A DNA stretch of 57,659 nt, from positions 1 to 57,659 of the forward strand of contig CANLKN010000007.1 of NCBI GenBank assembly GCA_947491475.1. Reading direction: 5' to 3'. Below are positions 1 through 57,659 of the stretch, piece after piece; the stretch's first letter is position 1, and every line of letters begins with the position of its first letter. The notes beneath the pieces are model-generated. The model did no database searches and had not been told where the DNA came from. It was given only the letters and a program-made list of their open reading frames with translations. This DNA comes from Akkermansiaceae bacterium. GTDB taxonomy: Bacteria; Verrucomicrobiota; Verrucomicrobiia; Verrucomicrobiales; Akkermansiaceae. The position numbers were made by a program, and so were the translations under genes.

Positions 1-148
1 CCGCACCGAGATCTTCGATTTCATCGAAGGCTACTACAACACTCACCGCAAACACTCCTCCCTCGGCTACCGCACGCCGGCTCAGTTCGAGGCCTCATTG
101 AACACGCTAAACTAACCAAAAAACGGTCCAAAAATCAGTTGCATCTCA
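1..148 (+). mobile_element. Right end of an IS3-family insertion sequence
   Basis: Only the right end lies in the window. It contains the last part of the transposase gene and then about 33 bp of non-coding end. The probable terminal inverted repeat, read inward from the outer end, starts TGAGATGCAACTGATTTT and would finish at base 148 with CA, the usual IS3-family terminus. The left end and the flanking target duplication are outside the window, so the exact boundary is inferred. The element has inserted into the 3' part of the minus-strand gene that follows. Confidence 0.65.
2..115 (+). CDS. IS3-family transposase OrfB, C-terminal fragment
   Basis: The window opens inside this gene; 37 codons and a TAA stop are visible. 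The translation contains FIEGYYNTHRKHSSLGY followed by RTPAQFE, which is the hallmark C-terminus of IS3-family (rve/DDE integrase) transposases, just after the catalytic glutamate helix. The DDE residues are upstream of the window. Nothing shows whether the upstream part is intact. The stop codon lies inside the antisense small gene at 112-423. Confidence 0.85.
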   Translation, partial: RTEIFDFIEGYYNTHRKHSSLGYRTPAQFEASLNTLN

Positions 149-423
149 AGGCATTTCAAAATCGCCGGAAGCGAATCCCGTCTACCGGAACAGGAATTTT
201 CTACAACGCTTTGAATGTATGCCCATTCACCATATCGATTCTCCACTAATTCTGGATTTCGATATTTCCAATCCTTGGGTATATTTCCACCGTAAAGAAT
301 GGTCTCGACGAAACGGTCTGACGGTGATTCGTCGCCGAAAACGACCACTTCGGTGACGGTATCGTCGTCTTCGCCGGGAATTCTCCCTTGAACGACGAAC
401 CTTCGCGGTTTTGGTGAGCTCAT
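112..423 (-). CDS. Small acidic protein of unknown function, 3' end replaced by IS3 element
   Basis: 103 codons, no family recognised. The N-terminal two thirds is acidic (GEDDDTVTEVVVFGDESPSD) with no signal peptide or membrane segment. The last residues, EMQLIFGPFFG, are encoded by the inverted-repeat end of the IS3 element, and the stop codon lies in IS DNA. The native C-terminus has therefore been lost and the product is a truncated fusion. It is divergent from the XRE/HNH pair, with a 23-bp palindrome in the shared 93-bp intergenic space, so it may once have been part of the same regulated locus. No Shine-Dalgarno sequence precedes the ATG. Confidence 0.5.
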   Translation of the reverse strand: MSSPKPRRFVVQGRIPGEDDDTVTEVVVFGDESPSDRFVETILYGGNIPKDWKYRNPELVENRYGEWAYIQSVVENSCSGRRDSLPAILKCLEMQLIFGPFFG

Positions 424-464
424 ATATGAGAGGGAAAGCCTTGTGTACCGTATGCGTCAAGTTC

Positions 465-487
465 AAATGTTCCAATTTGGAACATTT
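465..487. promoter_or_regulatory. 23-bp perfect palindrome, probable operator
   Basis: Two exact 11-bp arms, AAATGTTCCAA and TTGGAACATTT, flank a single central T. The site lies 29 bp before the start of the XRE regulator and 41 bp before the divergent small gene, in the only intergenic space of this locus. XRE-family regulators, including restriction-modification C proteins, bind such palindromes as dimers and usually control their own promoter. I infer autoregulation and possibly divergent control; no promoter boxes are certain. Confidence 0.65.
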
Positions 488-516
488 CAGTTTATTGGTT
501 CTGCTACTTTAAGCAG

Positions 517-819
517 ATGTCCGAACATAAGGCTACGAAGCGTAATACAGCTGCCTCAAAAAATCTCGTTGGTTTGCGGCTACGCGAGGCAAGAAAATCC
601 TATCCGGGTGGACGCACTCAAGATCAACTCTCTGGCCGATTAGCGGTTCTCAAAGTTTCCATCGACCGGCCTGGAATCGCTAAAATTGAACTCGGCATGC
701 GCAGTGTATACGACTTCGAACTTGTGGCTTTGGCCCAAGCCTTGAAGGTCGATGTGCGATGGTTACTCGGAATGCAAGATTTCGGTGGCCGAGCTAAGGA
801 GGTAAGGAGGTCGTCATGA
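517..819 (+). CDS. XRE-family helix-turn-helix regulator
   Basis: 100 residues. A Cro/C1-type HTH spans about residues 17-85: it starts with GLRLREARKS, followed by TQDQLSGRLAVLKVSIDRPGIAKIELGMRSV split over the helices, and ends with ELVALAQALKVDVRWLLG, the typical final helices of XRE domains. There is no second domain, as in phage repressors or C-protein-type controllers. Its TGA overlaps the ATG of the downstream HNH gene (ATGA), so the two are translationally coupled. The palindrome at 465-487 is its likely target. It could be an antitoxin-like or C-protein-like regulator of the nuclease; no methylase is visible nearby. Confidence 0.8.
   Translation: MSEHKATKRNTAASKNLVGLRLREARKSYPGGRTQDQLSGRLAVLKVSIDRPGIAKIELGMRSVYDFELVALAQALKVDVRWLLGMQDFGGRAKEVRRSS
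796..810 (+). promoter_or_regulatory. Duplicated strong Shine-Dalgarno before the HNH gene
   Basis: Two consecutive AAGGAGG copies (796-802 and 804-810) precede the ATG at 816 with a 5-nt spacing from the second copy. They lie inside the end of the XRE gene. Almost every other gene in the window lacks any purine-rich SD, which makes this site exceptional and supports a foreign origin of the cassette. Confidence 0.8.
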
Positions 820-1487
820 CGGTTGACGTTGCTGCGGCGCTGCGGAAGTCCACCGGCCGGGCGAAGTCCGATGTGGCTAACAAGTTGGTGAGCATGTTTT
901 TGCATGAGGTCAGCCGAAAGGTTTGTGCGGCCGGGGAGTTGTCTGTGTCGGATCCGCGTTATTCAAAATCTGTTGTCGCCGCATTCGGGCAATGCTGTCT
1001 TTATTATGGCACGGAGCTGATAGACTCCGCGGTTCCAGTGGTGGAGCATCTCAATGGCATGAACCGGTTCAGTGTGGGTCTGCATGTGCCGGGCAACGTC
1101 GCCATGTCATGCAAATCCTGCAACAATAAGAAGCGGGATGACGACCAGAAGCTTCCGCTTTCAGAGAATGGTTGGGAGTCGTTCTTGTCTCACGACGGAA
1201 CCCGTTGTTCTCCAACATGTAGGACCTGTGCCTATTGGCGCCGCTTCTGGCCGGATTCGGACTTGCAGCAGTTATCACTGGCCGCTGCGCGGGAACGCGT
1301 GTTGAGATTTCAAGATCCTTATCAACAGTTCGTCAATTGGTCGGCCATGGTCCGAGGCACGCTTCGGGCAAAGATTGAGACTCTTTACCGGGACTGCCAA
1401 CGGTTCGCGACTTCTGAAATTGGGAAGCTGGCTACTGAAGTAGATTTGGAGTTCAGCAACGCAAACAGGCCAAAAGAAAAGAACTGA
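816..1487 (+). CDS. HNH-nuclease-like protein coupled to XRE regulator
   Basis: 223 residues. The central part (about 60-106) has an HNH layout: Q59-C-C-L-Y-Y-G, then E77-H78, N94 in PGNVAMSC, and C99-x2-C102-N103-N-K-K. The usual first zinc pair C-x2-C appears as CLYYG, so the second cysteine of that pair is replaced by tyrosine; a later C-x3-C-x2-C (CSPTCRTC, about 132-139) may complete a metal site. The C-terminal 80 residues are helical and unassigned. It overlaps the XRE gene by 4 bp and has a strong SD. The context suggests a controlled DNA nuclease, perhaps a restriction or defence enzyme, but the target is unknown. Confidence 0.65.
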   Translation: MTVDVAAALRKSTGRAKSDVANKLVSMFLHEVSRKVCAAGELSVSDPRYSKSVVAAFGQCCLYYGTELIDSAVPVVEHLNGMNRFSVGLHVPGNVAMSCKSCNNKKRDDDQKLPLSENGWESFLSHDGTRCSPTCRTCAYWRRFWPDSDLQQLSLAAARERVLRFQDPYQQFVNWSAMVRGTLRAKIETLYRDCQRFATSEIGKLATEVDLEFSNANRPKEKN

Positions 1488-1507
1488 CTTCATTCACTGC
1501 TCTGTGC

Positions 1508-2590
1508 TCACAAAAGCTCCTTCGGCAACGACGGAGACAGATTCTTGATCGCATCCGCCTCGTGGCGGTTGGCGACGAGCAGGGCGTCTTCGGTTTGCAC
1601 GACGATCAGGTCGTTCACACCTAACAGCGCGATCCGCGACCCGGGGCGGGCGTTGAAGACGATGTTGTCCTTTGAGTCGAGCTCGGTGATGGGCTCGTTG
1701 GCCCGGTTTCCATTGCCATAGGTTTGGAGATATTTCGCCACCGAGATCCACGAGCCGACATCGTCCCAATCGAAAGTGGCCTCGATATTGAGCACGCGGT
1801 CGGCGTGTTCCATGAGCGCGTAGTCGATGGAGCGGACGGGAAGATGGGGAAACTTCGCGGCCACGGTTTCTAACAAGTCTGGAGATGAGCGCAGTTCGTC
1901 GATGAACGCGGCGAGCTCCGGCGCGTGTTTGGCAAGTTGGGCGGTGACCACGGGCAGCGCCCAGACGAACATGCCGGCGTTCCATGAGAATCCGCCCTCG
2001 CGGAGGAATTCCTCGGCCAGCGCGGGGTTGGGTTTCTCGCGGAACCGTTTCACCTCGTGGGGCGCATGCGCGCAGGAAAGGCCGGAAATTTCAGCGGGTT
2101 CGCCGCGTTCGATGTAACCGTAGGACGGACAGGGCCAGGTCGGCTGGATGCCGATGGTGACGAGGCCTGCGGATTTCTCCGCAGTGGTGAGAGCATCGCC
2201 CATCACATCCTGGAATGCAGCGGTGTCGCGGATCAGTTGATCTGCGGGCAGCACCATCATCACCGCATCCGGATTACGGGCAGCGACGAGGCCAATGCCC
2301 AGCGCCACCGCCGGGGCGGTATCGCGTTTCGCGGGCTCGGCGAAGATGTTTTCCGAAGGGAGCATCGAGGCATTTTCGCGCACGGCGTCGAGTTGTTTGC
2401 CGTTGGTGAGGATGAGGATGTTTTCCAGCGGGACGAGGCCATCGAGTCGGCGGATGGCGTGTTCGAGCAGGGTGCCGGAGCCGAAAAGATCGAGCAATTG
2501 CTTTGGGCGCGAGTCGCGGCTCAGCGGCCAGAAGCGGGTGCCGGAGCCACCGGCGAGGATCAGTGCATAGGTATTTTCAGGTGTTGGCAT
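1508..2590 (-). CDS. manC: Mannose-1-phosphate guanylyltransferase
   Basis: 360 residues. The nucleotidyltransferase signature LAGGSGTRFWPLSR lies at residues 12-25, followed by RPKQLLDL and FAEPAKRDTAPA, all diagnostic for GDP-mannose pyrophosphorylases. The enzyme makes GDP-mannose from mannose-1-phosphate and GTP in the cytoplasm for glycan synthesis. The length is that of the single-domain form; the C-terminal cupin-type phosphomannose isomerase domain of bifunctional enzymes is absent. A strongly predicted left-handed beta-helix or second domain is not obvious. The gene stands alone on the minus strand, with its stop 21 bp from that of the convergent HNH gene. No SD is seen. Confidence 0.92.
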   Translation of the reverse strand: MPTPENTYALILAGGSGTRFWPLSRDSRPKQLLDLFGSGTLLEHAIRRLDGLVPLENILILTNGKQLDAVRENASMLPSENIFAEPAKRDTAPAVALGIGLVAARNPDAVMMVLPADQLIRDTAAFQDVMGDALTTAEKSAGLVTIGIQPTWPCPSYGYIERGEPAEISGLSCAHAPHEVKRFREKPNPALAEEFLREGGFSWNAGMFVWALPVVTAQLAKHAPELAAFIDELRSSPDLLETVAAKFPHLPVRSIDYALMEHADRVLNIEATFDWDDVGSWISVAKYLQTYGNGNRANEPITELDSKDNIVFNARPGSRIALLGVNDLIVVQTEDALLVANRHEADAIKNLSPSLPKELL

Positions 2591-2695
2591 GATGAAGTGG
2601 GTTTGATGGATGTTTTTCTGTGCGGGAAAGCAGGAACCGGCAACATTTTATTTTCCGGGGTTGTCGCGAGCCGCGCGGGAAGCTAATACCGGGGC

Positions 2696-3019
2696 ATGTC
2701 AGACGAGCATTCTGAATCGACACCCGCATGGATTGAAACCAGCGCTCTCACAGCCCCCGCGCTGTTGGGAGCCGCCGCAGGCTTGCTGCTTGGCGACTTG
2801 ATGCACCGCAGCGCGCGCCGCGGCGTGGGCATCGGCCTGGGCGTGCTCGGCGTGGCAGCACTGCTGCCATTTGCCGTCGGCGGTGTTTCCTGGCTGGTCA
2901 CCGGCCCAAAAAGCCGCCTCGGAGTGCGCCGCAAAATCCAGCGCATCCGCGACATCGGGCTCGGCGCGCCGGATTATGATGAAGTGGATGAGGAGCTCCG
3001 CGAGCAAGGCCTGATCTGA
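2696..3019 (+). CDS. Small membrane protein of unknown function
   Basis: 107 residues. Two hydrophobic segments (about 17-33 and 45-68) with a basic HRSARRG between them suggest a two-helix membrane hairpin. The C-terminal 40 residues are charged and soluble, ending DEVDEELREQGLI. I recognise no family. It ends 6 bp before the RmlD-like gene on the same strand, so the two are probably cotranscribed. The ATG has no SD. Confidence 0.65.
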   Translation: MSDEHSESTPAWIETSALTAPALLGAAAGLLLGDLMHRSARRGVGIGLGVLGVAALLPFAVGGVSWLVTGPKSRLGVRRKIQRIRDIGLGAPDYDEVDEELREQGLI

Positions 3020-3025
3020 GCCCGG

Positions 3026-3913
3026 ATGCGCATCGCCATCACAGGAAGCACCGGCCGCGTGGGTGCCGCATTGGTCCGCCACCTCGCAAGCCAGCATGAC
3101 ATCATTCCCCTGCCCCGCGCGGAGTGTGATTTTGAGGATTCAGCCTCACTGCAAAGCGCGCTGGATTCCCTCGAGTGCGATGTTTTCATCAACCCGGCCG
3201 CGCTCACCAACCTCGAAACCTGCGAAGACAATCCACGCCTCGCGATGCGTGTGAACTCCGCTGCGCCGGGAAAAATCGCCATCTGGGCCGCCGAACGCGG
3301 AGTGCGCATGATTCATCTGAGCACGGATTATCTGGTCGACGGAGAAACCACCATCCCGCTCACCGAAACGATGCGACCCGCCCCGGTCAGCGCCTACGGC
3401 CGCAGCAAGCTCGCCGGCGAACAGGCGGTGCTCACTCATCCGGGAAATCTCGTCCTCCGCGTGGCGTGGGTTTTCGGTCCGGAAAAACCGGCATTTGTCG
3501 ATCAAATCTTCGATGACGCGCTGGCGGGCAAGCCACTCTCCGCCGTGGCGGACAAATTCTCGCTGCCCACCTGCACTACCGATCTAGCGCAGTGGATTTC
3601 AGCCCTGTTAGAAACCGATGCAAGTGGCGTGCTGCATGCCTGCAATCCAGGTAAAGCAGTCAGTTGGCATGGCATGGCGGAGTTTGTTGTTAGGGAAATG
3701 ACCGCCTGCGGCTTGCTGCAAAGTTGTCCCGATGTGGCCGAGCTAAAGCTGGATGAAATCACGTTTTTCCACGCGCGCAGGCCGCGCTTCACGATGATGG
3801 ACAACACGCGCCTCAGCCGCCTGATCGGTGATCTCCGGCCATGGCCGGAAGCGTTGGCGGAATATGTCAAATACCGCTGCGACTCCACTACGGAAATACC
3901 ACCCGGGCCGTGA
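3026..3913 (+). CDS. rfbD: RmlD-like dTDP-4-dehydrorhamnose reductase / sugar-nucleotide SDR
   Basis: 295 residues, the normal length of the family. The Rossmann motif GSTGRVG starts at residue 7, the NPAALTNLETCE segment matches the RmlD 'NaaAyt.Vd.aE' region, and STDYLVDG and the catalytic YGRSK follow. RmlD reduces dTDP-4-keto-rhamnose with NADPH in dTDP-rhamnose synthesis. No rmlA, B or C gene is adjacent, so the substrate is inferred; a related reductase of another nucleotide sugar is possible. Its 3' end overlaps the convergent EEP-family gene by 26 bp. Confidence 0.82.
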   Translation: MRIAITGSTGRVGAALVRHLASQHDIIPLPRAECDFEDSASLQSALDSLECDVFINPAALTNLETCEDNPRLAMRVNSAAPGKIAIWAAERGVRMIHLSTDYLVDGETTIPLTETMRPAPVSAYGRSKLAGEQAVLTHPGNLVLRVAWVFGPEKPAFVDQIFDDALAGKPLSAVADKFSLPTCTTDLAQWISALLETDASGVLHACNPGKAVSWHGMAEFVVREMTACGLLQSCPDVAELKLDEITFFHARRPRFTMMDNTRLSRLIGDLRPWPEALAEYVKYRCDSTTEIPPGP

Positions 3914-4787
3914 CCGGAAAATGATCGGAGACCATCGGCTTGTCATGATCGCGGATTTCCGCCGCAAGAATCTCAGCTCCCTCGCTGACCATGATGTAAT
4001 CCACTTTCAGCGGGCCGGCCCGCGTGCCACGCCAGAAATGCAGGGTGGTGCGCGCGGGTTCCTTCGGATGCCGCGCTTGAAAAGTATCGGTCAAGCGGGC
4101 ATCGCGGGCAAGAACGGCGACGCCCGGGTTTTTCTCCCGCGCGTTGAGATCGCCTAACAGAACCACCGGCTGATCCGGAAACTTCCGGCCGTTGATGCGC
4201 TCCGCGAGCAAGACCGCCGAGCGCTCGCGCGAGCCCTGGTGCTTGTGGTCCCAGTGCGTGTTGAACACATAAAACCCGCGTTGGGTCGCGCGGTCCACCA
4301 ACCGCATCCAAGTGGCTGTGCGGGGAATGCCATTGCCCCAGGTTTTCGAGCCGGGATTTTCCGGATTATCGGATAACCAGAACGTGCCGCTGTCGGATTC
4401 ATCGGCTTCGAATCGGTCCCGGCTGAAAAAGATTCCAGCATACTCGCCGGAGCGCCGTCCATCGTCGCGGCCCGAACCGAAGAACTCATAACCCGGCAGC
4501 GATGCCCAAAGATCCGCAGCCTGACCGTGCATGGCCTCCTGCACTCCGATCACATCCGGAGCCTCCTCGCGGATCATGCGCACCGCGCCCAACACCCGCT
4601 GGTGCCACGCCCGCGCACCGGCATCCTCCGCATTTTCATAACGGATATTGAAAGTCATCAACTTGAGCTCGAGCCGGCCATCGGTAGCGACCGCCACCGC
4701 CTTCGGTGGACCCAGCACGCGTTCCTTGCGGCACGCCGTGGCCGACAAGGCAAGAATCGCGATGAGTATAATCCGGATCATGATCAT
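3888..4787 (-). CDS. Endonuclease/exonuclease/phosphatase-family lipoprotein
   Basis: About 299 residues from the ATG at 4787 (a second ATG is at 4781). Longer upstream readings run into rpmA and its terminator and are rejected. The N-terminus is a lipoprotein signal, IILIAILALSATAC, with the lipidated Cys at the end. EEP-superfamily motifs are clear: LMTFNIRYENA, VIGVQEA (catalytic Glu), NTHWDH, LLGDLNA and VSDHFPV (final Asp-His). Such enzymes cleave phosphodiesters of nucleic acids or phosphoesters of lipids and inositols; here the protein would act outside the cytoplasm, probably as a phosphate-scavenging hydrolase. The substrate cannot be read from the sequence. Confidence 0.85.
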   Translation of the reverse strand: MIMIRIILIAILALSATACRKERVLGPPKAVAVATDGRLELKLMTFNIRYENAEDAGARAWHQRVLGAVRMIREEAPDVIGVQEAMHGQAADLWASLPGYEFFGSGRDDGRRSGEYAGIFFSRDRFEADESDSGTFWLSDNPENPGSKTWGNGIPRTATWMRLVDRATQRGFYVFNTHWDHKHQGSRERSAVLLAERINGRKFPDQPVVLLGDLNAREKNPGVAVLARDARLTDTFQARHPKEPARTTLHFWRGTRAGPLKVDYIMVSEGAEILAAEIRDHDKPMVSDHFPVTARVVFP

Positions 4788-4788
4788 C

Positions 4789-4820
4789 AAAAAAGCCGCT
4801 TCCCCTGAGGAAAGCGGCTT
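4789..4820 (-). terminator. Rho-independent terminator after rpmA
   Basis: On the minus strand AAGCCGCTT and AAGCGGCTT form a perfect 9-bp stem around TCCTCAGGGG (the inner TCC/GGG can extend it), followed by TTTTTT. It lies 25 bp beyond the rpmA stop and directly before the start of the EEP-family lipoprotein gene, separating the two transcripts. Confidence 0.9.
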
Positions 4821-4845
4821 GGATTTGAAATTGGTCTCAAGTGAC

Positions 4846-5097
4846 TCAGTTCGCTTCGGCAAGCACGTTGATGCGGCGGGAGTCCTTGTCGAAAGCCACG
4901 CGGCCATCGACCAGCGCAAAGAGCGTGTGATCGCGGCCGATGCCCACGCCCTTGCCGGGGTGGAACTTGGTGCCGCGCTGGCGGATGAGGATGTTGCCGG
5001 CGATCACGGCCTGGCCGCCAAATTTTTTCACGCCGAGGCGCTTGCTGCGTGAGTCGCGACCGTTCTTGACGGAGCCTTGTCCTTTTTTATGGGCCAT
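4846..5097 (-). CDS. rpmA: 50S ribosomal protein L27
   Basis: 83 residues. The N-terminus [16 protein letters not shown] and the segments [10 protein letters not shown] and [15 protein letters not shown] are diagnostic for L27, which sits next to the peptidyl-transferase centre. There is no Firmicutes-type cleaved N-terminal extension. It is 27 bp downstream of rplU in the standard rplU-rpmA operon and is followed by a strong terminator. No SD is present upstream of the ATG. Confidence 0.97.
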
Positions 5098-5124
5098 GGA
5101 AGTAAGTGGATGGGTGTTGGATGA

Positions 5125-5436
5125 TTAACCGGCGATCGAGGTGATCTCGAGCGTGGTGAGGCTGCGGCGGAAGCCTTTGGTTTTGTGGAAGCCCTTGCGG
5201 CGCTTGAACTTGAAGGCGATGCCCTTGGGGCCGCGATACTGGCTGATCACCTTGGCGGTGACCGAGGCGCCTTCTACGGTGGGAGCTCCGATTTTCACGT
5301 TTTCGCCCTCGCCGACGAGCAAGGCGTCAAATTGAATTTCGGAGTCCACCTCGGCGTCGAGCTTCTCGACGTCGAACTTGGTGCCTTCTTGAACGCGGTA
5401 TTGTTTGCCGCCGGTTTTGATCACTGCGTAAGCCAT
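5125..5436 (-). CDS. rplU: 50S ribosomal protein L21
   Basis: 103 residues from the ATG at 5436. The start [15 protein letters not shown] is the canonical L21 N-terminus, so the 9-codon longer reading was not used. [17 protein letters not shown] and the C-terminal RRSLTTLEI are also typical; L21 binds 23S rRNA with L20. It is the first gene of the rplU-rpmA operon. A GC-rich hairpin lies in its leader. Confidence 0.96.
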
Positions 5437-5456
5437 GGCCGTATGGGAAAAATGTG

Positions 5457-5530
5457 GTTCCACCCCCGTGGGCGGGCGGGGAGATCACCACGGACCTCCC
5501 CACCGCGCAAGGTTTTTTTGCCCGACGGGG
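5457..5530 (-). promoter_or_regulatory. GC-rich hairpin in the rplU leader
   Basis: On the minus strand GGGGAG (5501-5496) and CTCCCC (5483-5478) can pair around a 12-nt loop. They are followed by further G/C-rich inverted tracts and a CACATTTTTCCC run just before rplU. This may be a structured 5' UTR of the ribosomal-protein operon. The pairing is read by eye only and no known leader family was recognised. Confidence 0.3.
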
Positions 5531-5700
5531 AATTTTTTGGGAGAAATTCCGGAAACCGGGGCTTCCAGCTTCTCCCAGCGGGTGATTGCATTATTGCCGG
5601 AAACATCCGCAAAGCCATGCCCCGGACGCCACAGATACTATCCGCTGCAGGCGAGCAAGGCATTGCAAATGCCCGGCGAAGTGGAACAAAATCCGACGTC

Positions 5701-5985
5701 ATGCCTTTCGATCAAGGCCAGTTTGATTTCGACGCACCCGGCAGCGATGCCGGATGGCGGCGTTGGCGCGAGGAGTTAATTGCGCAACAACAAGCTTTTG
5801 AATCGCGCTGGGGCGTGGTGCTTGGCAAGCGGGTGACGGTATTCCTGAGAAATCATGCGAAGCCGCTGAGCGGGATGTTGGAATGGATTGATCGCACCAA
5901 GGGAGGGAGTGGCGGACCACCTCGATTCCGTATGCTCGGCCTGGAGTTCGGCCATGAGGAAATCGAGAGCATTGTGCAGGAGTAG
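5701..5985 (+). CDS. Conserved-looking hypothetical small protein
   Basis: 94 residues from the ATG at 5701. The open frame extends far upstream, but that part is antisense to rplU and its leader and is not credible as protein. The product is soluble and mixed-charge, with a tryptophan-rich start (GWRRWREELIAQQQAFESRWG) and a segment VVLGKRVTVFLRNHAKPLSGMLEWI that looks like a small beta-barrel (Sm-like) strand pattern. No family is recognised and it has no obvious operon partner. Confidence 0.55.
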   Translation: MPFDQGQFDFDAPGSDAGWRRWREELIAQQQAFESRWGVVLGKRVTVFLRNHAKPLSGMLEWIDRTKGGSGGPPRFRMLGLEFGHEEIESIVQE

Positions 5986-6071
5986 TTATCTCATCAATAG
6001 AGGGCTTCGATCTATCGGTTCCGTGAAAGCGCCATGTAAACGCTGACTGGAGGGCTAATCCACCTCAACGG

Positions 6072-8072
6072 GTGAGTCCGGGGTTAGCGCTGGCAATGCA
6101 CCGCCCCGCTGCCGCAGTCACTTGGCGCCAGCATTGGGGGATAATCCTCTTGCTTGCGGCATGGAATACGGGTTCTTTATCTCTCAAGATGAATTTCCGT
6201 TGGATCAATTCGCTGCTGTGGGGAAATTCCGTGGCACTCGCGTGGATGTGGGGGCTGGGGCTGTTTTTCAGCGTCCAGATGACGTTCATGTTCGGCCTGC
6301 AGGGGCTGCTGTTGTTTGCGGTGCCTAATGCGCTCGGACTGATGTTGTTCGGGTTGCTCACCCAGATCGTGGCAAAACGCCATGCCGGTGGACAGGAATC
6401 GCTGGCGCTGTTTTTCGACAAGTTTTCCAAACCCTTTCGGCTGATCTTCTATCTCTATCAGGTGTTGGCGCTCACGTTGACGGTGTTCGCGCTGACCCGC
6501 TACCTGTTCGCGCCGCTGGAACTGGTGTCCGGCCCGATCACCGCACTTTACCTGTGCATGGTGGTCTTCGTGGTGCTGGCGGCGGGCTGTTTGTTCGGCG
6601 AGGAATTCGGCATCCAACGCATCAAGTTCGGCCACGGCATGCTCGGCGGCCTGTTGCTCGCCTGCGTGGTGGTTGTGCTTTTCAGCCTCAATCCGCTGCT
6701 GCCGGAAAATTTCCAGTGGGGCCCGGTGCAACCTGACGCGTGGACCGGGCCGGATCTTTTGGGCTATGTGATTCCCCTGCTCATCGGTCTGCTCGTGGGT
6801 CCATGGCTGGATCTCCAACATTGGCAGCGCGCAATCCAGATCCACCGGGAGAACACCTCGATCCGCGCGAGTTATATCTTCGGCGGGTTGATCTTTTTCC
6901 TACTACTGCTGTTCCACGGCTGCCTGGCGGCCTGGGTGATGAGCAAGGGTGGCGTGGAAACCTATGGCAAAAGCGCGCTCGAAAGCCTCGATGGCTTCCG
7001 CTACGCGCACGAGCTGATCGTGCAATACATCGACCGTCTCGACGCCGGTTCCAAGGGACTGCTGCCGGTCGCCTATTTCACGTTTCTGGGCATCTGCGCG
7101 CTGACCACTCTGGACAGCGGCTATGTGGCACTCAAGTGGTTCCTCGGTGCGAACCTCGGCAAGAGCCAGAACCTGATCATCGGCATGCTGCCGAAACGGC
7201 TGCTTGAGTCGCCGATTCCGACTTTCATGCTGGTGGGTGCCGTCACGCTGGGCGGCTTGTGGGCGAAGCTGGAACTGGAATATTTCATGGTGTTTTACGC
7301 CTCGTTTTTCGTGGGTTATGCCTCGCTGGCCATCGCCCGCTGTTTCGTACCGAACTCGCAGCAGCCGCTGCCGCAAATCCGGATGTTCTCGCTGGCCAGC
7401 ATCTCGCTGGTGATTTTCGCGTTCGGATACTTCACGGCGGCCAACTTCCTGCTGGTGCTCGGCTCGCTGCTACCGCTGCTTTATGTCGTCTGGCTGGTTG
7501 GAAACACCGACCTGCTGCGCGTCGTCACCGAGAAGGCCGGCGAGGTGATGGAGGCCGCCTCCGAGATTCCGGCGCTCAAGGCGATCGCCAAAACCGCCAC
7601 CGTGGCCACCGGCAAGGATGTCGTGGCACCCGCGCCACAGGACGCCCACGCGCTGGGCGGCCACTTCGAGGGCAAGTGGTTCGTCTATTCCTTCATCGCC
7701 ACCTATCAGGACACCAACTCGGTGGGCAACGTCTATTTCGGCATGTATGGCCTGTTTGTCGGAAAAACCCGCGAGTTGTTCTTCAACGCGGTGATGCCGG
7801 ACTTCGACCTCAAGACCACCAAGTTCTATATTCTAACACGTTCGTTCGAGCACAAGTTCGTGCGTGAGGCGCGGGAGTTCGATGTGATCACCGTGAAAAT
7901 CCGGGTGGCGGACTTCAACCGCAAGTTCTGCACGCTGGAGCATCAGGTCTTCGGCTCCGAGAACGAACTGCTTGGCAAGGGCAAGCAAAGCCTGCTCTTC
8001 GTTTCCTCCAAGGATTACAGTCTGCTGGACATTCCAGGCGAGGTCTATACCGCCTTCATGCCGCACATTTGA
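6072..8072 (+). CDS. Large membrane protein resembling sodium:solute symporters, with C-terminal soluble domain
   Basis: Up to 666 residues from GTG 6072; ATG 6096 is an equally plausible start. About 12-13 hydrophobic segments occupy residues 20-490. LQHWQRAIQIHRENTSIRAS and the later ALTTLDSGYVALKW resemble the 'D..Y.QR......' and 'SALMST.DS' signatures of the sodium:solute symporter (SSS) family. Residues about 530-666 form a soluble tail (HFEGKWFVYSFIATYQDTN ... LLDIPGEVYTAF) with no recognised family. The substrate is unknown; the motif match is partial, so a divergent SSS-fold protein is the safest description. It stands alone between convergent and divergent neighbours. Confidence 0.6.
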   Translation: MSPGLALAMHRPAAAVTWRQHWGIILLLAAWNTGSLSLKMNFRWINSLLWGNSVALAWMWGLGLFFSVQMTFMFGLQGLLLFAVPNALGLMLFGLLTQIVAKRHAGGQESLALFFDKFSKPFRLIFYLYQVLALTLTVFALTRYLFAPLELVSGPITALYLCMVVFVVLAAGCLFGEEFGIQRIKFGHGMLGGLLLACVVVVLFSLNPLLPENFQWGPVQPDAWTGPDLLGYVIPLLIGLLVGPWLDLQHWQRAIQIHRENTSIRASYIFGGLIFFLLLLFHGCLAAWVMSKGGVETYGKSALESLDGFRYAHELIVQYIDRLDAGSKGLLPVAYFTFLGICALTTLDSGYVALKWFLGANLGKSQNLIIGMLPKRLLESPIPTFMLVGAVTLGGLWAKLELEYFMVFYASFFVGYASLAIARCFVPNSQQPLPQIRMFSLASISLVIFAFGYFTAANFLLVLGSLLPLLYVVWLVGNTDLLRVVTEKAGEVMEAASEIPALKAIAKTATVATGKDVVAPAPQDAHALGGHFEGKWFVYSFIATYQDTNSVGNVYFGMYGLFVGKTRELFFNAVMPDFDLKTTKFYILTRSFEHKFVREAREFDVITVKIRVADFNRKFCTLEHQVFGSENELLGKGKQSLLFVSSKDYSLLDIPGEVYTAFMPHI

Positions 8073-8079
8073 GCGGCCT

Positions 8080-9852
8080 TCAGGGATCCGTGAGGGCTGA
8101 TGCCAGTGCTTCCATTTGCGCGGTGAGCGCTGGGATGTCATTGAGGTAGTGCGCCTTGATAATGGCGGATCGTTGCGTTTCGGGGACCGCGGCGAGCAGC
8201 TTGCGCAGGATGCCCTCCTTGATCCAGAAGGCATTCACATACTTCTCCCCCACCGAGGGAGCCTTGATCAGATCGATGACCTCCTTGTCCGCGAAGCCAT
8301 GACGCAGGGCGGCATGGAAAAGGCGTTGGGCCTCGCCCCAGGAGCGGTTCACCGCCTTGGCGTTTTCCAAGCGCAGGGCGTTCCAGTCCATGGTGGTCAC
8401 ATCGAGGAGCGGTCCCTTGACTGGAACGCCAAGCGCATTGAGGTCATCGACGCGCTCGGGCTTTTTATCGCCATCATAATCATAAGTGATTTGATTGATC
8501 CAGCCATCGCCGGTGGTGTCCGCATAGAGGATCACATCGGCGAGTTTTTCGGCCTCTGCCTTGGAGGCACGGCCGTTCGGGTGGATCCCACCATAAAACT
8601 TCGCGCCGCGGTCCACCAGCCAGGCACCGGATTCGGCACCCACGAGATGGATTCTGCCATCCCATGCGGCACGGTAGAGCTTGCCCTTGCCGCTGAAATC
8701 CGCGTCCCACTCGGCACGGTCTCCCAGGCTGTCCGACTGCGGATGCCGGATGAGCGATTTTGGGTTCTTGCGTGAGCGGATGTAGGGGTTTCCGGGATAA
8801 TACAACTCCACACGCTCCCATCGATAGCTGTCACCATCTTCATCGAAGGTCATGATGGCCTGCTCCCACGGGTGGCTGAAGATGCGCGGGATGGCGGAAT
8901 CACGCTTGATGTAGCGGAAACGGGTCTGCTGCCGCCAGTCGGGATGACGGTAAAACGGCTTGGTCCAAGCCGGAGCCTTGAGGCCGGGGTAATCATGGAT
9001 GTCTTCATCATAAGCGAGGCCGTGCTCGCCCTTCACATTGAGAGTGAAATCATAACTCACGGTGGTGCCCCAGCCGGAGTTGTTATCCAGATCATAACTC
9101 ACCCAAGCCTCATCGATGAGTCCGTCGAAGCGCACGCGGTTTTTCCCTTCACCAATGAATGCGCGCTCGTCGGCCACGCGCAGCGAAACCTCGGAGAGTC
9201 CGTCACCATCGGGATCGAAGAAAAGAAACGGATTTTCCCATGAATACTCAGGATTTTCGACCGCCCAAATCGGGATGTGTTCCTTGAGAAACGTCGCGTT
9301 GCCATGATAGTTCGAGCGCCAGTTGGTGGGCGAATCCCAGCGAGTCCAGTCGATCGACATGTCATTCCAATCGATGTCCATGAGCATGCCGGTGTTTTCC
9401 GGATCGATGGTCACGAAATAAACTCCCGTCGGGAACAGCGCCTCGGCGCCGACCTTCGGGTTGGTGTTGAAAACCTCGATGTCCGGGATGCCGTCGCTGT
9501 CGCTGTCATGCCACTTCACATTGTAATCGGCGGGACCGTCGTAATAGCCGTCGCCATCGATATCCACCTGCATGGCGCCGTTGATGGTATCGCCCCATGC
9601 GGCATCCGGTTTCAGGATTCCGGCCTCGTCGAAAAAACGCACGCGTTTTCCGCCACGCCAGCGTTCGATGATGTCGGGTTTGCCTGTTCCGGTGATGTCA
9701 AGCCGGATGACTTCATCGGGTTTTGCCGCATCAAGCTTCGAACGGCGCGGTGAATCCAAGTCGGTCTCGTTTGTAAAAAAGGGAGTTTCCGCAAATGAGG
9801 CAAGAGGCAGAACCAGTGCGGCGACAATGAGTTGTTTCATGATCACTTTCAT
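8080..9852 (-). CDS. Secreted protein with Ca-binding-type Asp repeats, DUF4861 partner
   Basis: 590 residues; the Sec signal peptide is MKQLIVAALVLPLASFAE (second ATG at 9840 may be the true start). At least six D-x-D/T-G-D-type loops recur (DITGTGKPD, DIDGDGYYD, DSDSDGIPD, DPDGDGLSE, DEDGDSYRW, DTTGDGWIN), like FG-GAP or thrombospondin type-3 calcium loops. The ATG directly abuts the TAA of the upstream DUF4861 gene, so translation is coupled. The pair faces a divergent heparinase-like gene. A role in polysaccharide breakdown or binding outside the cell is inferred from context; catalytic residues cannot be named. Confidence 0.7.
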   Translation of the reverse strand: MKVIMKQLIVAALVLPLASFAETPFFTNETDLDSPRRSKLDAAKPDEVIRLDITGTGKPDIIERWRGGKRVRFFDEAGILKPDAAWGDTINGAMQVDIDGDGYYDGPADYNVKWHDSDSDGIPDIEVFNTNPKVGAEALFPTGVYFVTIDPENTGMLMDIDWNDMSIDWTRWDSPTNWRSNYHGNATFLKEHIPIWAVENPEYSWENPFLFFDPDGDGLSEVSLRVADERAFIGEGKNRVRFDGLIDEAWVSYDLDNNSGWGTTVSYDFTLNVKGEHGLAYDEDIHDYPGLKAPAWTKPFYRHPDWRQQTRFRYIKRDSAIPRIFSHPWEQAIMTFDEDGDSYRWERVELYYPGNPYIRSRKNPKSLIRHPQSDSLGDRAEWDADFSGKGKLYRAAWDGRIHLVGAESGAWLVDRGAKFYGGIHPNGRASKAEAEKLADVILYADTTGDGWINQITYDYDGDKKPERVDDLNALGVPVKGPLLDVTTMDWNALRLENAKAVNRSWGEAQRLFHAALRHGFADKEVIDLIKAPSVGEKYVNAFWIKEGILRKLLAAVPETQRSAIIKAHYLNDIPALTAQMEALASALTDP

Positions 9853-11046
9853 TTATGGCTCGATTTTCCACTCCAGCGGTTTGGCTTGGAGGGCAGCCGC
9901 GGCCGAGATCGCAACTTTCCAATGCCCCGGCGACTTGATGATTCCCGCCTTGCTCCAAGCCGCGCCCACGAGATAGTCGATCTTCTGCTCTGGGCCTGTT
10001 TTCGCGAGCGCGAGCCAGTGGTCCTTGTCGCTGGCGAATCCCTCGAACTGCCCCGGCGCAGGGATGACGGCGGTGCCGAGTTGGCCTTTTCCGCCTCCGC
10101 CAATGGCACCCCAGAGCGAGAGGGCACGGGCGTCGGTAAATTGACCGGGATGTGTTCCAGGGCGCTTCGTTAGGCCAGCCACGTATGCCACCGGGGTCCC
10201 GGGCTTGTCACTCTTCAAGGTGGCGTGATAGCGCAAAAACTGGCTGCCACGGTCCATGGTGATGCGCACCGTGGAGGAGGCCTTCATCTCACCTGCGGTG
10301 ATTTCCGCATAATCCAACTCGAATGCCACCCTCACCGGACCGCGTGCGATCACCCGGTGCGCGATGAAATTCAGCCACGGGACGAATGAGCCATCCGGAT
10401 TGCGCAAGCCCGGCGAACCGCCGCCGAGGGTGGGCCCTACCTTGAAGAAATCCGCGCCCTCGCCGTGATCGGTGTGATAGTCACCCTTGCGATACCAATC
10501 GTCCACGACCATGCGGGTGACCGATTTCGACCAGATATCGATGCCATTGCTGATGACGCCGGTTTTATTACCAGCTTCTAACAATTTTTGCGCCTTCGGG
10601 CCATAGACCCGGAAGGCAACGCGGTCGTTTTCCCAGGCAAAATCATCGATCCGTTCGGGGACGAGACGCGCGGTCATCATTTCGCCCTCTGGCCCCTGCC
10701 CTGCCTCGACACGGAATGTGCGGCTGCCTTTGGCCGGGAAATCACCTTGGAAAAGCAGCATCGCCGCGCCATCAGCCGACTCATACACCTGTGAAATGGA
10801 TTTCGCGCCGGATGCCTCGTCCACAATCGTGACCTCGCCGGCCAGACCGGCGGCCTTGGCTTTCAGTTCGGCCATCGGAATTTCCACCGTGGCGGATTGC
10901 AACGCCTGATCATGCGGGTTGGAAACCACGATGCGGGCGAGCGCCTCGGCTGCGTGGACGAATAGCGTGCAGGCCGCAAAAGATCCGGCAAACGCGAGGG
11001 TGGAAAAAATCGGATAACGGCGCAAAAGACGGGTTGGTTCTTGCAT
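9853..11046 (-). CDS. DUF4861-family secreted protein
   Basis: 397 residues from ATG 11046, which gives a signal peptide (RYPIFSTLAFAGSFAACTLFVHAAEA); longer readings add an antisense tail. Family hallmarks of DUF4861 are ERIDDFAWENDRVAFRVYGP, SNGIDIWSKS, WYRKGDYHTDHGEGADFFKVG and a C-terminal beta-sandwich ending KPLEWKIEP. These proteins occur in polysaccharide-utilisation loci of Bacteroidota and Verrucomicrobiota, often with pectin or uronic-acid lyases; the reaction is not established to my knowledge. It is coupled to the downstream Ca-repeat protein and shares a 120-bp divergent promoter region with the heparinase-like lyase. Confidence 0.82.
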   Translation of the reverse strand: MQEPTRLLRRYPIFSTLAFAGSFAACTLFVHAAEALARIVVSNPHDQALQSATVEIPMAELKAKAAGLAGEVTIVDEASGAKSISQVYESADGAAMLLFQGDFPAKGSRTFRVEAGQGPEGEMMTARLVPERIDDFAWENDRVAFRVYGPKAQKLLEAGNKTGVISNGIDIWSKSVTRMVVDDWYRKGDYHTDHGEGADFFKVGPTLGGGSPGLRNPDGSFVPWLNFIAHRVIARGPVRVAFELDYAEITAGEMKASSTVRITMDRGSQFLRYHATLKSDKPGTPVAYVAGLTKRPGTHPGQFTDARALSLWGAIGGGGKGQLGTAVIPAPGQFEGFASDKDHWLALAKTGPEQKIDYLVGAAWSKAGIIKSPGHWKVAISAAAALQAKPLEWKIEP

Positions 11047-11166
11047 GGCGGGAAGATAGGCAGACGGCGGCCTCTGGCCATTCAAAACGTCGATTTCCAC
11101 CGCGCGCGCACACGCATGCGGCACATCCCGCTTGCGCAAATCCCTCGCTTTCCTAAAGTTGCGTCG

Positions 11167-13113
11167 ATGAAAATGCGCTGCGAGAAAATACACGTGTTAG
11201 GTCTCGTCATCCTGCTTGCTGCTCCACGCGCCGTGATGGCCAAGGACTGGAGGGAAAACGTATCGAAGGAAAAATCCCCGCGGCTCTTGTTCTCGCCGGA
11301 CGAAGTTTCCGCGCTGCGGGCCAAAGCGGCCACGCCCATCGGCAGGCGGGTGGCTGAAACTCTTGCCAAGCGCGCGGACCGCTGGCTCTCGACACCGGAC
11401 GAGGCCTTCGTTTGCAAAAGCGACTCTGCCGCCCGCTCGCTGACCACGCAGGTGACCGAGCTCGCCGGCCATGGCTGGATTTCCGGCGACCGCCGCTACG
11501 TGGACAAGGCCATCGGCATCCTGTGCAAGATCGCCAAGGAGCTGGAGGTGCTCGACCATTACAAACTCAACACCGACCTCGCCGTGGGCAATGCCGCGCA
11601 GCTATTCGCGATGGGCTACGATCTGACGCGCCCCTTGCTCACTGCCGAGCAGGACACCTTGCTGAGAGCCGAGGTCCGCGAGTTGGGAGATGACATCTTC
11701 ACCGCCTCCACCACCGGCAAGGCCGGCAAGACGGATGCCGTGCGGTTTTTCGGCGAGGAAAGGGATGCCCGCTACATGTCCAACTGGAACACCGTGACCC
11801 ACGGCAATCTCGGACTTTGCGCGCTGATTCTCGGCGACCAGCCGAAATGGCTGGCCCGCGCCGAGGAGCGGATCGCCAAGTATCTGGACTTGGCCAACGA
11901 CGCGACCGGTGCCCCCTTCGAGGGCCACTCCTACCTTGGCTACGGCAAGCAGAACGCGCTGCTCTTCACTTATGCGCTCAAGCGTGCCACCGGCCGCGAT
12001 CTGCTGGCCATGCACGGCGCGGCGCACAGCGCGAAAATCGGCAACTGGCTCGCCTGGCAGATCCAGCCCGGCGGCGCGAAACTTCTGCCGCTCAACCAAT
12101 CATCGGACGGCCCCTCGTTTTCCGATTACCTGCTCCATCTCAACGCGGTGAACCGCGACCGCCTCGGCCAATGGGTCTGGCTGCGGTTGGTGGGCGATCC
12201 AGCCGAACACGGCGGCTCCGGCACCTGGGGCGCGGAGGGGCACCCCGCGCACTCGAGCAACATGGCATACAGCCTGGTGTGGCTCGATGCCGGGCTCGAA
12301 GCGCAGCCGCCACAGCAGGCCGGACTGCCACTTGCCACCACCTTTGAACGCGGCGACCTGGTGGCGCGCGCCGGCTGGAGGGCAAGCGACAGCCTGCTCG
12401 CCGTCACCTGCGGCCGTGGCATCGGCGGCATCTGGAACCATGCGGACGAAGGTGGCTTTCTTTATCTAACAGAAGGCGCGCAGTGGGCGGTGGACCCGGG
12501 AGCCGGATTTGCGACATCGAGGTTTCACAACGTGCTGATGGTGGATGACACGGAGCAGGACGCGGGGGGCGGCCCGCACGCCACGCAGGGCACGGTGGAA
12601 CATCTTGATGACCGCGGCGACGTGGTTCTAGCCGATGTGGATCCCTCTCCGGCTTACCGCAAGAACGCGGGTTTGAAATCCTACCGTCGCCAGTTCATCT
12701 ACGGCCGCCAGCCGCGCCCCTTCCTCGTGGTGGTGGACCGGCCGGAAAAACCCGGAGCCGCCAAATACCAGTGGAATCTCATCACCGGCAAAGACAACAC
12801 CATTTTACTCAGCAAAACCACGCCCGAAGCACTCATCACCACCAGCACCGGCAAGCGCTGCCGTGTCCATTTCGCCTGGCCGGGCGAACCAAGCATCCAG
12901 ACTTACGAAACGGAAAAGCTCGAAAATCCCGCCATCCAGGCATCCACCACCGCCGAGTCCCCCACCCTCGTGAGTGTGCTGGTGCCGCTGCCGGACGGCA
13001 TCAATGCCTCTATCAAAGTGAGCGTTGATGGCCCCGGCGGGCAGAGCGTCCGCATCGCCTGGAGCGATGGCGTGAAGGCCGAGGTAAAACCCGCCGATGC
13101 CGTGAAACCGTGA
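11167..13113 (+). CDS. Heparinase II/III-family polysaccharide lyase, secreted
   Basis: 648 residues from ATG 11167, which yields the signal peptide IHVLGLVILLAAPRAVMA. An N-terminal (alpha/alpha) toroid contains SNWNTVTHGNLGLCAL and FEGHSYLGYGKQN, the positions of the catalytic Asn/His and Tyr in alginate/heparin lyase-type enzymes. The C-terminal beta-sheet domain contains HADEGGFLYLTEGAQWAVDPG and HNVLMVDD, the heparinase II/III signature. It would cleave uronic-acid polysaccharides by beta-elimination in the periplasm; the substrate (alginate, heparan-like or another uronan) is not determinable. It is divergent from the DUF4861 pair. Confidence 0.85.
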   Translation: MKMRCEKIHVLGLVILLAAPRAVMAKDWRENVSKEKSPRLLFSPDEVSALRAKAATPIGRRVAETLAKRADRWLSTPDEAFVCKSDSAARSLTTQVTELAGHGWISGDRRYVDKAIGILCKIAKELEVLDHYKLNTDLAVGNAAQLFAMGYDLTRPLLTAEQDTLLRAEVRELGDDIFTASTTGKAGKTDAVRFFGEERDARYMSNWNTVTHGNLGLCALILGDQPKWLARAEERIAKYLDLANDATGAPFEGHSYLGYGKQNALLFTYALKRATGRDLLAMHGAAHSAKIGNWLAWQIQPGGAKLLPLNQSSDGPSFSDYLLHLNAVNRDRLGQWVWLRLVGDPAEHGGSGTWGAEGHPAHSSNMAYSLVWLDAGLEAQPPQQAGLPLATTFERGDLVARAGWRASDSLLAVTCGRGIGGIWNHADEGGFLYLTEGAQWAVDPGAGFATSRFHNVLMVDDTEQDAGGGPHATQGTVEHLDDRGDVVLADVDPSPAYRKNAGLKSYRRQFIYGRQPRPFLVVVDRPEKPGAAKYQWNLITGKDNTILLSKTTPEALITTSTGKRCRVHFAWPGEPSIQTYETEKLENPAIQASTTAESPTLVSVLVPLPDGINASIKVSVDGPGGQSVRIAWSDGVKAEVKPADAVKP

Positions 13114-13186
13114 TCCGCCGGCGCAAATTGAGCGCGCCCTGCCGAAGCGCTTGCGGGATGCCGATTCGCCGCGCAAGCTCGCGCCC

Positions 13187-13966
13187 GTGATTCGTTTTGC
13201 GGTGCTTGGCAGTGGCAGTGGTGGAAACTCGGCGGTCGTCGAGTGCGGCGGCGTGCGATTGCTGATCGATGCCGGATTGAGCGCCAAACAACTTTGCCTG
13301 CGCCTTGCACAACTCGGCATCCAACCGGAGCAACTCGACGGCATTTTGCTCACCCATGAACACGGCGACCACGTGAAGGGCCTCAATGTGTTCCTGAAAA
13401 AACATCCGATCCCGGTTTTCGCCACGCCCGCCACCCGCAAGGTCATACAAATCCAGGGCATCGAGGGCGGCATTTGGAAGACTTTTGAAACCGCCCAAAC
13501 CTTCAGTATCGGCTCGGCCGTGATCCAGAGTTTCACCGTGCATCACGACGCCGTCGATCCGGTGGGCTTCGTGATCTCCCACAACTCACGCCAGCTCGGC
13601 GTGGTTTCGGACGTCGGCCATGTCACCCGCAGCATGATCGACCGGCTGCGCGGACTGCACGGCTTGTTTGTCGAAGCGAACTACGACGATGGTTTGTTAG
13701 AATCCGACACCAAGCGCCCATGGCCCACCAAGCAGCGGATCTGCTCGCGCCACGGGCATTTGTCAAACGATCAGGTCGCCGAGCTCATCCGCGAGATTGC
13801 CCATCCGGAACTCGGACGCGTGGTGCTCGGGCATTTGAGCTCGGACTGCAACAAGCCCGATCTTGTCCTCGCCCGCTTGCGCGCCTGCCTCGCGGAAATC
13901 GGCCACCACCATGTGGGCCTGCATTGCGCCTGCCAGGACGAGCCGACCGACTGGTTCAGCCTTTGA
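13187..13966 (+). CDS. WalJ/YycJ-like metallo-beta-lactamase-fold hydrolase
   Basis: 259 residues from the GTG at 13187; it starts MIRFAVLGSGSGGNSAVV, the exact N-terminal pattern of the family, so upstream TTG starts are not used. The metal motif LTHEHGDHVKGL gives HxHxDH; further ligands are in VSDVGHVT and VVLGHLS. YycJ/WalJ proteins are exonuclease-like MBL enzymes linked to DNA repair and cell-wall coordination in other phyla. It is followed after 19 bp by nadC and then birA, forming a likely housekeeping operon. Confidence 0.85.
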   Translation: MIRFAVLGSGSGGNSAVVECGGVRLLIDAGLSAKQLCLRLAQLGIQPEQLDGILLTHEHGDHVKGLNVFLKKHPIPVFATPATRKVIQIQGIEGGIWKTFETAQTFSIGSAVIQSFTVHHDAVDPVGFVISHNSRQLGVVSDVGHVTRSMIDRLRGLHGLFVEANYDDGLLESDTKRPWPTKQRICSRHGHLSNDQVAELIREIAHPELGRVVLGHLSSDCNKPDLVLARLRACLAEIGHHHVGLHCACQDEPTDWFSL

Positions 13967-13985
13967 ATCCGCAAATCGAAATTCC

Positions 13986-14834
13986 ATGAACGACCACTCC
14001 GAAATGCTCATCGAGCTAGCGCTGTCCGAAGACATCGGCGGTGGCGATGTGACCTCGCTTTATTTCATCCCGGAACAGCGCCGCGCGCGGGCCTTTGTGG
14101 CGGCAAGGCATGAGGGAGTGGTTTCCGGCGTCGAAATCGCGGTGAGGGTTTTCTCGAAAGTGGATCCCGGCCTTGAAGTGGAAATCCTCATTCCAGACGG
14201 CAGCCGGGTGAGTGAAGGCGCGCTTTTGATCCGCGTGGAAGGCAAGGCCCGCTCGATCCTCACCGCCGAGCGCACCGCGCTGAATTTCCTCCAGCGACTC
14301 AGCGGCGTGGCCACCCTCACCGCCACCTACGTCGATGCCATCAAGGGAACCTCCGCCCGCATTCTCGACACCCGCAAGACCACACCCGGCTATCGTTTGC
14401 TGGAAAAACAGGCGGTCATCCACGGCGGCGGCGTGAACCACCGCATGGGCCTCTACGACCGCGCGATGGTGAAGGACAACCACCTCGTGGCCGAGGGCGG
14501 GCCGGAGGCGATCCAAGCTGCAATCCTCCGCCTCAAAGCCGACAAGCCCGCAGTGGAAGTGGAATTGGAGGCCGATGAAATTTCGCAGGTGGAAACTTTT
14601 CTCAAGATGCGGGGAGTCGATCACATCCTGCTCGACAACATGACGCTTGAAGAACTGCGCGAAGCCGTGGCCGCCCGTGGCGAGCGGATGACGCCGCTGC
14701 TCGAAGCCAGCGGCGGCGTGAATCTGGAAACCGTGCGCGGCATCGCCGAGACCGGCGTCGATTTCATCTCGGTGGGCGCGCTCACCCACTCGGCTCCGGC
14801 GCTCGACATCGGGCTGGATTTCACTTCGCTTTAA
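13986..14834 (+). CDS. nadC: Nicotinate-nucleotide pyrophosphorylase (quinolinate phosphoribosyltransferase)
   Basis: 282 residues. Signatures are LSEDIGGGDVTS, RTALNFLQRLSGVAT, LDTRKTTPGYR, KQAVIHGGGVNHRMGLYDRAMVKDNH (written as KQAVIHGGG, NHRMGL and MVKDNH around residues 138-163) and the C-terminal EASGGVNLETV. The enzyme converts quinolinate and PRPP to nicotinate mononucleotide in de novo NAD synthesis. Start chosen at ATG 13986. No nadA or nadB is adjacent; birA follows at 2 bp, and the two are likely translated together. Confidence 0.96.
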   Translation: MNDHSEMLIELALSEDIGGGDVTSLYFIPEQRRARAFVAARHEGVVSGVEIAVRVFSKVDPGLEVEILIPDGSRVSEGALLIRVEGKARSILTAERTALNFLQRLSGVATLTATYVDAIKGTSARILDTRKTTPGYRLLEKQAVIHGGGVNHRMGLYDRAMVKDNHLVAEGGPEAIQAAILRLKADKPAVEVELEADEISQVETFLKMRGVDHILLDNMTLEELREAVAARGERMTPLLEASGGVNLETVRGIAETGVDFISVGALTHSAPALDIGLDFTSL

Positions 14835-14836
14835 TC

Positions 14837-15589
14837 ATGCATAAGGAATTTCAAGATGCAGCGGCGGGTTTCCCCGATCCTTTCCGGCTCTTGGTCCGGG
14901 AAACCGCTGCTTCGACCAATGACGAGCTGCGCACCCTCGCCGAGGGCGGCGCGCCCGACGGCTTGGTGTTGCTGGCCCTGCAACAAACCGCCGGCCGCGG
15001 TCGGCGCGGGGCCACCTGGTTTTCGCCGCCGGGCGAATCGCTGGCCTTCTCCATCCTGCTCAAGCCGAGTGAACCGAAAGCCCTGTGGCCTCGCCTGGCA
15101 CTGGCCACCGGACTAGCTGTCGCCGAGGCCGCGGAATCCTTCGGCCCCGCCGCCGGCATCAAGTGGCCCAACGACGTCTGGATCGGACGCCGCAAGCTGG
15201 CGGGCATCTTGGTCGAGGCGGGCAAGGACTACGCCATTGTCGGCATCGGCATGAATGTGAACAGCAGCGCGTTTCCACCGGAGGTCGCGGAAATCGCCAC
15301 CTCGCTGCGAATCGAAACCGCACTCGATCACCCGCGCCACGAAGTGCTGGCGGCCATCATCCACAGCTTCGCCCGGCGCTGCCGCGAAATCGGCGCGGAT
15401 TTCGATCACATGCTGGACTGCGTGCGCCAGCGCTGTGTGCTCACCGGCCACCGCGTCTCGCTCAGCACCTCCAGCGGCCCTCGGCAGGGAGTCATCGAGG
15501 GCATCGCTCCTGGCGGGGAATTGCTGTTGCGCACGGAAAGCGGACTCGACCGCCTGATCCAAGCCGATGAAGTGCGCATCCTCGAGTGA
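14837..15589 (+). CDS. birA: Biotin--[acetyl-CoA-carboxylase] ligase, monofunctional
   Basis: 250 residues. The ligase core shows STNDEL, QQTAGRGRRGATWFSP (biotin/ATP loop GRGRRG), LAFSILLKP, IKWPNDVWIGRRKLAGILVE and VGIGMNVN. A C-terminal SH3-like cap ends the protein. The N-terminal DNA-binding HTH of the E. coli type is absent, so it is a ligase without biotin-operon repression. It attaches biotin to carboxylase carrier proteins. It lies 2 bp after nadC. Confidence 0.95.
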   Translation: MHKEFQDAAAGFPDPFRLLVRETAASTNDELRTLAEGGAPDGLVLLALQQTAGRGRRGATWFSPPGESLAFSILLKPSEPKALWPRLALATGLAVAEAAESFGPAAGIKWPNDVWIGRRKLAGILVEAGKDYAIVGIGMNVNSSAFPPEVAEIATSLRIETALDHPRHEVLAAIIHSFARRCREIGADFDHMLDCVRQRCVLTGHRVSLSTSSGPRQGVIEGIAPGGELLLRTESGLDRLIQADEVRILE

Positions 15590-15600
15590 TTCACCTAAAT

Positions 15601-15615
15601 TACCGCTTAGCGGTA
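15601..15615. promoter_or_regulatory. 15-bp palindrome upstream of creB
   Basis: TACCGCT and AGCGGTA flank a single T, a perfect 7-bp inverted repeat in the 105-bp gap between birA and creB. It could be an operator or a short hairpin at the end of the birA transcript; there is no T-tract after it. Function is inferred only from position. Confidence 0.35.
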
Positions 15616-15694
15616 GATCATCGTTTTGGATCGCAAGCTTTTGTAAATGTCTTTAGTGGTTGGCATTTCCCGGTGGTCGATTGAAATCTCCGCC

Positions 15695-16393
15695 ATGCCC
15701 CATGTTCTGCTGGTTGAAGACGAGCCCGCCATCGCCGACACGCTGGTTTACGCTTTGGAAACCGAGTGTTTCACAGTGACGCACACGCTCACCGGCAGCG
15801 ATGCCCTCGCTGCCGCGGGCAGTGGAAATTTCGATTTCGCCATTCTCGACATCGGTTTGCCGGACATGACGGGCCTCGAAGTCTGCCGCCGCCTGCGCGA
15901 AATCTCGGCGATCCCCGTGCTTTTCCTCACCGCCCGCGATGGCGAACTCGACCGCATCCTCGGCTTGGAACTCGGCGGCGATGATTATGTGACCAAACCG
16001 TTTTCGCCCCGTGAAATCGTCGCCCGCGTCCGCGCCATTCTGCGCCGGACCGGTGCTTTGGTTTCCCAAACTCACGAAACTCCGGCCTCCGAAAAACACG
16101 CCTTCATCCATCACGACCCATCAGCGATGCGCATTCATTGCGCCGGCACGCCGCTCGATCTCACCGCCCACGAATACAAACTCCTGCTGGTCCTGATGGA
16201 GCATCCCGGCCGCGTTTTCACCCGCGATCAACTGCTCGACCACGCATGGCAGGACCCGGGCGCGGTCACCGACCGCACGGTGGACGCCCACATCAAATCA
16301 ATCCGCTCGAAACTCCGCGCCGCCAGCAACGGTGCCGAAAACCTGATCGAAACCCGCCGCGGCCTTGGCTACAGCTTGGCTCCAAAATCTTAA
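15695..16393 (+). CDS. creB: CreB-like OmpR-family response regulator
   Basis: 232 residues from ATG 15695 (MPHVLLVEDEPAIADTL), the canonical receiver start. The phosphoacceptor is D52 in AILDIGLPDMTG, the acidic pocket is E8/D9, and the conserved Lys is K101 in YVTKPFSPRE. The C-terminal winged helix includes FTRDQLLDHAW and VDAHIKSIRSKL. Pairing with a CreC-like kinase 44 bp downstream, and a CreD-like gene elsewhere in the window, support the CreB assignment. In enterobacteria CreBC responds to fermentative growth and cell-wall stress; the signal here is unknown. Confidence 0.85.
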   Translation: MPHVLLVEDEPAIADTLVYALETECFTVTHTLTGSDALAAAGSGNFDFAILDIGLPDMTGLEVCRRLREISAIPVLFLTARDGELDRILGLELGGDDYVTKPFSPREIVARVRAILRRTGALVSQTHETPASEKHAFIHHDPSAMRIHCAGTPLDLTAHEYKLLLVLMEHPGRVFTRDQLLDHAWQDPGAVTDRTVDAHIKSIRSKLRAASNGAENLIETRRGLGYSLAPKS

Positions 16394-16395
16394 TT

Positions 16396-16436
16396 TCAGC
16401 TTCTCAGCTTCTCAGCATTTCAGCTTTTACCTATAA
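16396..16436 (+). repeat. 8-nt-period repeat array between creB and creC
   Basis: The 44-bp creB-creC spacer is almost entirely made of CAGCTTCT, CAGCTTCT, CAGCATTT and CAGCTTTT in a row, ending in AC. The same end (CAGCTTTTAC) and a similar period recur at 30711-30750 in the act operon. See the finding on spacer arrays. Confidence 0.75.
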
Positions 16437-16437
16437 G

Positions 16438-17874
16438 ATGCGCTTCACCCGGGTCACGCTGTTCTTCATCGCCTTCATCATCACGCTGGGTTTCTATCAA
16501 CTCGCGCGCCATTTCCTCGCCGAGGTCGAACCACAGACCTTCCAGGCCACCGAGGAAATGATGGTGGACACCGCCAATCTGCTCGCGGAATTGGCGGAGC
16601 GCGACCTGCGAAACGGATCTGTGGACGCAGATGCGTTGCGCGGGGCATTCGACGCCGCCCACGCGCGCCGGATCGGTGCCCGGATTTTCGAGCACATCAA
16701 GGACGAGGTCGGCATCCATGCCTACATTACCGATGCGCAGGGCAAAGTGCTCTTCGACTCCCAACAAGGCCGGCGCGAGGGCATGAATCTGAGCGGCATG
16801 CGCGATGTCAGCCTCACCCTCGGCGGCGGCTACGGCGCTCGTAGTAGCCGCGATGATCCGGATGATTCATCAACCTCCGTGCTCTACGTCGCCGCGCCGA
16901 TCGGCGACCCGTCCTCGCCGATCGGCGTGCTCACCCTGTTCAAGCCTCAAGCCGACATGATGCCACTCATCCGCGAGCGACGCCGCATCATCTACACCGC
17001 CTGCGGCCTGATCGGCGGCGGCATTCTTTTCCTCATCGGCGCAGTTTTCCTCTGGCTTTTCAAACCAATCGGAAAAATCACCGATTACGCCCGCGCCATC
17101 GAACGCGGCGAACGCCCGCCCAAACCGCACATCGGCATCGGCCGAGAAGTCAACACACTGGCCGGTGCGCTCGACTCGATGCGCGACTCGCTCGAAGACC
17201 GCAAATATGTCGAGCGCTACATCCAGACGCTCACCCATGAGATGAAAAGCCCGCTCGCCGCCATCCGTGGCGCGGCGGAACTCATCGATGAGGACATGCC
17301 TGCGGTAACCCGCAAACATTTCCTCGAAAACATCCTCGCCGAGACCTCGCGCAGCGAGCGCCTCATCAGCCGCCTGCTCGAACTCTCGGCCATCGAAAGC
17401 CGTAAGACGCTCGACGCCGCACAAGCATGTGATCTCCGCGACATCGTCACCGGCGCCATCGAGCAAGCCAGCCCGCTTGCGGAGATCGCCGGCGTCTCAC
17501 TCATCACGGAGTTTCCACCCACTCCGCTGCCCGTCCATTGCGACGCCTTCATTCTCCGCGCCGCAGTGACGAATTTGTTAGAAAACGCCATCGACTTCTC
17601 GCCGCACGGCGAGTCGGTGCAAATCACACTCTCGGCAAACAACGGCCAAACGCTGCTTTCCATCCGCGATCATGGCTCAGGCATCCCGGATTACGCGCGG
17701 GAAAAGGTTTTCGAGCGCTTTTTCTCGCTGCGCCACCACGGCAAGGGCCGCAAGGGCACCGGCCTCGGCCTCACGCTTGTTAGAGAAGCCGCCGAACTCC
17801 ACGGCGGATCAGTCACGCTGGATTCGGTGCCCGACGGCGGGACGGTGGCCAGACTGACGCTGCCTGCGGCGTGA
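16438..17874 (+). CDS. creC: CreC-like sensor histidine kinase
   Basis: 478 residues. Transmembrane helices at about 6-24 and 186-208 enclose a 160-residue periplasmic sensor that contains GGGYGARSSRDDPDD and SVLYVAAPI, closely matching the CreC sensor signature. A HAMP-like linker, HisKA with H267 in LTHEMKSPLAAIRG, and HATPase motifs NLLENAIDFS, DHGSGIPD, FFSLRH and GTGLGLTL follow. It phosphorylates the CreB-like regulator encoded just upstream. The ATG at 16438 follows the repeat-filled spacer and lacks an SD. Confidence 0.88.
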   Translation: MRFTRVTLFFIAFIITLGFYQLARHFLAEVEPQTFQATEEMMVDTANLLAELAERDLRNGSVDADALRGAFDAAHARRIGARIFEHIKDEVGIHAYITDAQGKVLFDSQQGRREGMNLSGMRDVSLTLGGGYGARSSRDDPDDSSTSVLYVAAPIGDPSSPIGVLTLFKPQADMMPLIRERRRIIYTACGLIGGGILFLIGAVFLWLFKPIGKITDYARAIERGERPPKPHIGIGREVNTLAGALDSMRDSLEDRKYVERYIQTLTHEMKSPLAAIRGAAELIDEDMPAVTRKHFLENILAETSRSERLISRLLELSAIESRKTLDAAQACDLRDIVTGAIEQASPLAEIAGVSLITEFPPTPLPVHCDAFILRAAVTNLLENAIDFSPHGESVQITLSANNGQTLLSIRDHGSGIPDYAREKVFERFFSLRHHGKGRKGTGLGLTLVREAAELHGGSVTLDSVPDGGTVARLTLPAA

Positions 17875-17886
17875 TGTTTCCTGAGC

Positions 17887-18024
17887 CTAGCGAAAATGAA
17901 TCCGACCATCGACTGCTTCGAGGCGAATCCTCTGGCCTGTTATGATTTTCCCACTCAGCAGGGCCTCGACAACCAAGGTGCCTATCAAGCGATCCATCAC
18001 CCGCTCAAGATTCCTCGCCCCGCC
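17887..18024 (-). pseudogene. C-terminal remnant of a ClpB/Hsp100-type AAA+ ATPase
   Basis: 45 codons are open before an in-frame TAG at 18025-18027, with a natural stop at 17887-17889. The translation contains GARNLERVMDRLIGTLVVE, ALLSGKIITGQRIRLE and VDGRIHF, matching the end of the second AAA+ small domain of ClpB/ClpC (GAR.L.R ... L..LLSG ... G..I.L). No ATPase core is visible upstream, so only the gene's tail remains. It lies in a 368-bp non-coding stretch with REP-like palindromes. The match is by recognition of the motif pattern, not by a search. Confidence 0.65.
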
Positions 18025-18102
18025 CTAACTGCCCCCGAGGGTGAAATGTGAAAGTGAACGGCTATGAGAAGGGCGATTCGTATCAATGCCCACAAAGGCA
18101 CA

Positions 18103-18246
18103 CCGCCCATGCGGGCGGACAAGTGGGCGCGCGGTCCTTCTCGATGGGGTGTGGCGGCGCGTCTATGACCGCCGGACTTTTTCCCGAACGACCCCGGCAC
18201 TCCGCCATCACATGGAAATCAGCGACGCTCATAAAGACGCCGCTAC
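18103..18246. repeat. Cluster of REP-like palindromes in decayed DNA
   Basis: CCGCCC-ATGC-GGGCGG forms a hairpin at 18103-18118. GGCGGCGCGTCTATGACCGCCGG (given in parts: GGCGGCGCG, TCTATGACC, GCCGG) lies at 18153-18175. A diverged facing copy reading GTAGCGGCGTCTTTATGAG on the minus strand lies at about 18219-18238. Both resemble the GTAGCGTCGGTCTATGACC units at 51771-51902. No gene is seen in the remainder of 18025-18242. Confidence 0.5.
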
Positions 18247-18773
18247 AGTTCCAACTCGCCGTCGCGTCGCTGGAGATACTTGCGGGAGCCTTTCACGTAT
18301 TTCTCGGCCCAGTGCCTCACCTTGGCCTGTTCGTCGAGCGAGAGGGTGCGGACGACTTTTCCCGGCGATCCAAGCACCAGCGAGCCGGGCGGAATGACGG
18401 TGCCGCCGGTGACCAAAGCCCCCGCACCGATGATTGAACGCTCGCCGATGACGGCACCGTCGAGAATGATCGAGCCCATGCCCACCAGCACCTCGTCCTT
18501 GACGGTGCAGGCATGCAGGATGGCGGAGTGGCCGACGGTGACGAACTCGCCGACGTAGCAGCCGTAGTCATCGGCGAGGTGGATCACCGCGTTGTCCTGG
18601 ATGTTGGAGCGCGGTCCGATGACGATCTCGTTGATGTCGCCGCGGAGGGTGGCTTGATACCAGATGCTGGTTTCCTCGTGAAGGGTCACCCGGCCGATCA
18701 CGTCGGCACTGGCGGCGATGAATGCGGATTCATGGATTTGCGGAGCAAACTCCGCGAAGTTCTCGATGGCCAT
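18243..18773 (-). CDS. Gamma-class carbonic anhydrase-like hexapeptide-repeat protein
   Basis: 176 residues from ATG 18773; a GTG nine codons earlier is possible. A left-handed beta-helix of hexapeptide repeats covers residues 20-150 (for example VIGRVTLHEETSIWYQ, GMGSIILDGAVIGERS). The three metal-ligand histidines of the gamma-CA/YrdA/PaaY group fit NAVIHLAD and VTVGHSAILHAC. The family includes active zinc or iron carbonic anhydrases and inactive relatives. It is the next gene after the coxB end, 100 bp away, on the same strand. Confidence 0.85.
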   Translation of the reverse strand: MAIENFAEFAPQIHESAFIAASADVIGRVTLHEETSIWYQATLRGDINEIVIGPRSNIQDNAVIHLADDYGCYVGEFVTVGHSAILHACTVKDEVLVGMGSIILDGAVIGERSIIGAGALVTGGTVIPPGSLVLGSPGKVVRTLSLDEQAKVRHWAEKYVKGSRKYLQRRDGELEL

Positions 18774-18872
18774 GCGGGAGGCTATACGATGCCCTGCCAC
18801 CCCGCAAGCCCTGTGGCGGTGCGTCGGGATTGAGAACCGCCATCCTGTCGGCTACGGAGACTTCTTGTTTGT

Positions 18873-19622
18873 TTAGAGCTTGGCCTTGCTTTGGCCATCG
18901 AACCATGAATCGAATTCCTCGGCTGCAACCACTTCCATGGTGCCGATCATGTTGCCGTGGTTTTCACCGCAAAGCTGGCCGCAAACGACGAAGGTCTCCA
19001 GCGTCTTGACCGGCGTGAACCACATCGGGATTTCGCGACCGGGGATGGCGTCCTGCTGGATGCGCATCGGCACGATGTGATAGTTGTGGATCACGTCGGT
19101 GGAGGTGATGTTGAGCACGGCCGGACGGTTCACCGGCAGCTTGAGGATCGGGCTGGTGAAATCATCGAGCGCGTTCGGGTCATCGAGATCGAGTCCGATG
19201 TCGCCCACACCGCTCATCAGTGCGGGATTCACGCGGCCGAATTTGCCATCGGCTCCGGGGTAGTGATAGGTCCAGCCGAACTGCCAGCCGACCACGCGCA
19301 CGCGCTGTGGGTTGAGGGTTTGCACTACTTTCCAGTTGTCCACCCGCTCGGCCCAAAGAGGAAACGCGAAGCCCATCAGCAGCACCGCCTCGACGATGAC
19401 CACGCCGACTTCCAAGTGGCTGGAAAGATGGCTTTTCACTCCGGTGTAGGAGGCCTTGGGACTGCGGCGGTGCCAGAAGCGCACGATGCAGTAGAGGAAG
19501 AAAATCGTCCAGCCGATGAACAATACGAACATGAACCAATGGACCACATCAAGCATGTGATCCACCTGACCACCATGGGCGGAGAAATTTTCCGGAATGC
19601 CGAGGAACTTGGAAGGACTCAT
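18873..19622 (-). CDS. coxB: Cytochrome c oxidase subunit II (CuA)
   Basis: 249 residues. Two N-terminal helices (about 22-46 and 72-92) precede the cupredoxin domain. The CuA ligands are in STDVIHNYH and CGQLCGENHGNM: His, Cys-x3-Cys, His, Met are all present. The residue between the cysteines that is usually Glu (the Mg-site glutamate) is Gln here. There is no fused cytochrome c domain, so this is not a caa3-type subunit; the electron donor must be a separate cytochrome, several of which are encoded in this operon. It is the last gene of the respiratory superoperon, unusually placed after coxA, coxC and coxD. Confidence 0.93.
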   Translation of the reverse strand: MSPSKFLGIPENFSAHGGQVDHMLDVVHWFMFVLFIGWTIFFLYCIVRFWHRRSPKASYTGVKSHLSSHLEVGVVIVEAVLLMGFAFPLWAERVDNWKVVQTLNPQRVRVVGWQFGWTYHYPGADGKFGRVNPALMSGVGDIGLDLDDPNALDDFTSPILKLPVNRPAVLNITSTDVIHNYHIVPMRIQQDAIPGREIPMWFTPVKTLETFVVCGQLCGENHGNMIGTMEVVAAEEFDSWFDGQSKAKL

Positions 19623-19651
19623 GCGGATGATTTGATATTTGAGATTTGAAA

Positions 19652-19864
19652 TCAGTGGTTGCCGGGGGCGTAGTTGTCGGAAAGCGTGGGATCAAAATGC
19701 TCACGTTCGCGTTTTGCGATGCGGAACATGAAGAATGCAATTCCGGAAAGCATGGCGACGATCACCACCAGCAGAAAGAAGATCGACCAACCGGCGGCGT
19801 CGCCACCGCCCTCGATCATTGAGACGCGGCAGGTGGAACAGGCGAGTAGGGAAAGAGTTTGCAT
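19652..19864 (-). CDS. Tiny membrane protein of the oxidase cluster
   Basis: 70 residues from ATG 19864. It has an N-terminal LLACSTCRVS segment with a C-x2-C, one transmembrane helix (WSIFFLLVVIVAMLSGIAFFMF split around residues 26-47) and a charged tail KREREHFDPTLSD. It lies between coxB and another small membrane protein, in the same orientation and with short spacers, so it is probably an accessory or small structural subunit of the oxidase. No family was recognised; the CSTC pair could bind metal or form a disulfide. Confidence 0.65.
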   Translation of the reverse strand: MQTLSLLACSTCRVSMIEGGGDAAGWSIFFLLVVIVAMLSGIAFFMFRIAKREREHFDPTLSDNYAPGNH

Positions 19865-19883
19865 GATTTCCAGAAGGTGGGGT

Positions 19884-20084
19884 TTAGAGGTGGAGACGGC
19901 GTGCCTTGCGCAGGAAATAGACACCATAAACGGGCATGATCAACACGCCGGCGATGCCGGTAAAGCCTATCGCTGTGGCGAGGGTGCCCTTTTCCGCCGC
20001 GAGCACAAATCCCCACAGGATGAAGAAGGCGAAGAGCATCAAGCTCACGCTGACGAAAACGATGTGGAAACCTTTGAGTGACAT
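19884..20084 (-). CDS. Tiny two-helix membrane protein of the oxidase cluster
   Basis: 66 residues. Helices at about 5-28 (FHIVFVSVSLMLFAFFILWG) and 36-58 are followed by a basic RKARRLHL tail. Position between coxD and the CSTC protein indicates a small subunit or assembly factor of the aa3 oxidase. It resembles generic small cox-cluster membrane proteins, but I cannot name a family. Confidence 0.65.
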   Translation of the reverse strand: MSLKGFHIVFVSVSLMLFAFFILWGFVLAAEKGTLATAIGFTGIAGVLIMPVYGVYFLRKARRLHL

Positions 20085-20108
20085 GGGCGGCGGGTGAGGT
20101 CTGGGGCC

Positions 20109-20489
20109 TTAACGAAGCGTGGGGGTGGCAAGCGGGGCCGGTGTGGTGGACATTCGGCCGTAGAAAAGCGGATCGTGAATCGGATCGTTCTTGGCGAACG
20201 CGGTGAGACCGAACAACACGATCACGAAAATAATACCCGAGCCGAAGATCCAGTAAACCGCCTTCTTCTCGTGATTGAGGTGCATGAAGACTGCCGCGAC
20301 CAAGGTGGCCTTGGTGGCGGCGATTGCCAGGCCGAGAATGGCATCCCACATATCGAAACCATGATGGCCGATATCCAGCGCGGGCACTGTGGCCACCGCC
20401 ACTGTCAGGATGGTGCCAACGAACAAGGCGGCACCGACAATGAGATAGGTGCGGATGGATTTTTGGATTTCTTCAGCGGTATTTGCCAT
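20109..20489 (-). CDS. coxD: Prokaryotic cytochrome c oxidase subunit IV-like protein
   Basis: 126 residues with three transmembrane helices (about 15-34, 48-70 and 78-98). The segment ATKATLVAAVFMHLNHEKK is the signature of bacterial subunit IV (COX4_pro / CyoD-like), in which a helix with K-A-x-L-V-x-x-F-F-M-H-L precedes a charged loop. It stabilises the oxidase. It follows coxC with a 48-bp spacer that is filled by a 7-nt-period repeat. Confidence 0.85.
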   Translation of the reverse strand: MANTAEEIQKSIRTYLIVGAALFVGTILTVAVATVPALDIGHHGFDMWDAILGLAIAATKATLVAAVFMHLNHEKKAVYWIFGSGIIFVIVLFGLTAFAKNDPIHDPLFYGRMSTTPAPLATPTLR

Positions 20490-20498
20490 GGGAAGGGA

Positions 20499-20530
20499 GA
20501 TTTGGAATTTGAAATTTGAGATTTGAAAAC
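20499..20530. repeat. 7-nt-period AT-rich array between coxD and coxC
   Basis: The spacer reads AGATTTGGA, ATTTGAA, ATTTGAG, ATTTGAA in succession. Closely related arrays lie at 19628-19654, 25802-25835 and 30121-30147, all in spacers of the same operon. Confidence 0.75.
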
Positions 20531-20537
20531 AACAGGC

Positions 20538-22163
20538 TCACATCAAGTAGAAGATCGGGAAAACAAAGATCCAGACGAGGTCCACGAAGTGCCAGAAGAG
20601 ACCGCCGACCTCGACGCGGTTGGCGAGCCACTCGGGATTGGAGTTGAACATTTTGCGGCCGAAGAACAGGTAGTAGGCGAGGACCAGCGCGCCGCCAATG
20701 ACGTGCAGGCCGTGCAGGCCGGTGATGGTGAAGTAAAGGGCGTAGTAGGTGTTCCATGCCGGAGTGAACTTGGAGGCGAAACGAACCTGCTCGCGCGGCA
20801 GATCGAAGTGCATCGGGAAGGTTTCCTTGGCTTCGCGGCCCTTGTAGTCGGGGCCCATGAACTCTTCCTTGAGAGCAATTTTCCCCTCACCGCGGTTCAC
20901 GCCATCGCTCATGGCCACGAAGTCCTTCCAGTCGATGCGGTAGCGTTCCTTGGCGGTGGGCTCGCGGTTGGGTTTGCCGGTTTCCTCATTGACGCCGTGG
21001 TCTTTGAGAAGATCGGCCTCGAGTTTCGCGACTTGTGCCTTGTTCCATTCCCACGCTTCACGGGCAAACGTGTGGTTTTGAATGAGCCATGAGTTTTCAA
21101 CTGCGGCGATTGGATCCAGGCCTTTATTCACCGCCTTCATCGCGAGGTGGCGGAAGTCGATGGCATCCACATAGTGGAAACCCATCGGGCTGGGCAGCAA
21201 CTTGCCATCGATGACCGTGTCATCACGCAGGCGGGATTGTGTTTCGCCCTCGCGCACATCGCGTGGCCGGAAATCAAGACGGACGGGCGGCGTGACGGTG
21301 AAAGATACGGTGCTGATTTCAGTGAGCAGTTTACCGGCTTCTTCGAGCGCCTTGACGTCGATGTTCACATCCGAGGCGAGCTGCCAACCGCGTTTGCCGG
21401 GGTTTTCGGCTTTGGTTTTTTTCCATTCCTCGCGGAGCGATGCGGTGCGCAGTGCTCCGTTGTGGGCGCGGGCTTTGAGATGGGCTTTTTGGATTGTTGC
21501 CAGAAGCTCCAAACTCAAAGGCTCGCCGGCCTTGGCAATGAGGGTATCCTGATTTCCGCCTTCACTCGTGCGGGCCGTGACGTCGGCCGCGAGTTTGATT
21601 TCCGCGTTGCGGTGTGCCGCCTGGCTGAGGATTTCCTCCACCCATGGTTTATGATAGCGCACGGTGCTGAAGGTGAGTCCGCCGGATTCGATGCGGATCT
21701 GGTTTTCCTCCACTTCGCTGCCGTGGTGGTTGAGCACGTATTCACCATTCTCCTTTTCATAACCGAGGTGGCCCTCGACGACGGTATAGTCAGTGAGGCG
21801 GACCGCTTGGTGATGGAACTTGACGTTGTATTCGATGGCCTTGAGCACCATGAAAAGCGCGGCGCAGGCAATGGTGATGCCCATGTAGATCTGGAAATGC
21901 CGCCACTTGCCCATCTTGAGCGAGGCCCAGGCGAAGACCACGGTGACCGAGGAACCGATCAGCACAAAGGTGTTGATCAGGCCGGGCAGCACCGGCAGCG
22001 TGCGCTCCGGCCATGGAAAATCCGCGCCGAGCCGCAGGAACACATAGGCCGAGAAGAATCCACCAAAGAGCATGACTTCCGAGGCCAGGAACAACCAGAT
22101 CGCGATCTTGGAGTTGAACAGTCCGGTATCCTTGCGGGGTGTGACAATGTAGGGGATTTCCAT
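20538..22163 (-). CDS. coxC: Cytochrome c oxidase subunit III with large insertion
   Basis: 541 residues, more than twice the usual length. The N-terminal part has three helices (IAIWLFLASEVMLFGGFFSAY at about 20-40, then 60-81 and 92-110) and the conserved Glu of helix 3 in KAIEY. The last 77 residues (TPAWNTYYALYFTITGLHG, HVIGGALVLAYYLFFG, VEVGGLFWHFVDLVWIFVF) are the final two helices of subunit III. Between them, residues about 117-464 form a hydrophilic insertion without cysteines or obvious motifs, mixed in charge. The reading frame is continuous, so this is not a frameshift. The inserted domain would protrude from the membrane. Confidence 0.88.
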   Translation of the reverse strand: MEIPYIVTPRKDTGLFNSKIAIWLFLASEVMLFGGFFSAYVFLRLGADFPWPERTLPVLPGLINTFVLIGSSVTVVFAWASLKMGKWRHFQIYMGITIACAALFMVLKAIEYNVKFHHQAVRLTDYTVVEGHLGYEKENGEYVLNHHGSEVEENQIRIESGGLTFSTVRYHKPWVEEILSQAAHRNAEIKLAADVTARTSEGGNQDTLIAKAGEPLSLELLATIQKAHLKARAHNGALRTASLREEWKKTKAENPGKRGWQLASDVNIDVKALEEAGKLLTEISTVSFTVTPPVRLDFRPRDVREGETQSRLRDDTVIDGKLLPSPMGFHYVDAIDFRHLAMKAVNKGLDPIAAVENSWLIQNHTFAREAWEWNKAQVAKLEADLLKDHGVNEETGKPNREPTAKERYRIDWKDFVAMSDGVNRGEGKIALKEEFMGPDYKGREAKETFPMHFDLPREQVRFASKFTPAWNTYYALYFTITGLHGLHVIGGALVLAYYLFFGRKMFNSNPEWLANRVEVGGLFWHFVDLVWIFVFPIFYLM

Positions 22164-22171
22164 TGAAAGAA

Positions 22172-22196
22172 GTGGCTAGTGAGCAGTGAGCAGGTG
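22172..22196. repeat. 8-nt-period array between coxC and coxA
   Basis: Within the 42-bp coxC-coxA spacer the plus strand reads GGCTAGTGAGC, AGTGAGC, AGGTGG, a short array with a GTGAGCA unit. It is another member of the spacer arrays with 7-8-nt period. Confidence 0.5.
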
Positions 22197-22205
22197 GAGA
22201 TGGAT

Positions 22206-24080
22206 TCAGTGAACTGAAGGTTTGGTTTCCGCAGGGCTGGATTGGCGGGGTTTTTCCCACTGCGGGATGAAGTCCTGCTCCGAATCGGGACGGCTGTATT
22301 CGTAGGGGCCACGGTAAACGGCGGGCTCGAAGGTGAAATTGCCATGGCCCGGAGGTGTGGGCGTGGCCCATTCGAGGGTGGTGGCGTTCCATGGATTGTC
22401 GCTCTCCACCTTACGGCCGGTCTTCCATGAGATGAAGAGATTGATGATGAATGGAATCTGGGCGAGCGCCAGGGTCCATGCTCCCATCGACATCAGGATG
22501 TTCATATCGATGTGCTGGGCCACGGTATTGGCGAAGACATTGCCCCCATCGCCGGTGGCGGCGGTGGCCTTGTCGAGGTAGGCGTCGCCACCATTATACC
22601 AGCGGCGGTGGAAACCGGCCATGCCTTGCAGCAGCATCGGGAAGAAGATGATGTTCATGCAGATCAGGCTGGGCCAGAAGTGCAGGTGATTGAGCCACGA
22701 GCTCATGTAGCGGCCGGTGATTTTCGGATACCAGTGCAGCACGCCACCGAACAAGCCGAACAGGATGCCTGGAGCCACCACGTAGTGGAAGTGGCCGATG
22801 ACGTAATACGTATCGTGCAGGTGGAGGTCGGCCAGATTGAAGGCGAGCGGCAGGCCGGTGAGGCCGCCGATACCGAACATCGGGATGAAGGCGCAGGCCC
22901 AGAGCATCGGCGGAGTGAAACGGATCGAACCGCCCCACAGCGAGATGAGCATCGCGGTGATGATGACGACGGACGGAATCGAAATGAGCACGGTGGTCGT
23001 CTGGAAGAAGGTGGAGACGGCTGCACCCATGCCGGTCATATACATGTGGTGGGCCCACACGATGAAGGAAAGGAAACCGAGAAGGAGGACCGAATAGACC
23101 ATCGACTTGTAGCCCCACAGTGGCTTGCGGGTATTGACTGGAATGATTTCCGCGACACAGGCGAATGCCGGTAGCAGTAGCACATACACCTCTGGGTGGC
23201 CGAGGAACCAGAAAAGGTGCTGAAAGAGAAGGGGAGAACCGCCGCCGGAGAGGTCGGCAAGGCCCTCGGTCTTGGTGAACAGGCCGGAGGGCATGAAAAA
23301 CGACGAATGCGCCACGCGGTCCATCAATTGCATGATCCCGGCCGCTTCCAGCGGCGGGAAGGCCAGCAGCAGCAGGAACGCGGTGACCAGCATCGCCCAG
23401 ACGAGAAAGGGCATGCGCATCCAGGTCAGGCCGCGGGCGCGCAGGTTGATGATGGTGGTGATGAAATTGACCGAACCGAGCAGCGAGGAAGTAATCAACA
23501 GCACCAAGCCGATGAGCCATTGCGTTTGGCCTGCCAGCCATTGGTTGACGATCTGGCCATCGGCAAAACCGGCCAGCGGCGAGTAGTTCGTCCAGCCGGA
23601 TTTGGCCGCGCCGGATTCCATAAAGAACGAGGCGCACATCACCAGACCGCCTGCCAGATAGACCCAGTAGGACGCCATATTGAGGCGTGGAAAAGCCATG
23701 TCCGGCGCGCCGATTTGCAGCGGGGTGACGTAGTTTCCGAAGGCTCCGAAGCCGAGCGGCACGATGCCGAGGAAGACCATGATCGTGCCGTGCATGGCAC
23801 CGAACATGTTATAGGTTTCGCCGGTCACCTTGCCGTCCTGAAGCCAGCGGGCTTTCCAGCCATCGCTGAAACACCAACTCATCCACTCCGGCAGTGGTTG
23901 GTGCGGGAAGGCGATGCTCCAGCGCATCACCATCATCAGGTAAAAGCCGAAGGCCAGAAACAGCATCGCGGTGATGCCATACTGGATACCGATCATCTTG
24001 TGATCTGTGGAAAAAACATACTTCCGGATGAATCCGGGGGCGTGGTGGTGTTCGTCGTGATGGGTGGCGTGGGCGCTCAT
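22206..24080 (-). CDS. coxA: Cytochrome c oxidase subunit I (aa3 type, A1-like)
   Basis: 624 residues, about 12 helices. All metal ligands are present: H97 (MHGTIM) and H432 for heme a, H430 (VIGHFHYVV) for heme a3, and H295, H344, H345 (GHPEVY, WAHHMY) for CuB, with the cross-linked Tyr299. The D-channel is intact (D127 in APDMAF, E297). The K-channel is not: the canonical P-T-G-x-K is P369-S-V-V-I373, so the lysine is Ile. This is a proton-pumping heme-copper oxidase working with the alternative complex III encoded upstream. A 184-bp AT-rich spacer (24081-24264) with a TATGAT box at 24168-24163 lies before it and could hold an internal promoter. Confidence 0.95.
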   Translation of the reverse strand: MSAHATHHDEHHHAPGFIRKYVFSTDHKMIGIQYGITAMLFLAFGFYLMMVMRWSIAFPHQPLPEWMSWCFSDGWKARWLQDGKVTGETYNMFGAMHGTIMVFLGIVPLGFGAFGNYVTPLQIGAPDMAFPRLNMASYWVYLAGGLVMCASFFMESGAAKSGWTNYSPLAGFADGQIVNQWLAGQTQWLIGLVLLITSSLLGSVNFITTIINLRARGLTWMRMPFLVWAMLVTAFLLLLAFPPLEAAGIMQLMDRVAHSSFFMPSGLFTKTEGLADLSGGGSPLLFQHLFWFLGHPEVYVLLLPAFACVAEIIPVNTRKPLWGYKSMVYSVLLLGFLSFIVWAHHMYMTGMGAAVSTFFQTTTVLISIPSVVIITAMLISLWGGSIRFTPPMLWACAFIPMFGIGGLTGLPLAFNLADLHLHDTYYVIGHFHYVVAPGILFGLFGGVLHWYPKITGRYMSSWLNHLHFWPSLICMNIIFFPMLLQGMAGFHRRWYNGGDAYLDKATAATGDGGNVFANTVAQHIDMNILMSMGAWTLALAQIPFIINLFISWKTGRKVESDNPWNATTLEWATPTPPGHGNFTFEPAVYRGPYEYSRPDSEQDFIPQWEKPRQSSPAETKPSVH

Positions 24081-24264
24081 GGTTCCGGCGTGAGGCGAGT
24101 GGTTAATCCCAAAAACGAAAAGTGAATAGCAAAAAATGCGTGGTCAGCTTTTTGGAATCAGGATCATACTGAAAAATTAGGCTTAAAAGAACAGGGAAAA
24201 GCGTGAGAGTAGTGAGATGGATGGATTGCGGAAAACGGCGCGTTTGGAGCAGCGGCCGGGTGGC

Positions 24265-25059
24265 TCAGGGAGCGGCAGCGGCAGCGGGAGCCGCAGTGAC
24301 GGGTGCCAGGGTGAGAGGATCCACCAGTGCCTTGGGATCGAGCGCTTCGCCGGGAAGAGCCTTGATGTGTTCGGCATTAAGCTCCTCGGCGGTGACTTGC
24401 TGGCCGACTTTCGCGCGTGCGGCGGAGATTTCCATGGCAGCCTTGGCCATTTCCACGGTGACGATATCGCCGGTGGAGTTGCCGAAATTATTGCGGACGT
24501 AAGTCATGATGCCGGCCAGATCCTCGGGACTGAGGCCCGCGCCTTGAGCAGCCATGCCGCCTGCGCCACCGTAGGTTTTGCCGGTGCTCGTCGGGCCGAC
24601 CAAGCCGTTGAGGATGATCATTGCAAGGCGGTCCGTTTCGCCGGTGGCCCATTCGGAGCCAACCAGTGAGGGGAAATTGGCACCGTCGCCTTTCGCATCG
24701 GGGCCGTGGCAGCCGTTGCATTTCACGGAATAGATTCTGGCACCCTTGGCCATGTAGGCGGCTAGGGCTTCCTTCGGTTGCGGACCGCTTTCCGCCACGC
24801 CTGGCGGCGGGGTGCGGACGTAGCCTTGCTGGAAAACCGCGCCGTAGTTGAAGAGTTTGCCAGCGCCGCCAAGGATGCCACCGGCGATCAGCAGGACCAG
24901 ACCGCAGGCGGCGATCAACCACAGGGAAATCGGCTCCGAGCCATTTTCAGCGATTCGTTTTTCGCGAACGCAAGCAGCGGCTTCGCGGGCCAGGCGACCG
25001 TGGGTCTCGGTCACGTTGATCGAGTCCTCAAGGTCGGGTTTCTGGTTGGGCAGAGACAT
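24265..25059 (-). CDS. Membrane-anchored monoheme cytochrome c
   Basis: 264 residues from ATG 25059. One helix at about 44-65 (ISLWLIAACGLVLLIAGGI) anchors a periplasmic cytochrome c domain with CNGCH; the distal Met is probably in GGMAAQG. A C-terminal Ala/Pro-rich tail ends the protein. The domain shares its closing motif, YVRNNFGN, with the cytochrome at 27370-28128, so the two are paralogues. They flank the CcoN/CcoO-like pair. It may be the electron shuttle that delivers electrons to CuA of CoxB. Confidence 0.85.
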   Translation of the reverse strand: MSLPNQKPDLEDSINVTETHGRLAREAAACVREKRIAENGSEPISLWLIAACGLVLLIAGGILGGAGKLFNYGAVFQQGYVRTPPPGVAESGPQPKEALAAYMAKGARIYSVKCNGCHGPDAKGDGANFPSLVGSEWATGETDRLAMIILNGLVGPTSTGKTYGGAGGMAAQGAGLSPEDLAGIMTYVRNNFGNSTGDIVTVEMAKAAMEISAARAKVGQQVTAEELNAEHIKALPGEALDPKALVDPLTLAPVTAAPAAAAAP

Positions 25060-25088
25060 GTCGGAAAGTGTGTGGGAAAATGTGGAAT

Positions 25089-25793
25089 TCAACTCTCGTC
25101 GTCTTTTTTCACAGGCGTGAAATTGAGGGAAGCAGGTACTGCGTGGTCCTTCTTGAGTGAGAGCAGGTAGGAGACCAAGGCCCTGGCATCGGAGTTTGGC
25201 ACCAACTCACGGTCTGGGCCGACATCTACGGGTAGGGCGTCGGTTGATGGATTGCCTTTGATTTCGCGTTTGCTAAAAAAGAACGGATGGGGCGGGCAGG
25301 TCGAGTTCCAGAGCTTTGGATTCAACTGCGGATTGTAGATACGAAGCAATAGCCACTGCTCGGGATCGACGCCAGTGGCGCGGAGGGCCTCCATGCGGTG
25401 ACCAAGGTTCGAGAGGTCCGGGCCCATCCGGGTGAGGCCGATGTGGGCGAAGGTTTCACCTTGGAAATCGAAGGCATTCGTTTCACGGCGGGTGTCGCCG
25501 CGCACGGGATCTTCTTTTTTTCCGCCCCAATCGGCGCGGTAGAGATCGTTGCCGGCATAGGTGGGGCGAATCACCTGGGTGTGGCAGAGGTAGCAGCCGT
25601 TTTCCGCATAGACTTTGGCGCCATGGGCCACGCGGCCGGTGCGCTTGGGGTTGAAGATGGCGGCGGTGTTTTTGGACTCAGGAAAGGGAACCGGCGCGAG
25701 ATCGCGCATCTTGAGGTAAGGGATCACGATGACGGCAAGCCATGCGACGCCGAAGCTGGCGGAGAGGCCGAGAATGAAGGTGCGGAGGCTCAT
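25089..25793 (-). CDS. CcoO-like monoheme cytochrome c (cbb3 subunit II homologue)
   Basis: 234 residues. An N-terminal helix (FILGLSASFGVAWLAVIVIPYL) is followed by YAENGCYLCHTQVIRPTYAG (heme site C67-x2-C70-H71 in two parts) and TRMGPDLSNLGHRMEALR, all characteristic of CcoO/FixO. At the usual distal methionine, the family motif S-x-M-P-x-Y-P-W-L-F reads S-T-C166-P-P-H-P-F-F-F, so Met is replaced by Cys, with a nearby His. This would change the heme potential. It is adjacent to a CcoN-like protein that has lost its active site. Start ATG is at 25793. Confidence 0.85.
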   Translation of the reverse strand: MSLRTFILGLSASFGVAWLAVIVIPYLKMRDLAPVPFPESKNTAAIFNPKRTGRVAHGAKVYAENGCYLCHTQVIRPTYAGNDLYRADWGGKKEDPVRGDTRRETNAFDFQGETFAHIGLTRMGPDLSNLGHRMEALRATGVDPEQWLLLRIYNPQLNPKLWNSTCPPHPFFFSKREIKGNPSTDALPVDVGPDRELVPNSDARALVSYLLSLKKDHAVPASLNFTPVKKDDES

Positions 25794-25801
25794 TAGGAGA
25801 A

Positions 25802-25835
25802 GATTGGAAATTTGAAATTTGAGATTTGAAATTTC
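25802..25835. repeat. 7-nt-period AT-rich array between ccoO-like and ccoN-like genes
   Basis: The plus strand reads GATTGGAA, ATTTGAA, ATTTGAG, ATTTGAA, ATTTCATC. It fills the 45-bp spacer and matches the arrays at 20499-20530 and 30121-30147. Confidence 0.75.
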
Positions 25836-25838
25836 ATC

Positions 25839-27341
25839 TCAGTGGACGGCGGCGTGACCGGGACCGGCATTGTCAATGTCGCCTTCCGCACCATGCGGGC
25901 TGGATGGGTGATGGCCGTGGACGAGCAAGGTGGGGTGGGTGCTGCGGCGCCCAAGGCCCAGCCACATCAACAGCAAATGGATGAAGAAGAAGATGTTGGA
26001 AAACAGGATGAGACACCACGAGAAAGTGATCGCGACCGAGTAGGGTTTGGCATATGCGGTGGCGCTTTCCCATGGTTGTTGCCAGTCTTCCTGGCCCATG
26101 CCTTGTTGCAGACCGCCGAAGATCGCCACCAGCGCCACGGTGATGATGCCATACACTGAGAACAGGAAGTGAACCTTGATCAAGCGCCGGGAGATCCATT
26201 CGCGGCGGGTGACACGCGGCACCACGAAGTAGGTGGCACCGAACATCACCAGCGTAAAGAACCCGTAGAGAGCGAGGATTTCAAAACCGTATCCGGAGAG
26301 CGTGAATTGGGTGAGCCTCAGTGAGGAGCCCGGCAGGTTGAGGATCACCGCGGAAACCGCCAGCACGAGAAGACCGGCGATGCCGGCGACGGTGAATCGC
26401 AGCGAGGGACTGGCAGCAAGGGTTTCCCGATCCGCGAGCATCGTGCGCAGCGTGTTGACTGCTGCGGCGCAGGCCGGCACGAACAACAGCGCGGTGGCGG
26501 CTGCTCCGAGATAGGGCAGGAAATAGGGAATCGGCGCGCCGGCGAGTTTTTGCATGCCAGCCCAAGGGGCGATGATCGCCAGCGACCAGAAACCGAGTTT
26601 GGCGAGCGAATAACTGAACACCGGGCGGCCCGTCACCTTTGGTGCGAGGTAATACGCGGTGCCCAATGCCACCGGAGTGAAAAACAGGAAGAGCATGCCG
26701 GAGCGGAACCAGGCGTTGATGCCGGCAGCCATCACCGGGTGACCGGGCAAACAATGCAGCAGCGTGTTAGCGGTCACATAGATCCATGGGAACCACAGCA
26801 TCGCGGCGAGCAGATACCATTGGGAAATGTAAACATGGCCTTCCGGGCGAACGCGGAACTGGATGAATGAACCAATGACAATTGCAAAATAACTTATCAA
26901 GAGGACCGGCCAGGCGAACGAAGGAAACTCCATCCACGGCATGCCGGTGCCGTGCCCCAGCAGGATGCCAACCACACCAATGGCGACACCGAGGTTCCAC
27001 ACATGTCCGGCGGTGAGGATGGTGCCCACCATGGTGCATTCCTTGCGCGAAAGCCGCGCCATCAGCCAGATGATCATCGCGAAGGCGGCCTGCATGCCCC
27101 AGCCATAGACCAGCGCATTGAGGTGGGCGGGAAAAACCCGGCCGTAGGTGGACAAGGGGCAGGACGAAAGGAAACCGGGGCTGTGAACTTTGGCGGAAGC
27201 GATCACTCCGAGGAAGATGGAAACCGCCAGCCAGAACGCGCCGCTGGTCAGGAAAAACATCACCGGATGGCGCAGCGAACGGTCGATCCCCGCACGCAAT
27301 AGCGCGTCCTGATCATGGGTGGTGGAAGTGATGGGAGACAT
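25839..27341 (-). CDS. CcoN-like protein lacking all oxidase active-site ligands
   Basis: 500 residues, about 12 helices, collinear with CcoN (cbb3 subunit I): FPAHLNALVYGWGMQAAFAM matches the first low-spin heme helix with H73, and YLAPKVTGRPVFSYSLAKLGFW matches the helix 6-7 loop. The catalytic residues are gone: CcoN WWYGHN is AWFRSG (CuB His to S214), AGPHHLHY is AGMQKLAG (CuB His pair to Q264/K265), and the heme-binding HVH is F353-E-I355. There is no histidine at all between 201 and 391. It cannot reduce oxygen or NO. Membrane fold, conservation of the frame and operon position argue for a retained non-catalytic role. Confidence 0.85.
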   Translation of the reverse strand: MSPITSTTHDQDALLRAGIDRSLRHPVMFFLTSGAFWLAVSIFLGVIASAKVHSPGFLSSCPLSTYGRVFPAHLNALVYGWGMQAAFAMIIWLMARLSRKECTMVGTILTAGHVWNLGVAIGVVGILLGHGTGMPWMEFPSFAWPVLLISYFAIVIGSFIQFRVRPEGHVYISQWYLLAAMLWFPWIYVTANTLLHCLPGHPVMAAGINAWFRSGMLFLFFTPVALGTAYYLAPKVTGRPVFSYSLAKLGFWSLAIIAPWAGMQKLAGAPIPYFLPYLGAAATALLFVPACAAAVNTLRTMLADRETLAASPSLRFTVAGIAGLLVLAVSAVILNLPGSSLRLTQFTLSGYGFEILALYGFFTLVMFGATYFVVPRVTRREWISRRLIKVHFLFSVYGIITVALVAIFGGLQQGMGQEDWQQPWESATAYAKPYSVAITFSWCLILFSNIFFFIHLLLMWLGLGRRSTHPTLLVHGHHPSSPHGAEGDIDNAGPGHAAVH

Positions 27342-27369
27342 CGGTTAGGAAAATGGGGAAAAGTGAAAA

Positions 27370-28128
27370 TCAAGGAGCGGTCAGCTCGGCAGCGGTGAGC
27401 GGCGGCTTGCCAACCTCACTGCGCAGGGCGGCCACTTGTTCGGGTTTCACGGCGGAAGCCTTGTTACCAAAATTGTTGCGCACATAAGTGAGAACCGCGG
27501 CGATCTGTTCGTCCGTTTGATAAGCGAGCGCGGCCATCGGCGCGGGGAAGTTGTATTCTTTTCCAGCAACCTTGATCGGCCCCTGAAGCCCGCGCAACTG
27601 GATGCGGATGAGATTGGAGACCGGGCCTGTAACCCACTCGGATCCCGCGAGAGGTGGGGCAATCGGGCCGCCTTCGCCATTCTGGCCATGGCAGGCCGCG
27701 CAGACCATGAATTGCACTTTGCCGATTTCCATCACCGCCGGATCGATGGGTTCGTTTGCGGCAGCAGCCGCGGCGTCGATGGCGGAGGTGTCCGGTGGTG
27801 GTGCGGCGGCGAGTTTTGCCGCGGTCGGCGAACCGGGCACCACTTGCTCAGGTTTCTCGACGGCGGCGGGCTTGGCGGCGGCGATTTTTGCGGCGACTTG
27901 AGGGATCGCGGCATCGATGGCTGCGGGCGGCAAGCTGGCGGCTTGCGCGGCCTCCACCTTGGCCTTGATTTCGTAGCGTGGCTTGGCGGCGGCATCTTCC
28001 AGCGTTTGGGGATCCTTGCGGTTGAAAAGCATGATCACTGCGAGCAGCAGCGCGAAGATCAGGAATGCGCCGAGCGCCCACCAGAAGGTGGTGAAGCGAA
28101 CGATCGGATTGTCGCGGTTGGGGTCCAT
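27370..28128 (-). CDS. Membrane-anchored monoheme cytochrome c
   Basis: 252 residues. An N-terminal helix (WWALGAFLIFALLLAVIMLF, about 16-35) and a long Ala/Pro-rich linker (40-130) lead to a single cytochrome c domain with CAACHGQNGEGGP; the distal Met is likely in APMAALAY. The order helix-linker-heme resembles CcoP with one heme domain lost. It shares the YVRNNFGN ending with the paralogue at 24265-25059. It lies between actF and the CcoN-like gene, so it probably accepts electrons from the alternative complex III. Confidence 0.82.
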   Translation of the reverse strand: MDPNRDNPIVRFTTFWWALGAFLIFALLLAVIMLFNRKDPQTLEDAAAKPRYEIKAKVEAAQAASLPPAAIDAAIPQVAAKIAAAKPAAVEKPEQVVPGSPTAAKLAAAPPPDTSAIDAAAAAANEPIDPAVMEIGKVQFMVCAACHGQNGEGGPIAPPLAGSEWVTGPVSNLIRIQLRGLQGPIKVAGKEYNFPAPMAALAYQTDEQIAAVLTYVRNNFGNKASAVKPEQVAALRSEVGKPPLTAAELTAP

Positions 28129-28146
28129 GTGCGGGTGAAAGAAGGA

Positions 28147-29457
28147 TCAGTTGGAAAGATTGGCGGACTCGAGGATGCGCGGGTCGCGGTTCGGATAGAG
28201 CGAATGCTGGCCGATGGCGCGCAGCAGGAAGAACAGGAAGGCGGCACCGATGGTGACGAAGGCGAGGATGTCGCCCCAGAACGCGCCGGGGATGGATACT
28301 TGGATGTCGCCGAAGACTTCGCGGTTGATATTGCCCAGCGAGATGCCGCGCTCGGGGATGCTGATGAGGTAGTGGTCGAGCACGTGCATGACCAGGGTGT
28401 AAATGGCCATGATCGAGAGCCATTTGGAATTCCGCTTGAGCCATGCCTGGAGCAGGATGACGAATGGGACGACGAAGTGGCCGAAGACCAGCGCGATCAT
28501 CGCGGTGTTCCAGTTGCCGGTGTTGCGGATGAGGAAATACGAGGTTTCCTCGGTGATGTTGGCATACCAGATGAGGAAATACTGCGAGAAGGCGATGTAG
28601 GCCCAGAACACGGTGAAGGCGAACAGCAGTTTGCCCATGATGTGGAAGTGCTCGGGACCGGTGACGTGCTTGAGGTGGCCCTGGCTCTTGAGCCACGCGC
28701 AAACCAGGATGATCACTGCCATCGAATTGAGAGCGGAACCGGCGAATAGATAAACGCCCCACATGGTGGAGAACCACTTGTAATCAAGTCCCATCAGGAA
28801 ATCGAAACCGGTGAAGGTGATGGTCAGCGCGAAGATGATGAGGGTGTAGGTGGAGTGGAAACGCGCCTGGAAAAGCCGCTTGGTGCCGGGGTTAGGATCG
28901 GTGTCCTGTGCGATGGAGAGTTTCCGCAGGCCGATGATCACCAGGCTGAGGCCGATGCCCCAGAAGATGACGCGGCCATACCAGAACGGCAGGTTCATAT
29001 ACCAATACTTGGCATAAAGCAGATGGTCCACATGGTGGAGGTGCTCTTTCACGGCACCTGGCGCGGCGCGGTGGGTGTTCATCCACTCGTAGAGGTATTG
29101 CTGGACTTCCGGGCAGAGCAGTGGAATGCCGAACAGGAACATCCACGGGTAGGTGGAGCCGAGGTTTTCAAAGGTGCGGCGTACGGAGGTGCCCCAGCCG
29201 GAATTCGACACATTGTGCAGCAGCGTCCAGAAGCAACCACCGATGGAGAGCGTGAGGAAAAAGTAAAACGCGAACAGCCAGGAGTAGGCGAACGAGCCGC
29301 TGATTTTCGCCGGGGCGAAGAACAGCAGGTAGAGACTGATGAGCGTGCCGACGGCGGCAATGGCCGCGGCGATGGTCTTCACCTTGGCAACCTTGGTGTT
29401 GTCGAGGTGATCGCCGTTGATGGCGATGTCTGCGGAAGTGACGTGGTGGTGAGCCAT
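28147..29457 (-). CDS. actF: Alternative complex III subunit F (NrfD/PsrC-like)
   Basis: 436 residues with about 10 predicted transmembrane helices. Position after actE and features such as GSFAYSWLFAFYFFLTLSIGG and the GHLKHVTGPEHFHIMGKLLF segment fit ActF, the second, smaller NrfD-type membrane subunit. In ACIII structures, ActC and ActF form the core, with quinol oxidation assigned to ActC and a proton path in both. It is separated from actE by 12 bp, indicating cotranscription. Confidence 0.88.
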   Translation of the reverse strand: MAHHHVTSADIAINGDHLDNTKVAKVKTIAAAIAAVGTLISLYLLFFAPAKISGSFAYSWLFAFYFFLTLSIGGCFWTLLHNVSNSGWGTSVRRTFENLGSTYPWMFLFGIPLLCPEVQQYLYEWMNTHRAAPGAVKEHLHHVDHLLYAKYWYMNLPFWYGRVIFWGIGLSLVIIGLRKLSIAQDTDPNPGTKRLFQARFHSTYTLIIFALTITFTGFDFLMGLDYKWFSTMWGVYLFAGSALNSMAVIILVCAWLKSQGHLKHVTGPEHFHIMGKLLFAFTVFWAYIAFSQYFLIWYANITEETSYFLIRNTGNWNTAMIALVFGHFVVPFVILLQAWLKRNSKWLSIMAIYTLVMHVLDHYLISIPERGISLGNINREVFGDIQVSIPGAFWGDILAFVTIGAAFLFFLLRAIGQHSLYPNRDPRILESANLSN

Positions 29458-29469
29458 TGCGATGGGAAA

Positions 29470-30117
29470 TTATTTGGAGGTTGCCTTGGCGGCTTGCAGC
29501 GTATGGATGTAGGCCACGATGGCCCAGCGGTCGCGCACCGGGATGTTGTAACCGTAGCCACTCATCAGGCCTTTGCCGTTGGTGATGACTTCGTAGAGGC
29601 GGCCGTCCGGGTAGCTTTCCTGGGTGAGGGCATTGAGTTTGGCGTTCGGGTTGGCGGCGACGGGCACGCCGTAGTTCGCGGTAATGCCGTTGCCGTCGCC
29701 GGAAGCACCGTGGCAAACCGCGCAATAGATCCCATAGCGCTCCTTGCCGCGCTGGATCAGTTCGGTGGCGTTTTCGGGAGTGAGACCGAGTTCCTCGGGC
29801 ATGCCATTGCCATAGAAATCGCCGATATGGCCGGTGTAATAATATCCGGCTTGTCCGCCGAACTCATATTCCGGAATGCCGCCGATGATGCGCTCGCCTT
29901 CGGGGTTGAATCCACGCGGCTGGGTTTGCGCGATGGGAAGCCGGCTGCCAAGACCGTCGGCGAAGAATCCAGAAGGCTTCTGGGCCTTGAGTTTGTCCTG
30001 CTCGTCCATGTCCGGGAAAATCCGGACCGGCGGCTTGGTGAACTTCTGCCCGCGCAAGCCGAAGATGCCGACGACAAGCAGCGCGATCAGAGCGTAGGCG
30101 AGGAAGAAATAGCGCAT
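29470..30117 (-). CDS. actE: Alternative complex III subunit E (monoheme cytochrome c)
   Basis: 215 residues. An N-terminal helix (YFFLAYALIALLVVGIFG) is followed by PPVRIFPDMDEQDKLKAQ, typical of ActE, and a cytochrome c domain with CAVCHGASGDGNG and a distal Met in GLMSGYG. ActE carries one heme c and is the probable electron exit from ACIII to the terminal oxidase or its cytochrome partners. It lies between actD and actF. Confidence 0.92.
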   Translation of the reverse strand: MRYFFLAYALIALLVVGIFGLRGQKFTKPPVRIFPDMDEQDKLKAQKPSGFFADGLGSRLPIAQTQPRGFNPEGERIIGGIPEYEFGGQAGYYYTGHIGDFYGNGMPEELGLTPENATELIQRGKERYGIYCAVCHGASGDGNGITANYGVPVAANPNAKLNALTQESYPDGRLYEVITNGKGLMSGYGYNIPVRDRWAIVAYIHTLQAAKATSK

Positions 30118-30120
30118 TAG

Positions 30121-30147
30121 GAATTTGAAATTTGAAATTTGAGATTC
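30121..30147. repeat. 7-nt-period AT-rich array between actE and actD
   Basis: The plus strand reads GAATTTGAA, ATTTGAA, ATTTGAG, ATTC and fills the 33-bp spacer. It belongs with the arrays at 20499-20530 and 25802-25835. Confidence 0.75.
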
Positions 30148-30150
30148 GGT

Positions 30151-30705
30151 TCAGTCCTCTTCTTCGACGAGTTCGATATTCGCTCCGCCGATTTCGGCGA
30201 GGAGTTCCTTGGTCTGATTGGGGCTGAATTTCGGGTCACGGGCCTCGATGGCGATGAAGAAACCATCGTCGGTGGCGCGGTGGAATTGCCTGCTGGCAAA
30301 CAACGGATGGTTGAGGCGCGGCAGCTGGATCAGCGCGAGCAGGCCGAAGAGCACGGTGAAACCGGAGAATAAAATGGTGAGCTCGAACATCACCGGAAAG
30401 AACGCTGGAATCGTGAAGATGTTCGCGGGCTTGGCCTGCACCACCGTCGGATAAATCACCACCTGCGTCGAGTAGGCCAGCGCGAAGGCGGTGGCGGTGC
30501 CGGTCATGCCGCCGAAAAATACGAACCATGGCAGGATCGAACGCTTGAGGCCCATCGCGCCATCAAGACCGTGGATGGGATAAGGCGAATAGCAGTCCCA
30601 TTTCCTGAAACCGGCGTCGCGGACTTTTTCCGCGGCCTTGTAAAGGGCGGAGGCGCTCTTGAACTCGGCGAGGTAGCCGTAAACGCGTTTGCGGGTGGTG
30701 CTCAC
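30151..30705 (-). CDS. actD: Alternative complex III subunit D (DUF3341)
   Basis: 184 residues. It begins KRVYGYLAEFKSASALYKAAEKVRDAGF and continues WDCYSPYPIHGLDGAMGLKRSILPW (in parts), the DUF3341/ActD signature. Two transmembrane helices follow (about 65-83 and 105-127). ActD is a non-redox membrane subunit of ACIII. It overlaps nothing and follows actC by 35 bp, a spacer filled with an 8-nt-period repeat. Confidence 0.93.
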   Translation of the reverse strand: MSTTRKRVYGYLAEFKSASALYKAAEKVRDAGFRKWDCYSPYPIHGLDGAMGLKRSILPWFVFFGGMTGTATAFALAYSTQVVIYPTVVQAKPANIFTIPAFFPVMFELTILFSGFTVLFGLLALIQLPRLNHPLFASRQFHRATDDGFFIAIEARDPKFSPNQTKELLAEIGGANIELVEEED

Positions 30706-30710
30706 TGTGT

Positions 30711-30740
30711 GAAATTTCAGTTTTTCAGTTTTTCAGATTC

Positions 30741-30750
<10 letters not shown>
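30711..30750. repeat. 8-nt-period array between actD and actC
   Basis: The plus strand reads TGTGAAATTTCAG, TTTTTCAG, TTTTTCAG, ATTCTCAG, CTTTTA. It continues into the last codons and stop of actC, so the C-terminus of ActC is encoded by repeat sequence. The ending matches that of the creB-creC array. Confidence 0.75.
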
Positions 30751-32219
<1,469 letters not shown>

Positions 32220-32258
32220 GGAAATGGGAATGGAAAGTCGTTAGGAAAGGCGGAGGGA

Positions 32259-32383
32259 GACGCAAGACGCAAGACTGCAAGACCCAAGAGGGAGGAATGT
32301 GCTTCCCATGTGCGGTTCCGTGGCAGTGCTGATTGTCAATTTCATGCTCTTCTCTTGCGTCTTGTGTCTTGAAGTCTTGAGTC
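32259..32383. repeat. Inverted pair of repeat arrays between actB and actC
   Basis: Two 32-nt arms, 32259-32290 and 32352-32383, are imperfect inverted repeats around 61 nt. The left arm is built of GACGCAAGACGCAAGACTGC, AAGACCCAAGAG; the right arm read on the minus strand is GACTCAAGACTTCAAGACAC, AAGACGCAAGAG. About 26 positions pair allowing one bulge on each side. The right arm begins 2 nt after the actB stop. As RNA this would be a long hairpin; it has no T-tract and may be an mRNA processing or stability element. Confidence 0.7.
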
Positions 32384-32385
32384 TA

Positions 32386-35300
32386 TCAGACCATGTGAAT
32401 GGTGGCCTTGCCGATGAACTTGGCGTCCGGCATGTCCGGGTTCGGGTTTTTGACGCGGGCCAGGTAGCTGGTGCGCGGACGGGTGCCGATGTAGTGGAGC
32501 AGGTCGTAATTGCGCTCGATCATCTTGCTGCGGCCCATCGACGACTGGTCACCATCGTGCAGGTTGCCGAAGACAATGGCGTCGGCGGGGCAGGCTTCCT
32601 GGCAGGCGACCTTCACCGAGTCCACCGGGATGCGGAGGGTTTTCTCGGTGACTTCCATCTCGGTGGACGGCTTGCCGGCGACGAGTGCTTCCTGCTTCTG
32701 GCCGCGCTTCTGGCGGATGACGGAGTCTTTAAGGCGCTGCACGCAGTAAGTGCACTTCTCCATCACGCCGCGCATGCGGACGGTGACATTCGGGTTGCGC
32801 TGGAGGTGCTCCGAATCGCCGTCGCGCCTCTCGCCGAGCGGACCGCGGTAGAGGTTGTGTTTGATGAGCGGGTTGCGCTTGTTGTAATCGAAGAAATTGA
32901 AGCGCCGCGCCTTGTAGGGGCAGTTGTTGGCGCAGTAGCGGGTGCCGATGCAGCGGTTGTAGGCCATCGCATTGAGGCCGTCCTCGGTGTGGACCGTGGC
33001 GTTGACCGGACAGACGGTTTCGCAGGGTGCGGACTCGCAGTGGACGCAGGCGACGGGTTGCGGAACCAGCGCCGGGTTGTCGGCATCGAAGGTATTGTCC
33101 TTTTGCGCGGCGAAATACCGGTCCATGCGGATCCAGTGCATTTCGCGGCCCTTGGCGACCTGCTCCTTGCCGACGACGGGGATGTTGTTTTCCGCCTGGC
33201 AGGCGACGAGGCACGAGTTGCAACCCATGCATGCCGAGAGGTCGATGGACATCGCCCATTGGTGAAGCGGGTCGTTGATGAGCGGCTGGGCCTTGCCATC
33301 GGGGCCGGGGTTCCATCTGGCCGATCCTTTTGGTTTGTAGAGGGAGATGTTAGGCGGGGCGTGGGAGTCGTTGCCCTGTTTGACAACATTGGCGAGTTGC
33401 TTCTCGAAACCACCTTTTTCGTCGTGCGCATCGATGGTGGAAACCTCGCGGGCCAGTGCGCGGCCATACATCGAGTTGTGTTCCTGGACGAGTGCCACCG
33501 GGTAGCGCTTGTCGGTGAGTTTCACGGTGGCACCGGTGGCGAAATACGCGCTGCGTGAATTGCGCAGCGGATAGGCGTTGAAGCCGCGGTTGATGCCGAC
33601 CAGGCCGACATGCGATTGATTGGCGGGCTTGCGGCCGAGTGCGTCGTCCTTGTCGAAAGCCTGGCCGTAGCCGAGCGGGATGATGATGGTGTTTTCTGCC
33701 TGTCCGAAGGAAACGAGCACCGGAATTTCCAAGGTGCGGCCGTTGACGGTCACCTGAATCATCGGCGACTTGCGGTTTTCGCCTTCGCCATCCGGCGAAC
33801 CGAGCGCGCGGGGATTTTCGGTGGCGATGATTTCATCGTAGATACCGAGTTCCTTGGCGGTCTTTGGCGCGATGAGCGCGGCGTTGTCCCAAGTGAGTTT
33901 GGAGATCGGATCGGGCGCTTCCTGGAGCCACGCGTTATCGATCCATCGGCCGTCGTAAACTGACGCATCGGTGGCGAAGATCACTTCCAGCGAGTCCTTG
34001 GTAGGCGCTGCGGGATGCGTGTGAAGGAAAGCCTCGTAGGCGCGTGGCGTGGCTTGGGGATATTGCGAACCGGCGAGGAATCCATCGCGCAGGAGTTTTT
34101 TCCATGCGGCCTCGCCCTCACCACCGAGGGCGGCGAAGGTCTTTCTAACGGCATCGTATGCGGGTGAGGGTGCCGCGTTTTCGCCTTCGCCATCGAGGAT
34201 TTTGCCATTCTCCGCAAGCAGGGCGAGCAGCAGCTCCAGTTCCGAAACGCAGTTTGGATAGAGCGGCAGGATCATCGGCTGGACCACCGTGTAGGTGCCG
34301 CGGGCGCTGCGCGCGTCCGACCATGATTCGAGATAATGCGCGGCCGGGATGTGCCAGGTGGCGGCGTGGGCGGTGGCGTGCGTGCGGTCGCCGAGTTGGA
34401 TGCTGGTTTTCACCTTGGCCAGTGTGGCCGCGAAATCGAGATCCGCCGGGGCATCGTAAACCGGGTTGGATGGAGTGAGCAGGAAAAGCGTGTCGATGTT
34501 TCCGGCATCGATGTCCGCCTTTAGGGTGGCGATCGAGCCGAGGCCTTGGTTTTCCCGTTGCACGGCCAGCAGCGGCTTGCCTTCGCCGATGTTGTCGAGC
34601 GTCTGGTTGATTTTTTGCGCCAAGGTGTGCAGCACGGCTGGTTGGCGCGAACCGACGATCACCATCGACTTGCCGGAGTGGCTCTTGAGATCCGCGGCGG
34701 TGGCCTTGACCCATTCGACCTGCTTGGGGTCCGTCAATTGAGGCGCTCCAGAAATTCCAAAGAGCCCCAGTTCCTTTGCGATAGCTGAAGTGATCGCAGC
34801 CACCTCGCTGGCGGCGACGCGCAGGCGGTGATCCGCCATGCCGCCGGTGAGCGAAAACGCGGCTTCCACCGCATAGAGGCGGTTCATCTTCGAAGCGTCC
34901 GGCTTTTGGTCGTAGACCTTTCCTTCCGGTTTGCGGCGGGCGAAGAATGGAGTCACCGGGCCTTGGGGGTCGGTGCCGGCGAAATCGCAATCGAGCGCAA
35001 GAATACGGTCGGCCTTGGCGAAATCCGCCACCAGCTTCACACCATCTCCAAGCACACTGTAGTATTCTCCGGTGAGCGCCTCGTATTGATAGAACTTCGC
35101 GGCTGGAAACTTGGCGGAAATTTCCTTCGTCAGGCGGTTGCGGGTCGGGCTGTCGTCGGCACCGAAGAGAAAACCGATTTTGGCTGCCTTGTCGGCGGCG
35201 ATGGCCGCGATGACGGCGTCGAGTTCCTCGCGTTTGGCGGATTTTCCGGACTTGAGGATCTGCCGCGAGCGCGAGGGCGAGTAAAGATCCAGGACGGAGG

Positions 35301-35736
35301 CCTGCGCAAAGGCGTCGGTGCCTTCCGCATCCGGATGCAGATTATTCGGCGCGAGCTTGGTCGGGCGGCCCTCGAAGGTGGTGATCACCAGCGGCGTGGC
35401 ACCGTTGGCGCGCGGCATCGAGGATGCGTAATAAGTCGCCTTGCCGGGGATCACCCACTCGGGGGCCTTGGTGTAGGGGACGATGTAAGTTTCCGGGCGG
35501 CGGCAGGCGGCCATGCCGAATCCGGCGAGCGCGGTGGATGCGCCCATCAGTTTGAGGAACGAGCGGCGCGAGGTCTCCGCGTCCGATTCGTCGGCCATTT
35601 CGGCGGCTCCCTGCGGGAATTCACGATCCAGCCACTCACGGAATGCCGGGCTGTCCTCAAGCTGCCCCGCACTGCGCCAGGAAACGGTGGTTTCGCCGGC
35701 GGGAACTTCGGGGTGTTGCCAAATGCGCTTGCTCAT
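32386..35736 (-). CDS. actB: Alternative complex III subunit B (molybdopterin-like + Fe-S fusion)
   Basis: 1116 residues. A twin-arginine motif RRSFLKLMG at about 57 precedes a molybdopterin-oxidoreductase-like domain (ActB1, to about 780) that binds no cofactor in known ACIII. The C-terminal ferredoxin domain (ActB2) has clusters CMGCNSCLVAC (about 833), CVHCESAPCETVCP (about 895), CIGTRYCANNCP (about 926) and CTYC...ACQEACP (about 994-1043), enough for four Fe-S clusters. It passes electrons from quinol at ActC toward the hemes of ActA. The position after actA is standard. Confidence 0.95.
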   Translation of the reverse strand: MSKRIWQHPEVPAGETTVSWRSAGQLEDSPAFREWLDREFPQGAAEMADESDAETSRRSFLKLMGASTALAGFGMAACRRPETYIVPYTKAPEWVIPGKATYYASSMPRANGATPLVITTFEGRPTKLAPNNLHPDAEGTDAFAQASVLDLYSPSRSRQILKSGKSAKREELDAVIAAIAADKAAKIGFLFGADDSPTRNRLTKEISAKFPAAKFYQYEALTGEYYSVLGDGVKLVADFAKADRILALDCDFAGTDPQGPVTPFFARRKPEGKVYDQKPDASKMNRLYAVEAAFSLTGGMADHRLRVAASEVAAITSAIAKELGLFGISGAPQLTDPKQVEWVKATAADLKSHSGKSMVIVGSRQPAVLHTLAQKINQTLDNIGEGKPLLAVQRENQGLGSIATLKADIDAGNIDTLFLLTPSNPVYDAPADLDFAATLAKVKTSIQLGDRTHATAHAATWHIPAAHYLESWSDARSARGTYTVVQPMILPLYPNCVSELELLLALLAENGKILDGEGENAAPSPAYDAVRKTFAALGGEGEAAWKKLLRDGFLAGSQYPQATPRAYEAFLHTHPAAPTKDSLEVIFATDASVYDGRWIDNAWLQEAPDPISKLTWDNAALIAPKTAKELGIYDEIIATENPRALGSPDGEGENRKSPMIQVTVNGRTLEIPVLVSFGQAENTIIIPLGYGQAFDKDDALGRKPANQSHVGLVGINRGFNAYPLRNSRSAYFATGATVKLTDKRYPVALVQEHNSMYGRALAREVSTIDAHDEKGGFEKQLANVVKQGNDSHAPPNISLYKPKGSARWNPGPDGKAQPLINDPLHQWAMSIDLSACMGCNSCLVACQAENNIPVVGKEQVAKGREMHWIRMDRYFAAQKDNTFDADNPALVPQPVACVHCESAPCETVCPVNATVHTEDGLNAMAYNRCIGTRYCANNCPYKARRFNFFDYNKRNPLIKHNLYRGPLGERRDGDSEHLQRNPNVTVRMRGVMEKCTYCVQRLKDSVIRQKRGQKQEALVAGKPSTEMEVTEKTLRIPVDSVKVACQEACPADAIVFGNLHDGDQSSMGRSKMIERNYDLLHYIGTRPRTSYLARVKNPNPDMPDAKFIGKATIHMV

Positions 35737-35780
35737 GGGTGACTGCGGAAATTTTTAGGAAAAAGGGAAAAACGGGCGGA

Positions 35781-36479
35781 TCAATGGTGGCAGGTGGCGC
35801 AGCTTTCCTTGGGATTCACTTGGAATTGCTCCTTGAGCTTGAGGCCGAGATCCTTGGTGGTCTTCACTCCAAGCTGCGGATTGTTGGAAAGGTAGGTCTC
35901 CGCGTCGTAGCCGAAATTGTAAACTTCTTCCAGCGGGCGCAGATGGTTCTCCGGCGCGCGGTGGCACTCAAGACACCAGCCCATCGAGTGGTTCTGATCC
36001 TGCCAGACGACTTCCATCTGGTGCACGTTGCCGTGGCAGCTTTGGCATGAAACGCCGCGGTTCACGTGGGCGGCGTGGTTGAAATAGACGAAGTCCGGGG
36101 ATTTGTGGATGCGCACCCATTCGATCGGTTTTCCGTCGTAGCCGGGGAAGGCCGGGTTCATCGAGCGGTGCAGCGGCTCAAGCTTCGGACTCTCGCGCTG
36201 GATGTGCTGGTGGCAGTTCCAGCAGGTATTGCCGGTCGGCACGTTCGAGTGGCCGGACACATCCACAAACGAGTGGCAGTAGCGGCAGTCGAGACCGAGT
36301 TGATCGACGTGGATCTTGTGGGAAAACGGGATTGGCTGCGACGGCTGGTAGCCGACCGTGAGAGCCTTGGGCGTGGCGTAATAAGCGAAAGCGAGGGCTA
36401 CGCCTGCCGCTGCGGAACCAGCGCAAACGGCGATTTTGATGGGCAGAAAATTGGACCAGCGGGGAAAAATGTTTGCCAT
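35781..36479 (-). CDS. actA: Alternative complex III subunit A (pentaheme cytochrome c)
   Basis: 232 residues with one N-terminal helix (IKIAVCAGSAAAGVALAFAYY). Five CxxCH heme sites are present: CRYCH, CWNCH, CQSCH, CLECH and, at the very C-terminus, CATCH. This is the ActA pattern. It receives electrons from ActB and hands them to ActE. It is the first act gene; the promoter probably lies upstream of the small membrane protein gene at 36981 or in the 181-bp gap 36480-36660. Confidence 0.95.
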   Translation of the reverse strand: MANIFPRWSNFLPIKIAVCAGSAAAGVALAFAYYATPKALTVGYQPSQPIPFSHKIHVDQLGLDCRYCHSFVDVSGHSNVPTGNTCWNCHQHIQRESPKLEPLHRSMNPAFPGYDGKPIEWVRIHKSPDFVYFNHAAHVNRGVSCQSCHGNVHQMEVVWQDQNHSMGWCLECHRAPENHLRPLEEVYNFGYDAETYLSNNPQLGVKTTKDLGLKLKEQFQVNPKESCATCHH

Positions 36480-36660
36480 GGCAAGGGCGGTGCTGTGCGT
36501 AGAAGGTGTGGTGGCAGAAGGATGAATCGCCGTGCCGCCCTGATGAACGGTAACGGCTCCCGGCGGCGCGGGGAGGATGCAAACCGGGGCAGTCCTTGCA
36601 ACGGAAAAAAGAAAATTTGCGGGATTTTATAACAGGCTTTGCGGCCTTGCCTGCCGCTGT

Positions 36661-36981
36661 TCAAGAGCCCGACCAATTCAGTCCTTTTTCCTGCCGCCAT
36701 TTGCGATAGGCGGCAAACTGCTCGCCTTTCGTCAGGTTCCGCCGCGCGGGATCCTCGCTGAGAAAGGCCTCGAAGGCACCACCCGCCGAAGTTTCCGCTG
36801 CGGACGGCGGGGTGGAGTCGCTTGAAGCTTGCGTTGGAGCCAGTCGCCGTTCGATTCGGGCGAGCCGCCGGGAAATGTTCCATGAAACGAACATGAGCAG
36901 CACCAGCAGGCCGAGGGCGGTGAAGAGCAGGTTCAGCAGCAAAGGGGATTCGGTTTCCGGCACGGCGATAGGATGGTGCAT
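36661..36981 (-). CDS. Single-span membrane protein upstream of actA
   Basis: 106 residues from ATG 36981; longer readings begin inside a repeat. One helix (LLLNLLFTALGLLVLLMFVSWN, about 13-34, in parts) is followed by a basic RRLARIERRL stretch and a Ser/Thr-rich linker. The C-terminus FLSEDPARRNLTKGEQFAAYRKWRQEKGLNW (in parts) looks like a conserved short domain. No family recognised. Same strand as the act operon, 181 bp upstream, so it may be its first gene or independent. Confidence 0.6.
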   Translation of the reverse strand: MHHPIAVPETESPLLLNLLFTALGLLVLLMFVSWNISRRLARIERRLAPTQASSDSTPPSAAETSAGGAFEAFLSEDPARRNLTKGEQFAAYRKWRQEKGLNWSGS

Positions 36982-37287
36982 GAGCCCTGTTCTGGAAAGT
37001 CCCAAGTGTGGGCAGGGCCGACGCATCTGAATCTCAGATTTTTCACCGCAAAGCCGCAAAGCCGCAAAGCCGCAAAGAACGCCAAGGAATCGCAAAGATA
37101 TTCAAAAATAGCCCGCGAGCCGCTTAAACGATTGGCAAAGTCTTTCTCTCACATCCGAGCTCGTTGAAATTCTCTTTGCGCCCACTTTGCGGCCTCTGCG
37201 GCTTTGCGGTAGGTCTTATGTTTTTGATGCGTCAGCCTGCAAGTGCGGGTCTTGCCAGCGGGGGGCTGGCGTGCGATAGCCTGCCAA
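36982..37287. repeat. Non-coding gap with inverted CCGCAAAG arrays
   Basis: The 306-bp intergenic space between the divergent small membrane protein and MFS gene holds no credible gene. At 37044-37080 the plus strand has CACCGCAAAG, CCGCAAAG, CCGCAAAG, CCGCAAAG, AACGCCAAG. At 37175-37212 the opposite orientation appears: CTTTGCGCCCACTTTGCGG, CCTCTGCGGCTTTGCGGT. Together they form an imperfect inverted repeat enclosing about 95 bp, in which promoters for both neighbours must also lie. Confidence 0.7.
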
Positions 37288-38592
37288 GTGTCGTCCCTGA
37301 TTCACCGCACCGGACCATTTGCGCAACGCAATCCGCGTTTGTTTGTGCTGTTCACGGTGTTTTACAATGCCCGCGCCTATTACCCGGTGCTGGCAATCCT
37401 GTTCACGGACCTGGGGCTGACCCTTGAGCAATACGTGCTGCTCAACGCCGTCTGGGCGGCGGCGATTTTCCTCTTCGAAGTGCCATCCGGAGCATTGGCG
37501 GACGTGCTCGGCAGGAAGAGGTTGCTGGTTTTCGCCGCGGCATTGATGTGCGTGGAAATGGGGATTTTGCTCTTTGCTCCCAAAGATGGTGGCCTGTTGC
37601 TCTTCGCCCTCTGTCTGCTGAACCGCTTTCTGTCCGGCACATCCGAAGCGGCGGCCAGCGGTGCGGACGAGGCGATCGCCTACGACTCGCTGCCCGCGGA
37701 AGGACGGCAGGCCGCATGGGACGAGGTGCTGGCGGCGGCGATGCGTTGGCGTGCGGCCGGATTCCTGATCGCCATGACGCTTGGCGGCCTGCTCTACGAT
37801 CCCTCGTGGCTCAATGCGATGCTGCCGGAGCATTTGCAGGTGCCGGTGGACTTGGCGCGCCGACTGCCGGTGGCGCTGGTGTTTCTGCAAGCACTCGCCT
37901 GCCTGGCCATCACGCTGCGTTTCGAGGAAACCGCGCCGCATGGCGATCACGCGGCCGGGCGTTGTGGCGCGGCCTTCCGGCTCACGCTTCGCACCGCCGC
38001 CAAGGCTCTCACCACGCGAACCATAGCGGTGGTGTTGATCGGTGGGTTTCTGATCGATGCCGTCGCGCGCAATTTCGCCACGCTGGTCAGTGAGTATTAC
38101 CGATTGATCGGGATTCCCGGCTGGGCCTTCGGGGTGATCGGTTCATTGATCGCGGTGGGCAACTGGTTTATTCCGGCGATCGCCGCCAAAGTGAACCGCC
38201 GCTTCACGCCGTTGGGTGCGCTTTCGCTGGGTGGCATGGTGGCGCTACTTGGCCTGCTGCTGCTCGCGCCAGCCTGGCCGTGGCTGGGCCTCTTGCCTGT
38301 CATGTTGCTGATGATGCTGATGGGCTTTGTGAGTTTCACGGTCAGCCGTCATCTCCACGAAGTCGCGGAATCGAGCCAGCGCGCCACCATGCTGAGCGTG
38401 AAAGGACTCATCTTCAATCTCGCCTACGGTCTCTATTCACTGGCGTTTTCGCTGACTCTTGCCGGATTTGGAAAACAAGGTGGCGACGCATTCCAGCGGG
38501 CGCTCGGTTGGCAGGCCGGGGCGTTCTCACTCGCCCTGCTGGCCTTCATCACCGTGGCCTCGCGCGGCGGGCCGATGCGGAAATCCGTCTGA
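37288..38592 (+). CDS. Major facilitator superfamily transporter
   Basis: About 434 residues from GTG 37288; GTG 37243 would add 15 residues and no SD decides. About 11-12 helices. The MFS loop 2-3 motif is FEVPSGALADVLGRKRLL, and RFLSGTSEAAASGADEAIAYDSL resembles the motif of MFS proteins of the 'YxxG...ADEALAYD' group often annotated as drug or uncharacterised transporters. The substrate is unknown. It is divergent from the act operon. Confidence 0.85.
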   Translation: MSSLIHRTGPFAQRNPRLFVLFTVFYNARAYYPVLAILFTDLGLTLEQYVLLNAVWAAAIFLFEVPSGALADVLGRKRLLVFAAALMCVEMGILLFAPKDGGLLLFALCLLNRFLSGTSEAAASGADEAIAYDSLPAEGRQAAWDEVLAAAMRWRAAGFLIAMTLGGLLYDPSWLNAMLPEHLQVPVDLARRLPVALVFLQALACLAITLRFEETAPHGDHAAGRCGAAFRLTLRTAAKALTTRTIAVVLIGGFLIDAVARNFATLVSEYYRLIGIPGWAFGVIGSLIAVGNWFIPAIAAKVNRRFTPLGALSLGGMVALLGLLLLAPAWPWLGLLPVMLLMMLMGFVSFTVSRHLHEVAESSQRATMLSVKGLIFNLAYGLYSLAFSLTLAGFGKQGGDAFQRALGWQAGAFSLALLAFITVASRGGPMRKSV

Positions 38593-38737
38593 GAGAGCGC
38601 GAGAACACCATGGGAGCCGAGCGCGGCAAGGATTTAGCGCCGATCCTGAATATACTACGCAGTTTTTTCTAACTATTGAAAACACTGTGTGGTTTGTCTT
38701 TTTCAATCTCCAAGGGGTTCCTATCTTCCTATTCCGC

Positions 38738-39814
38738 ATGAGCGCCCCACCCATCCCAGACGTCTGCCCGGAGCTCGGGCTTGAGGTTCCCGTTGCTTCC
38801 ATCGACCAAGCCCTGCGTAGGCTCTGGGACCAGGATGAGGCGCGCACCAATGCCTCGCTGATGAACCTGGTAGTCTATTCCGAGAAATCCACAGCCCTGC
38901 TGGAAAACTCCGCCATCATCCGCAATCTCACCCGCGAGCACGCCTGCCGCGCCATCCTTGTGGAAATCAACCGCGCCGAATCGCTGCCCACTCTGCGTGC
39001 CTGGGTCACCGCCCACTGCCACCTCGCGCATGGCATGAAGTCGGTCTGTTGCGAACAAATCGCGTTTTATCTCACAGGCAAGGTCACCGGTCGTTTTCGC
39101 AACACCGTCTTCGCTCATCTTAACTCGGACCTGCCACTCGTCTTCTGGTGGCAAGGCGAGCTCTCGGATATCCTCACCGAGCGCTTGGTCAGCGTGATGG
39201 ACCGGCTGATCATCGATAGCTCGGCCTGGGCTGATCCCGCCGCTTCGTTTCGTCGCCTCGAGGAAACCGCCGCCACCAACCCGGAATTGATTCTTCAGGA
39301 CCACGAATGGACGCGCACCTGGCAGTTCCGCGTGGGCATGGCCAGCCTCTTCGATGATCCTGCGGCGCAGCGCATGCTGCCGGACATCGATTCCTTGGAA
39401 ATCACCCATCATCCGGCAAATCGCAATGCCGCGCTGCAACTGCTCGCCTGGCTGGCAGTGCAGGCGGCATGGAGCGACTGCGCCGACAAGAACCGGGAAT
39501 TCGCCCTCGAATCCACCACCGGCCGCCTGATCCGCGTCGCATTGCATCAAGATGCCGCCGCGCCCGCGCTTTCATCGCTCATCATCCGCGCCGGTGAGGC
39601 GTCGGCAAAACTTCGCCAAGCCGCCGGAGCCACCCACGTCGAGCGCACTCTCGATACGCCCGGCTATCAAATCAGCTCGCACGCTCCGGCCGATCCCACG
39701 TCATCCGAGGAGCTCGTCGCCATGCAACTCGCCCGCGGCGGCAGGAACTCCCTGTTTCATAAAATCCTACCTAGATTCAAGGACTTGCTGAACCAATGGA
39801 CGAGCTCCCCGTAG
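38738..39814 (+). CDS. opcA: Glucose-6-phosphate dehydrogenase assembly protein OpcA
   Basis: 358 residues from ATG 38738; the open frame runs back into the MFS gene in another frame and that part is rejected. Family marks are TNASLMNLVVYSE, NLTREHACRAILVEIN, CCEQIAFYL and the LPLVFWWQGEL segment with LIIDSSAWADP. OpcA proteins allosterically assist G6PD (zwf) in cyanobacteria and actinobacteria and are also found in Verrucomicrobiota. No zwf is adjacent. An AT-rich 145-bp upstream region could hold its promoter. Confidence 0.88.
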   Translation: MSAPPIPDVCPELGLEVPVASIDQALRRLWDQDEARTNASLMNLVVYSEKSTALLENSAIIRNLTREHACRAILVEINRAESLPTLRAWVTAHCHLAHGMKSVCCEQIAFYLTGKVTGRFRNTVFAHLNSDLPLVFWWQGELSDILTERLVSVMDRLIIDSSAWADPAASFRRLEETAATNPELILQDHEWTRTWQFRVGMASLFDDPAAQRMLPDIDSLEITHHPANRNAALQLLAWLAVQAAWSDCADKNREFALESTTGRLIRVALHQDAAAPALSSLIIRAGEASAKLRQAAGATHVERTLDTPGYQISSHAPADPTSSEELVAMQLARGGRNSLFHKILPRFKDLLNQWTSSP

Positions 39815-39865
39815 TCGGGCGCAGCGGGCGTGGTGTTCGGTGGTGACTTCCTTGTTTCCGGCAAC

Positions 39866-42325
39866 TCAAGGTGCCGCTGCGATGGTCTCCGCCTTGATCT
39901 CGGTGGCCAGCACTTCTTCGCGCAGGTCGCCACCCTTGCGGCGGCTCCACCACAGCACGACCGGTGCGGCAACGAAGATCGAGGAGTAGGTGCCGACGAC
40001 CAGGCCGATGAGAATCATCACCGAGAAATCACGCAGTGAAGATCCACCGAAGAGCGAGAGGATCGCCACGGTGATGATGGTGGTCGAGGAGGTCAGCACC
40101 GTCCGCGAGAGGGTGATGTTGATGGCCTCGTTCATGATGGCCTTGATGGAGCCGGTGCGGATCAGCAGGGTTTCCCGGATGCGGTCGAAAATGACGATGG
40201 TATCGTTGATCGAGTAACCGGCGATGGTCAGGATGGCGCCCACATGAATGAGTGACAATTCGCCGCCTAAAAGAACCACGATTCCGATGGAGATGATCAC
40301 GTCGTGAAGAATGGCGATGAAACCACCGAGTGCGAAGGCGAACTCGAAGCGCACCGTGATGTAGATCAGGATGCCGATGAGTCCCAAGGCGAGGGCAACC
40401 AGCGAGTCGCGCAGGAATGTGTCACCGATGAGCGCGGAGACCTCCTCCTTGCTGCTGTCGATCACAAAGTCATGGCTGCCATCCGGGTTGGCTGCGGCAT
40501 TTCGTTCGGCGAGCGCGGGAATGACCTCGCGAAGTTTATTGGTGACCGCCTCCGCGTCGCGGGTGTCAGTGCGAATGGTGAGGAGCGTTCCCGTCACTGG
40601 GTTTCCTTGTTCCTGAGGGTAGGCGGCTTTGGAGAGATTGAGGGGCTTCAGCGCCTTTTCCACATCCTCGAGCGGAACTTGCGCTTCCTTGCCCAACTGG
40701 AACTGGACCAGCGTGCCGCCTGTGAAGTCGATGCCTAAAGCCTTCTCTTGGCGGATGCCGAAAGCGGCGAAGGAGAGCAGCACGAGCAGCAGCGAGGCGA
40801 TGGCACAGGCACGGCGTTTGCCAAGGAAATCAAAATTCGTCGCTTTGAACAGATTGAAGAAGGAGAGTTTCTTGAGCAGGTTCAAGTCGATGCCCCAGCG
40901 GAACAGCACGCGGGTCACCAACAGGGCCGAAAACATTGATGCCACGATGCCGATGGTGAGGGTGACGGCGAAGCCTTTGATGGTGCCGCTGCCCATCCAG
41001 AAGAGGATGATGGCGGTGATGAGTGAGGTGAAATTTGAGTCGAAAATCGCGCTGAAGGCTTTTTCATAGGAAGCGGCAATGGCGTTCTTGAGGGATTTTC
41101 CGCCCGCCATTTCCTCACGCAAACGTTCGTAAATGAGCACGTTGGCATCCACCGCCATGCCGATGGTTAGAATCATACCCGCGATGCCGGGCAGCGAGAA
41201 AGTGAAGCCGAACATGGCCATCACGCCGAAGAGGATGATGCCATTTACCGCGAGGCCGAAGAGCGCGATGATTCCAGCCATGCGGTAGTAGAACAGGACG
41301 AAGACGCCGGTGATCGTCAAGCCGATCAAGCCGGCCCAGATGCCTTGCTCGACGACAGCGGCGCCGAGAGTGGGAGAAACGGTGCGCTCCTCATCGACGA
41401 CCAGCGGGTTTTCGAGAGGATTCATCAGCGCGTTGGCGAGGCCTTGCACTTCGCCGGGTTCGCGCAGACCCTCGATGATGAAATTCTTGCCGAGCGGGAC
41501 TTGGTTGACCACGGGCGCGCTGATCACCTCACCATCCAGCACGATCGCGATGCGGTCCTGTTGTGTCCGCATGTTCTTGGTCAGGGCGATCATCTTGTTC
41601 GTGCCATCGTTGTTGAGGGTGATGGCCACGGCATCCGCCTGCTGGGGCGAGGGGAAGGCACTGGCGATGTCCGATCCACCGAGGGCCATGCGGCGGTTGA
41701 GAAGAATCGGGCGGCTGTATTCGTTGCCGTCCTCGTCCTTGCCCTTGAGCGTGTAGGCGCGGTAGCCGGGTTCGATGACCTCACCATCTTGGACGCGCTG
41801 GGCAAGTGTTTTGCCATTCTCGCCCGGCTCTTCGCTACGTTCTGAAACTTTCCGCAATTCGAGCTTGGCGACTTTTTCCAGAGTGGCGCGCACGTTTGCG
41901 GATTCCTCGGGGCTGACGCCGGGCATTTGCACCAGGATGCCGTCAGTGCCTTGGCGGGCGATCAGCGGCTCGGTGGTTCCCATGCTGTTGAGGCGCTTCT
42001 CGATCACCATGATCGCCTGCGCCACTTGCTCATTGGTGATGGGCATTTTGATGCCATCGTCACCCTCACGTTCCTGGATGCGCAGTGAGAAGGATGATCC
42101 GCCAACGATGTCGATGCCGCCTTTGAGGCGTTCCTTGAGAGGGGTGGCGGCGAGGATGCAAAGCGCGCAAACGCCGAAGAGCAGGACGGTGCCGACGTTG
42201 CGCTTGCGCCGCTCGATCTCGGTGGCGAAATACCAGAAGAACAGGATCAGCAGGATCAAACCGATCACGAAGACCGTGAGCGGATCCGTGAGAAACGAGG
42301 ACGTGGCAAGCATGGACGGAAGCAT
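39866..42325 (-). CDS. secDF: Protein translocase subunit SecDF (fused)
   Basis: 819 residues joining SecD and SecF. The SecD part has GGIDIVGGSSFSLRI, the periplasmic domain with FIIEGLREPGEVQGLANAL and helices containing GMAVDANVLIYERLREEM. The SecF part starts with FDFLGKRRACAIASLL and continues GIDFTGGTLVQFQLG and AGYSINDTIVIFDRIRE. SecDF uses the proton motive force to complete protein export. yajC lies 55 bp upstream on the same strand and tgt before it, the classic tgt-yajC-secDF order. Confidence 0.96.
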   Translation of the reverse strand: MLPSMLATSSFLTDPLTVFVIGLILLILFFWYFATEIERRKRNVGTVLLFGVCALCILAATPLKERLKGGIDIVGGSSFSLRIQEREGDDGIKMPITNEQVAQAIMVIEKRLNSMGTTEPLIARQGTDGILVQMPGVSPEESANVRATLEKVAKLELRKVSERSEEPGENGKTLAQRVQDGEVIEPGYRAYTLKGKDEDGNEYSRPILLNRRMALGGSDIASAFPSPQQADAVAITLNNDGTNKMIALTKNMRTQQDRIAIVLDGEVISAPVVNQVPLGKNFIIEGLREPGEVQGLANALMNPLENPLVVDEERTVSPTLGAAVVEQGIWAGLIGLTITGVFVLFYYRMAGIIALFGLAVNGIILFGVMAMFGFTFSLPGIAGMILTIGMAVDANVLIYERLREEMAGGKSLKNAIAASYEKAFSAIFDSNFTSLITAIILFWMGSGTIKGFAVTLTIGIVASMFSALLVTRVLFRWGIDLNLLKKLSFFNLFKATNFDFLGKRRACAIASLLLVLLSFAAFGIRQEKALGIDFTGGTLVQFQLGKEAQVPLEDVEKALKPLNLSKAAYPQEQGNPVTGTLLTIRTDTRDAEAVTNKLREVIPALAERNAAANPDGSHDFVIDSSKEEVSALIGDTFLRDSLVALALGLIGILIYITVRFEFAFALGGFIAILHDVIISIGIVVLLGGELSLIHVGAILTIAGYSINDTIVIFDRIRETLLIRTGSIKAIMNEAINITLSRTVLTSSTTIITVAILSLFGGSSLRDFSVMILIGLVVGTYSSIFVAAPVVLWWSRRKGGDLREEVLATEIKAETIAAAP

Positions 42326-42350
42326 GGCGGGAATCAGAAGAAAAAATGAA

Positions 42351-42374
42351 GCGGCGGTCTGCGACCGTCGGCGG
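42351..42374. repeat. REP-like palindrome between yajC and secDF
   Basis: The plus strand reads GCGGCGGTCTGCGACCGTCG, GCGG: an inverted repeat CGGTC/GACCG around TGC. It shares its core with the units at 51771-51902 (CGGTC TAT GACCG), so it is a dispersed member of that family. Confidence 0.6.
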
Positions 42375-42380
42375 AATGGG

Positions 42381-42713
42381 TTATTTGGCGGCCACGTCCT
42401 TCTTCTGGACTGAGGTGATGGCCATCTTGTCGAACTCGATCATGGTTCCTTCGGCGACTTTCACGACCACGGTGTGTTCCTTGACGTTGTGGACGATGCC
42501 GTGGATGCCGGCCGAGGTGACCACCTTGTCGCCGGACTGGAGTGCGGCGATGCGCGCGGCTTGTTCCTTGCGCTGGCGCTGCTGCGGACGGATGAGCAGG
42601 AAATAGAACATCACGACCATCAGACCCATCATCACGAAGGGGCTGCCAAGCAGGCTGCCTGGGGCTTGGGGTGCGGTCTGGGCTTGGGCGAGGATGGTTA
42701 GAATCGGTGTCAT
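42381..42713 (-). CDS. yajC: Preprotein translocase subunit YajC
   Basis: 110 residues. One helix (FVMMGLMVVMFYFLLIRPQQRQRK, in parts, about 26-45) ends with the diagnostic LIRPQQRQRKE. The cytoplasmic part GDKVVTSAGIHGIVHNV is also typical. YajC associates with SecDF-YidC. The N-terminus is rich in Gln/Ala. Its ATG overlaps the TGA of tgt by 4 bp (ATGA), so translation is coupled. Confidence 0.95.
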   Translation of the reverse strand: MTPILTILAQAQTAPQAPGSLLGSPFVMMGLMVVMFYFLLIRPQQRQRKEQAARIAALQSGDKVVTSAGIHGIVHNVKEHTVVVKVAEGTMIEFDKMAITSVQKKDVAAK

Positions 42714-43843
42714 GTGTTTTCGGATCGGGTGTAGCGCCGGATGAAGGAATCCTTGTATTCGGGGAAATTTCCCGCGGTGATGGACTCCCGCGCCCCGGCG
42801 GCGAGGCGCAGGTAGAAATGCAGATTGTGGAAGGAAAGCAACCGCAAAGCGAGGATTTCACCCGCCCGGAAAAGGTGGCGGAGGTAGGCCCGGGAAAATC
42901 CGGCGACGTGCGGGTGCGCCGATTCACAGATTGGCCGCGGGTCCCTGGCGTGGATGAGGTTCTTAATGTGCAGCGGGCCGTCGAGGGTGAAGGCCACGCC
43001 GTGGCGGGCGACGCGGGTGGGCATCACGCAGTCGAACATGTCCACGCCGCGGGCGATCATTTCCAAAATCTGCGGCGGGGTGCCGAGGCCCATCGCGTAG
43101 CGCGGCTTGTCCAGAGGGAGAAACGGCACCGCGTTTTCGATGGCGCGGAACATTTCATGCTCCGGCTCGCCCACCGAAACGCCGCCGATCGCGTAGCCGT
43201 CGAAGCCCAGTTCGACCAGTTCGCGGGCCGATTGCTCTCGCAAATCGGCATAGATCGAGCCTTGGACGATGCCGAAATGGAGTTGCCGCCCGCCTCCGGA
43301 GCGCGGCTCGTTGGCGCTCACCCAATCCTTGCAGCGCCGCGCCCAGCGGGTCGTCAGCGCGAGGGATTTTGCGGCATAAACTTCGTCGCAAGGGTAGGGC
43401 GGGCATTCGTCGAAGAGCATGGCGATGTCCGAGCCGAGCGCGGCCTGGATTTCCATGCTGAGCTCCGGGGTGAGCAACATTTTTGAGCCATCGAGGTGGT
43501 TTTGGAACTTCACGCCCTCCTCGGTGATCTTTCGGAGTTTGGCCAGAGACCAGACTTGGAAGCCGCCGGAGTCGGTGAGGAACGGCTTTTGCCAGGTGGT
43601 GAAACCGTGCAGGCCACCCATTTCGCGAATCAACTCGTGGCCCGGACGCAACCAGAGGTGGTAGGTGTTTCCGAGGATGATCTGGGCACCGAGCTCCTCG
43701 ATTTCCGCCGGATGCAGCGTCTTGACCGAGCCTTGGGTGCCCACCGGCATGAAGATCGGCGTCTCCACCGTGCCGTGGGGCAAAACCAGCCGGCCGCTGC
43801 GGGCGGAACTTACGGAATCAGTGGATAGAACGGAAAAAGACAC
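42710..43843 (-). CDS. tgt: tRNA-guanine (queuine) transglycosylase with altered zinc site
   Basis: 377 residues from GTG 43843. Active-site motifs are normal: LTDSGGFQVWSL (general acid/base Asp), GIVQGS, GGVSVGE and the nucleophile Asp in MFDCVMPTRVARHG. The enzyme inserts preQ1 at position 34 of GUN-anticodon tRNAs. The structural zinc site is odd: the canonical C-x-C-x2-C before SRAYL is replaced by C306-E-S-A-H310-P-H312-V-A-G, with the fourth ligand H339 (LSFHNLHFY) kept. None of the three cysteines aligns. Either metal is held by Cys/His residues in a new spacing or it is lost. yajC is coupled downstream. Confidence 0.93.
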   Translation of the reverse strand: MSFSVLSTDSVSSARSGRLVLPHGTVETPIFMPVGTQGSVKTLHPAEIEELGAQIILGNTYHLWLRPGHELIREMGGLHGFTTWQKPFLTDSGGFQVWSLAKLRKITEEGVKFQNHLDGSKMLLTPELSMEIQAALGSDIAMLFDECPPYPCDEVYAAKSLALTTRWARRCKDWVSANEPRSGGGRQLHFGIVQGSIYADLREQSARELVELGFDGYAIGGVSVGEPEHEMFRAIENAVPFLPLDKPRYAMGLGTPPQILEMIARGVDMFDCVMPTRVARHGVAFTLDGPLHIKNLIHARDPRPICESAHPHVAGFSRAYLRHLFRAGEILALRLLSFHNLHFYLRLAAGARESITAGNFPEYKDSFIRRYTRSENT

Positions 43844-44085
43844 GGAAAGGGCGGGTGGGATAGGTGGGAAATTCCCGCCGGCCAAGCCAAAACCGGTTGT
43901 GGAACGGTCCCGGCCGAGAGCGGAGTGATCCGGCGTTTGACAGAAACCTTTCCAGACCGGCGGAGTTTTCATGCGGCCGCACGAAATATTTTCGAATAAT
44001 TTTCCGCTGGCGCAACTCAGACTGCCGAGTAATGTGCCGAACCGTTGCTCAAAACAACCAAACCACCAAAACAATACCACACCCT

Positions 44086-44310
44086 ATGAAACTGTTCCTC
44101 AGCGCCCTGTGCGCCTCATTCATTATCGCTCCGCTTTCTTTCGCCGATGGCTGTAAGAAAGAGTGCGACAAGGAAAAGAAAGAAGACACCATCCTCGCCG
44201 GCAAGTGCAAGAAGGAGTGCGACGAAGAGAAGGAAGAAGGCACCCTCCTCGCCGGCAAGTGCAAGAAAGAGTGTGACGAAGAAAAGGAAGAAGGAACTCT
44301 CCTCGTCTGA
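44086..44310 (+). CDS. Secreted peptide of three 18-residue cysteine repeats
   Basis: 74 residues. A signal peptide (MKLFLSALCASFIIAPLSFA) ends at residue 20. The mature part is exactly 54 residues, three perfect-length repeats: DGCKKECDKEKKEDTILA (21-38), GKCKKECDEEKEEGTLLA (39-56) and GKCKKECDEEKEEGTLLV (57-74). Each has one C-x3-C, a KK pair and an acidic E/D run. At DNA level the 54-bp units are 44146-44199, 44200-44253 and 44254-44307. No family recognised. Metal binding or disulfide-linked helices are possible. It has its own promoter region (divergent from tgt, 242 bp) and a strong terminator. Confidence 0.85.
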   Translation: MKLFLSALCASFIIAPLSFADGCKKECDKEKKEDTILAGKCKKECDEEKEEGTLLAGKCKKECDEEKEEGTLLV

Positions 44311-44340
44311 TTGTATTCTGCACAATAAACTATCATTCAA

Positions 44341-44370
44341 ACAGCCACCGGATTCACTTCCGGTGGCTGT
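44341..44370 (+). terminator. Strong hairpin terminator after the repeat peptide gene
   Basis: ACAGCCACCGGA and TCCGGTGGCTGT form a perfect 12-bp stem with a 6-nt loop TTCACT, followed by TTGGTTTT. It lies 30 bp after the stop of the peptide gene and 57 bp before the Nudix gene. Confidence 0.9.
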
Positions 44371-44427
44371 TTGGTTTTCAGCCGTTTGGGTTGACCGTCC
44401 AATGAATGCTTTTCAGTCTGAACCGCG

Positions 44428-44832
44428 ATGATTGAAGTGGTTTGCGGTGTGATCAGGAATGAACAGGGCTGTTTTCTCGCCTGTCTCAGGCCGCAGGGAA
44501 AACATCTCGGCGGCCAATGGGAATTTCCTGGTGGCAAGGTGGAAACCGGCGAATCCCCTGAAGCCGCGCTGGTCCGTGAGCTGCGCGAAGAACTCGGCGT
44601 GGAGGTGGCGGTGCGAGACTCCTTGGAATCCGTATGCTGGACCTATGACCGCGGCGCGATCCGCCTGCGGCCCTACCTCTGTGTGATCACCGGCGGAAAC
44701 CTGCATCCGCATGAGCATGAGCGGATTTGTTGGTGCGCGCCCGGCGATTTCGCGACTCTTGATTGGGCCGCTGCGGATCTGCCGATCCTCGATCAACTTC
44801 GGCAGCAAACCGCAGGTGAGATTTTGCCGTGA
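44428..44832 (+). CDS. mutT: MutT-type Nudix hydrolase
   Basis: 134 residues. The Nudix box is GGKVETGESPEAALVRELRE followed by ELGV (residues about 36-59), preceded by QWEFPGG, the pattern of MutT 8-oxo-dGTPases. It is expected to remove oxidised nucleoside triphosphates. CWTYDRGAIRLRPYLCVI and HEHERICWCAPGDF match the MutT fold. The downstream HNH gene starts 70 bp later on the same strand. MutT-like pyrophosphatases are varied, so the precise substrate is inferred. Confidence 0.87.
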   Translation: MIEVVCGVIRNEQGCFLACLRPQGKHLGGQWEFPGGKVETGESPEAALVRELREELGVEVAVRDSLESVCWTYDRGAIRLRPYLCVITGGNLHPHEHERICWCAPGDFATLDWAAADLPILDQLRQQTAGEILP

Positions 44833-44902
44833 ATTCGGCCTGGATTTTCGGTTGCCGTGGGCGATGGCTTTGCTAGTTTGCGGACGCATCGCAGGATCTG
44901 GT

Positions 44903-45514
44903 ATGAAATCCCTGTTGGACCATCCCGTGCTCGTGCTCAACCGGTTTTGGCAACCGGTGCACACCTGCTCGGTCAGGCGCTCGCTGCACTTGTTATGCAT
45001 CGGCCATGCAGAAGTCGTGCAAGTGGAGGGCGAGGAGCGTTTCAAGACCCATGACCTGTCTTCCTGGATCGGATACTCGGCGGCTTTTGATGGATCGGAC
45101 ATGATTCACGGCGCGCGCATCGCCATCCTTGTGCCGAAAATCGTAGTGCTCTCGATTTATGACCGCCTGCCACGGCTGGAGGTGCGGTTCAGCCGCCGCA
45201 ATGTGTTCCTGCGCGACCAGTTCACCTGTCAATATTGCACCAAGGTTTTTCCCGAAACGCAGCTCAACCTCGACCACGTGACGCCACGCGACAAAGGCGG
45301 GCGCACCACTTGGGAAAACATCGTCACCTCGTGTTTCCGCTGCAACACGCGCAAGGCGAACAAACTGCCGCACGAAGTGGGCATGCACCCACGCAGCAAG
45401 CCCTTTGCTCCTCGCTGGCGGCCGCTTTTCGGCCTCCACGAAAATGGCCTGGCGGATGAAAGCTGGAACCACTTCATCCAGCCCGACCGCGCAGAGGCGC
45501 GTCTATCCGCCTGA
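44903..45514 (+). CDS. HNH-endonuclease domain protein
   Basis: 203 residues from ATG 44903. An N-terminal half (LVLNRFWQPVHTCSVRRSLHLL) is followed by the zinc-HNH domain: CQYC (about 109-112), LNLDHVTPRDKGG, WENIVTSCFRCNTRK. All HNH and zinc residues are present. This architecture ('VLVLN..W.P......R.A..L') is widespread and annotated only as HNH endonuclease; a housekeeping DNA role is likely but unproven. It overlaps the convergent hprK by 12 bp. Confidence 0.87.
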   Translation: MKSLLDHPVLVLNRFWQPVHTCSVRRSLHLLCIGHAEVVQVEGEERFKTHDLSSWIGYSAAFDGSDMIHGARIAILVPKIVVLSIYDRLPRLEVRFSRRNVFLRDQFTCQYCTKVFPETQLNLDHVTPRDKGGRTTWENIVTSCFRCNTRKANKLPHEVGMHPRSKPFAPRWRPLFGLHENGLADESWNHFIQPDRAEARLSA

Positions 45515-46477
45515 TTGCGCCGCCGCCTTCTGCACGGCCATGTGGTCGAGCAAGCGTTGGTTGAATTCATCGGCCATATTGAATCCGAGCCGCCGCAGTT
45601 GTTGGTCGAGCGCGGCGATGGTCACCATGCGCGCGGTGTCGCGGCCGGGGGCTACCGGGACTTCCACATGCGATACCTGCTGACCGAGGATTTCGTAAGT
45701 CCTCTGTTGCAAGCCCAGGCGGTCCAGTTCGTTGAGGTCCGAGTGCGGCTTGAGCGTCACCACCAAGTCCAGCCGTTTTTCCGGCCGGATCGATGCCAGG
45801 CCGTAAAGGTTGGCCACGTTGATGATGCCGATGCCGCGGATTTCCATGTAGCCGCGCGAAAGGTCCGGCGAACTGGCCACCAGGTCGCCGCTCACGCGTT
45901 TCACGCGCACCATGTCATCCGCCACCAGCGAGGCACCACGCTCCAACAGCCCGATCGCAGTTTCGGATTTTCCGGAGCCGCTCTTGCCCATGATCAGCAC
46001 GCCCACTCCGCGCATGTCCACCATGCATCCATGCAGCGTGACGCTGGGTGCAAACTCGTGCTCCAACCGGATGGTCGCCGCGTTGAGGAAGTTCATAGTG
46101 ACTTCCGAGGTGCCGAAAACCGGGATTGATTTCTGGTTTGCCACCGCCATGAGCATCGGGTCCAGCTTTGCGCCGCGCGCCACCACCAGACACGGGATGT
46201 CGCGGTCGCACATCCTGCTGAAACGATCCACGCGCATTTCTTCCGGCAGTTTGCGCAGGTAGGAAAGCTCTGAAAATCCAAGCACCTGCACGCGTTTGCG
46301 GGCGAAATACGAGAAAAACCCAGCCAGCGCCAGACCCGGCCGGTTCATCGCCGGTTCGCTGATCCGGCGCTCGAATCCGACACGCTCGCCCAGCAGCGAC
46401 AAACCCAGCGCGGTGGCGTGCGAGTTGAAAAATTGTTCGATGGTGATGGAGGCGACGGTTTTGACGCGAGGAGGCAT
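45503..46477 (-). CDS. hprK: HPr kinase/phosphorylase
   Basis: 324 residues from ATG 46477. The N-terminal domain contains LGFSELSYL and CLVVARG; the kinase domain has the P-loop MGKSGSGKSETAIGLLERGASLVADD (in parts, about 157-182) and the HprK signature RGIGIINVANLYG. The enzyme phosphorylates HPr on serine and reverses it, linking PTS to carbon control. HprK in Gram-negative phyla often works with an incomplete PTS. No ptsH is visible in the window. Confidence 0.93.
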   Translation of the reverse strand: MPPRVKTVASITIEQFFNSHATALGLSLLGERVGFERRISEPAMNRPGLALAGFFSYFARKRVQVLGFSELSYLRKLPEEMRVDRFSRMCDRDIPCLVVARGAKLDPMLMAVANQKSIPVFGTSEVTMNFLNAATIRLEHEFAPSVTLHGCMVDMRGVGVLIMGKSGSGKSETAIGLLERGASLVADDMVRVKRVSGDLVASSPDLSRGYMEIRGIGIINVANLYGLASIRPEKRLDLVVTLKPHSDLNELDRLGLQQRTYEILGQQVSHVEVPVAPGRDTARMVTIAALDQQLRRLGFNMADEFNQRLLDHMAVQKAAAQSGG

Positions 46478-46573
46478 GGCCGGCAGCCAAGCAGATGCCG
46501 CGGGCCACGGCACGCGAAATCCTCCTCACCATTGCCGTTGACCGCAGCGGCCGGGGGTGGCATGGCTCCGCGC

Positions 46574-47626
46574 ATGTTTATTGATCACATCCGGATCTTC
46601 GCCAAGGCCGGCGACGGCGGCGACGGCATTGTTTCCTGGCGCCGCGAAAAATACGTGCCCCGCGGCGGGCCCGATGGCGGCGATGGCGGCGCGGGCGGCG
46701 ACGTCGTGCTTGTGGTCGATCCTTCGACCGACAACCTCCGCCAATATCACTTCGATCCCAAGCTCATCGCCGAGGACGGCAAAAAAGGCGCGGGCGGCCG
46801 CAAGACCGGCAAGGGCGGCAAACGCGTCATTGGCCGCGTGCCTCCGGGCACTGTCGTTTATCGCGCCAACGCAGCCACCGTGCAGGAAGCCGTCGAGTTC
46901 GAGCGCAGCGATGAAGGCATCGAGATGGACCCCATCGCCGACCTCACCGAGACCGGCCAGGAATTCGTGCTCTGCAAGGGCGGCGAACCGGGCAAGGGCA
47001 ACTGGAATTTTAAAACCGCCACCAACCGCACTCCCATCGAGCACACGCTCGGCACTCCCGGCGATCTCGGAGTGTTCTATCTGGAACTGCGCCGCATCGC
47101 CGATGCCGGGCTCGTCGGTTTTCCGAACGCCGGCAAGTCCACGCTGATCGGCAAACTCTCCGCCGCGAAACCCAAGGTCGCTTCCTATCCGTTCACCACC
47201 TTGCAACCGGTCGTCGGTGTCGTCGAGTTTCCCGGCTTCCGCCGCTGCACCATCGCCGACATCCCCGGTCTGATCGAAGGCGCTCATGAGAACCGCGGAC
47301 TCGGCCACGAATTCCTGCGCCACATCACCCGCTGCCGCGTGCTGCTCTTCGTGCTCGACATGGCCGGCAGCGAGGGCCGCGACCCGCTCTCGGATCTGGA
47401 AATCCTGCGCCGCGAGATCAAGGAATACGACGAGGAACTCTCCCGTTTCCCATGGAAGGTCGTCGCCAACAAGATGGACCTCGAAGGCGCGGCGGAACAC
47501 CTCGCTGCCTTCAAACAACGTTTCCCCAAAGTGGAGGTGGTCCCCATTTCCGCCGACACCGGCGAGGGCCTCGATGATCTGAGGCAAATGCTCGACAACG
47601 AGGTCGGCCACAAGTTGAGGGATTGA
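46574..47626 (+). CDS. obgE: GTPase ObgE/CgtA
   Basis: 350 residues from ATG 46574 (ATG 46562 also possible). The glycine-rich Obg fold starts MFIDHIRIFAKAGDGGDG and includes GGPDGGDGGAGGDV and GGRKTGKGGKR. The GTPase domain has G1 GFPNAGKST, G3 DIPGLIEGAHE, and G4 NKMDLE. It acts in 50S subunit assembly and stress response. The gene stands alone between divergent hprK and convergent ispE. A short palindrome CGTTCC-G-GGAACG (47628-47640) follows the stop. Confidence 0.96.
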   Translation: MFIDHIRIFAKAGDGGDGIVSWRREKYVPRGGPDGGDGGAGGDVVLVVDPSTDNLRQYHFDPKLIAEDGKKGAGGRKTGKGGKRVIGRVPPGTVVYRANAATVQEAVEFERSDEGIEMDPIADLTETGQEFVLCKGGEPGKGNWNFKTATNRTPIEHTLGTPGDLGVFYLELRRIADAGLVGFPNAGKSTLIGKLSAAKPKVASYPFTTLQPVVGVVEFPGFRRCTIADIPGLIEGAHENRGLGHEFLRHITRCRVLLFVLDMAGSEGRDPLSDLEILRREIKEYDEELSRFPWKVVANKMDLEGAAEHLAAFKQRFPKVEVVPISADTGEGLDDLRQMLDNEVGHKLRD

Positions 47627-47691
47627 TCGTTCCGGGAACGCCTTGGATGCGCCATATTGCCTCGCGCCGTCCCAACACCCGATTTTTAGGA

Positions 47692-48531
47692 TCAGTTGCC
47701 AGTGACGCCTGTCCAATGCCACAAGCCGGGGTCGAGTTCGTGGCGGGCGGCCTTGGCGAGTGCTTCGGCATCTTCGCCATGGTGGAGCACGGCAAACACG
47801 CAGGCTCCCGAGCCGGCAAGGAGTGCGGCGGCGGTTTCATAACGTGCCAGCAGCCATTGTTTCATTTCGGCAAGGAAACGATGTTTTTCAAAAACCGGCT
47901 GCTCCAGATGATTCACCAGCGAAAGTCCATCGAGATCCTGTGCGGCGTAGCGGACGTCCGGCAATTCCTTGGAACTGGCCCAACGAGCGTAGGCATCAGG
48001 AGTGGGAACCGTAAAATTCGGCTTCAACAACAAAATCCGCAGTGGGGCGGGCGCGGCAACCGCATGGATGATCTCACCGCGCCCACTGCAATGCGCCGCG
48101 CCGGGAGTGAGAAAAAATGGAATGTCGGATCCCAAAGACGCCGCGATTTCATGCAGGCGGGCCGCACCGGCCTTGCCGCCGCGCAGTTGATCGAGCGCGT
48201 GCAGGGTGGTCGCCGCATCGCTGCTGCCGCCGCCCAGGCCCGCGCCGTGGGGGATTCCCTTCTTGAGTGTGATTGAGAATTTGCAGCGCTCACCGGTCGC
48301 CGCCTCGTAGGCGCGCACCGCCTTGACCACCAGGTTGGTCTCGTCGGCCGGCAGTGTCGGGTCATCGCATCGAAACGAAAACTGCGTGCTTTCCTGAAAT
48401 TCCAGCGTGTCGGCGAGCCCCGGCAGCTTGACCATCAGGGTGTCGATGTCATGAAACCCGTCGTCGCGCTTGCCGAGCACTCGGAGCGACAGGTTGAGCT
48501 TGGCGGGGGCGTGGAATGTGTGGGTGCTCAT
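47692..48531 (-). CDS. ispE: 4-diphosphocytidyl-2-C-methyl-D-erythritol kinase
   Basis: 279 residues. GHMP-kinase motifs are PAKLNLSLRVLGKRDDGFHDI and the phosphate loop IPHGAGLGGGSSDAAT; SGACVFAV is the C-terminal motif. The enzyme catalyses the ATP-dependent step of the MEP isoprenoid pathway. It follows pgeF by 5 bp on the same strand, forming a two-gene operon. The family's usual length is matched. Confidence 0.95.
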   Translation of the reverse strand: MSTHTFHAPAKLNLSLRVLGKRDDGFHDIDTLMVKLPGLADTLEFQESTQFSFRCDDPTLPADETNLVVKAVRAYEAATGERCKFSITLKKGIPHGAGLGGGSSDAATTLHALDQLRGGKAGAARLHEIAASLGSDIPFFLTPGAAHCSGRGEIIHAVAAPAPLRILLLKPNFTVPTPDAYARWASSKELPDVRYAAQDLDGLSLVNHLEQPVFEKHRFLAEMKQWLLARYETAAALLAGSGACVFAVLHHGEDAEALAKAARHELDPGLWHWTGVTGN

Positions 48532-48536
48532 GGCAA

Positions 48537-49208
48537 TTATTCGCTGGCGATCATGGCCATCATGCGGCCGGTTTTTCCCAACTCCTTGCGGTAGCTGTAA
48601 AACCGCACGGGATCAGACGCGGTATTCAGTCCGCAGTCGATGAAATTTCCCACTCCAGACCGCTCCGCCTGGCGGCTGATCTCCGCCGCGAAATCAATTT
48701 CGTAATCCGGCGGCCGGATGCAAGGCCCCAGCACTGCCGTCACATCCGCAGCTCTGGTGCCAAAATGTGTGGCCATCTGCTGGAGCGCCTGTTGCAAAAT
48801 ATTCTTTTCAGTTCCCTTCTTGCCGGAATGCAACAGGCCGATTGCGCCAGTTTTCCGGTCGGCCAGCCAGATCGCGCCGCAATCCGCGACATAGACCACG
48901 AGCACCACGCCGGGCTTGGCAGTGATCAGCCCATCCACCCCCGGGACGACGGGCAGGCCGTCCGTGGCATCGACTTGCGGGCTGCCGGGCACTCGCGCTA
49001 CGGCGCAGCCATGCACTTGTTCGGCGCGCCAGATTTCGGCGGTTGGCCCGGCGAAATCCATCAGCGCGCGTTCATGAAACGGCCGCAACTGCCGCATCGC
49101 CTCGTCACGGTCACCGGTGATGTGCAAACCCGCAATCCGCTCGACCCACCCGGCGCGCACGCCGGGGATCGCTTGTATCTCCGCTAGAAAATGAATCGCC
49201 TCCGTCAC
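48537..49208 (-). CDS. pgeF: PgeF/YfiH family multicopper-oxidase-like (laccase-domain) protein
   Basis: 223 residues. The conserved metal residues are in AEQVHGCAVA (His), YVADCGAIWL (Cys) and GLLHSGKKGTEKN (His; the usual HAGWRG is HSGKKG here). The C-terminal LGPCIRPPDYEI fits the family. Members hydrolyse purine nucleosides or edit peptidoglycan precursors (removal of misplaced Ser). The W-to-K change in the HAGWRG motif is unusual but seen in divergent members as far as I know. Cotranscribed with ispE. Confidence 0.88.
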   Translation of the reverse strand: MTEAIHFLAEIQAIPGVRAGWVERIAGLHITGDRDEAMRQLRPFHERALMDFAGPTAEIWRAEQVHGCAVARVPGSPQVDATDGLPVVPGVDGLITAKPGVVLVVYVADCGAIWLADRKTGAIGLLHSGKKGTEKNILQQALQQMATHFGTRAADVTAVLGPCIRPPDYEIDFAAEISRQAERSGVGNFIDCGLNTASDPVRFYSYRKELGKTGRMMAMIASE

Positions 49209-49280
49209 CGGGGAAATGGTGAAGGAGGCGGGTTGGCTTCGCCAAGCAGCGAGTGATGAATCAGCCGGATTTTACCGCGA

Positions 49281-49736
49281 TCACGCCATTGCACGGCCGT
49301 TGATGGCCCGCTTGGTGTGCTCGACGGTTTCCGCCTGGTCTTCATCCATGCCTGCGAGGATGCCGGCCAGATCGGTCGCGATTTCGGAACGCATCTTGGA
49401 AACGAGTTCCACTCCTTTCGCAGTGATGCGCACCATGATCTTGCGGCGATCTTCGGCGGCGTGGGCACGCTCGACATAGCCCAGTTTTTCCAAACGATCG
49501 ACCAAGCCGGTGGCGGCCGCCGTCGAATGGCCCATCTTTTTCGCGATATCCGACATGGTCAGATACTCCTCGCTCGAAAGGTAGGTTAACAGGAAGAACT
49601 GGGGAAACGAAACGTTCCCTTTGTTGAGTTCTGATGACAGGTTGAGTATGCAGCTCCGCTGTGTGAATAAGACGAAGTCAGCAAGACGATCCGCATCGGC
49701 TTTCACCGAAGCGCCCGTAGGGGGCATGGTTTTCAT
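49281..49736 (-). CDS. MarR-family transcriptional regulator
   Basis: 151 residues. The winged HTH is at about 45-115: FPQFFLLTYLSSEEYLTMSDIAKKMGHSTAAATGLVDRLEKLGYV (in parts) and HAAEDRRKIMVRITAKG, the MarR wing with the conserved D-R-R/K. Helices at both ends form the dimer. The ligand and targets are unknown. A 190-bp AT-rich region upstream (49737-49927) holds its promoter; no clear palindromic operator was found by eye. Confidence 0.88.
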   Translation of the reverse strand: MKTMPPTGASVKADADRLADFVLFTQRSCILNLSSELNKGNVSFPQFFLLTYLSSEEYLTMSDIAKKMGHSTAAATGLVDRLEKLGYVERAHAAEDRRKIMVRITAKGVELVSKMRSEIATDLAGILAGMDEDQAETVEHTKRAINGRAMA

Positions 49737-49927
49737 AATGGCTAGTTGTAGTGTTCATGGTTGGGACATAACGGGGTGCACAGCCATTGCGAATCGGGGG
49801 TTCACCGGGAAGACCAGATCTTCATCAATCCTAGGGTGAATCATTTTATCTCAAAGCCTGTGCCAAACGGGACTTTTTTAAAATAATCAACCCGAAGATA
49901 TTTTTAAAGAAAAGAAATCGCTAAAAG

Positions 49928-50374
49928 TTAATTATTTTTTTGAACTTTTCCAATTTCGCTGGGGGATTGATTGTCAGGCAGTTCTGGTTCTGCTGCCGCT
50001 TCCAAAGGGACTTCTGGCGGCTTCGGGACATGGCGTGAATAGACCGCGTCGCCGATTTCGGCCGCGCCGGACTGGACGTCAGCGGCGGCAAACTGGCCCA
50101 TGGCCTCACCGGTGACGAGCAGGTTGGCGCTGCGCTCATCGAGCCCGCGGGTGGTTAAAATCGTGCCGCTCTGGATTTTCCAGGTGCCGTAACTTTGAAT
50201 CAGCACGAACCGTTTATCGGCGGGAATCGAGGCGATGCGGCCAACGAGTTGGGGGCCTTCATCGGCAGGTTTTTCTGGAGCAGGGTCGGATTTGCCACCG
50301 AACCACGAGCAACCGGCAAGCAATGCCAGTAATGGAAGCAAGCAGCAAAGTCTGAATGGGGCTGGGCGTGGCAA
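49928..50374 (-). CDS. Small lipoprotein of unknown function
   Basis: About 148 residues if translation starts at TTG 50374, which places a lipoprotein signal LCCLLPLLALLAGCSW at the N-terminus; an upstream TTG (50521) would add 49 poor residues. After lipidation at Cys the chain is Pro/Asp-rich, then has one folded segment (PQLVGRIASIPADKRFVLIQSYGTW ... SGTILTTRGLDERSANLLVTGE, in parts) that looks like a beta-barrel of about 65 residues, and ends with an acidic Pro/Glu-rich tail. Family not recognised. It is downstream of the CreD-like gene and likely cotranscribed. Confidence 0.6.
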   Translation of the reverse strand: MPRPAPFRLCCLLPLLALLAGCSWFGGKSDPAPEKPADEGPQLVGRIASIPADKRFVLIQSYGTWKIQSGTILTTRGLDERSANLLVTGEAMGQFAAADVQSGAAEIGDAVYSRHVPKPPEVPLEAAAEPELPDNQSPSEIGKVQKNN

Positions 50375-50540
50375 TGGATTTAATTTTGGAGTGGAGGCTG
50401 CGGGCAGGGCGCCTGTTGCGTTCTGAGACTTTGTCTCAATAATCGCACAGGGTCGAGCTGTTTTGACACTGCTGCCTACTGTGGCGGCGGAAGATGTGCC
50501 AACGATTTGGCAGGAGGGCAAGCTGGCGGTGATCCGTAAA

Positions 50541-51755
50541 TCAGGATACCTGCACTTCCGGCAATGGCGGTGGATTCTTGCTGAAGTAGCGGAGCCAGTC
50601 GGTCTTGGCGGTGAGGAACATCAACAATGCCAGCGTGGTCACGGCGAGCACGGTGAGCGTGATGCCGGTGAGACCGTCGATGAAAAACGAGGCGCTGAAT
50701 GCGACCAGATAGATGCTCTGGGCGGGCAGGGCGATCGCGAAAAGTTGCTTGCCAGCTACCGCTTTCAGATAGCCGCTGACGAGCAGCAGCGAGGTGGCGG
50801 CGGCGATGCCGAAACTCGCAAGCATCGGCAACAGGTCCACCAGATAGGCGAAGAGCAGGTGGAAAGCGAAGAAGCCGGCGGAGATGAAGAAGACATGCAT
50901 CGGATGCAGCGGAATGCCCTTCATGCCGCCGATCAGGAGGACCACTGTGACGAAGAATAACAGCGAGACCGGCGCGAAGAACGCAATGCGTGCGGCCACC
51001 GGGCCGGCGTTCAAACGCTTGGGCATGTCCATGCCGATCGCTTGCGCGGCGAGCACGTCCGGATAGTCCCAGATGAGGTCGTAGCCGGTGGCATCCTTGT
51101 GGCGTTTGTCCTGGTCGGCGGAACCGGTGCCGACCGGGAAATTGATTTCATGGAAGTCGGTGCGCATCGCGAGTTTGAATCCCGAGATCCGGCGCTTGTC
51201 GGGGAAGTCGTATCTCCAGGTATCGGTGCCACGGGTTCCATAAGCGGTGCTCAGCGTCACCGATCCCGAGGCGGGCAGTTGAATGGCGCGGGTCACCACG
51301 CCGGACGGACCGGGCACGGCTTGAGAGGATTGGTCGTCTTCGCCAAGGCGAAAATCGAAGCCATGCAGCCCGGCGGTTTCCGGTGGGAGTGGAAATGAGA
51401 TATAGAATGTCTGCGGAATCTTCGTTGGATTGGTGAACGTGTAATCGCCCTCGAAACGGACGTCATAAGTCCGGTGCCACATCAACCCGCGCCGTTTGGG
51501 GTCGTAGTCGAGGTCCACCTTGATCCGCGATGTGGATGGCAGCTGCTGCGCCTTGCCGCCGGGTGCGTTGGGAGTGTCGAACCAAGCGTGCGGGTGCTGT
51601 TGCGTGATGGCCGGTCCCCAGACGCCGGAGACTTCATTTCGCAGTGTGTTGGAGGAACTGTGGGTGCGTTGGGTGAGGGCGGCTCCGAGTATGAACCAGC
51701 CGACGGTGGTGCAGCCGATGATGGCCAGCGTGGCGAGGAGATGAGTGGTTTTCAT
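50541..51755 (-). CDS. creD: CreD-like inner membrane protein
   Basis: 404 residues. One N-terminal helix (LLATLAIIGCTTVGWFILGAAL) is followed by a periplasmic beta-rich region of about 220 residues and five or six C-terminal helices from about 260. The PLHPMHVFFISAGFFAFHLLFAYLVDLLP segment (in parts) and the closing LALLMFLTAKTDWLRYF match CreD, the inner-membrane protein whose expression CreBC controls. The N-terminal sequence is shorter and more divergent than E. coli CreD, so this is a homologue rather than an orthologue. The creBC pair is 33 kb away in this window. Confidence 0.8.
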   Translation of the reverse strand: MKTTHLLATLAIIGCTTVGWFILGAALTQRTHSSSNTLRNEVSGVWGPAITQQHPHAWFDTPNAPGGKAQQLPSTSRIKVDLDYDPKRRGLMWHRTYDVRFEGDYTFTNPTKIPQTFYISFPLPPETAGLHGFDFRLGEDDQSSQAVPGPSGVVTRAIQLPASGSVTLSTAYGTRGTDTWRYDFPDKRRISGFKLAMRTDFHEINFPVGTGSADQDKRHKDATGYDLIWDYPDVLAAQAIGMDMPKRLNAGPVAARIAFFAPVSLLFFVTVVLLIGGMKGIPLHPMHVFFISAGFFAFHLLFAYLVDLLPMLASFGIAAATSLLLVSGYLKAVAGKQLFAIALPAQSIYLVAFSASFFIDGLTGITLTVLAVTTLALLMFLTAKTDWLRYFSKNPPPLPEVQVS

Positions 51756-51770
51756 GATAATGGATGTTTG

Positions 51771-51902
51771 GTTTGTAGCGTCGGTCTATGACCGTCGATG
51801 CGAAGGATAAGCAAAAGAAACGTTTATAGCGTCGGTCTATGACCGTCGATGCGAAGGATAAGCAAAGGAAACGTTTGTAGCGTCGGTCTATGACGGTCGA
51901 TG
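51771..51902. repeat. 51-bp tandem repeat with internal palindrome
   Basis: Units at 51771-51821 and 51822-51872 are 51 bp each and differ at two positions; a third partial unit covers 51873-51902. Each unit contains GTAGCGTCGGTCTATGACCG with the inverted repeat CGGTC/GACCG around TAT. The array fills the spacer between the creD-like gene and the upstream secreted protein. Related single copies lie at 18153-18175 and 42351-42374. Confidence 0.9.
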
Positions 51903-51904
51903 GT

Positions 51905-53542
51905 TTATCGGTTGAGATCGGCGCGTTGATAGAAGACTTGGATTTCAGGGCGTTCGTCGCGGCAAAGGTTTTTCCTCAGCGAGATGCGCGAGGGCGGTCC
52001 GCCGGTGGTCGGAATGCGTGTGAGGTTGCCGTGGGTTTCCGCCTGATAGCCGGGCGGCAGATCGACGTGCCAGAGCAGCGAGTGGATGAACAACGGAGTT
52101 AGAGGAAGTGACAGCTTCAGCGTGCCTTCCACCGGATCGAGCGCTCCTCCGGTGCGGGTGAACGAGCAGGCAAGGTGCGAGTTCTCGCCCTGTGGCGGCA
52201 GCGTGACCTTGAGACGGCCATCGCCGAGATCGATGGGCGAGACCGGCCGGCCATCCAGTTCACACGACAGGAGTTTCATGTCCGTTGGAGTGTCGAATAC
52301 GAAGCCCAGCGGCCCCTTGTGTTCGATGGTTAGAATGCCGGTGGCGAGCAATGAACCATCGGGCTCGATTTTCACCGACCACTCCGCTTGTTTCACCACT
52401 CCTTCCTCAGTGACAGCCACCGGGATTGGCGTTACAGTCAGGTCGGCGGCCGAGGCGGCTTCGAGTTGTTGGCAGGTTGCACCCTTCAGCGATTCCGCCA
52501 GCGGTGCGGGAAGTCCTTGTGGCATGAGCGGCCCGCTCAAGCCCTCCGCCGCATAGGCAAGCAAGGGCGAGGTGGCGATGATGAAACGGGTGCGCGTGTC
52601 CCCGTCGCCCGGTGCATGGAGTTTCCATGTGCGGTCCAGCGGACGCAGTGGCATGCGATAGGAAATCATCAGTTGCCGGTCGAGAACACCGCGGGTTTTC
52701 CAAACCAGCGAAAGGCCGAGCGCGCGGTTCTCACCACGGATTTTCGTATGGGAAACGAGGTCGTCGCCGGTCACCGCAATGTCCTGCGCGTCGGACGGCA
52801 GAGGCAGCAACGCCTCCACGCCGGAGCCATCGGCGGCGGATGCGCGGGTGAGGATCTGATAGATGAGATCACCGTCGGTGGGGACCACCAGTGCCTGTTG
52901 TTGCCATGTCCAAGTCGAACGTGCCGGCGGGCTCAGGGCTTCGCGGGTTTCGCGACTATCCAGCAGGCGGATCCCTATGACTTGTCCGGTGTTTGGGAGC
53001 GGGCGGATTTGGGCTGCGGCGAGCGTTTCCTCCTTGTTTCCGGTAAGGAGCACCACCGATTGGTCGGCGGGCAGGTCGCCGGTTTCGAAAATCACCGATG
53101 GGCACGGTGGAATGGAGATTGAGAATCCGTTTTCGCCGAGCACGGGCAGCAGCCGCAGTTCAAGCACGCGAGTTCCGGCGCTGTCGCTTGCCAGGCAGAG
53201 GGAGTCGCCTTGGGCGATCACCACGGCGTCTTCCTGGACTTGGCTTTCCAGCGAGATATCGCCTGCGATCAATGGCAAAAGCGCGGTTTCCCCGCCAAAT
53301 GCCATGGTCCGGAAAGTGGCGTGGATGACCGGCCGCTCTTGTTCCATCGAAAACCTGAGCCGCGCCGAGAGCAGCGCGGGTTTCGGTGTCTCTGGTTTTG
53401 CGACGGGCTCGGAGCGCGCAAGGAGTTGCTTGAGTTCGCCGTAGCTGATGCGGACTTCCGCGTCGTCGAGCCCTTGTGCCTGGGCATGGATGCCAAGCGC
53501 GAGAATCGCGCTGCTGATGATGAATGGATGAATGTTTGCCAT
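51905..53542 (-). CDS. Secreted protein of unknown function upstream of creD
   Basis: 545 residues from ATG 53542. Signal peptide MANIHPFIISSAILALGIHAQAQG. The rest appears as repeating beta-sandwich blocks without cysteine clusters or transmembrane segments; there is no catalytic motif I can name. Segments such as ISYGELKQLLARSEPV near the start and LPLTPLFIHSLLWHVDLPPGYQ near the end may mark its domains. It precedes creD by 150 bp of repeat DNA on the same strand, so it could be the first gene of the creD operon and act with CreD at the envelope. This role is inferred. Confidence 0.7.
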   Translation of the reverse strand: MANIHPFIISSAILALGIHAQAQGLDDAEVRISYGELKQLLARSEPVAKPETPKPALLSARLRFSMEQERPVIHATFRTMAFGGETALLPLIAGDISLESQVQEDAVVIAQGDSLCLASDSAGTRVLELRLLPVLGENGFSISIPPCPSVIFETGDLPADQSVVLLTGNKEETLAAAQIRPLPNTGQVIGIRLLDSRETREALSPPARSTWTWQQQALVVPTDGDLIYQILTRASAADGSGVEALLPLPSDAQDIAVTGDDLVSHTKIRGENRALGLSLVWKTRGVLDRQLMISYRMPLRPLDRTWKLHAPGDGDTRTRFIIATSPLLAYAAEGLSGPLMPQGLPAPLAESLKGATCQQLEAASAADLTVTPIPVAVTEEGVVKQAEWSVKIEPDGSLLATGILTIEHKGPLGFVFDTPTDMKLLSCELDGRPVSPIDLGDGRLKVTLPPQGENSHLACSFTRTGGALDPVEGTLKLSLPLTPLFIHSLLWHVDLPPGYQAETHGNLTRIPTTGGPPSRISLRKNLCRDERPEIQVFYQRADLNR

Positions 53543-53775
53543 GCGCAAACCATTCCCCGCTTCCGTGAAATGATGATGAAGCCTATGTGAAAAAGCGGCG
53601 AAAGCGGTTCACACCGTAGGCAGCGACAGCCTGGCCTCCTTGCCGCCGCCGGGACAAGGTGCGAATCACTAGCGGCGTGGTGTTTCCAGGTGGCTCGCCG
53701 GCATGCGAGCACTGAGCAGTTTGCTTTGCCAAATGCTTGCCTAGCAGGCGTAGCTTCTGATAGCTTTTCCCCGTC

Positions 53776-54276
53776 ATGGAAGAACGGGTGAATGAACTTC
53801 TTCCCCTCACTGCCAAAATCGCACGCGAGTTCTCCAACATCCCCAACCTGCCCCACGCGGAAATTGAAATCGTCGCTCAGAAAGCACTCGCCCGTGCGGC
53901 TCTGGCACTCGACCCCGCCAAGGGCGACTTCACCACCTACGCAGCCCGCCGCGATGCGCAACGCACTGCGCGATCTCCATCAGCGCCAATCACGGCATCA
54001 CCGTCACCACCTCTACGATCTCGATCTACCCGCCACCACTTCCTGCTCGAAGCCTGCCCGCCCCTGGCCGCCCTGCGCGACCTGGGCAGCATGAACGGCA
54101 CTCAGGTGAGCTTTCCCAAACCCGTCTCCGACGTCTGGAGCTTCGCCGCCTCCCTCTAACAACTCTTCACCGGAAAATCCCCCTACCGCTTCGACCCAAA
54201 ACGCGACCCCATCGACATCATCCTCAACGAAAACCCCGTCCCCATCCGCGACCGAATGCCTGGTCTGGAAAAACCG
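53776..54276 (+). pseudogene. Mosaic remnant: sigma-70, FHA and protein-kinase fragments
   Basis: Frame 1 from ATG 53776 gives LLPLTAKIAREFSNI...ALDPAKGDFTTYAAR, which matches the sigma-70 region 2 entry (ALxRAxxxFDPxKGxFxxYA). Near 53949 a frameshift is needed to continue as AMRNALRDLHQRQ and DLDLP. At about 54061 the first frame reads PPLAALRDLGSMNGT, an FHA core, then SDVWSFAASL, a stop (TAA 54157), and QLFTGKSPYRFD, VPIRDRMPGLEKPL, the end of a Ser/Thr protein kinase in which a Tyr codon became TAA. Three unrelated gene pieces are thus juxtaposed in one decayed locus. The last part overlaps antisense the 3' end of the BACON/LamG gene. Confidence 0.6.
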
Positions 54277-57200
54277 CTCGCGCCGACGACGACATCCACC
54301 CAAGCACCGCCGCCATCGGTGCCAAAAATAGTCTCAGGTGTGGTCACCGTGGCAGGCGTGCCACTCTGAGTGACGGTGAAGGTTATCCCGGCGACCGTCA
54401 CTTGACCCGTGCGGGATGTGACACTCGGGTTGGCACCCGCGGATACAGTGACTGCGGCGGATCCAGCACCACTAGTTCCTGACGTAATTTGCAACCATCC
54501 TGCAGACGATGAAGCCGTCCAGTTCACATTTGAGGCCAAGACCAGTTGCGTAGTGGCCGTTCCTCCGCTTGCAGCGATTGTTGCGCTTGAGGGTGAAATA
54601 CTTGGATCTACGACACCTTGGGTGACGGTGTGATCAAGGAAAATCGCTTTTTCATCGTCGTAAATGGATTTGACCTGAATCGAGGTGAGCGCCCCGTTGT
54701 AGAATGCGATGTTACCCAGAGAACCATTCCAGCCGCCGATTCTGATCCAGGTAGGAATACTATTTGCCGCACCAAAGTTGTATGAGGACAATGCATTTGT
54801 ATTACCGACTTCCTCGCCATCTACGTAAATCTTAAGATTTGATCCAAAAGCTGCTGAGAATGTGAGCATTTGCCACTGCTTGGATTTTAAGCCAGCAGCA
54901 ATCGTGGCAGTTTGTGTCCCGGTGGAGCAAATTATGTCGCCTGACTCATCAATCTCCACATCCAAGGCATGAGCCACCACGCCAGAACGTCTAAAAAGGC
55001 GTGAAACAGAACCCACTTGAGGTAAAGATTCTAGGCGTATCCAAAAGCTGTAGCTAGCACTAGTTTCAGTGAATGAGCTTTGGTGCGACCAAATTCGCAA
55101 CTCACCGTTACCTGAACTTTCTAATGCTCTCTGATTAACTTGAAAACGATCCTTTGCTTCTCCCCATTCCATTAATCCTGAAAAATTGCGATCATCCAAA
55201 ACGGGCAATTCAAGCGATATTCCACCAATAGAATTACTCGGCTGCCTGACATCACCTATTCGCTCATATTTATAATAAATAACAATTCTCTCAACCCATT
55301 TAGAAGTATGCGTATTGGGAAAGATCAGCGTTTGGCTGTTACTGAAGATTTGATTTGATGCAAAATGACCTTCTGGTTTGTAAACCGATACACTCTGGGC
55401 GGGGCCAGTGTATGTGGTCCCGTCTTCGTAGGTATATTCAGCGCGCACAAAAATTGTTTGCGTCCCGGAATAATACCAACTGTACCCATCACCTCGCATT
55501 GTGCTCGTGACAGGCACAGCCAAATTTGTGTTCATGCCCATGAGAATTCCATTTACTGAATAGTTCGCGTTGACCACTTGCGCCCACTCGGTTGTCGTTA
55601 CCGAGACAGCCCCGGCAATGCTGTAGGATTGCGCATTGCTGGGTGATGATGGGAGTGATTGTCCTGGGATTGACTGCCCACGAAGATTGTAGAATGAAAC
55701 GGGAGCAAGTGCAGGCACTTCAATAGGTCCGTAGGGGTTTGAGGAAAGCGCTGAGGTGAAGAGCTCGGGGACTTCGTCATCGCTGAGCACTCGCCCGTAA
55801 ACACGCAGATCTTTGATCACTCCCCCGTTAAGGTAGCCCGAGGAAGGCAAGTCAGCGTATCCGAGTTTGAAGGCTGAGGGGGAAGTAGGAGTGCTAAACG
55901 GAAAGGGAGATGCCGTAAGAGTCGAGGAACCCGCAAGCCGGATGGTTCCACCGACTTCCCCAGCGTAGAGTTTGACGACGTTGGTAGGCGATGCCGTGAC
56001 TACAACGTGGTATTCTTTGGTGGCCTCAATCGTAAAATCAGAAGTGATAACGCTTGTGCCGGATTGGAAGACCAAGCGGTTGCTGGAATTGACGTAAAGT
56101 GCCACGTTCCGGGAGTTGGCATTGTGGCTGAAAAGACGATGAATTGCTCCGACTGTCTCAACGCTGAAGCGGAGGGCAACGGTCGCCGCATCCTGATCAA
56201 GGAGGAAATCGGGTCCTGTGAGATTGCGGTAGAACGACCCGTCCATGCGGGTTTCGATGGTTCCAGACATGTGGCGCAGCCATCCGCTCACATCGGTGGA
56301 ACCGGTCGGCACATGGGCAAGAAGAGCGAGGGTCAAATCCACCTTGGGCAGAGCGACGGGGGCGTAAACGCGAACGGTTCCAGTGCGTGGACTGAGTGTC
56401 GGATTGGCCGAGGCAACGTAACTGATGTTTCCGTTTCCGGTGCCTGTAAGGCCGGATGCGATGATCCACGGCGAAAGGCTCTCTGCCGACCATGGCGCGT
56501 CCGGAGTCGCGATTACAGCGATGTTTCCATAGGCTCCGGTGGGTTCGGCAGTGGCCTCTTTGGGGAGGATGTCGATGATTGGATTTGGGGTACCATCCTG
56601 CCGGATGGTGAATATTGCCGAGCCGATTTGGACAGTTCCGGTCCTTTCAAGGAAGCTGGGGTTGGTTCCGATTCCGAGGGTAACGGTTGAATCTCCAAAG
56701 CCGTTTCCGTCATCAACCACGGAGATCCACGAGGCGTTTGATGTGACGCTCCAGTTCGTAGTCGAAAGCGCGGAAACCTGCATCATCACAATGTCGGAGC
56801 TGTAAGCCTTCTGGACAGCGGATGGAGAAATATTCACGTCAGCACCGGTTTGGGAGATCGTGAAAGTCTGGCTTCCGATGATCAGCGTGCCTGTCCGTGT
56901 GGTGACACCGGTATAGGCGGCGACGGTGTAATTGACTGTGCCGCTGCCGACTCCAGACGGCGTTCCGACCGTAATCCACGGAGCGTTGGATACGGCTGTC
57001 CAAGAGACGCCGGCAGAGGTGGTGATGCCAACCGTCCGAGCTCCACCGGCAAGGTTGATGGTGGCGCTGGTGGGACTGAGCGTGGCCGCGTAGCCTGTTT
57101 GGGTGACGGTGTGGACCTTGTCGTTGATGGTGATTGTTCCCTGGCGTGTGTCGGCAGAGAAGTTGGAACTGACGACGTAGATGCAGGATTGGCCAGCGGA

Positions 57201-57407
57201 GCCTGTCGTGCGGGGCGTGATGTTGAGCCAAGGAACGTTAGCGGTTGCCGTCCACGCGCCCGAGCCGGAGGTAAGTATGGAACCGCCGCCGCCGTCCTTG
57301 GTGAAGGTGCGGGTGGGCGGGTCGATATTGACGACGGCCCAGGCGGAAAGGGTGGTGAGCCAAAGGGCGAGAAGACTCTGGACGAGGGTGCTGGTCAGAT
57401 TTTTCAT
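54183..57407 (-). CDS. Large secreted BACON/LamG-repeat surface protein
   Basis: 1074 residues. Signal peptide to about residue 24 (LLALWLTTLSAWA). Four BACON-type beta-sandwich repeats (about 30-350) carry the W-I/L-x-I...TGT-V/I...VTQ/ISQTG pattern; a LamG/concanavalin-like domain follows (about 355-560), then an unclassified Ser/Tyr-rich part (560-760), a second LamG-like domain (about 760-920; FGSNLKIYVDGEEVGNTN) and one more BACON repeat (WLQITSGTSGAGSAAVTVSA; VTVAGITFTVTQSG). The last ~33 residues (SRPGIRSRMGTGF, SLRMMSMGSRFGSKR) are antisense to the kinase remnant, so the original C-terminus is missing. DNA of about 54.9-56.2 kb is AT-richer. Carbohydrate or cell-surface adhesion is inferred. 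Confidence 0.85.
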   Translation of the reverse strand: MKNLTSTLVQSLLALWLTTLSAWAVVNIDPPTRTFTKDGGGGSILTSGSGAWTATANVPWLNITPRTTGSAGQSCIYVVSSNFSADTRQGTITINDKVHTVTQTGYAATLSPTSATINLAGGARTVGITTSAGVSWTAVSNAPWITVGTPSGVGSGTVNYTVAAYTGVTTRTGTLIIGSQTFTISQTGADVNISPSAVQKAYSSDIVMMQVSALSTTNWSVTSNASWISVVDDGNGFGDSTVTLGIGTNPSFLERTGTVQIGSAIFTIRQDGTPNPIIDILPKEATAEPTGAYGNIAVIATPDAPWSAESLSPWIIASGLTGTGNGNISYVASANPTLSPRTGTVRVYAPVALPKVDLTLALLAHVPTGSTDVSGWLRHMSGTIETRMDGSFYRNLTGPDFLLDQDAATVALRFSVETVGAIHRLFSHNANSRNVALYVNSSNRLVFQSGTSVITSDFTIEATKEYHVVVTASPTNVVKLYAGEVGGTIRLAGSSTLTASPFPFSTPTSPSAFKLGYADLPSSGYLNGGVIKDLRVYGRVLSDDEVPELFTSALSSNPYGPIEVPALAPVSFYNLRGQSIPGQSLPSSPSNAQSYSIAGAVSVTTTEWAQVVNANYSVNGILMGMNTNLAVPVTSTMRGDGYSWYYSGTQTIFVRAEYTYEDGTTYTGPAQSVSVYKPEGHFASNQIFSNSQTLIFPNTHTSKWVERIVIYYKYERIGDVRQPSNSIGGISLELPVLDDRNFSGLMEWGEAKDRFQVNQRALESSGNGELRIWSHQSSFTETSASYSFWIRLESLPQVGSVSRLFRRSGVVAHALDVEIDESGDIICSTGTQTATIAAGLKSKQWQMLTFSAAFGSNLKIYVDGEEVGNTNALSSYNFGAANSIPTWIRIGGWNGSLGNIAFYNGALTSIQVKSIYDDEKAIFLDHTVTQGVVDPSISPSSATIAASGGTATTQLVLASNVNWTASSSAGWLQITSGTSGAGSAAVTVSAGANPSVTSRTGQVTVAGITFTVTQSGTPATVTTPETIFGTDGGGAWVDVVVGASGFSRPGIRSRMGTGFSLRMMSMGSRFGSKR

Positions 57408-57518
57408 GGCAGGAAGGACGTGACTGTGTCCTTCCTGGTGGACGGGGAGCTAAGAAAGCCGCAGTAACTCGGCTGCAACGGTCTTTAGCCGTTCCCCGAA
57501 GGCAGCGGCCTGTCGGGG

Positions 57519-57581
57519 CCTGAACAAAACCGGACAGCGCCTGTTCAAAACCGGACACGGCCTGTTCAAAACCGGATTTTG
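57519..57581. repeat. Three 21-bp direct repeats upstream of the BACON/LamG gene
   Basis: 57519-57539, 57540-57560 and 57561-57581 share CCTGTTCAAAACCGGACA with few changes (the first has CCTGAACAAAACCGG). They lie 112-174 bp upstream of the BACON/LamG start, so they could be a regulatory array or a minisatellite. No CRISPR spacers are present. The rest of 57408-57659 holds no gene I can support. Confidence 0.75.
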
Positions 57582-57659
57582 GAAGCGGGCGGCGGTAAAT
57601 TTCTGGCAATCAAGCTTGTGGAGGTGAGAGTACGGCGACGTTTGCAGGATACGGCTCTG

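Follow-up and report, generated by a model that had tools for sequence, protein, structure and literature searches.

In the 57,659-nucleotide stretch of DNA from an Akkermansiaceae bacterium analysed here (the window), a cbb3-like module lies between the genes of alternative complex III (ACIII) and those of an aa3 oxidase, and its CcoN-like protein is, as judged from sequence and predicted structure, a protein of the heme-copper superfamily fold without the catalytic site. This inactivated, or dead, module probably serves as a non-catalytic membrane adaptor through whose c-haems electrons pass from ACIII to another oxidase, a reading of modest confidence. The order on the minus strand is ActA-ActF (36479 to 28147), cytochrome c, CcoN-like, CcoO-like, cytochrome c and coxA (Table 1), and the gene order and coordinates given for this act-cox operon in a preliminary description of the DNA were found as stated, all on the minus strand. 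The upstream genes have the ActABCDEF order of ACIII, with a multihaem ActA, an NrfD-like ActC and a monohaem ActE; ActB, ActD and ActF were assigned from place and size. Downstream, CoxA scored 550 bits on TIGR02891, under the cut-off of 671.

Table 1. Features of the act-cox operon in the window, with the codons of the former active-site residues of the CcoN-like protein as computed from the gene start
Feature	Position	Strand	Remarks
ActA, pentahaem cytochrome c	35781..36479	-	five CxxCH, sixth haem absent
ActB	32386..35736	-	named from length and position
ActC, NrfD-like	30741..32219	-	PF03916
ActD	30151..30705	-	named from position
ActE, monohaem cytochrome c	29470..30117	-	
ActF	28147..29457	-	named from position in act operon; no Pfam match
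cytC1, monohaem cytochrome c	27370..28128	-	one CxxCH; N-terminus hydrophobic
CcoN-like protein, 500 aa	25839..27341	-	cbb3 subunit I fold without metal site
H73	27125-27123	-	kept
S214	26702-26700	-	replaces CuB His
A258	26570-26568	-	replaces active-site Tyr
Q264-K265	26552-26547	-	replaces CuB HH
F353-E-I355	26285-26277	-	replaces HVH
CcoO-like monohaem cytochrome c, 234 aa	25089..25793	-	N-terminus hydrophobic; retains CxxCH; Cys (STCPP) in place of distal Met
cytC2, monohaem cytochrome c, CcoP position	24265..25092	-	one CxxCH; hydrophobic stretch near N-terminus
coxA, A-type oxidase subunit I	22206..24080	-	presumed catalytic partner; PF00115 434 bits
coxC (subunit III)	20538..22163	-	long insert
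coxD	20109..20489	-	named from position and length
coxB	18873..19622	-	PF00116; CxxCH count 0, without haem c motif

The CcoN-like protein had been described as aligning with cbb3 subunit I end to end, and homology to CcoN was indeed found nearly end to end. PF00115 matched residues 27-436 with 147 bits (cut-off 34.8), and the sequence matched the CcoN chains of 9g6b, 3mk7 and 8smr with E values of 6e-25 to 2e-21. The AF2 model (mean pLDDT 73.7, pTM 0.80) had cbb3 CcoN chains as its best PDB matches (TM 0.75-0.84; 0.78-0.84 for 3mk7), and internally pLDDT fell below 50 at two stretches only, 262-278 and 340-350, which are at or adjoin the former metal-site segments. On the curated TIGR00780 ccoN model the protein reached 110 bits, below the cut-off of 583, compared to 628 bits for the genome's own canonical CcoN copy; relatives with an intact site in two other genomes (G059 and G203) also fell below this cut-off (254 and 245 bits). 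Likeness to cbb3 oxidase (CcoN/CcoO, 3mk7) thus extends to the subunit I fold, the order N-O-cytochrome c and a monohaem CcoO; the window differs, however, in the missing metal ligands and low family score of its N subunit, in a third subunit that is monohaem rather than dihaem, and in the ACIII genes in front and aa3 genes behind.

Catalytic heme-copper oxidases carry six histidine ligands (for the low-spin haem, the high-spin haem and CuB) and an active-site tyrosine. Aligned against the genome's canonical CcoN, the window protein keeps one of these seven residues and one of the six histidines, H73. Its histidines are at 9, 25, 53, 73, 113, 130, 169, 196, 201, 391 and later, with none from 202 to 390, and the replacement of the ligands, the survival of H73 alone and the histidine-free stretch described earlier were all borne out. 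The residues for binding haem b, haem b3 and CuB are lacking, and the protein would be expected to carry neither haem b nor copper. Haem binding by H73 was considered and is unlikely, because the residue is Phe in 7 of 89 near relatives and because, after thinning at 65% identity, the 76 remaining dead sequences have His at this position in a fraction of only 0.2.

Near relatives were drawn from the window's genus and order and from named contigs with 59-87% identity, three partial loci of the order being excluded, and none of the 89 distinct sequences has the full ligand set. The median NG86 dN/dS of the CcoN-like gene was 0.135 (228 pairs of 33 loci), compared to 0.126 for ActF and 0.125 for CoxB, indicating purifying selection; the neutral drift expected of a pseudogene, against which the preliminary description had staked its reading, was not what these values showed. 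Constancy of the histidine loss, proposed there as a check, held in all 89 near relatives but not in the class, where intact relatives in other genera and families fill the same slot; histidine-bearing homologues therefore do occur at the locus, yet the window gene is not one decaying copy.

Across Verrucomicrobiia, a CcoN-like profile match was found in 277 of 384 genomes (E<=1e-60) and ActC in 299 of 384 (E<=1e-120). Because the CcoN-like threshold was also passed by five canonical-like copies from outside the class, the 277 may include a few C-type copies of another kind. Among 140 distinct copies, a non-random sample for which roughly one region, or a few, per genus was picked from hit lists, 36 kept all seven active-site residues, one kept six, none kept four or five, and 103 kept zero to three; the residue states were read from MAFFT alignments of sequences partly below 40% identity, with some rows gapped at 265. 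The same ACIII-linked slot therefore holds two sharply separate kinds, live and dead, and both occur within one genus with the adjoining ActC 94% identical. Such live/dead pairs offer a natural means of separating the catalytic role of the oxidase from a possible docking role. A scripted test, which did not include the window's own row, placed ActF upstream of the module and on its strand in 134 of 140 loci. G059 and G203 each have a single PF00115 match, the live copy, as their only heme-copper protein, and cytochrome bd was not found in these two genomes, so the live form is likely to be functional. All 57 dead-only genomes examined (24/24 and 33/33 in two sets) had at least one other PF00115 match.

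Twenty-two ActC-positive genomes absent from the list of CcoN-like matches were tested with PF00115. In genus g170, which is missing from the 277, 12 of 13 tested genomes had a second PF00115 match, 11 over the cut-off, and G429 had none. Eight of the 12 second matches, weak PF00115 open frames of 480-566 aa, share the contig and strand of ActC and lie 3.0 kb beyond that gene in every case, and four were on other contigs. No PF00115 match was found in G299 and G514, only an A-type-like one in G529 and G303, and further matches of a kind that was not readable in G066, G255, G260, G266 and G312. These counts fall short of a strictly universal presence of the module with ACIII across the class.

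The preliminary description placed the module between ACIII and aa3, which is true of the window but only one arrangement of a wider phenomenon, because the survey added intact same-slot relatives in other genera, probable repeated loss and many dead copies without cox genes behind them. Cox genes were absent downstream in 48 of 90 dead rows with long enough downstream DNA, and in some long loci even among the near relatives of the window; the receiving oxidase in such loci would be encoded elsewhere. Loss of the ligands showed no association with downstream cox genes in 14 independent live/dead contrasts (on average, adjacency went the same way in 1.3 of them and the opposite way in 1.1), and these contrasts did not support a scenario in which inactivation of the module followed the acquisition of cox genes.

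The CcoO-like protein matched PF02433 with 28.2 bits, below the cut-off of 29.6; although this family match is weak, its CxxCH, a single haem motif, and its position are constant. Its CxxCH was kept in 140 of 140 loci. The distal Met was present in all 37 live or near-live loci and in 78 of 103 dead loci, and its loss in the other 25, window included, may alter the redox role of CcoO. A CxxCH was present in cytC2 in all 130 loci where this gene was found (exactly one in 126), and the window's cytC2, with its one motif, is not a dihaem CcoP. In the parts of PMC8552683 available, ACIII feeds an A-type oxidase directly in the Flavobacterium johnsoniae ACIII-aa3 and Rhodothermus marinus ACIII-caa3 supercomplexes, through a sixth ActA haem in the former and the haem c of caa3 in the latter. 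The window resembles these systems in having act and A-type cox genes in one operon, but it differs in the haem motifs of ActA and CoxB and in the CcoN/CcoO/cytochrome c module between the gene sets. Neither bridge was seen in these operons: ActA was recognised in 58 loci, all of them other than live, with exactly five CxxCH in each, and CoxB, recognised in 83 loci, had no CxxCH in any. The module is a concrete candidate for the electron hand-over from ACIII where the described bridges are not seen.

In the mechanism that we propose, the ancestor of the module, a compact CcoN-CcoO-cytochrome c oxidase of the C-type (cbb3-like), would have joined the ACIII operon and taken electrons from ACIII. 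In many lineages, including that of the window, the residues of subunit I that bind haem and copper would then have disappeared together, with CcoN itself, CcoO and the c-haem motifs kept under selection. The dead CcoN would anchor the CcoO-like protein and the flanking cytochromes against ACIII as a membrane adaptor, and electrons would travel through the c-haems from ActA/ActE to a different oxidase; in the window this may be the aa3 enzyme, whose genes follow in the operon. The scaffold suggested in the preliminary description is the best reading of the CcoN homology, ligand loss, purifying selection and constant place, whereas a physical supercomplex and its electron route are what we infer. 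Counting against the adaptor are the lack of association between ligand loss and downstream cox genes, the missing cox genes behind many dead modules, the lost distal Met in 25 of 103 loci and the divergence of dead CcoN, which relative to CcoO and ActC is faster than that of live CcoN; the last would fit a scaffold, but weakened constraint is also expected to produce it.

Other roles for the dead protein are less probable. It is unlikely that dead CcoN acts outside the electron path as an assembly or stability factor, inserting and maturing CcoO-type cytochromes or ActF. Such a role would agree with the residues common to live and dead copies, which are mostly Trp, Gly and Pro, and with the loss of the distal Met, because of which CcoO may in some loci not carry electrons in the usual way; however, the unbroken retention of CxxCH in CcoO and cytC2 and the missing haem bridges argue against it. 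A new activity, in which the emptied haem cavity is used for quinone binding or ion movement, is improbable. A membrane fold under purifying selection would suit it, and conservation in dead copies is comparatively high in the former ligand segments (the mean majority fraction is 0.57 in 61-95 and 241-275 and 0.56 in 346-380, compared to 0.36-0.54 elsewhere), but H391, K235 and R376, although nearly constant in dead copies, are not new, because they are constant in live copies as well. That the gene is decaying and kept only by operon polarity is largely refuted and very improbable: dead CcoN does diverge faster, relative to CcoO and ActC, than live CcoN, but the low dN/dS, the profile matches in nearly as many class genomes as ActC and the frames beyond ActC in 8 of 13 tested g170 genomes all speak against it.

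Loss of the ligands probably happened several times, from an ancestral state that is predicted to be live, in that four proteobacterial plasmid relatives have the seven residues intact and fall outside the Verrucomicrobiia copies in the tree. An alternative of one or two ancient losses, with the gene later replaced across live and dead lineages, is rather unlikely, even though dead copies cluster in the CcoN tree, which needs only 2 changes (bootstrap/SH-aLRT 87/84 in a careful 49-row tree; the first CcoN tree excluded L303 and required at least 300 filled columns per row) and family f10 misfits loss in place, its live L213 ranking 23, 28 and 29 of 37 for its dead copies. The ActC+ActD tree requires 18 changes, however, and the CcoO tree 13, and in mixed families 24 of 36 dead copies were closest, among 37, to the live copy of their own family. 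Trees holding each family's live and dead members together were not rejected (p-AU 0.93, 0.72, 0.76 and 0.15). Three of the four had a higher likelihood than the quick free tree; constraining family f74 cost 26.6 log units (p-AU 0.15), which leans against loss in place there. Furthermore, the dead copy L170 lies deep inside a live clade in both the CcoN and ActC trees, on a branch of 0.55-0.57 in the CcoN trees (live neighbours 0.05-0.17 in one of them) and 0.06 in the ActC tree (0.02-0.13). The CcoN-only tree was not accepted as proof of a single loss, because dead copies such as L170 can have far longer branches and the constrained trees were not rejected.

An ACIII-linked "cbb3 oxidase" has been described for Methylacidiphilum and Opitutaceae (PMC8498564, PMC6688271 and PMC11102522, in the parts available), and the Kam1, SolV and V4 loci are of the same place and family as the window module. 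Their subunit I keeps one of the seven residues (H265) and is a dead copy, and canonical CcoN was not found in these three genomes; the same holds for seven genomes of Methylacidiphilum's family. The high O2 affinity of Methylacidiphilum has been related to the cbb3 oxidase beside ACIII in the accessible part of PMC6688271, and that link is affected by this finding. Where cbb3 is called in genome annotations from PF00115-like matches, many Verrucomicrobiota may be assigned an ACIII-linked oxidase unable to reduce O2. It is possible, and we suggest it only tentatively, that a repeatedly disarmed oxidase has been kept as a docking subunit free of haem b and copper that wires ACIII to other oxidases, an electron-transfer pseudoenzyme widespread in Verrucomicrobiia and in print as a methanotroph cbb3 oxidase. 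In the portion of the literature on inactive CcoN and ACIII-linked C-type subunits that was covered, with subscription journals mostly outside its scope, no statement of this subunit's ligand loss was recognised; PMC13274419, as far as available, treats ACIII and the oxidases of another Verrucomicrobiota isolate with no such module by name. Outside the phylum, where the search covered a plasmid collection, the closest live relatives found were the compact CcoN-CcoO-cytochrome c modules (as annotated) of Paraburkholderia fungorum and Azoarcus KH32C plasmids. These differ from the window module in having all seven residues and no ACIII genes annotated within 8 kb, and they are 43-47% identical to the live copies.

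Genes of the module and its neighbours in the window
Feature	Position	Strand	Product length
Cytochrome c (cytC1)	27370-28128	-	
CcoN-like	25839-27341	-	500 aa
CcoO-like	25089-25793	-	
Cytochrome c (cytC2)	24265-25092	-	
coxA	22206-24080	-	
coxC	20538-22163	-	541 aa

A profile search of the CcoN-like protein returned a PF00115 match of 147 bits (cut-off 34.8) over residues 27-436, a sequence search matched it to solved cbb3 CcoN chains, and its predicted fold had TM values of 0.75-0.84 to cbb3 chains, with lower values for NOR, ba3 and aa3. All three lines identify it as subunit I of a heme-copper oxidase. It scored 110 bits, far under the cbb3 family cut-off of 583, and the canonical CcoN encoded elsewhere in the same genome scored 628 bits. 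In an alignment with this canonical CcoN, H73 was the sole survivor of the six metal-binding histidines and the active-site tyrosine was replaced by alanine; residues 202-390 contain no histidine. A first alignment, of 89 distinct copies from the window's own order or from close relatives on named contigs, had no member with the full residue set. The gene positions, the solitary H73 and the histidine-free stretch agree with the preliminary description, and the relationship to CcoN and the constancy of histidine loss in near copies, both of which it had marked for checking, were confirmed.

The order act-(cyt c)-ccoN-like-ccoO-like-cyt c-coxA-coxC-coxD-coxB recurred in order-level and near-relative loci, interrupted by contig ends. 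Constancy of the act and cox neighbours was borne out by this order, but not by a group of long loci without labelled cox genes downstream (L069, L074, L077, L079, L080, L084, L086, L088 and others). dN/dS was calculated by NG86 in 33 loci, for which 324 pairs were picked on ActC divergence and 228 were usable for the CcoN-like gene. The median for this gene was 0.135, falling between CoxA (0.075) or ActC (0.088) and the CcoO-like gene (0.179), with CoxB at 0.125 and ActF at 0.126. Synonymous distances ran high, with a median of 1.31 in the CcoN-like gene, which makes these values rough, but that of the CcoN-like gene is far from the neutral drift that had been named as a refutation. The window's CoxC has a long insert separating its membrane parts, matches PF00510 in two stretches (best 463-539), and is 45-87% identical to relatives in Akkermansiaceae loci. 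At locus L108 the act operon is split, with ActE, ActF, the CcoNO module and cox remaining together; there, and in genus g8 of family f4 (G043, G047, G050, G447, G553), ActC is on another contig or distant from the CcoN-like gene (~168 kb away in G447).

With a profile built from members of the order (E<=1e-60), 47 of 194 genomes in a phylum sample were matched, of which 42 belong to the window's class; the copies in the other five were canonical-like with all residues present, and no act genes were labelled in the fetched stretches. Within the class, the profile matched 277 of 384 genomes, and ActC was found in 299 of 384. Among 140 copies distinct at 95%, 36 were live (all six histidines and the tyrosine), one (L218) had six of the seven residues, none had four or five, and 103 were dead (three or fewer). 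ActF lay upstream in 134 of the 140 by a scripted test that left the window's own row aside. Homologues with histidine ligands at the same locus, another proposed refutation, exist as the 36 live copies of the class but not among the 89 near relatives. Lost together with the ligands were, among others, R70, W210, S247, S283 and G442, and W37, R68, W92, W115, P140, W211, P234, W252, W274, Y371, P375 and G410 were kept in most copies of both kinds. The single change in L218, first CuB histidine to arginine, is either an early loss step or an assembly error. Eight of 13 genomes tested in genus g170 (family f82) carry an open frame of 480-566 aa located 3.0 kb beyond ActC; these frames reach just 37-62 bits to PF00115 and may represent the protein in its most eroded state.

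In CcoN-only trees, the dead copies formed one clade plus the separate locus L170. The ActC+ActD tree needed 18 live/dead changes (121 loci) and the CcoO tree 13 (140 loci), and well-supported ActC+ActD branches yielded 14 independent live/dead contrasts across 116 loci for which the two traits were known. In genus g40 of family f15, which has one live (L223) and two dead (L171, L299) loci, live and dead were 94% identical in ActC, 66% in CcoO and 47% in CcoN. For four families, trees constrained to unite live and dead copies of one family survived the test (p-AU 0.93, 0.72, 0.76, 0.15), and in families with both kinds, the closest of the 37 live or near-live copies came from the same family for 24 of 36 dead copies, family f10 being a clear exception. 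These comparisons are read as several losses in place, numbering between two and about 18. The live state is taken as ancestral because four proteobacterial plasmid relatives, with all residues kept, branch outside the Verrucomicrobiia copies.

PF00115 was also searched in 40 class genomes, 16 with a live and 24 with a dead copy. The live copy was the sole match in two of the 16, G059 (99% complete) and G203 (98% complete), and cytochrome bd was found in none of the nine genomes tested, these two included; live copies are likely real oxidases. Another match was present in 24/24 dead-copy genomes. In a second set of 36, all 33 dead-only genomes had at least one further match, which in G512 consisted solely of two partial pieces; the remaining three had a live copy (G344), six of seven residues (G317) and both kinds (G548). 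In G548, coxA lies behind the dead copy, and the live copy is not its nearest live relative (L212, L213). At G132:C34:30056, G148:C1:4498533, G503:C14:36649, G410:C1:413308 and G533:C205:743, open frames of 474-557 aa match PF00115 very weakly (24-38 bits); each lies ~1 kb from a different heme-copper protein of 214-224 bits, possibly a second, unrelated pair of working and degenerate subunits.

The CcoO-like haem motif was present in 140/140 loci, and the distal methionine in 37/37 live or near-live and 78/103 dead loci; it is cysteine in the window and likewise in relatives, and serine, histidine, arginine, lysine or alanine in other dead loci. ActA had five haem motifs in all 58 loci where it was recognised, none of them live, and CoxB had none in the 83 where it was recognised. 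Two haem bridges known for other ACIII-oxidase pairs are described in PMC8552683 (a sixth ActA haem; the haem c of caa3), and by these counts neither was seen. Because the haem motifs are kept and neither of these bridges is seen, the retained CcoN-like/CcoO-like/cytochrome c module supplying candidate bridge haems, the favoured reading is that dead CcoN would be a non-catalytic adaptor anchoring c-haems between ACIII and another oxidase. This retains the non-catalytic role first proposed for the protein, but not a general placement against aa3: in the window, it is the shared operon that suggests a link to the adjacent aa3 genes, the dead state showed no association with cox adjacency across the class, and, of 90 dead rows followed by a sufficient length of DNA, 48 had no cox genes there.

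Locus L164, which we take to be on the Opitutus terrae chromosome, so that family f9 is probably Opitutaceae, has a dead copy reading QQGRHQQ at positions 73, 214, 258, 264, 265, 353 and 355 (window numbering). C-type oxidases beside ACIII in Opitutaceae are mentioned in PMC8498564, citing Refojo 2010. Loss of the ligands was stated in no publication found in literature searches on inactive CcoN or ACIII-linked C-type subunits. For Methylacidiphilum, PMC6688271 links cbb3 genes beside ACIII to high O2 affinity, PMC8498564 and PMC11102522 also place them there, and PMC10205796 lists a cbb3 type. At the loci of strains Kam1, SolV and V4 (L154, L155, L283), whose chromosomes are listed in Table 1 of PMC6688271, the ACIII-linked subunit I has S, E, S, S, H, F and V at the same seven positions, and a canonical CcoN was found in none of seven genomes of the family, these strains included (best 34 bits against the cut-off of 583). 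In Methylacidiphilum caldifontis IT6, PMC11102522 places a nitrous oxide reductase gene cluster inside the ACIII cluster, beside aa3 and so-called cbb3 genes.
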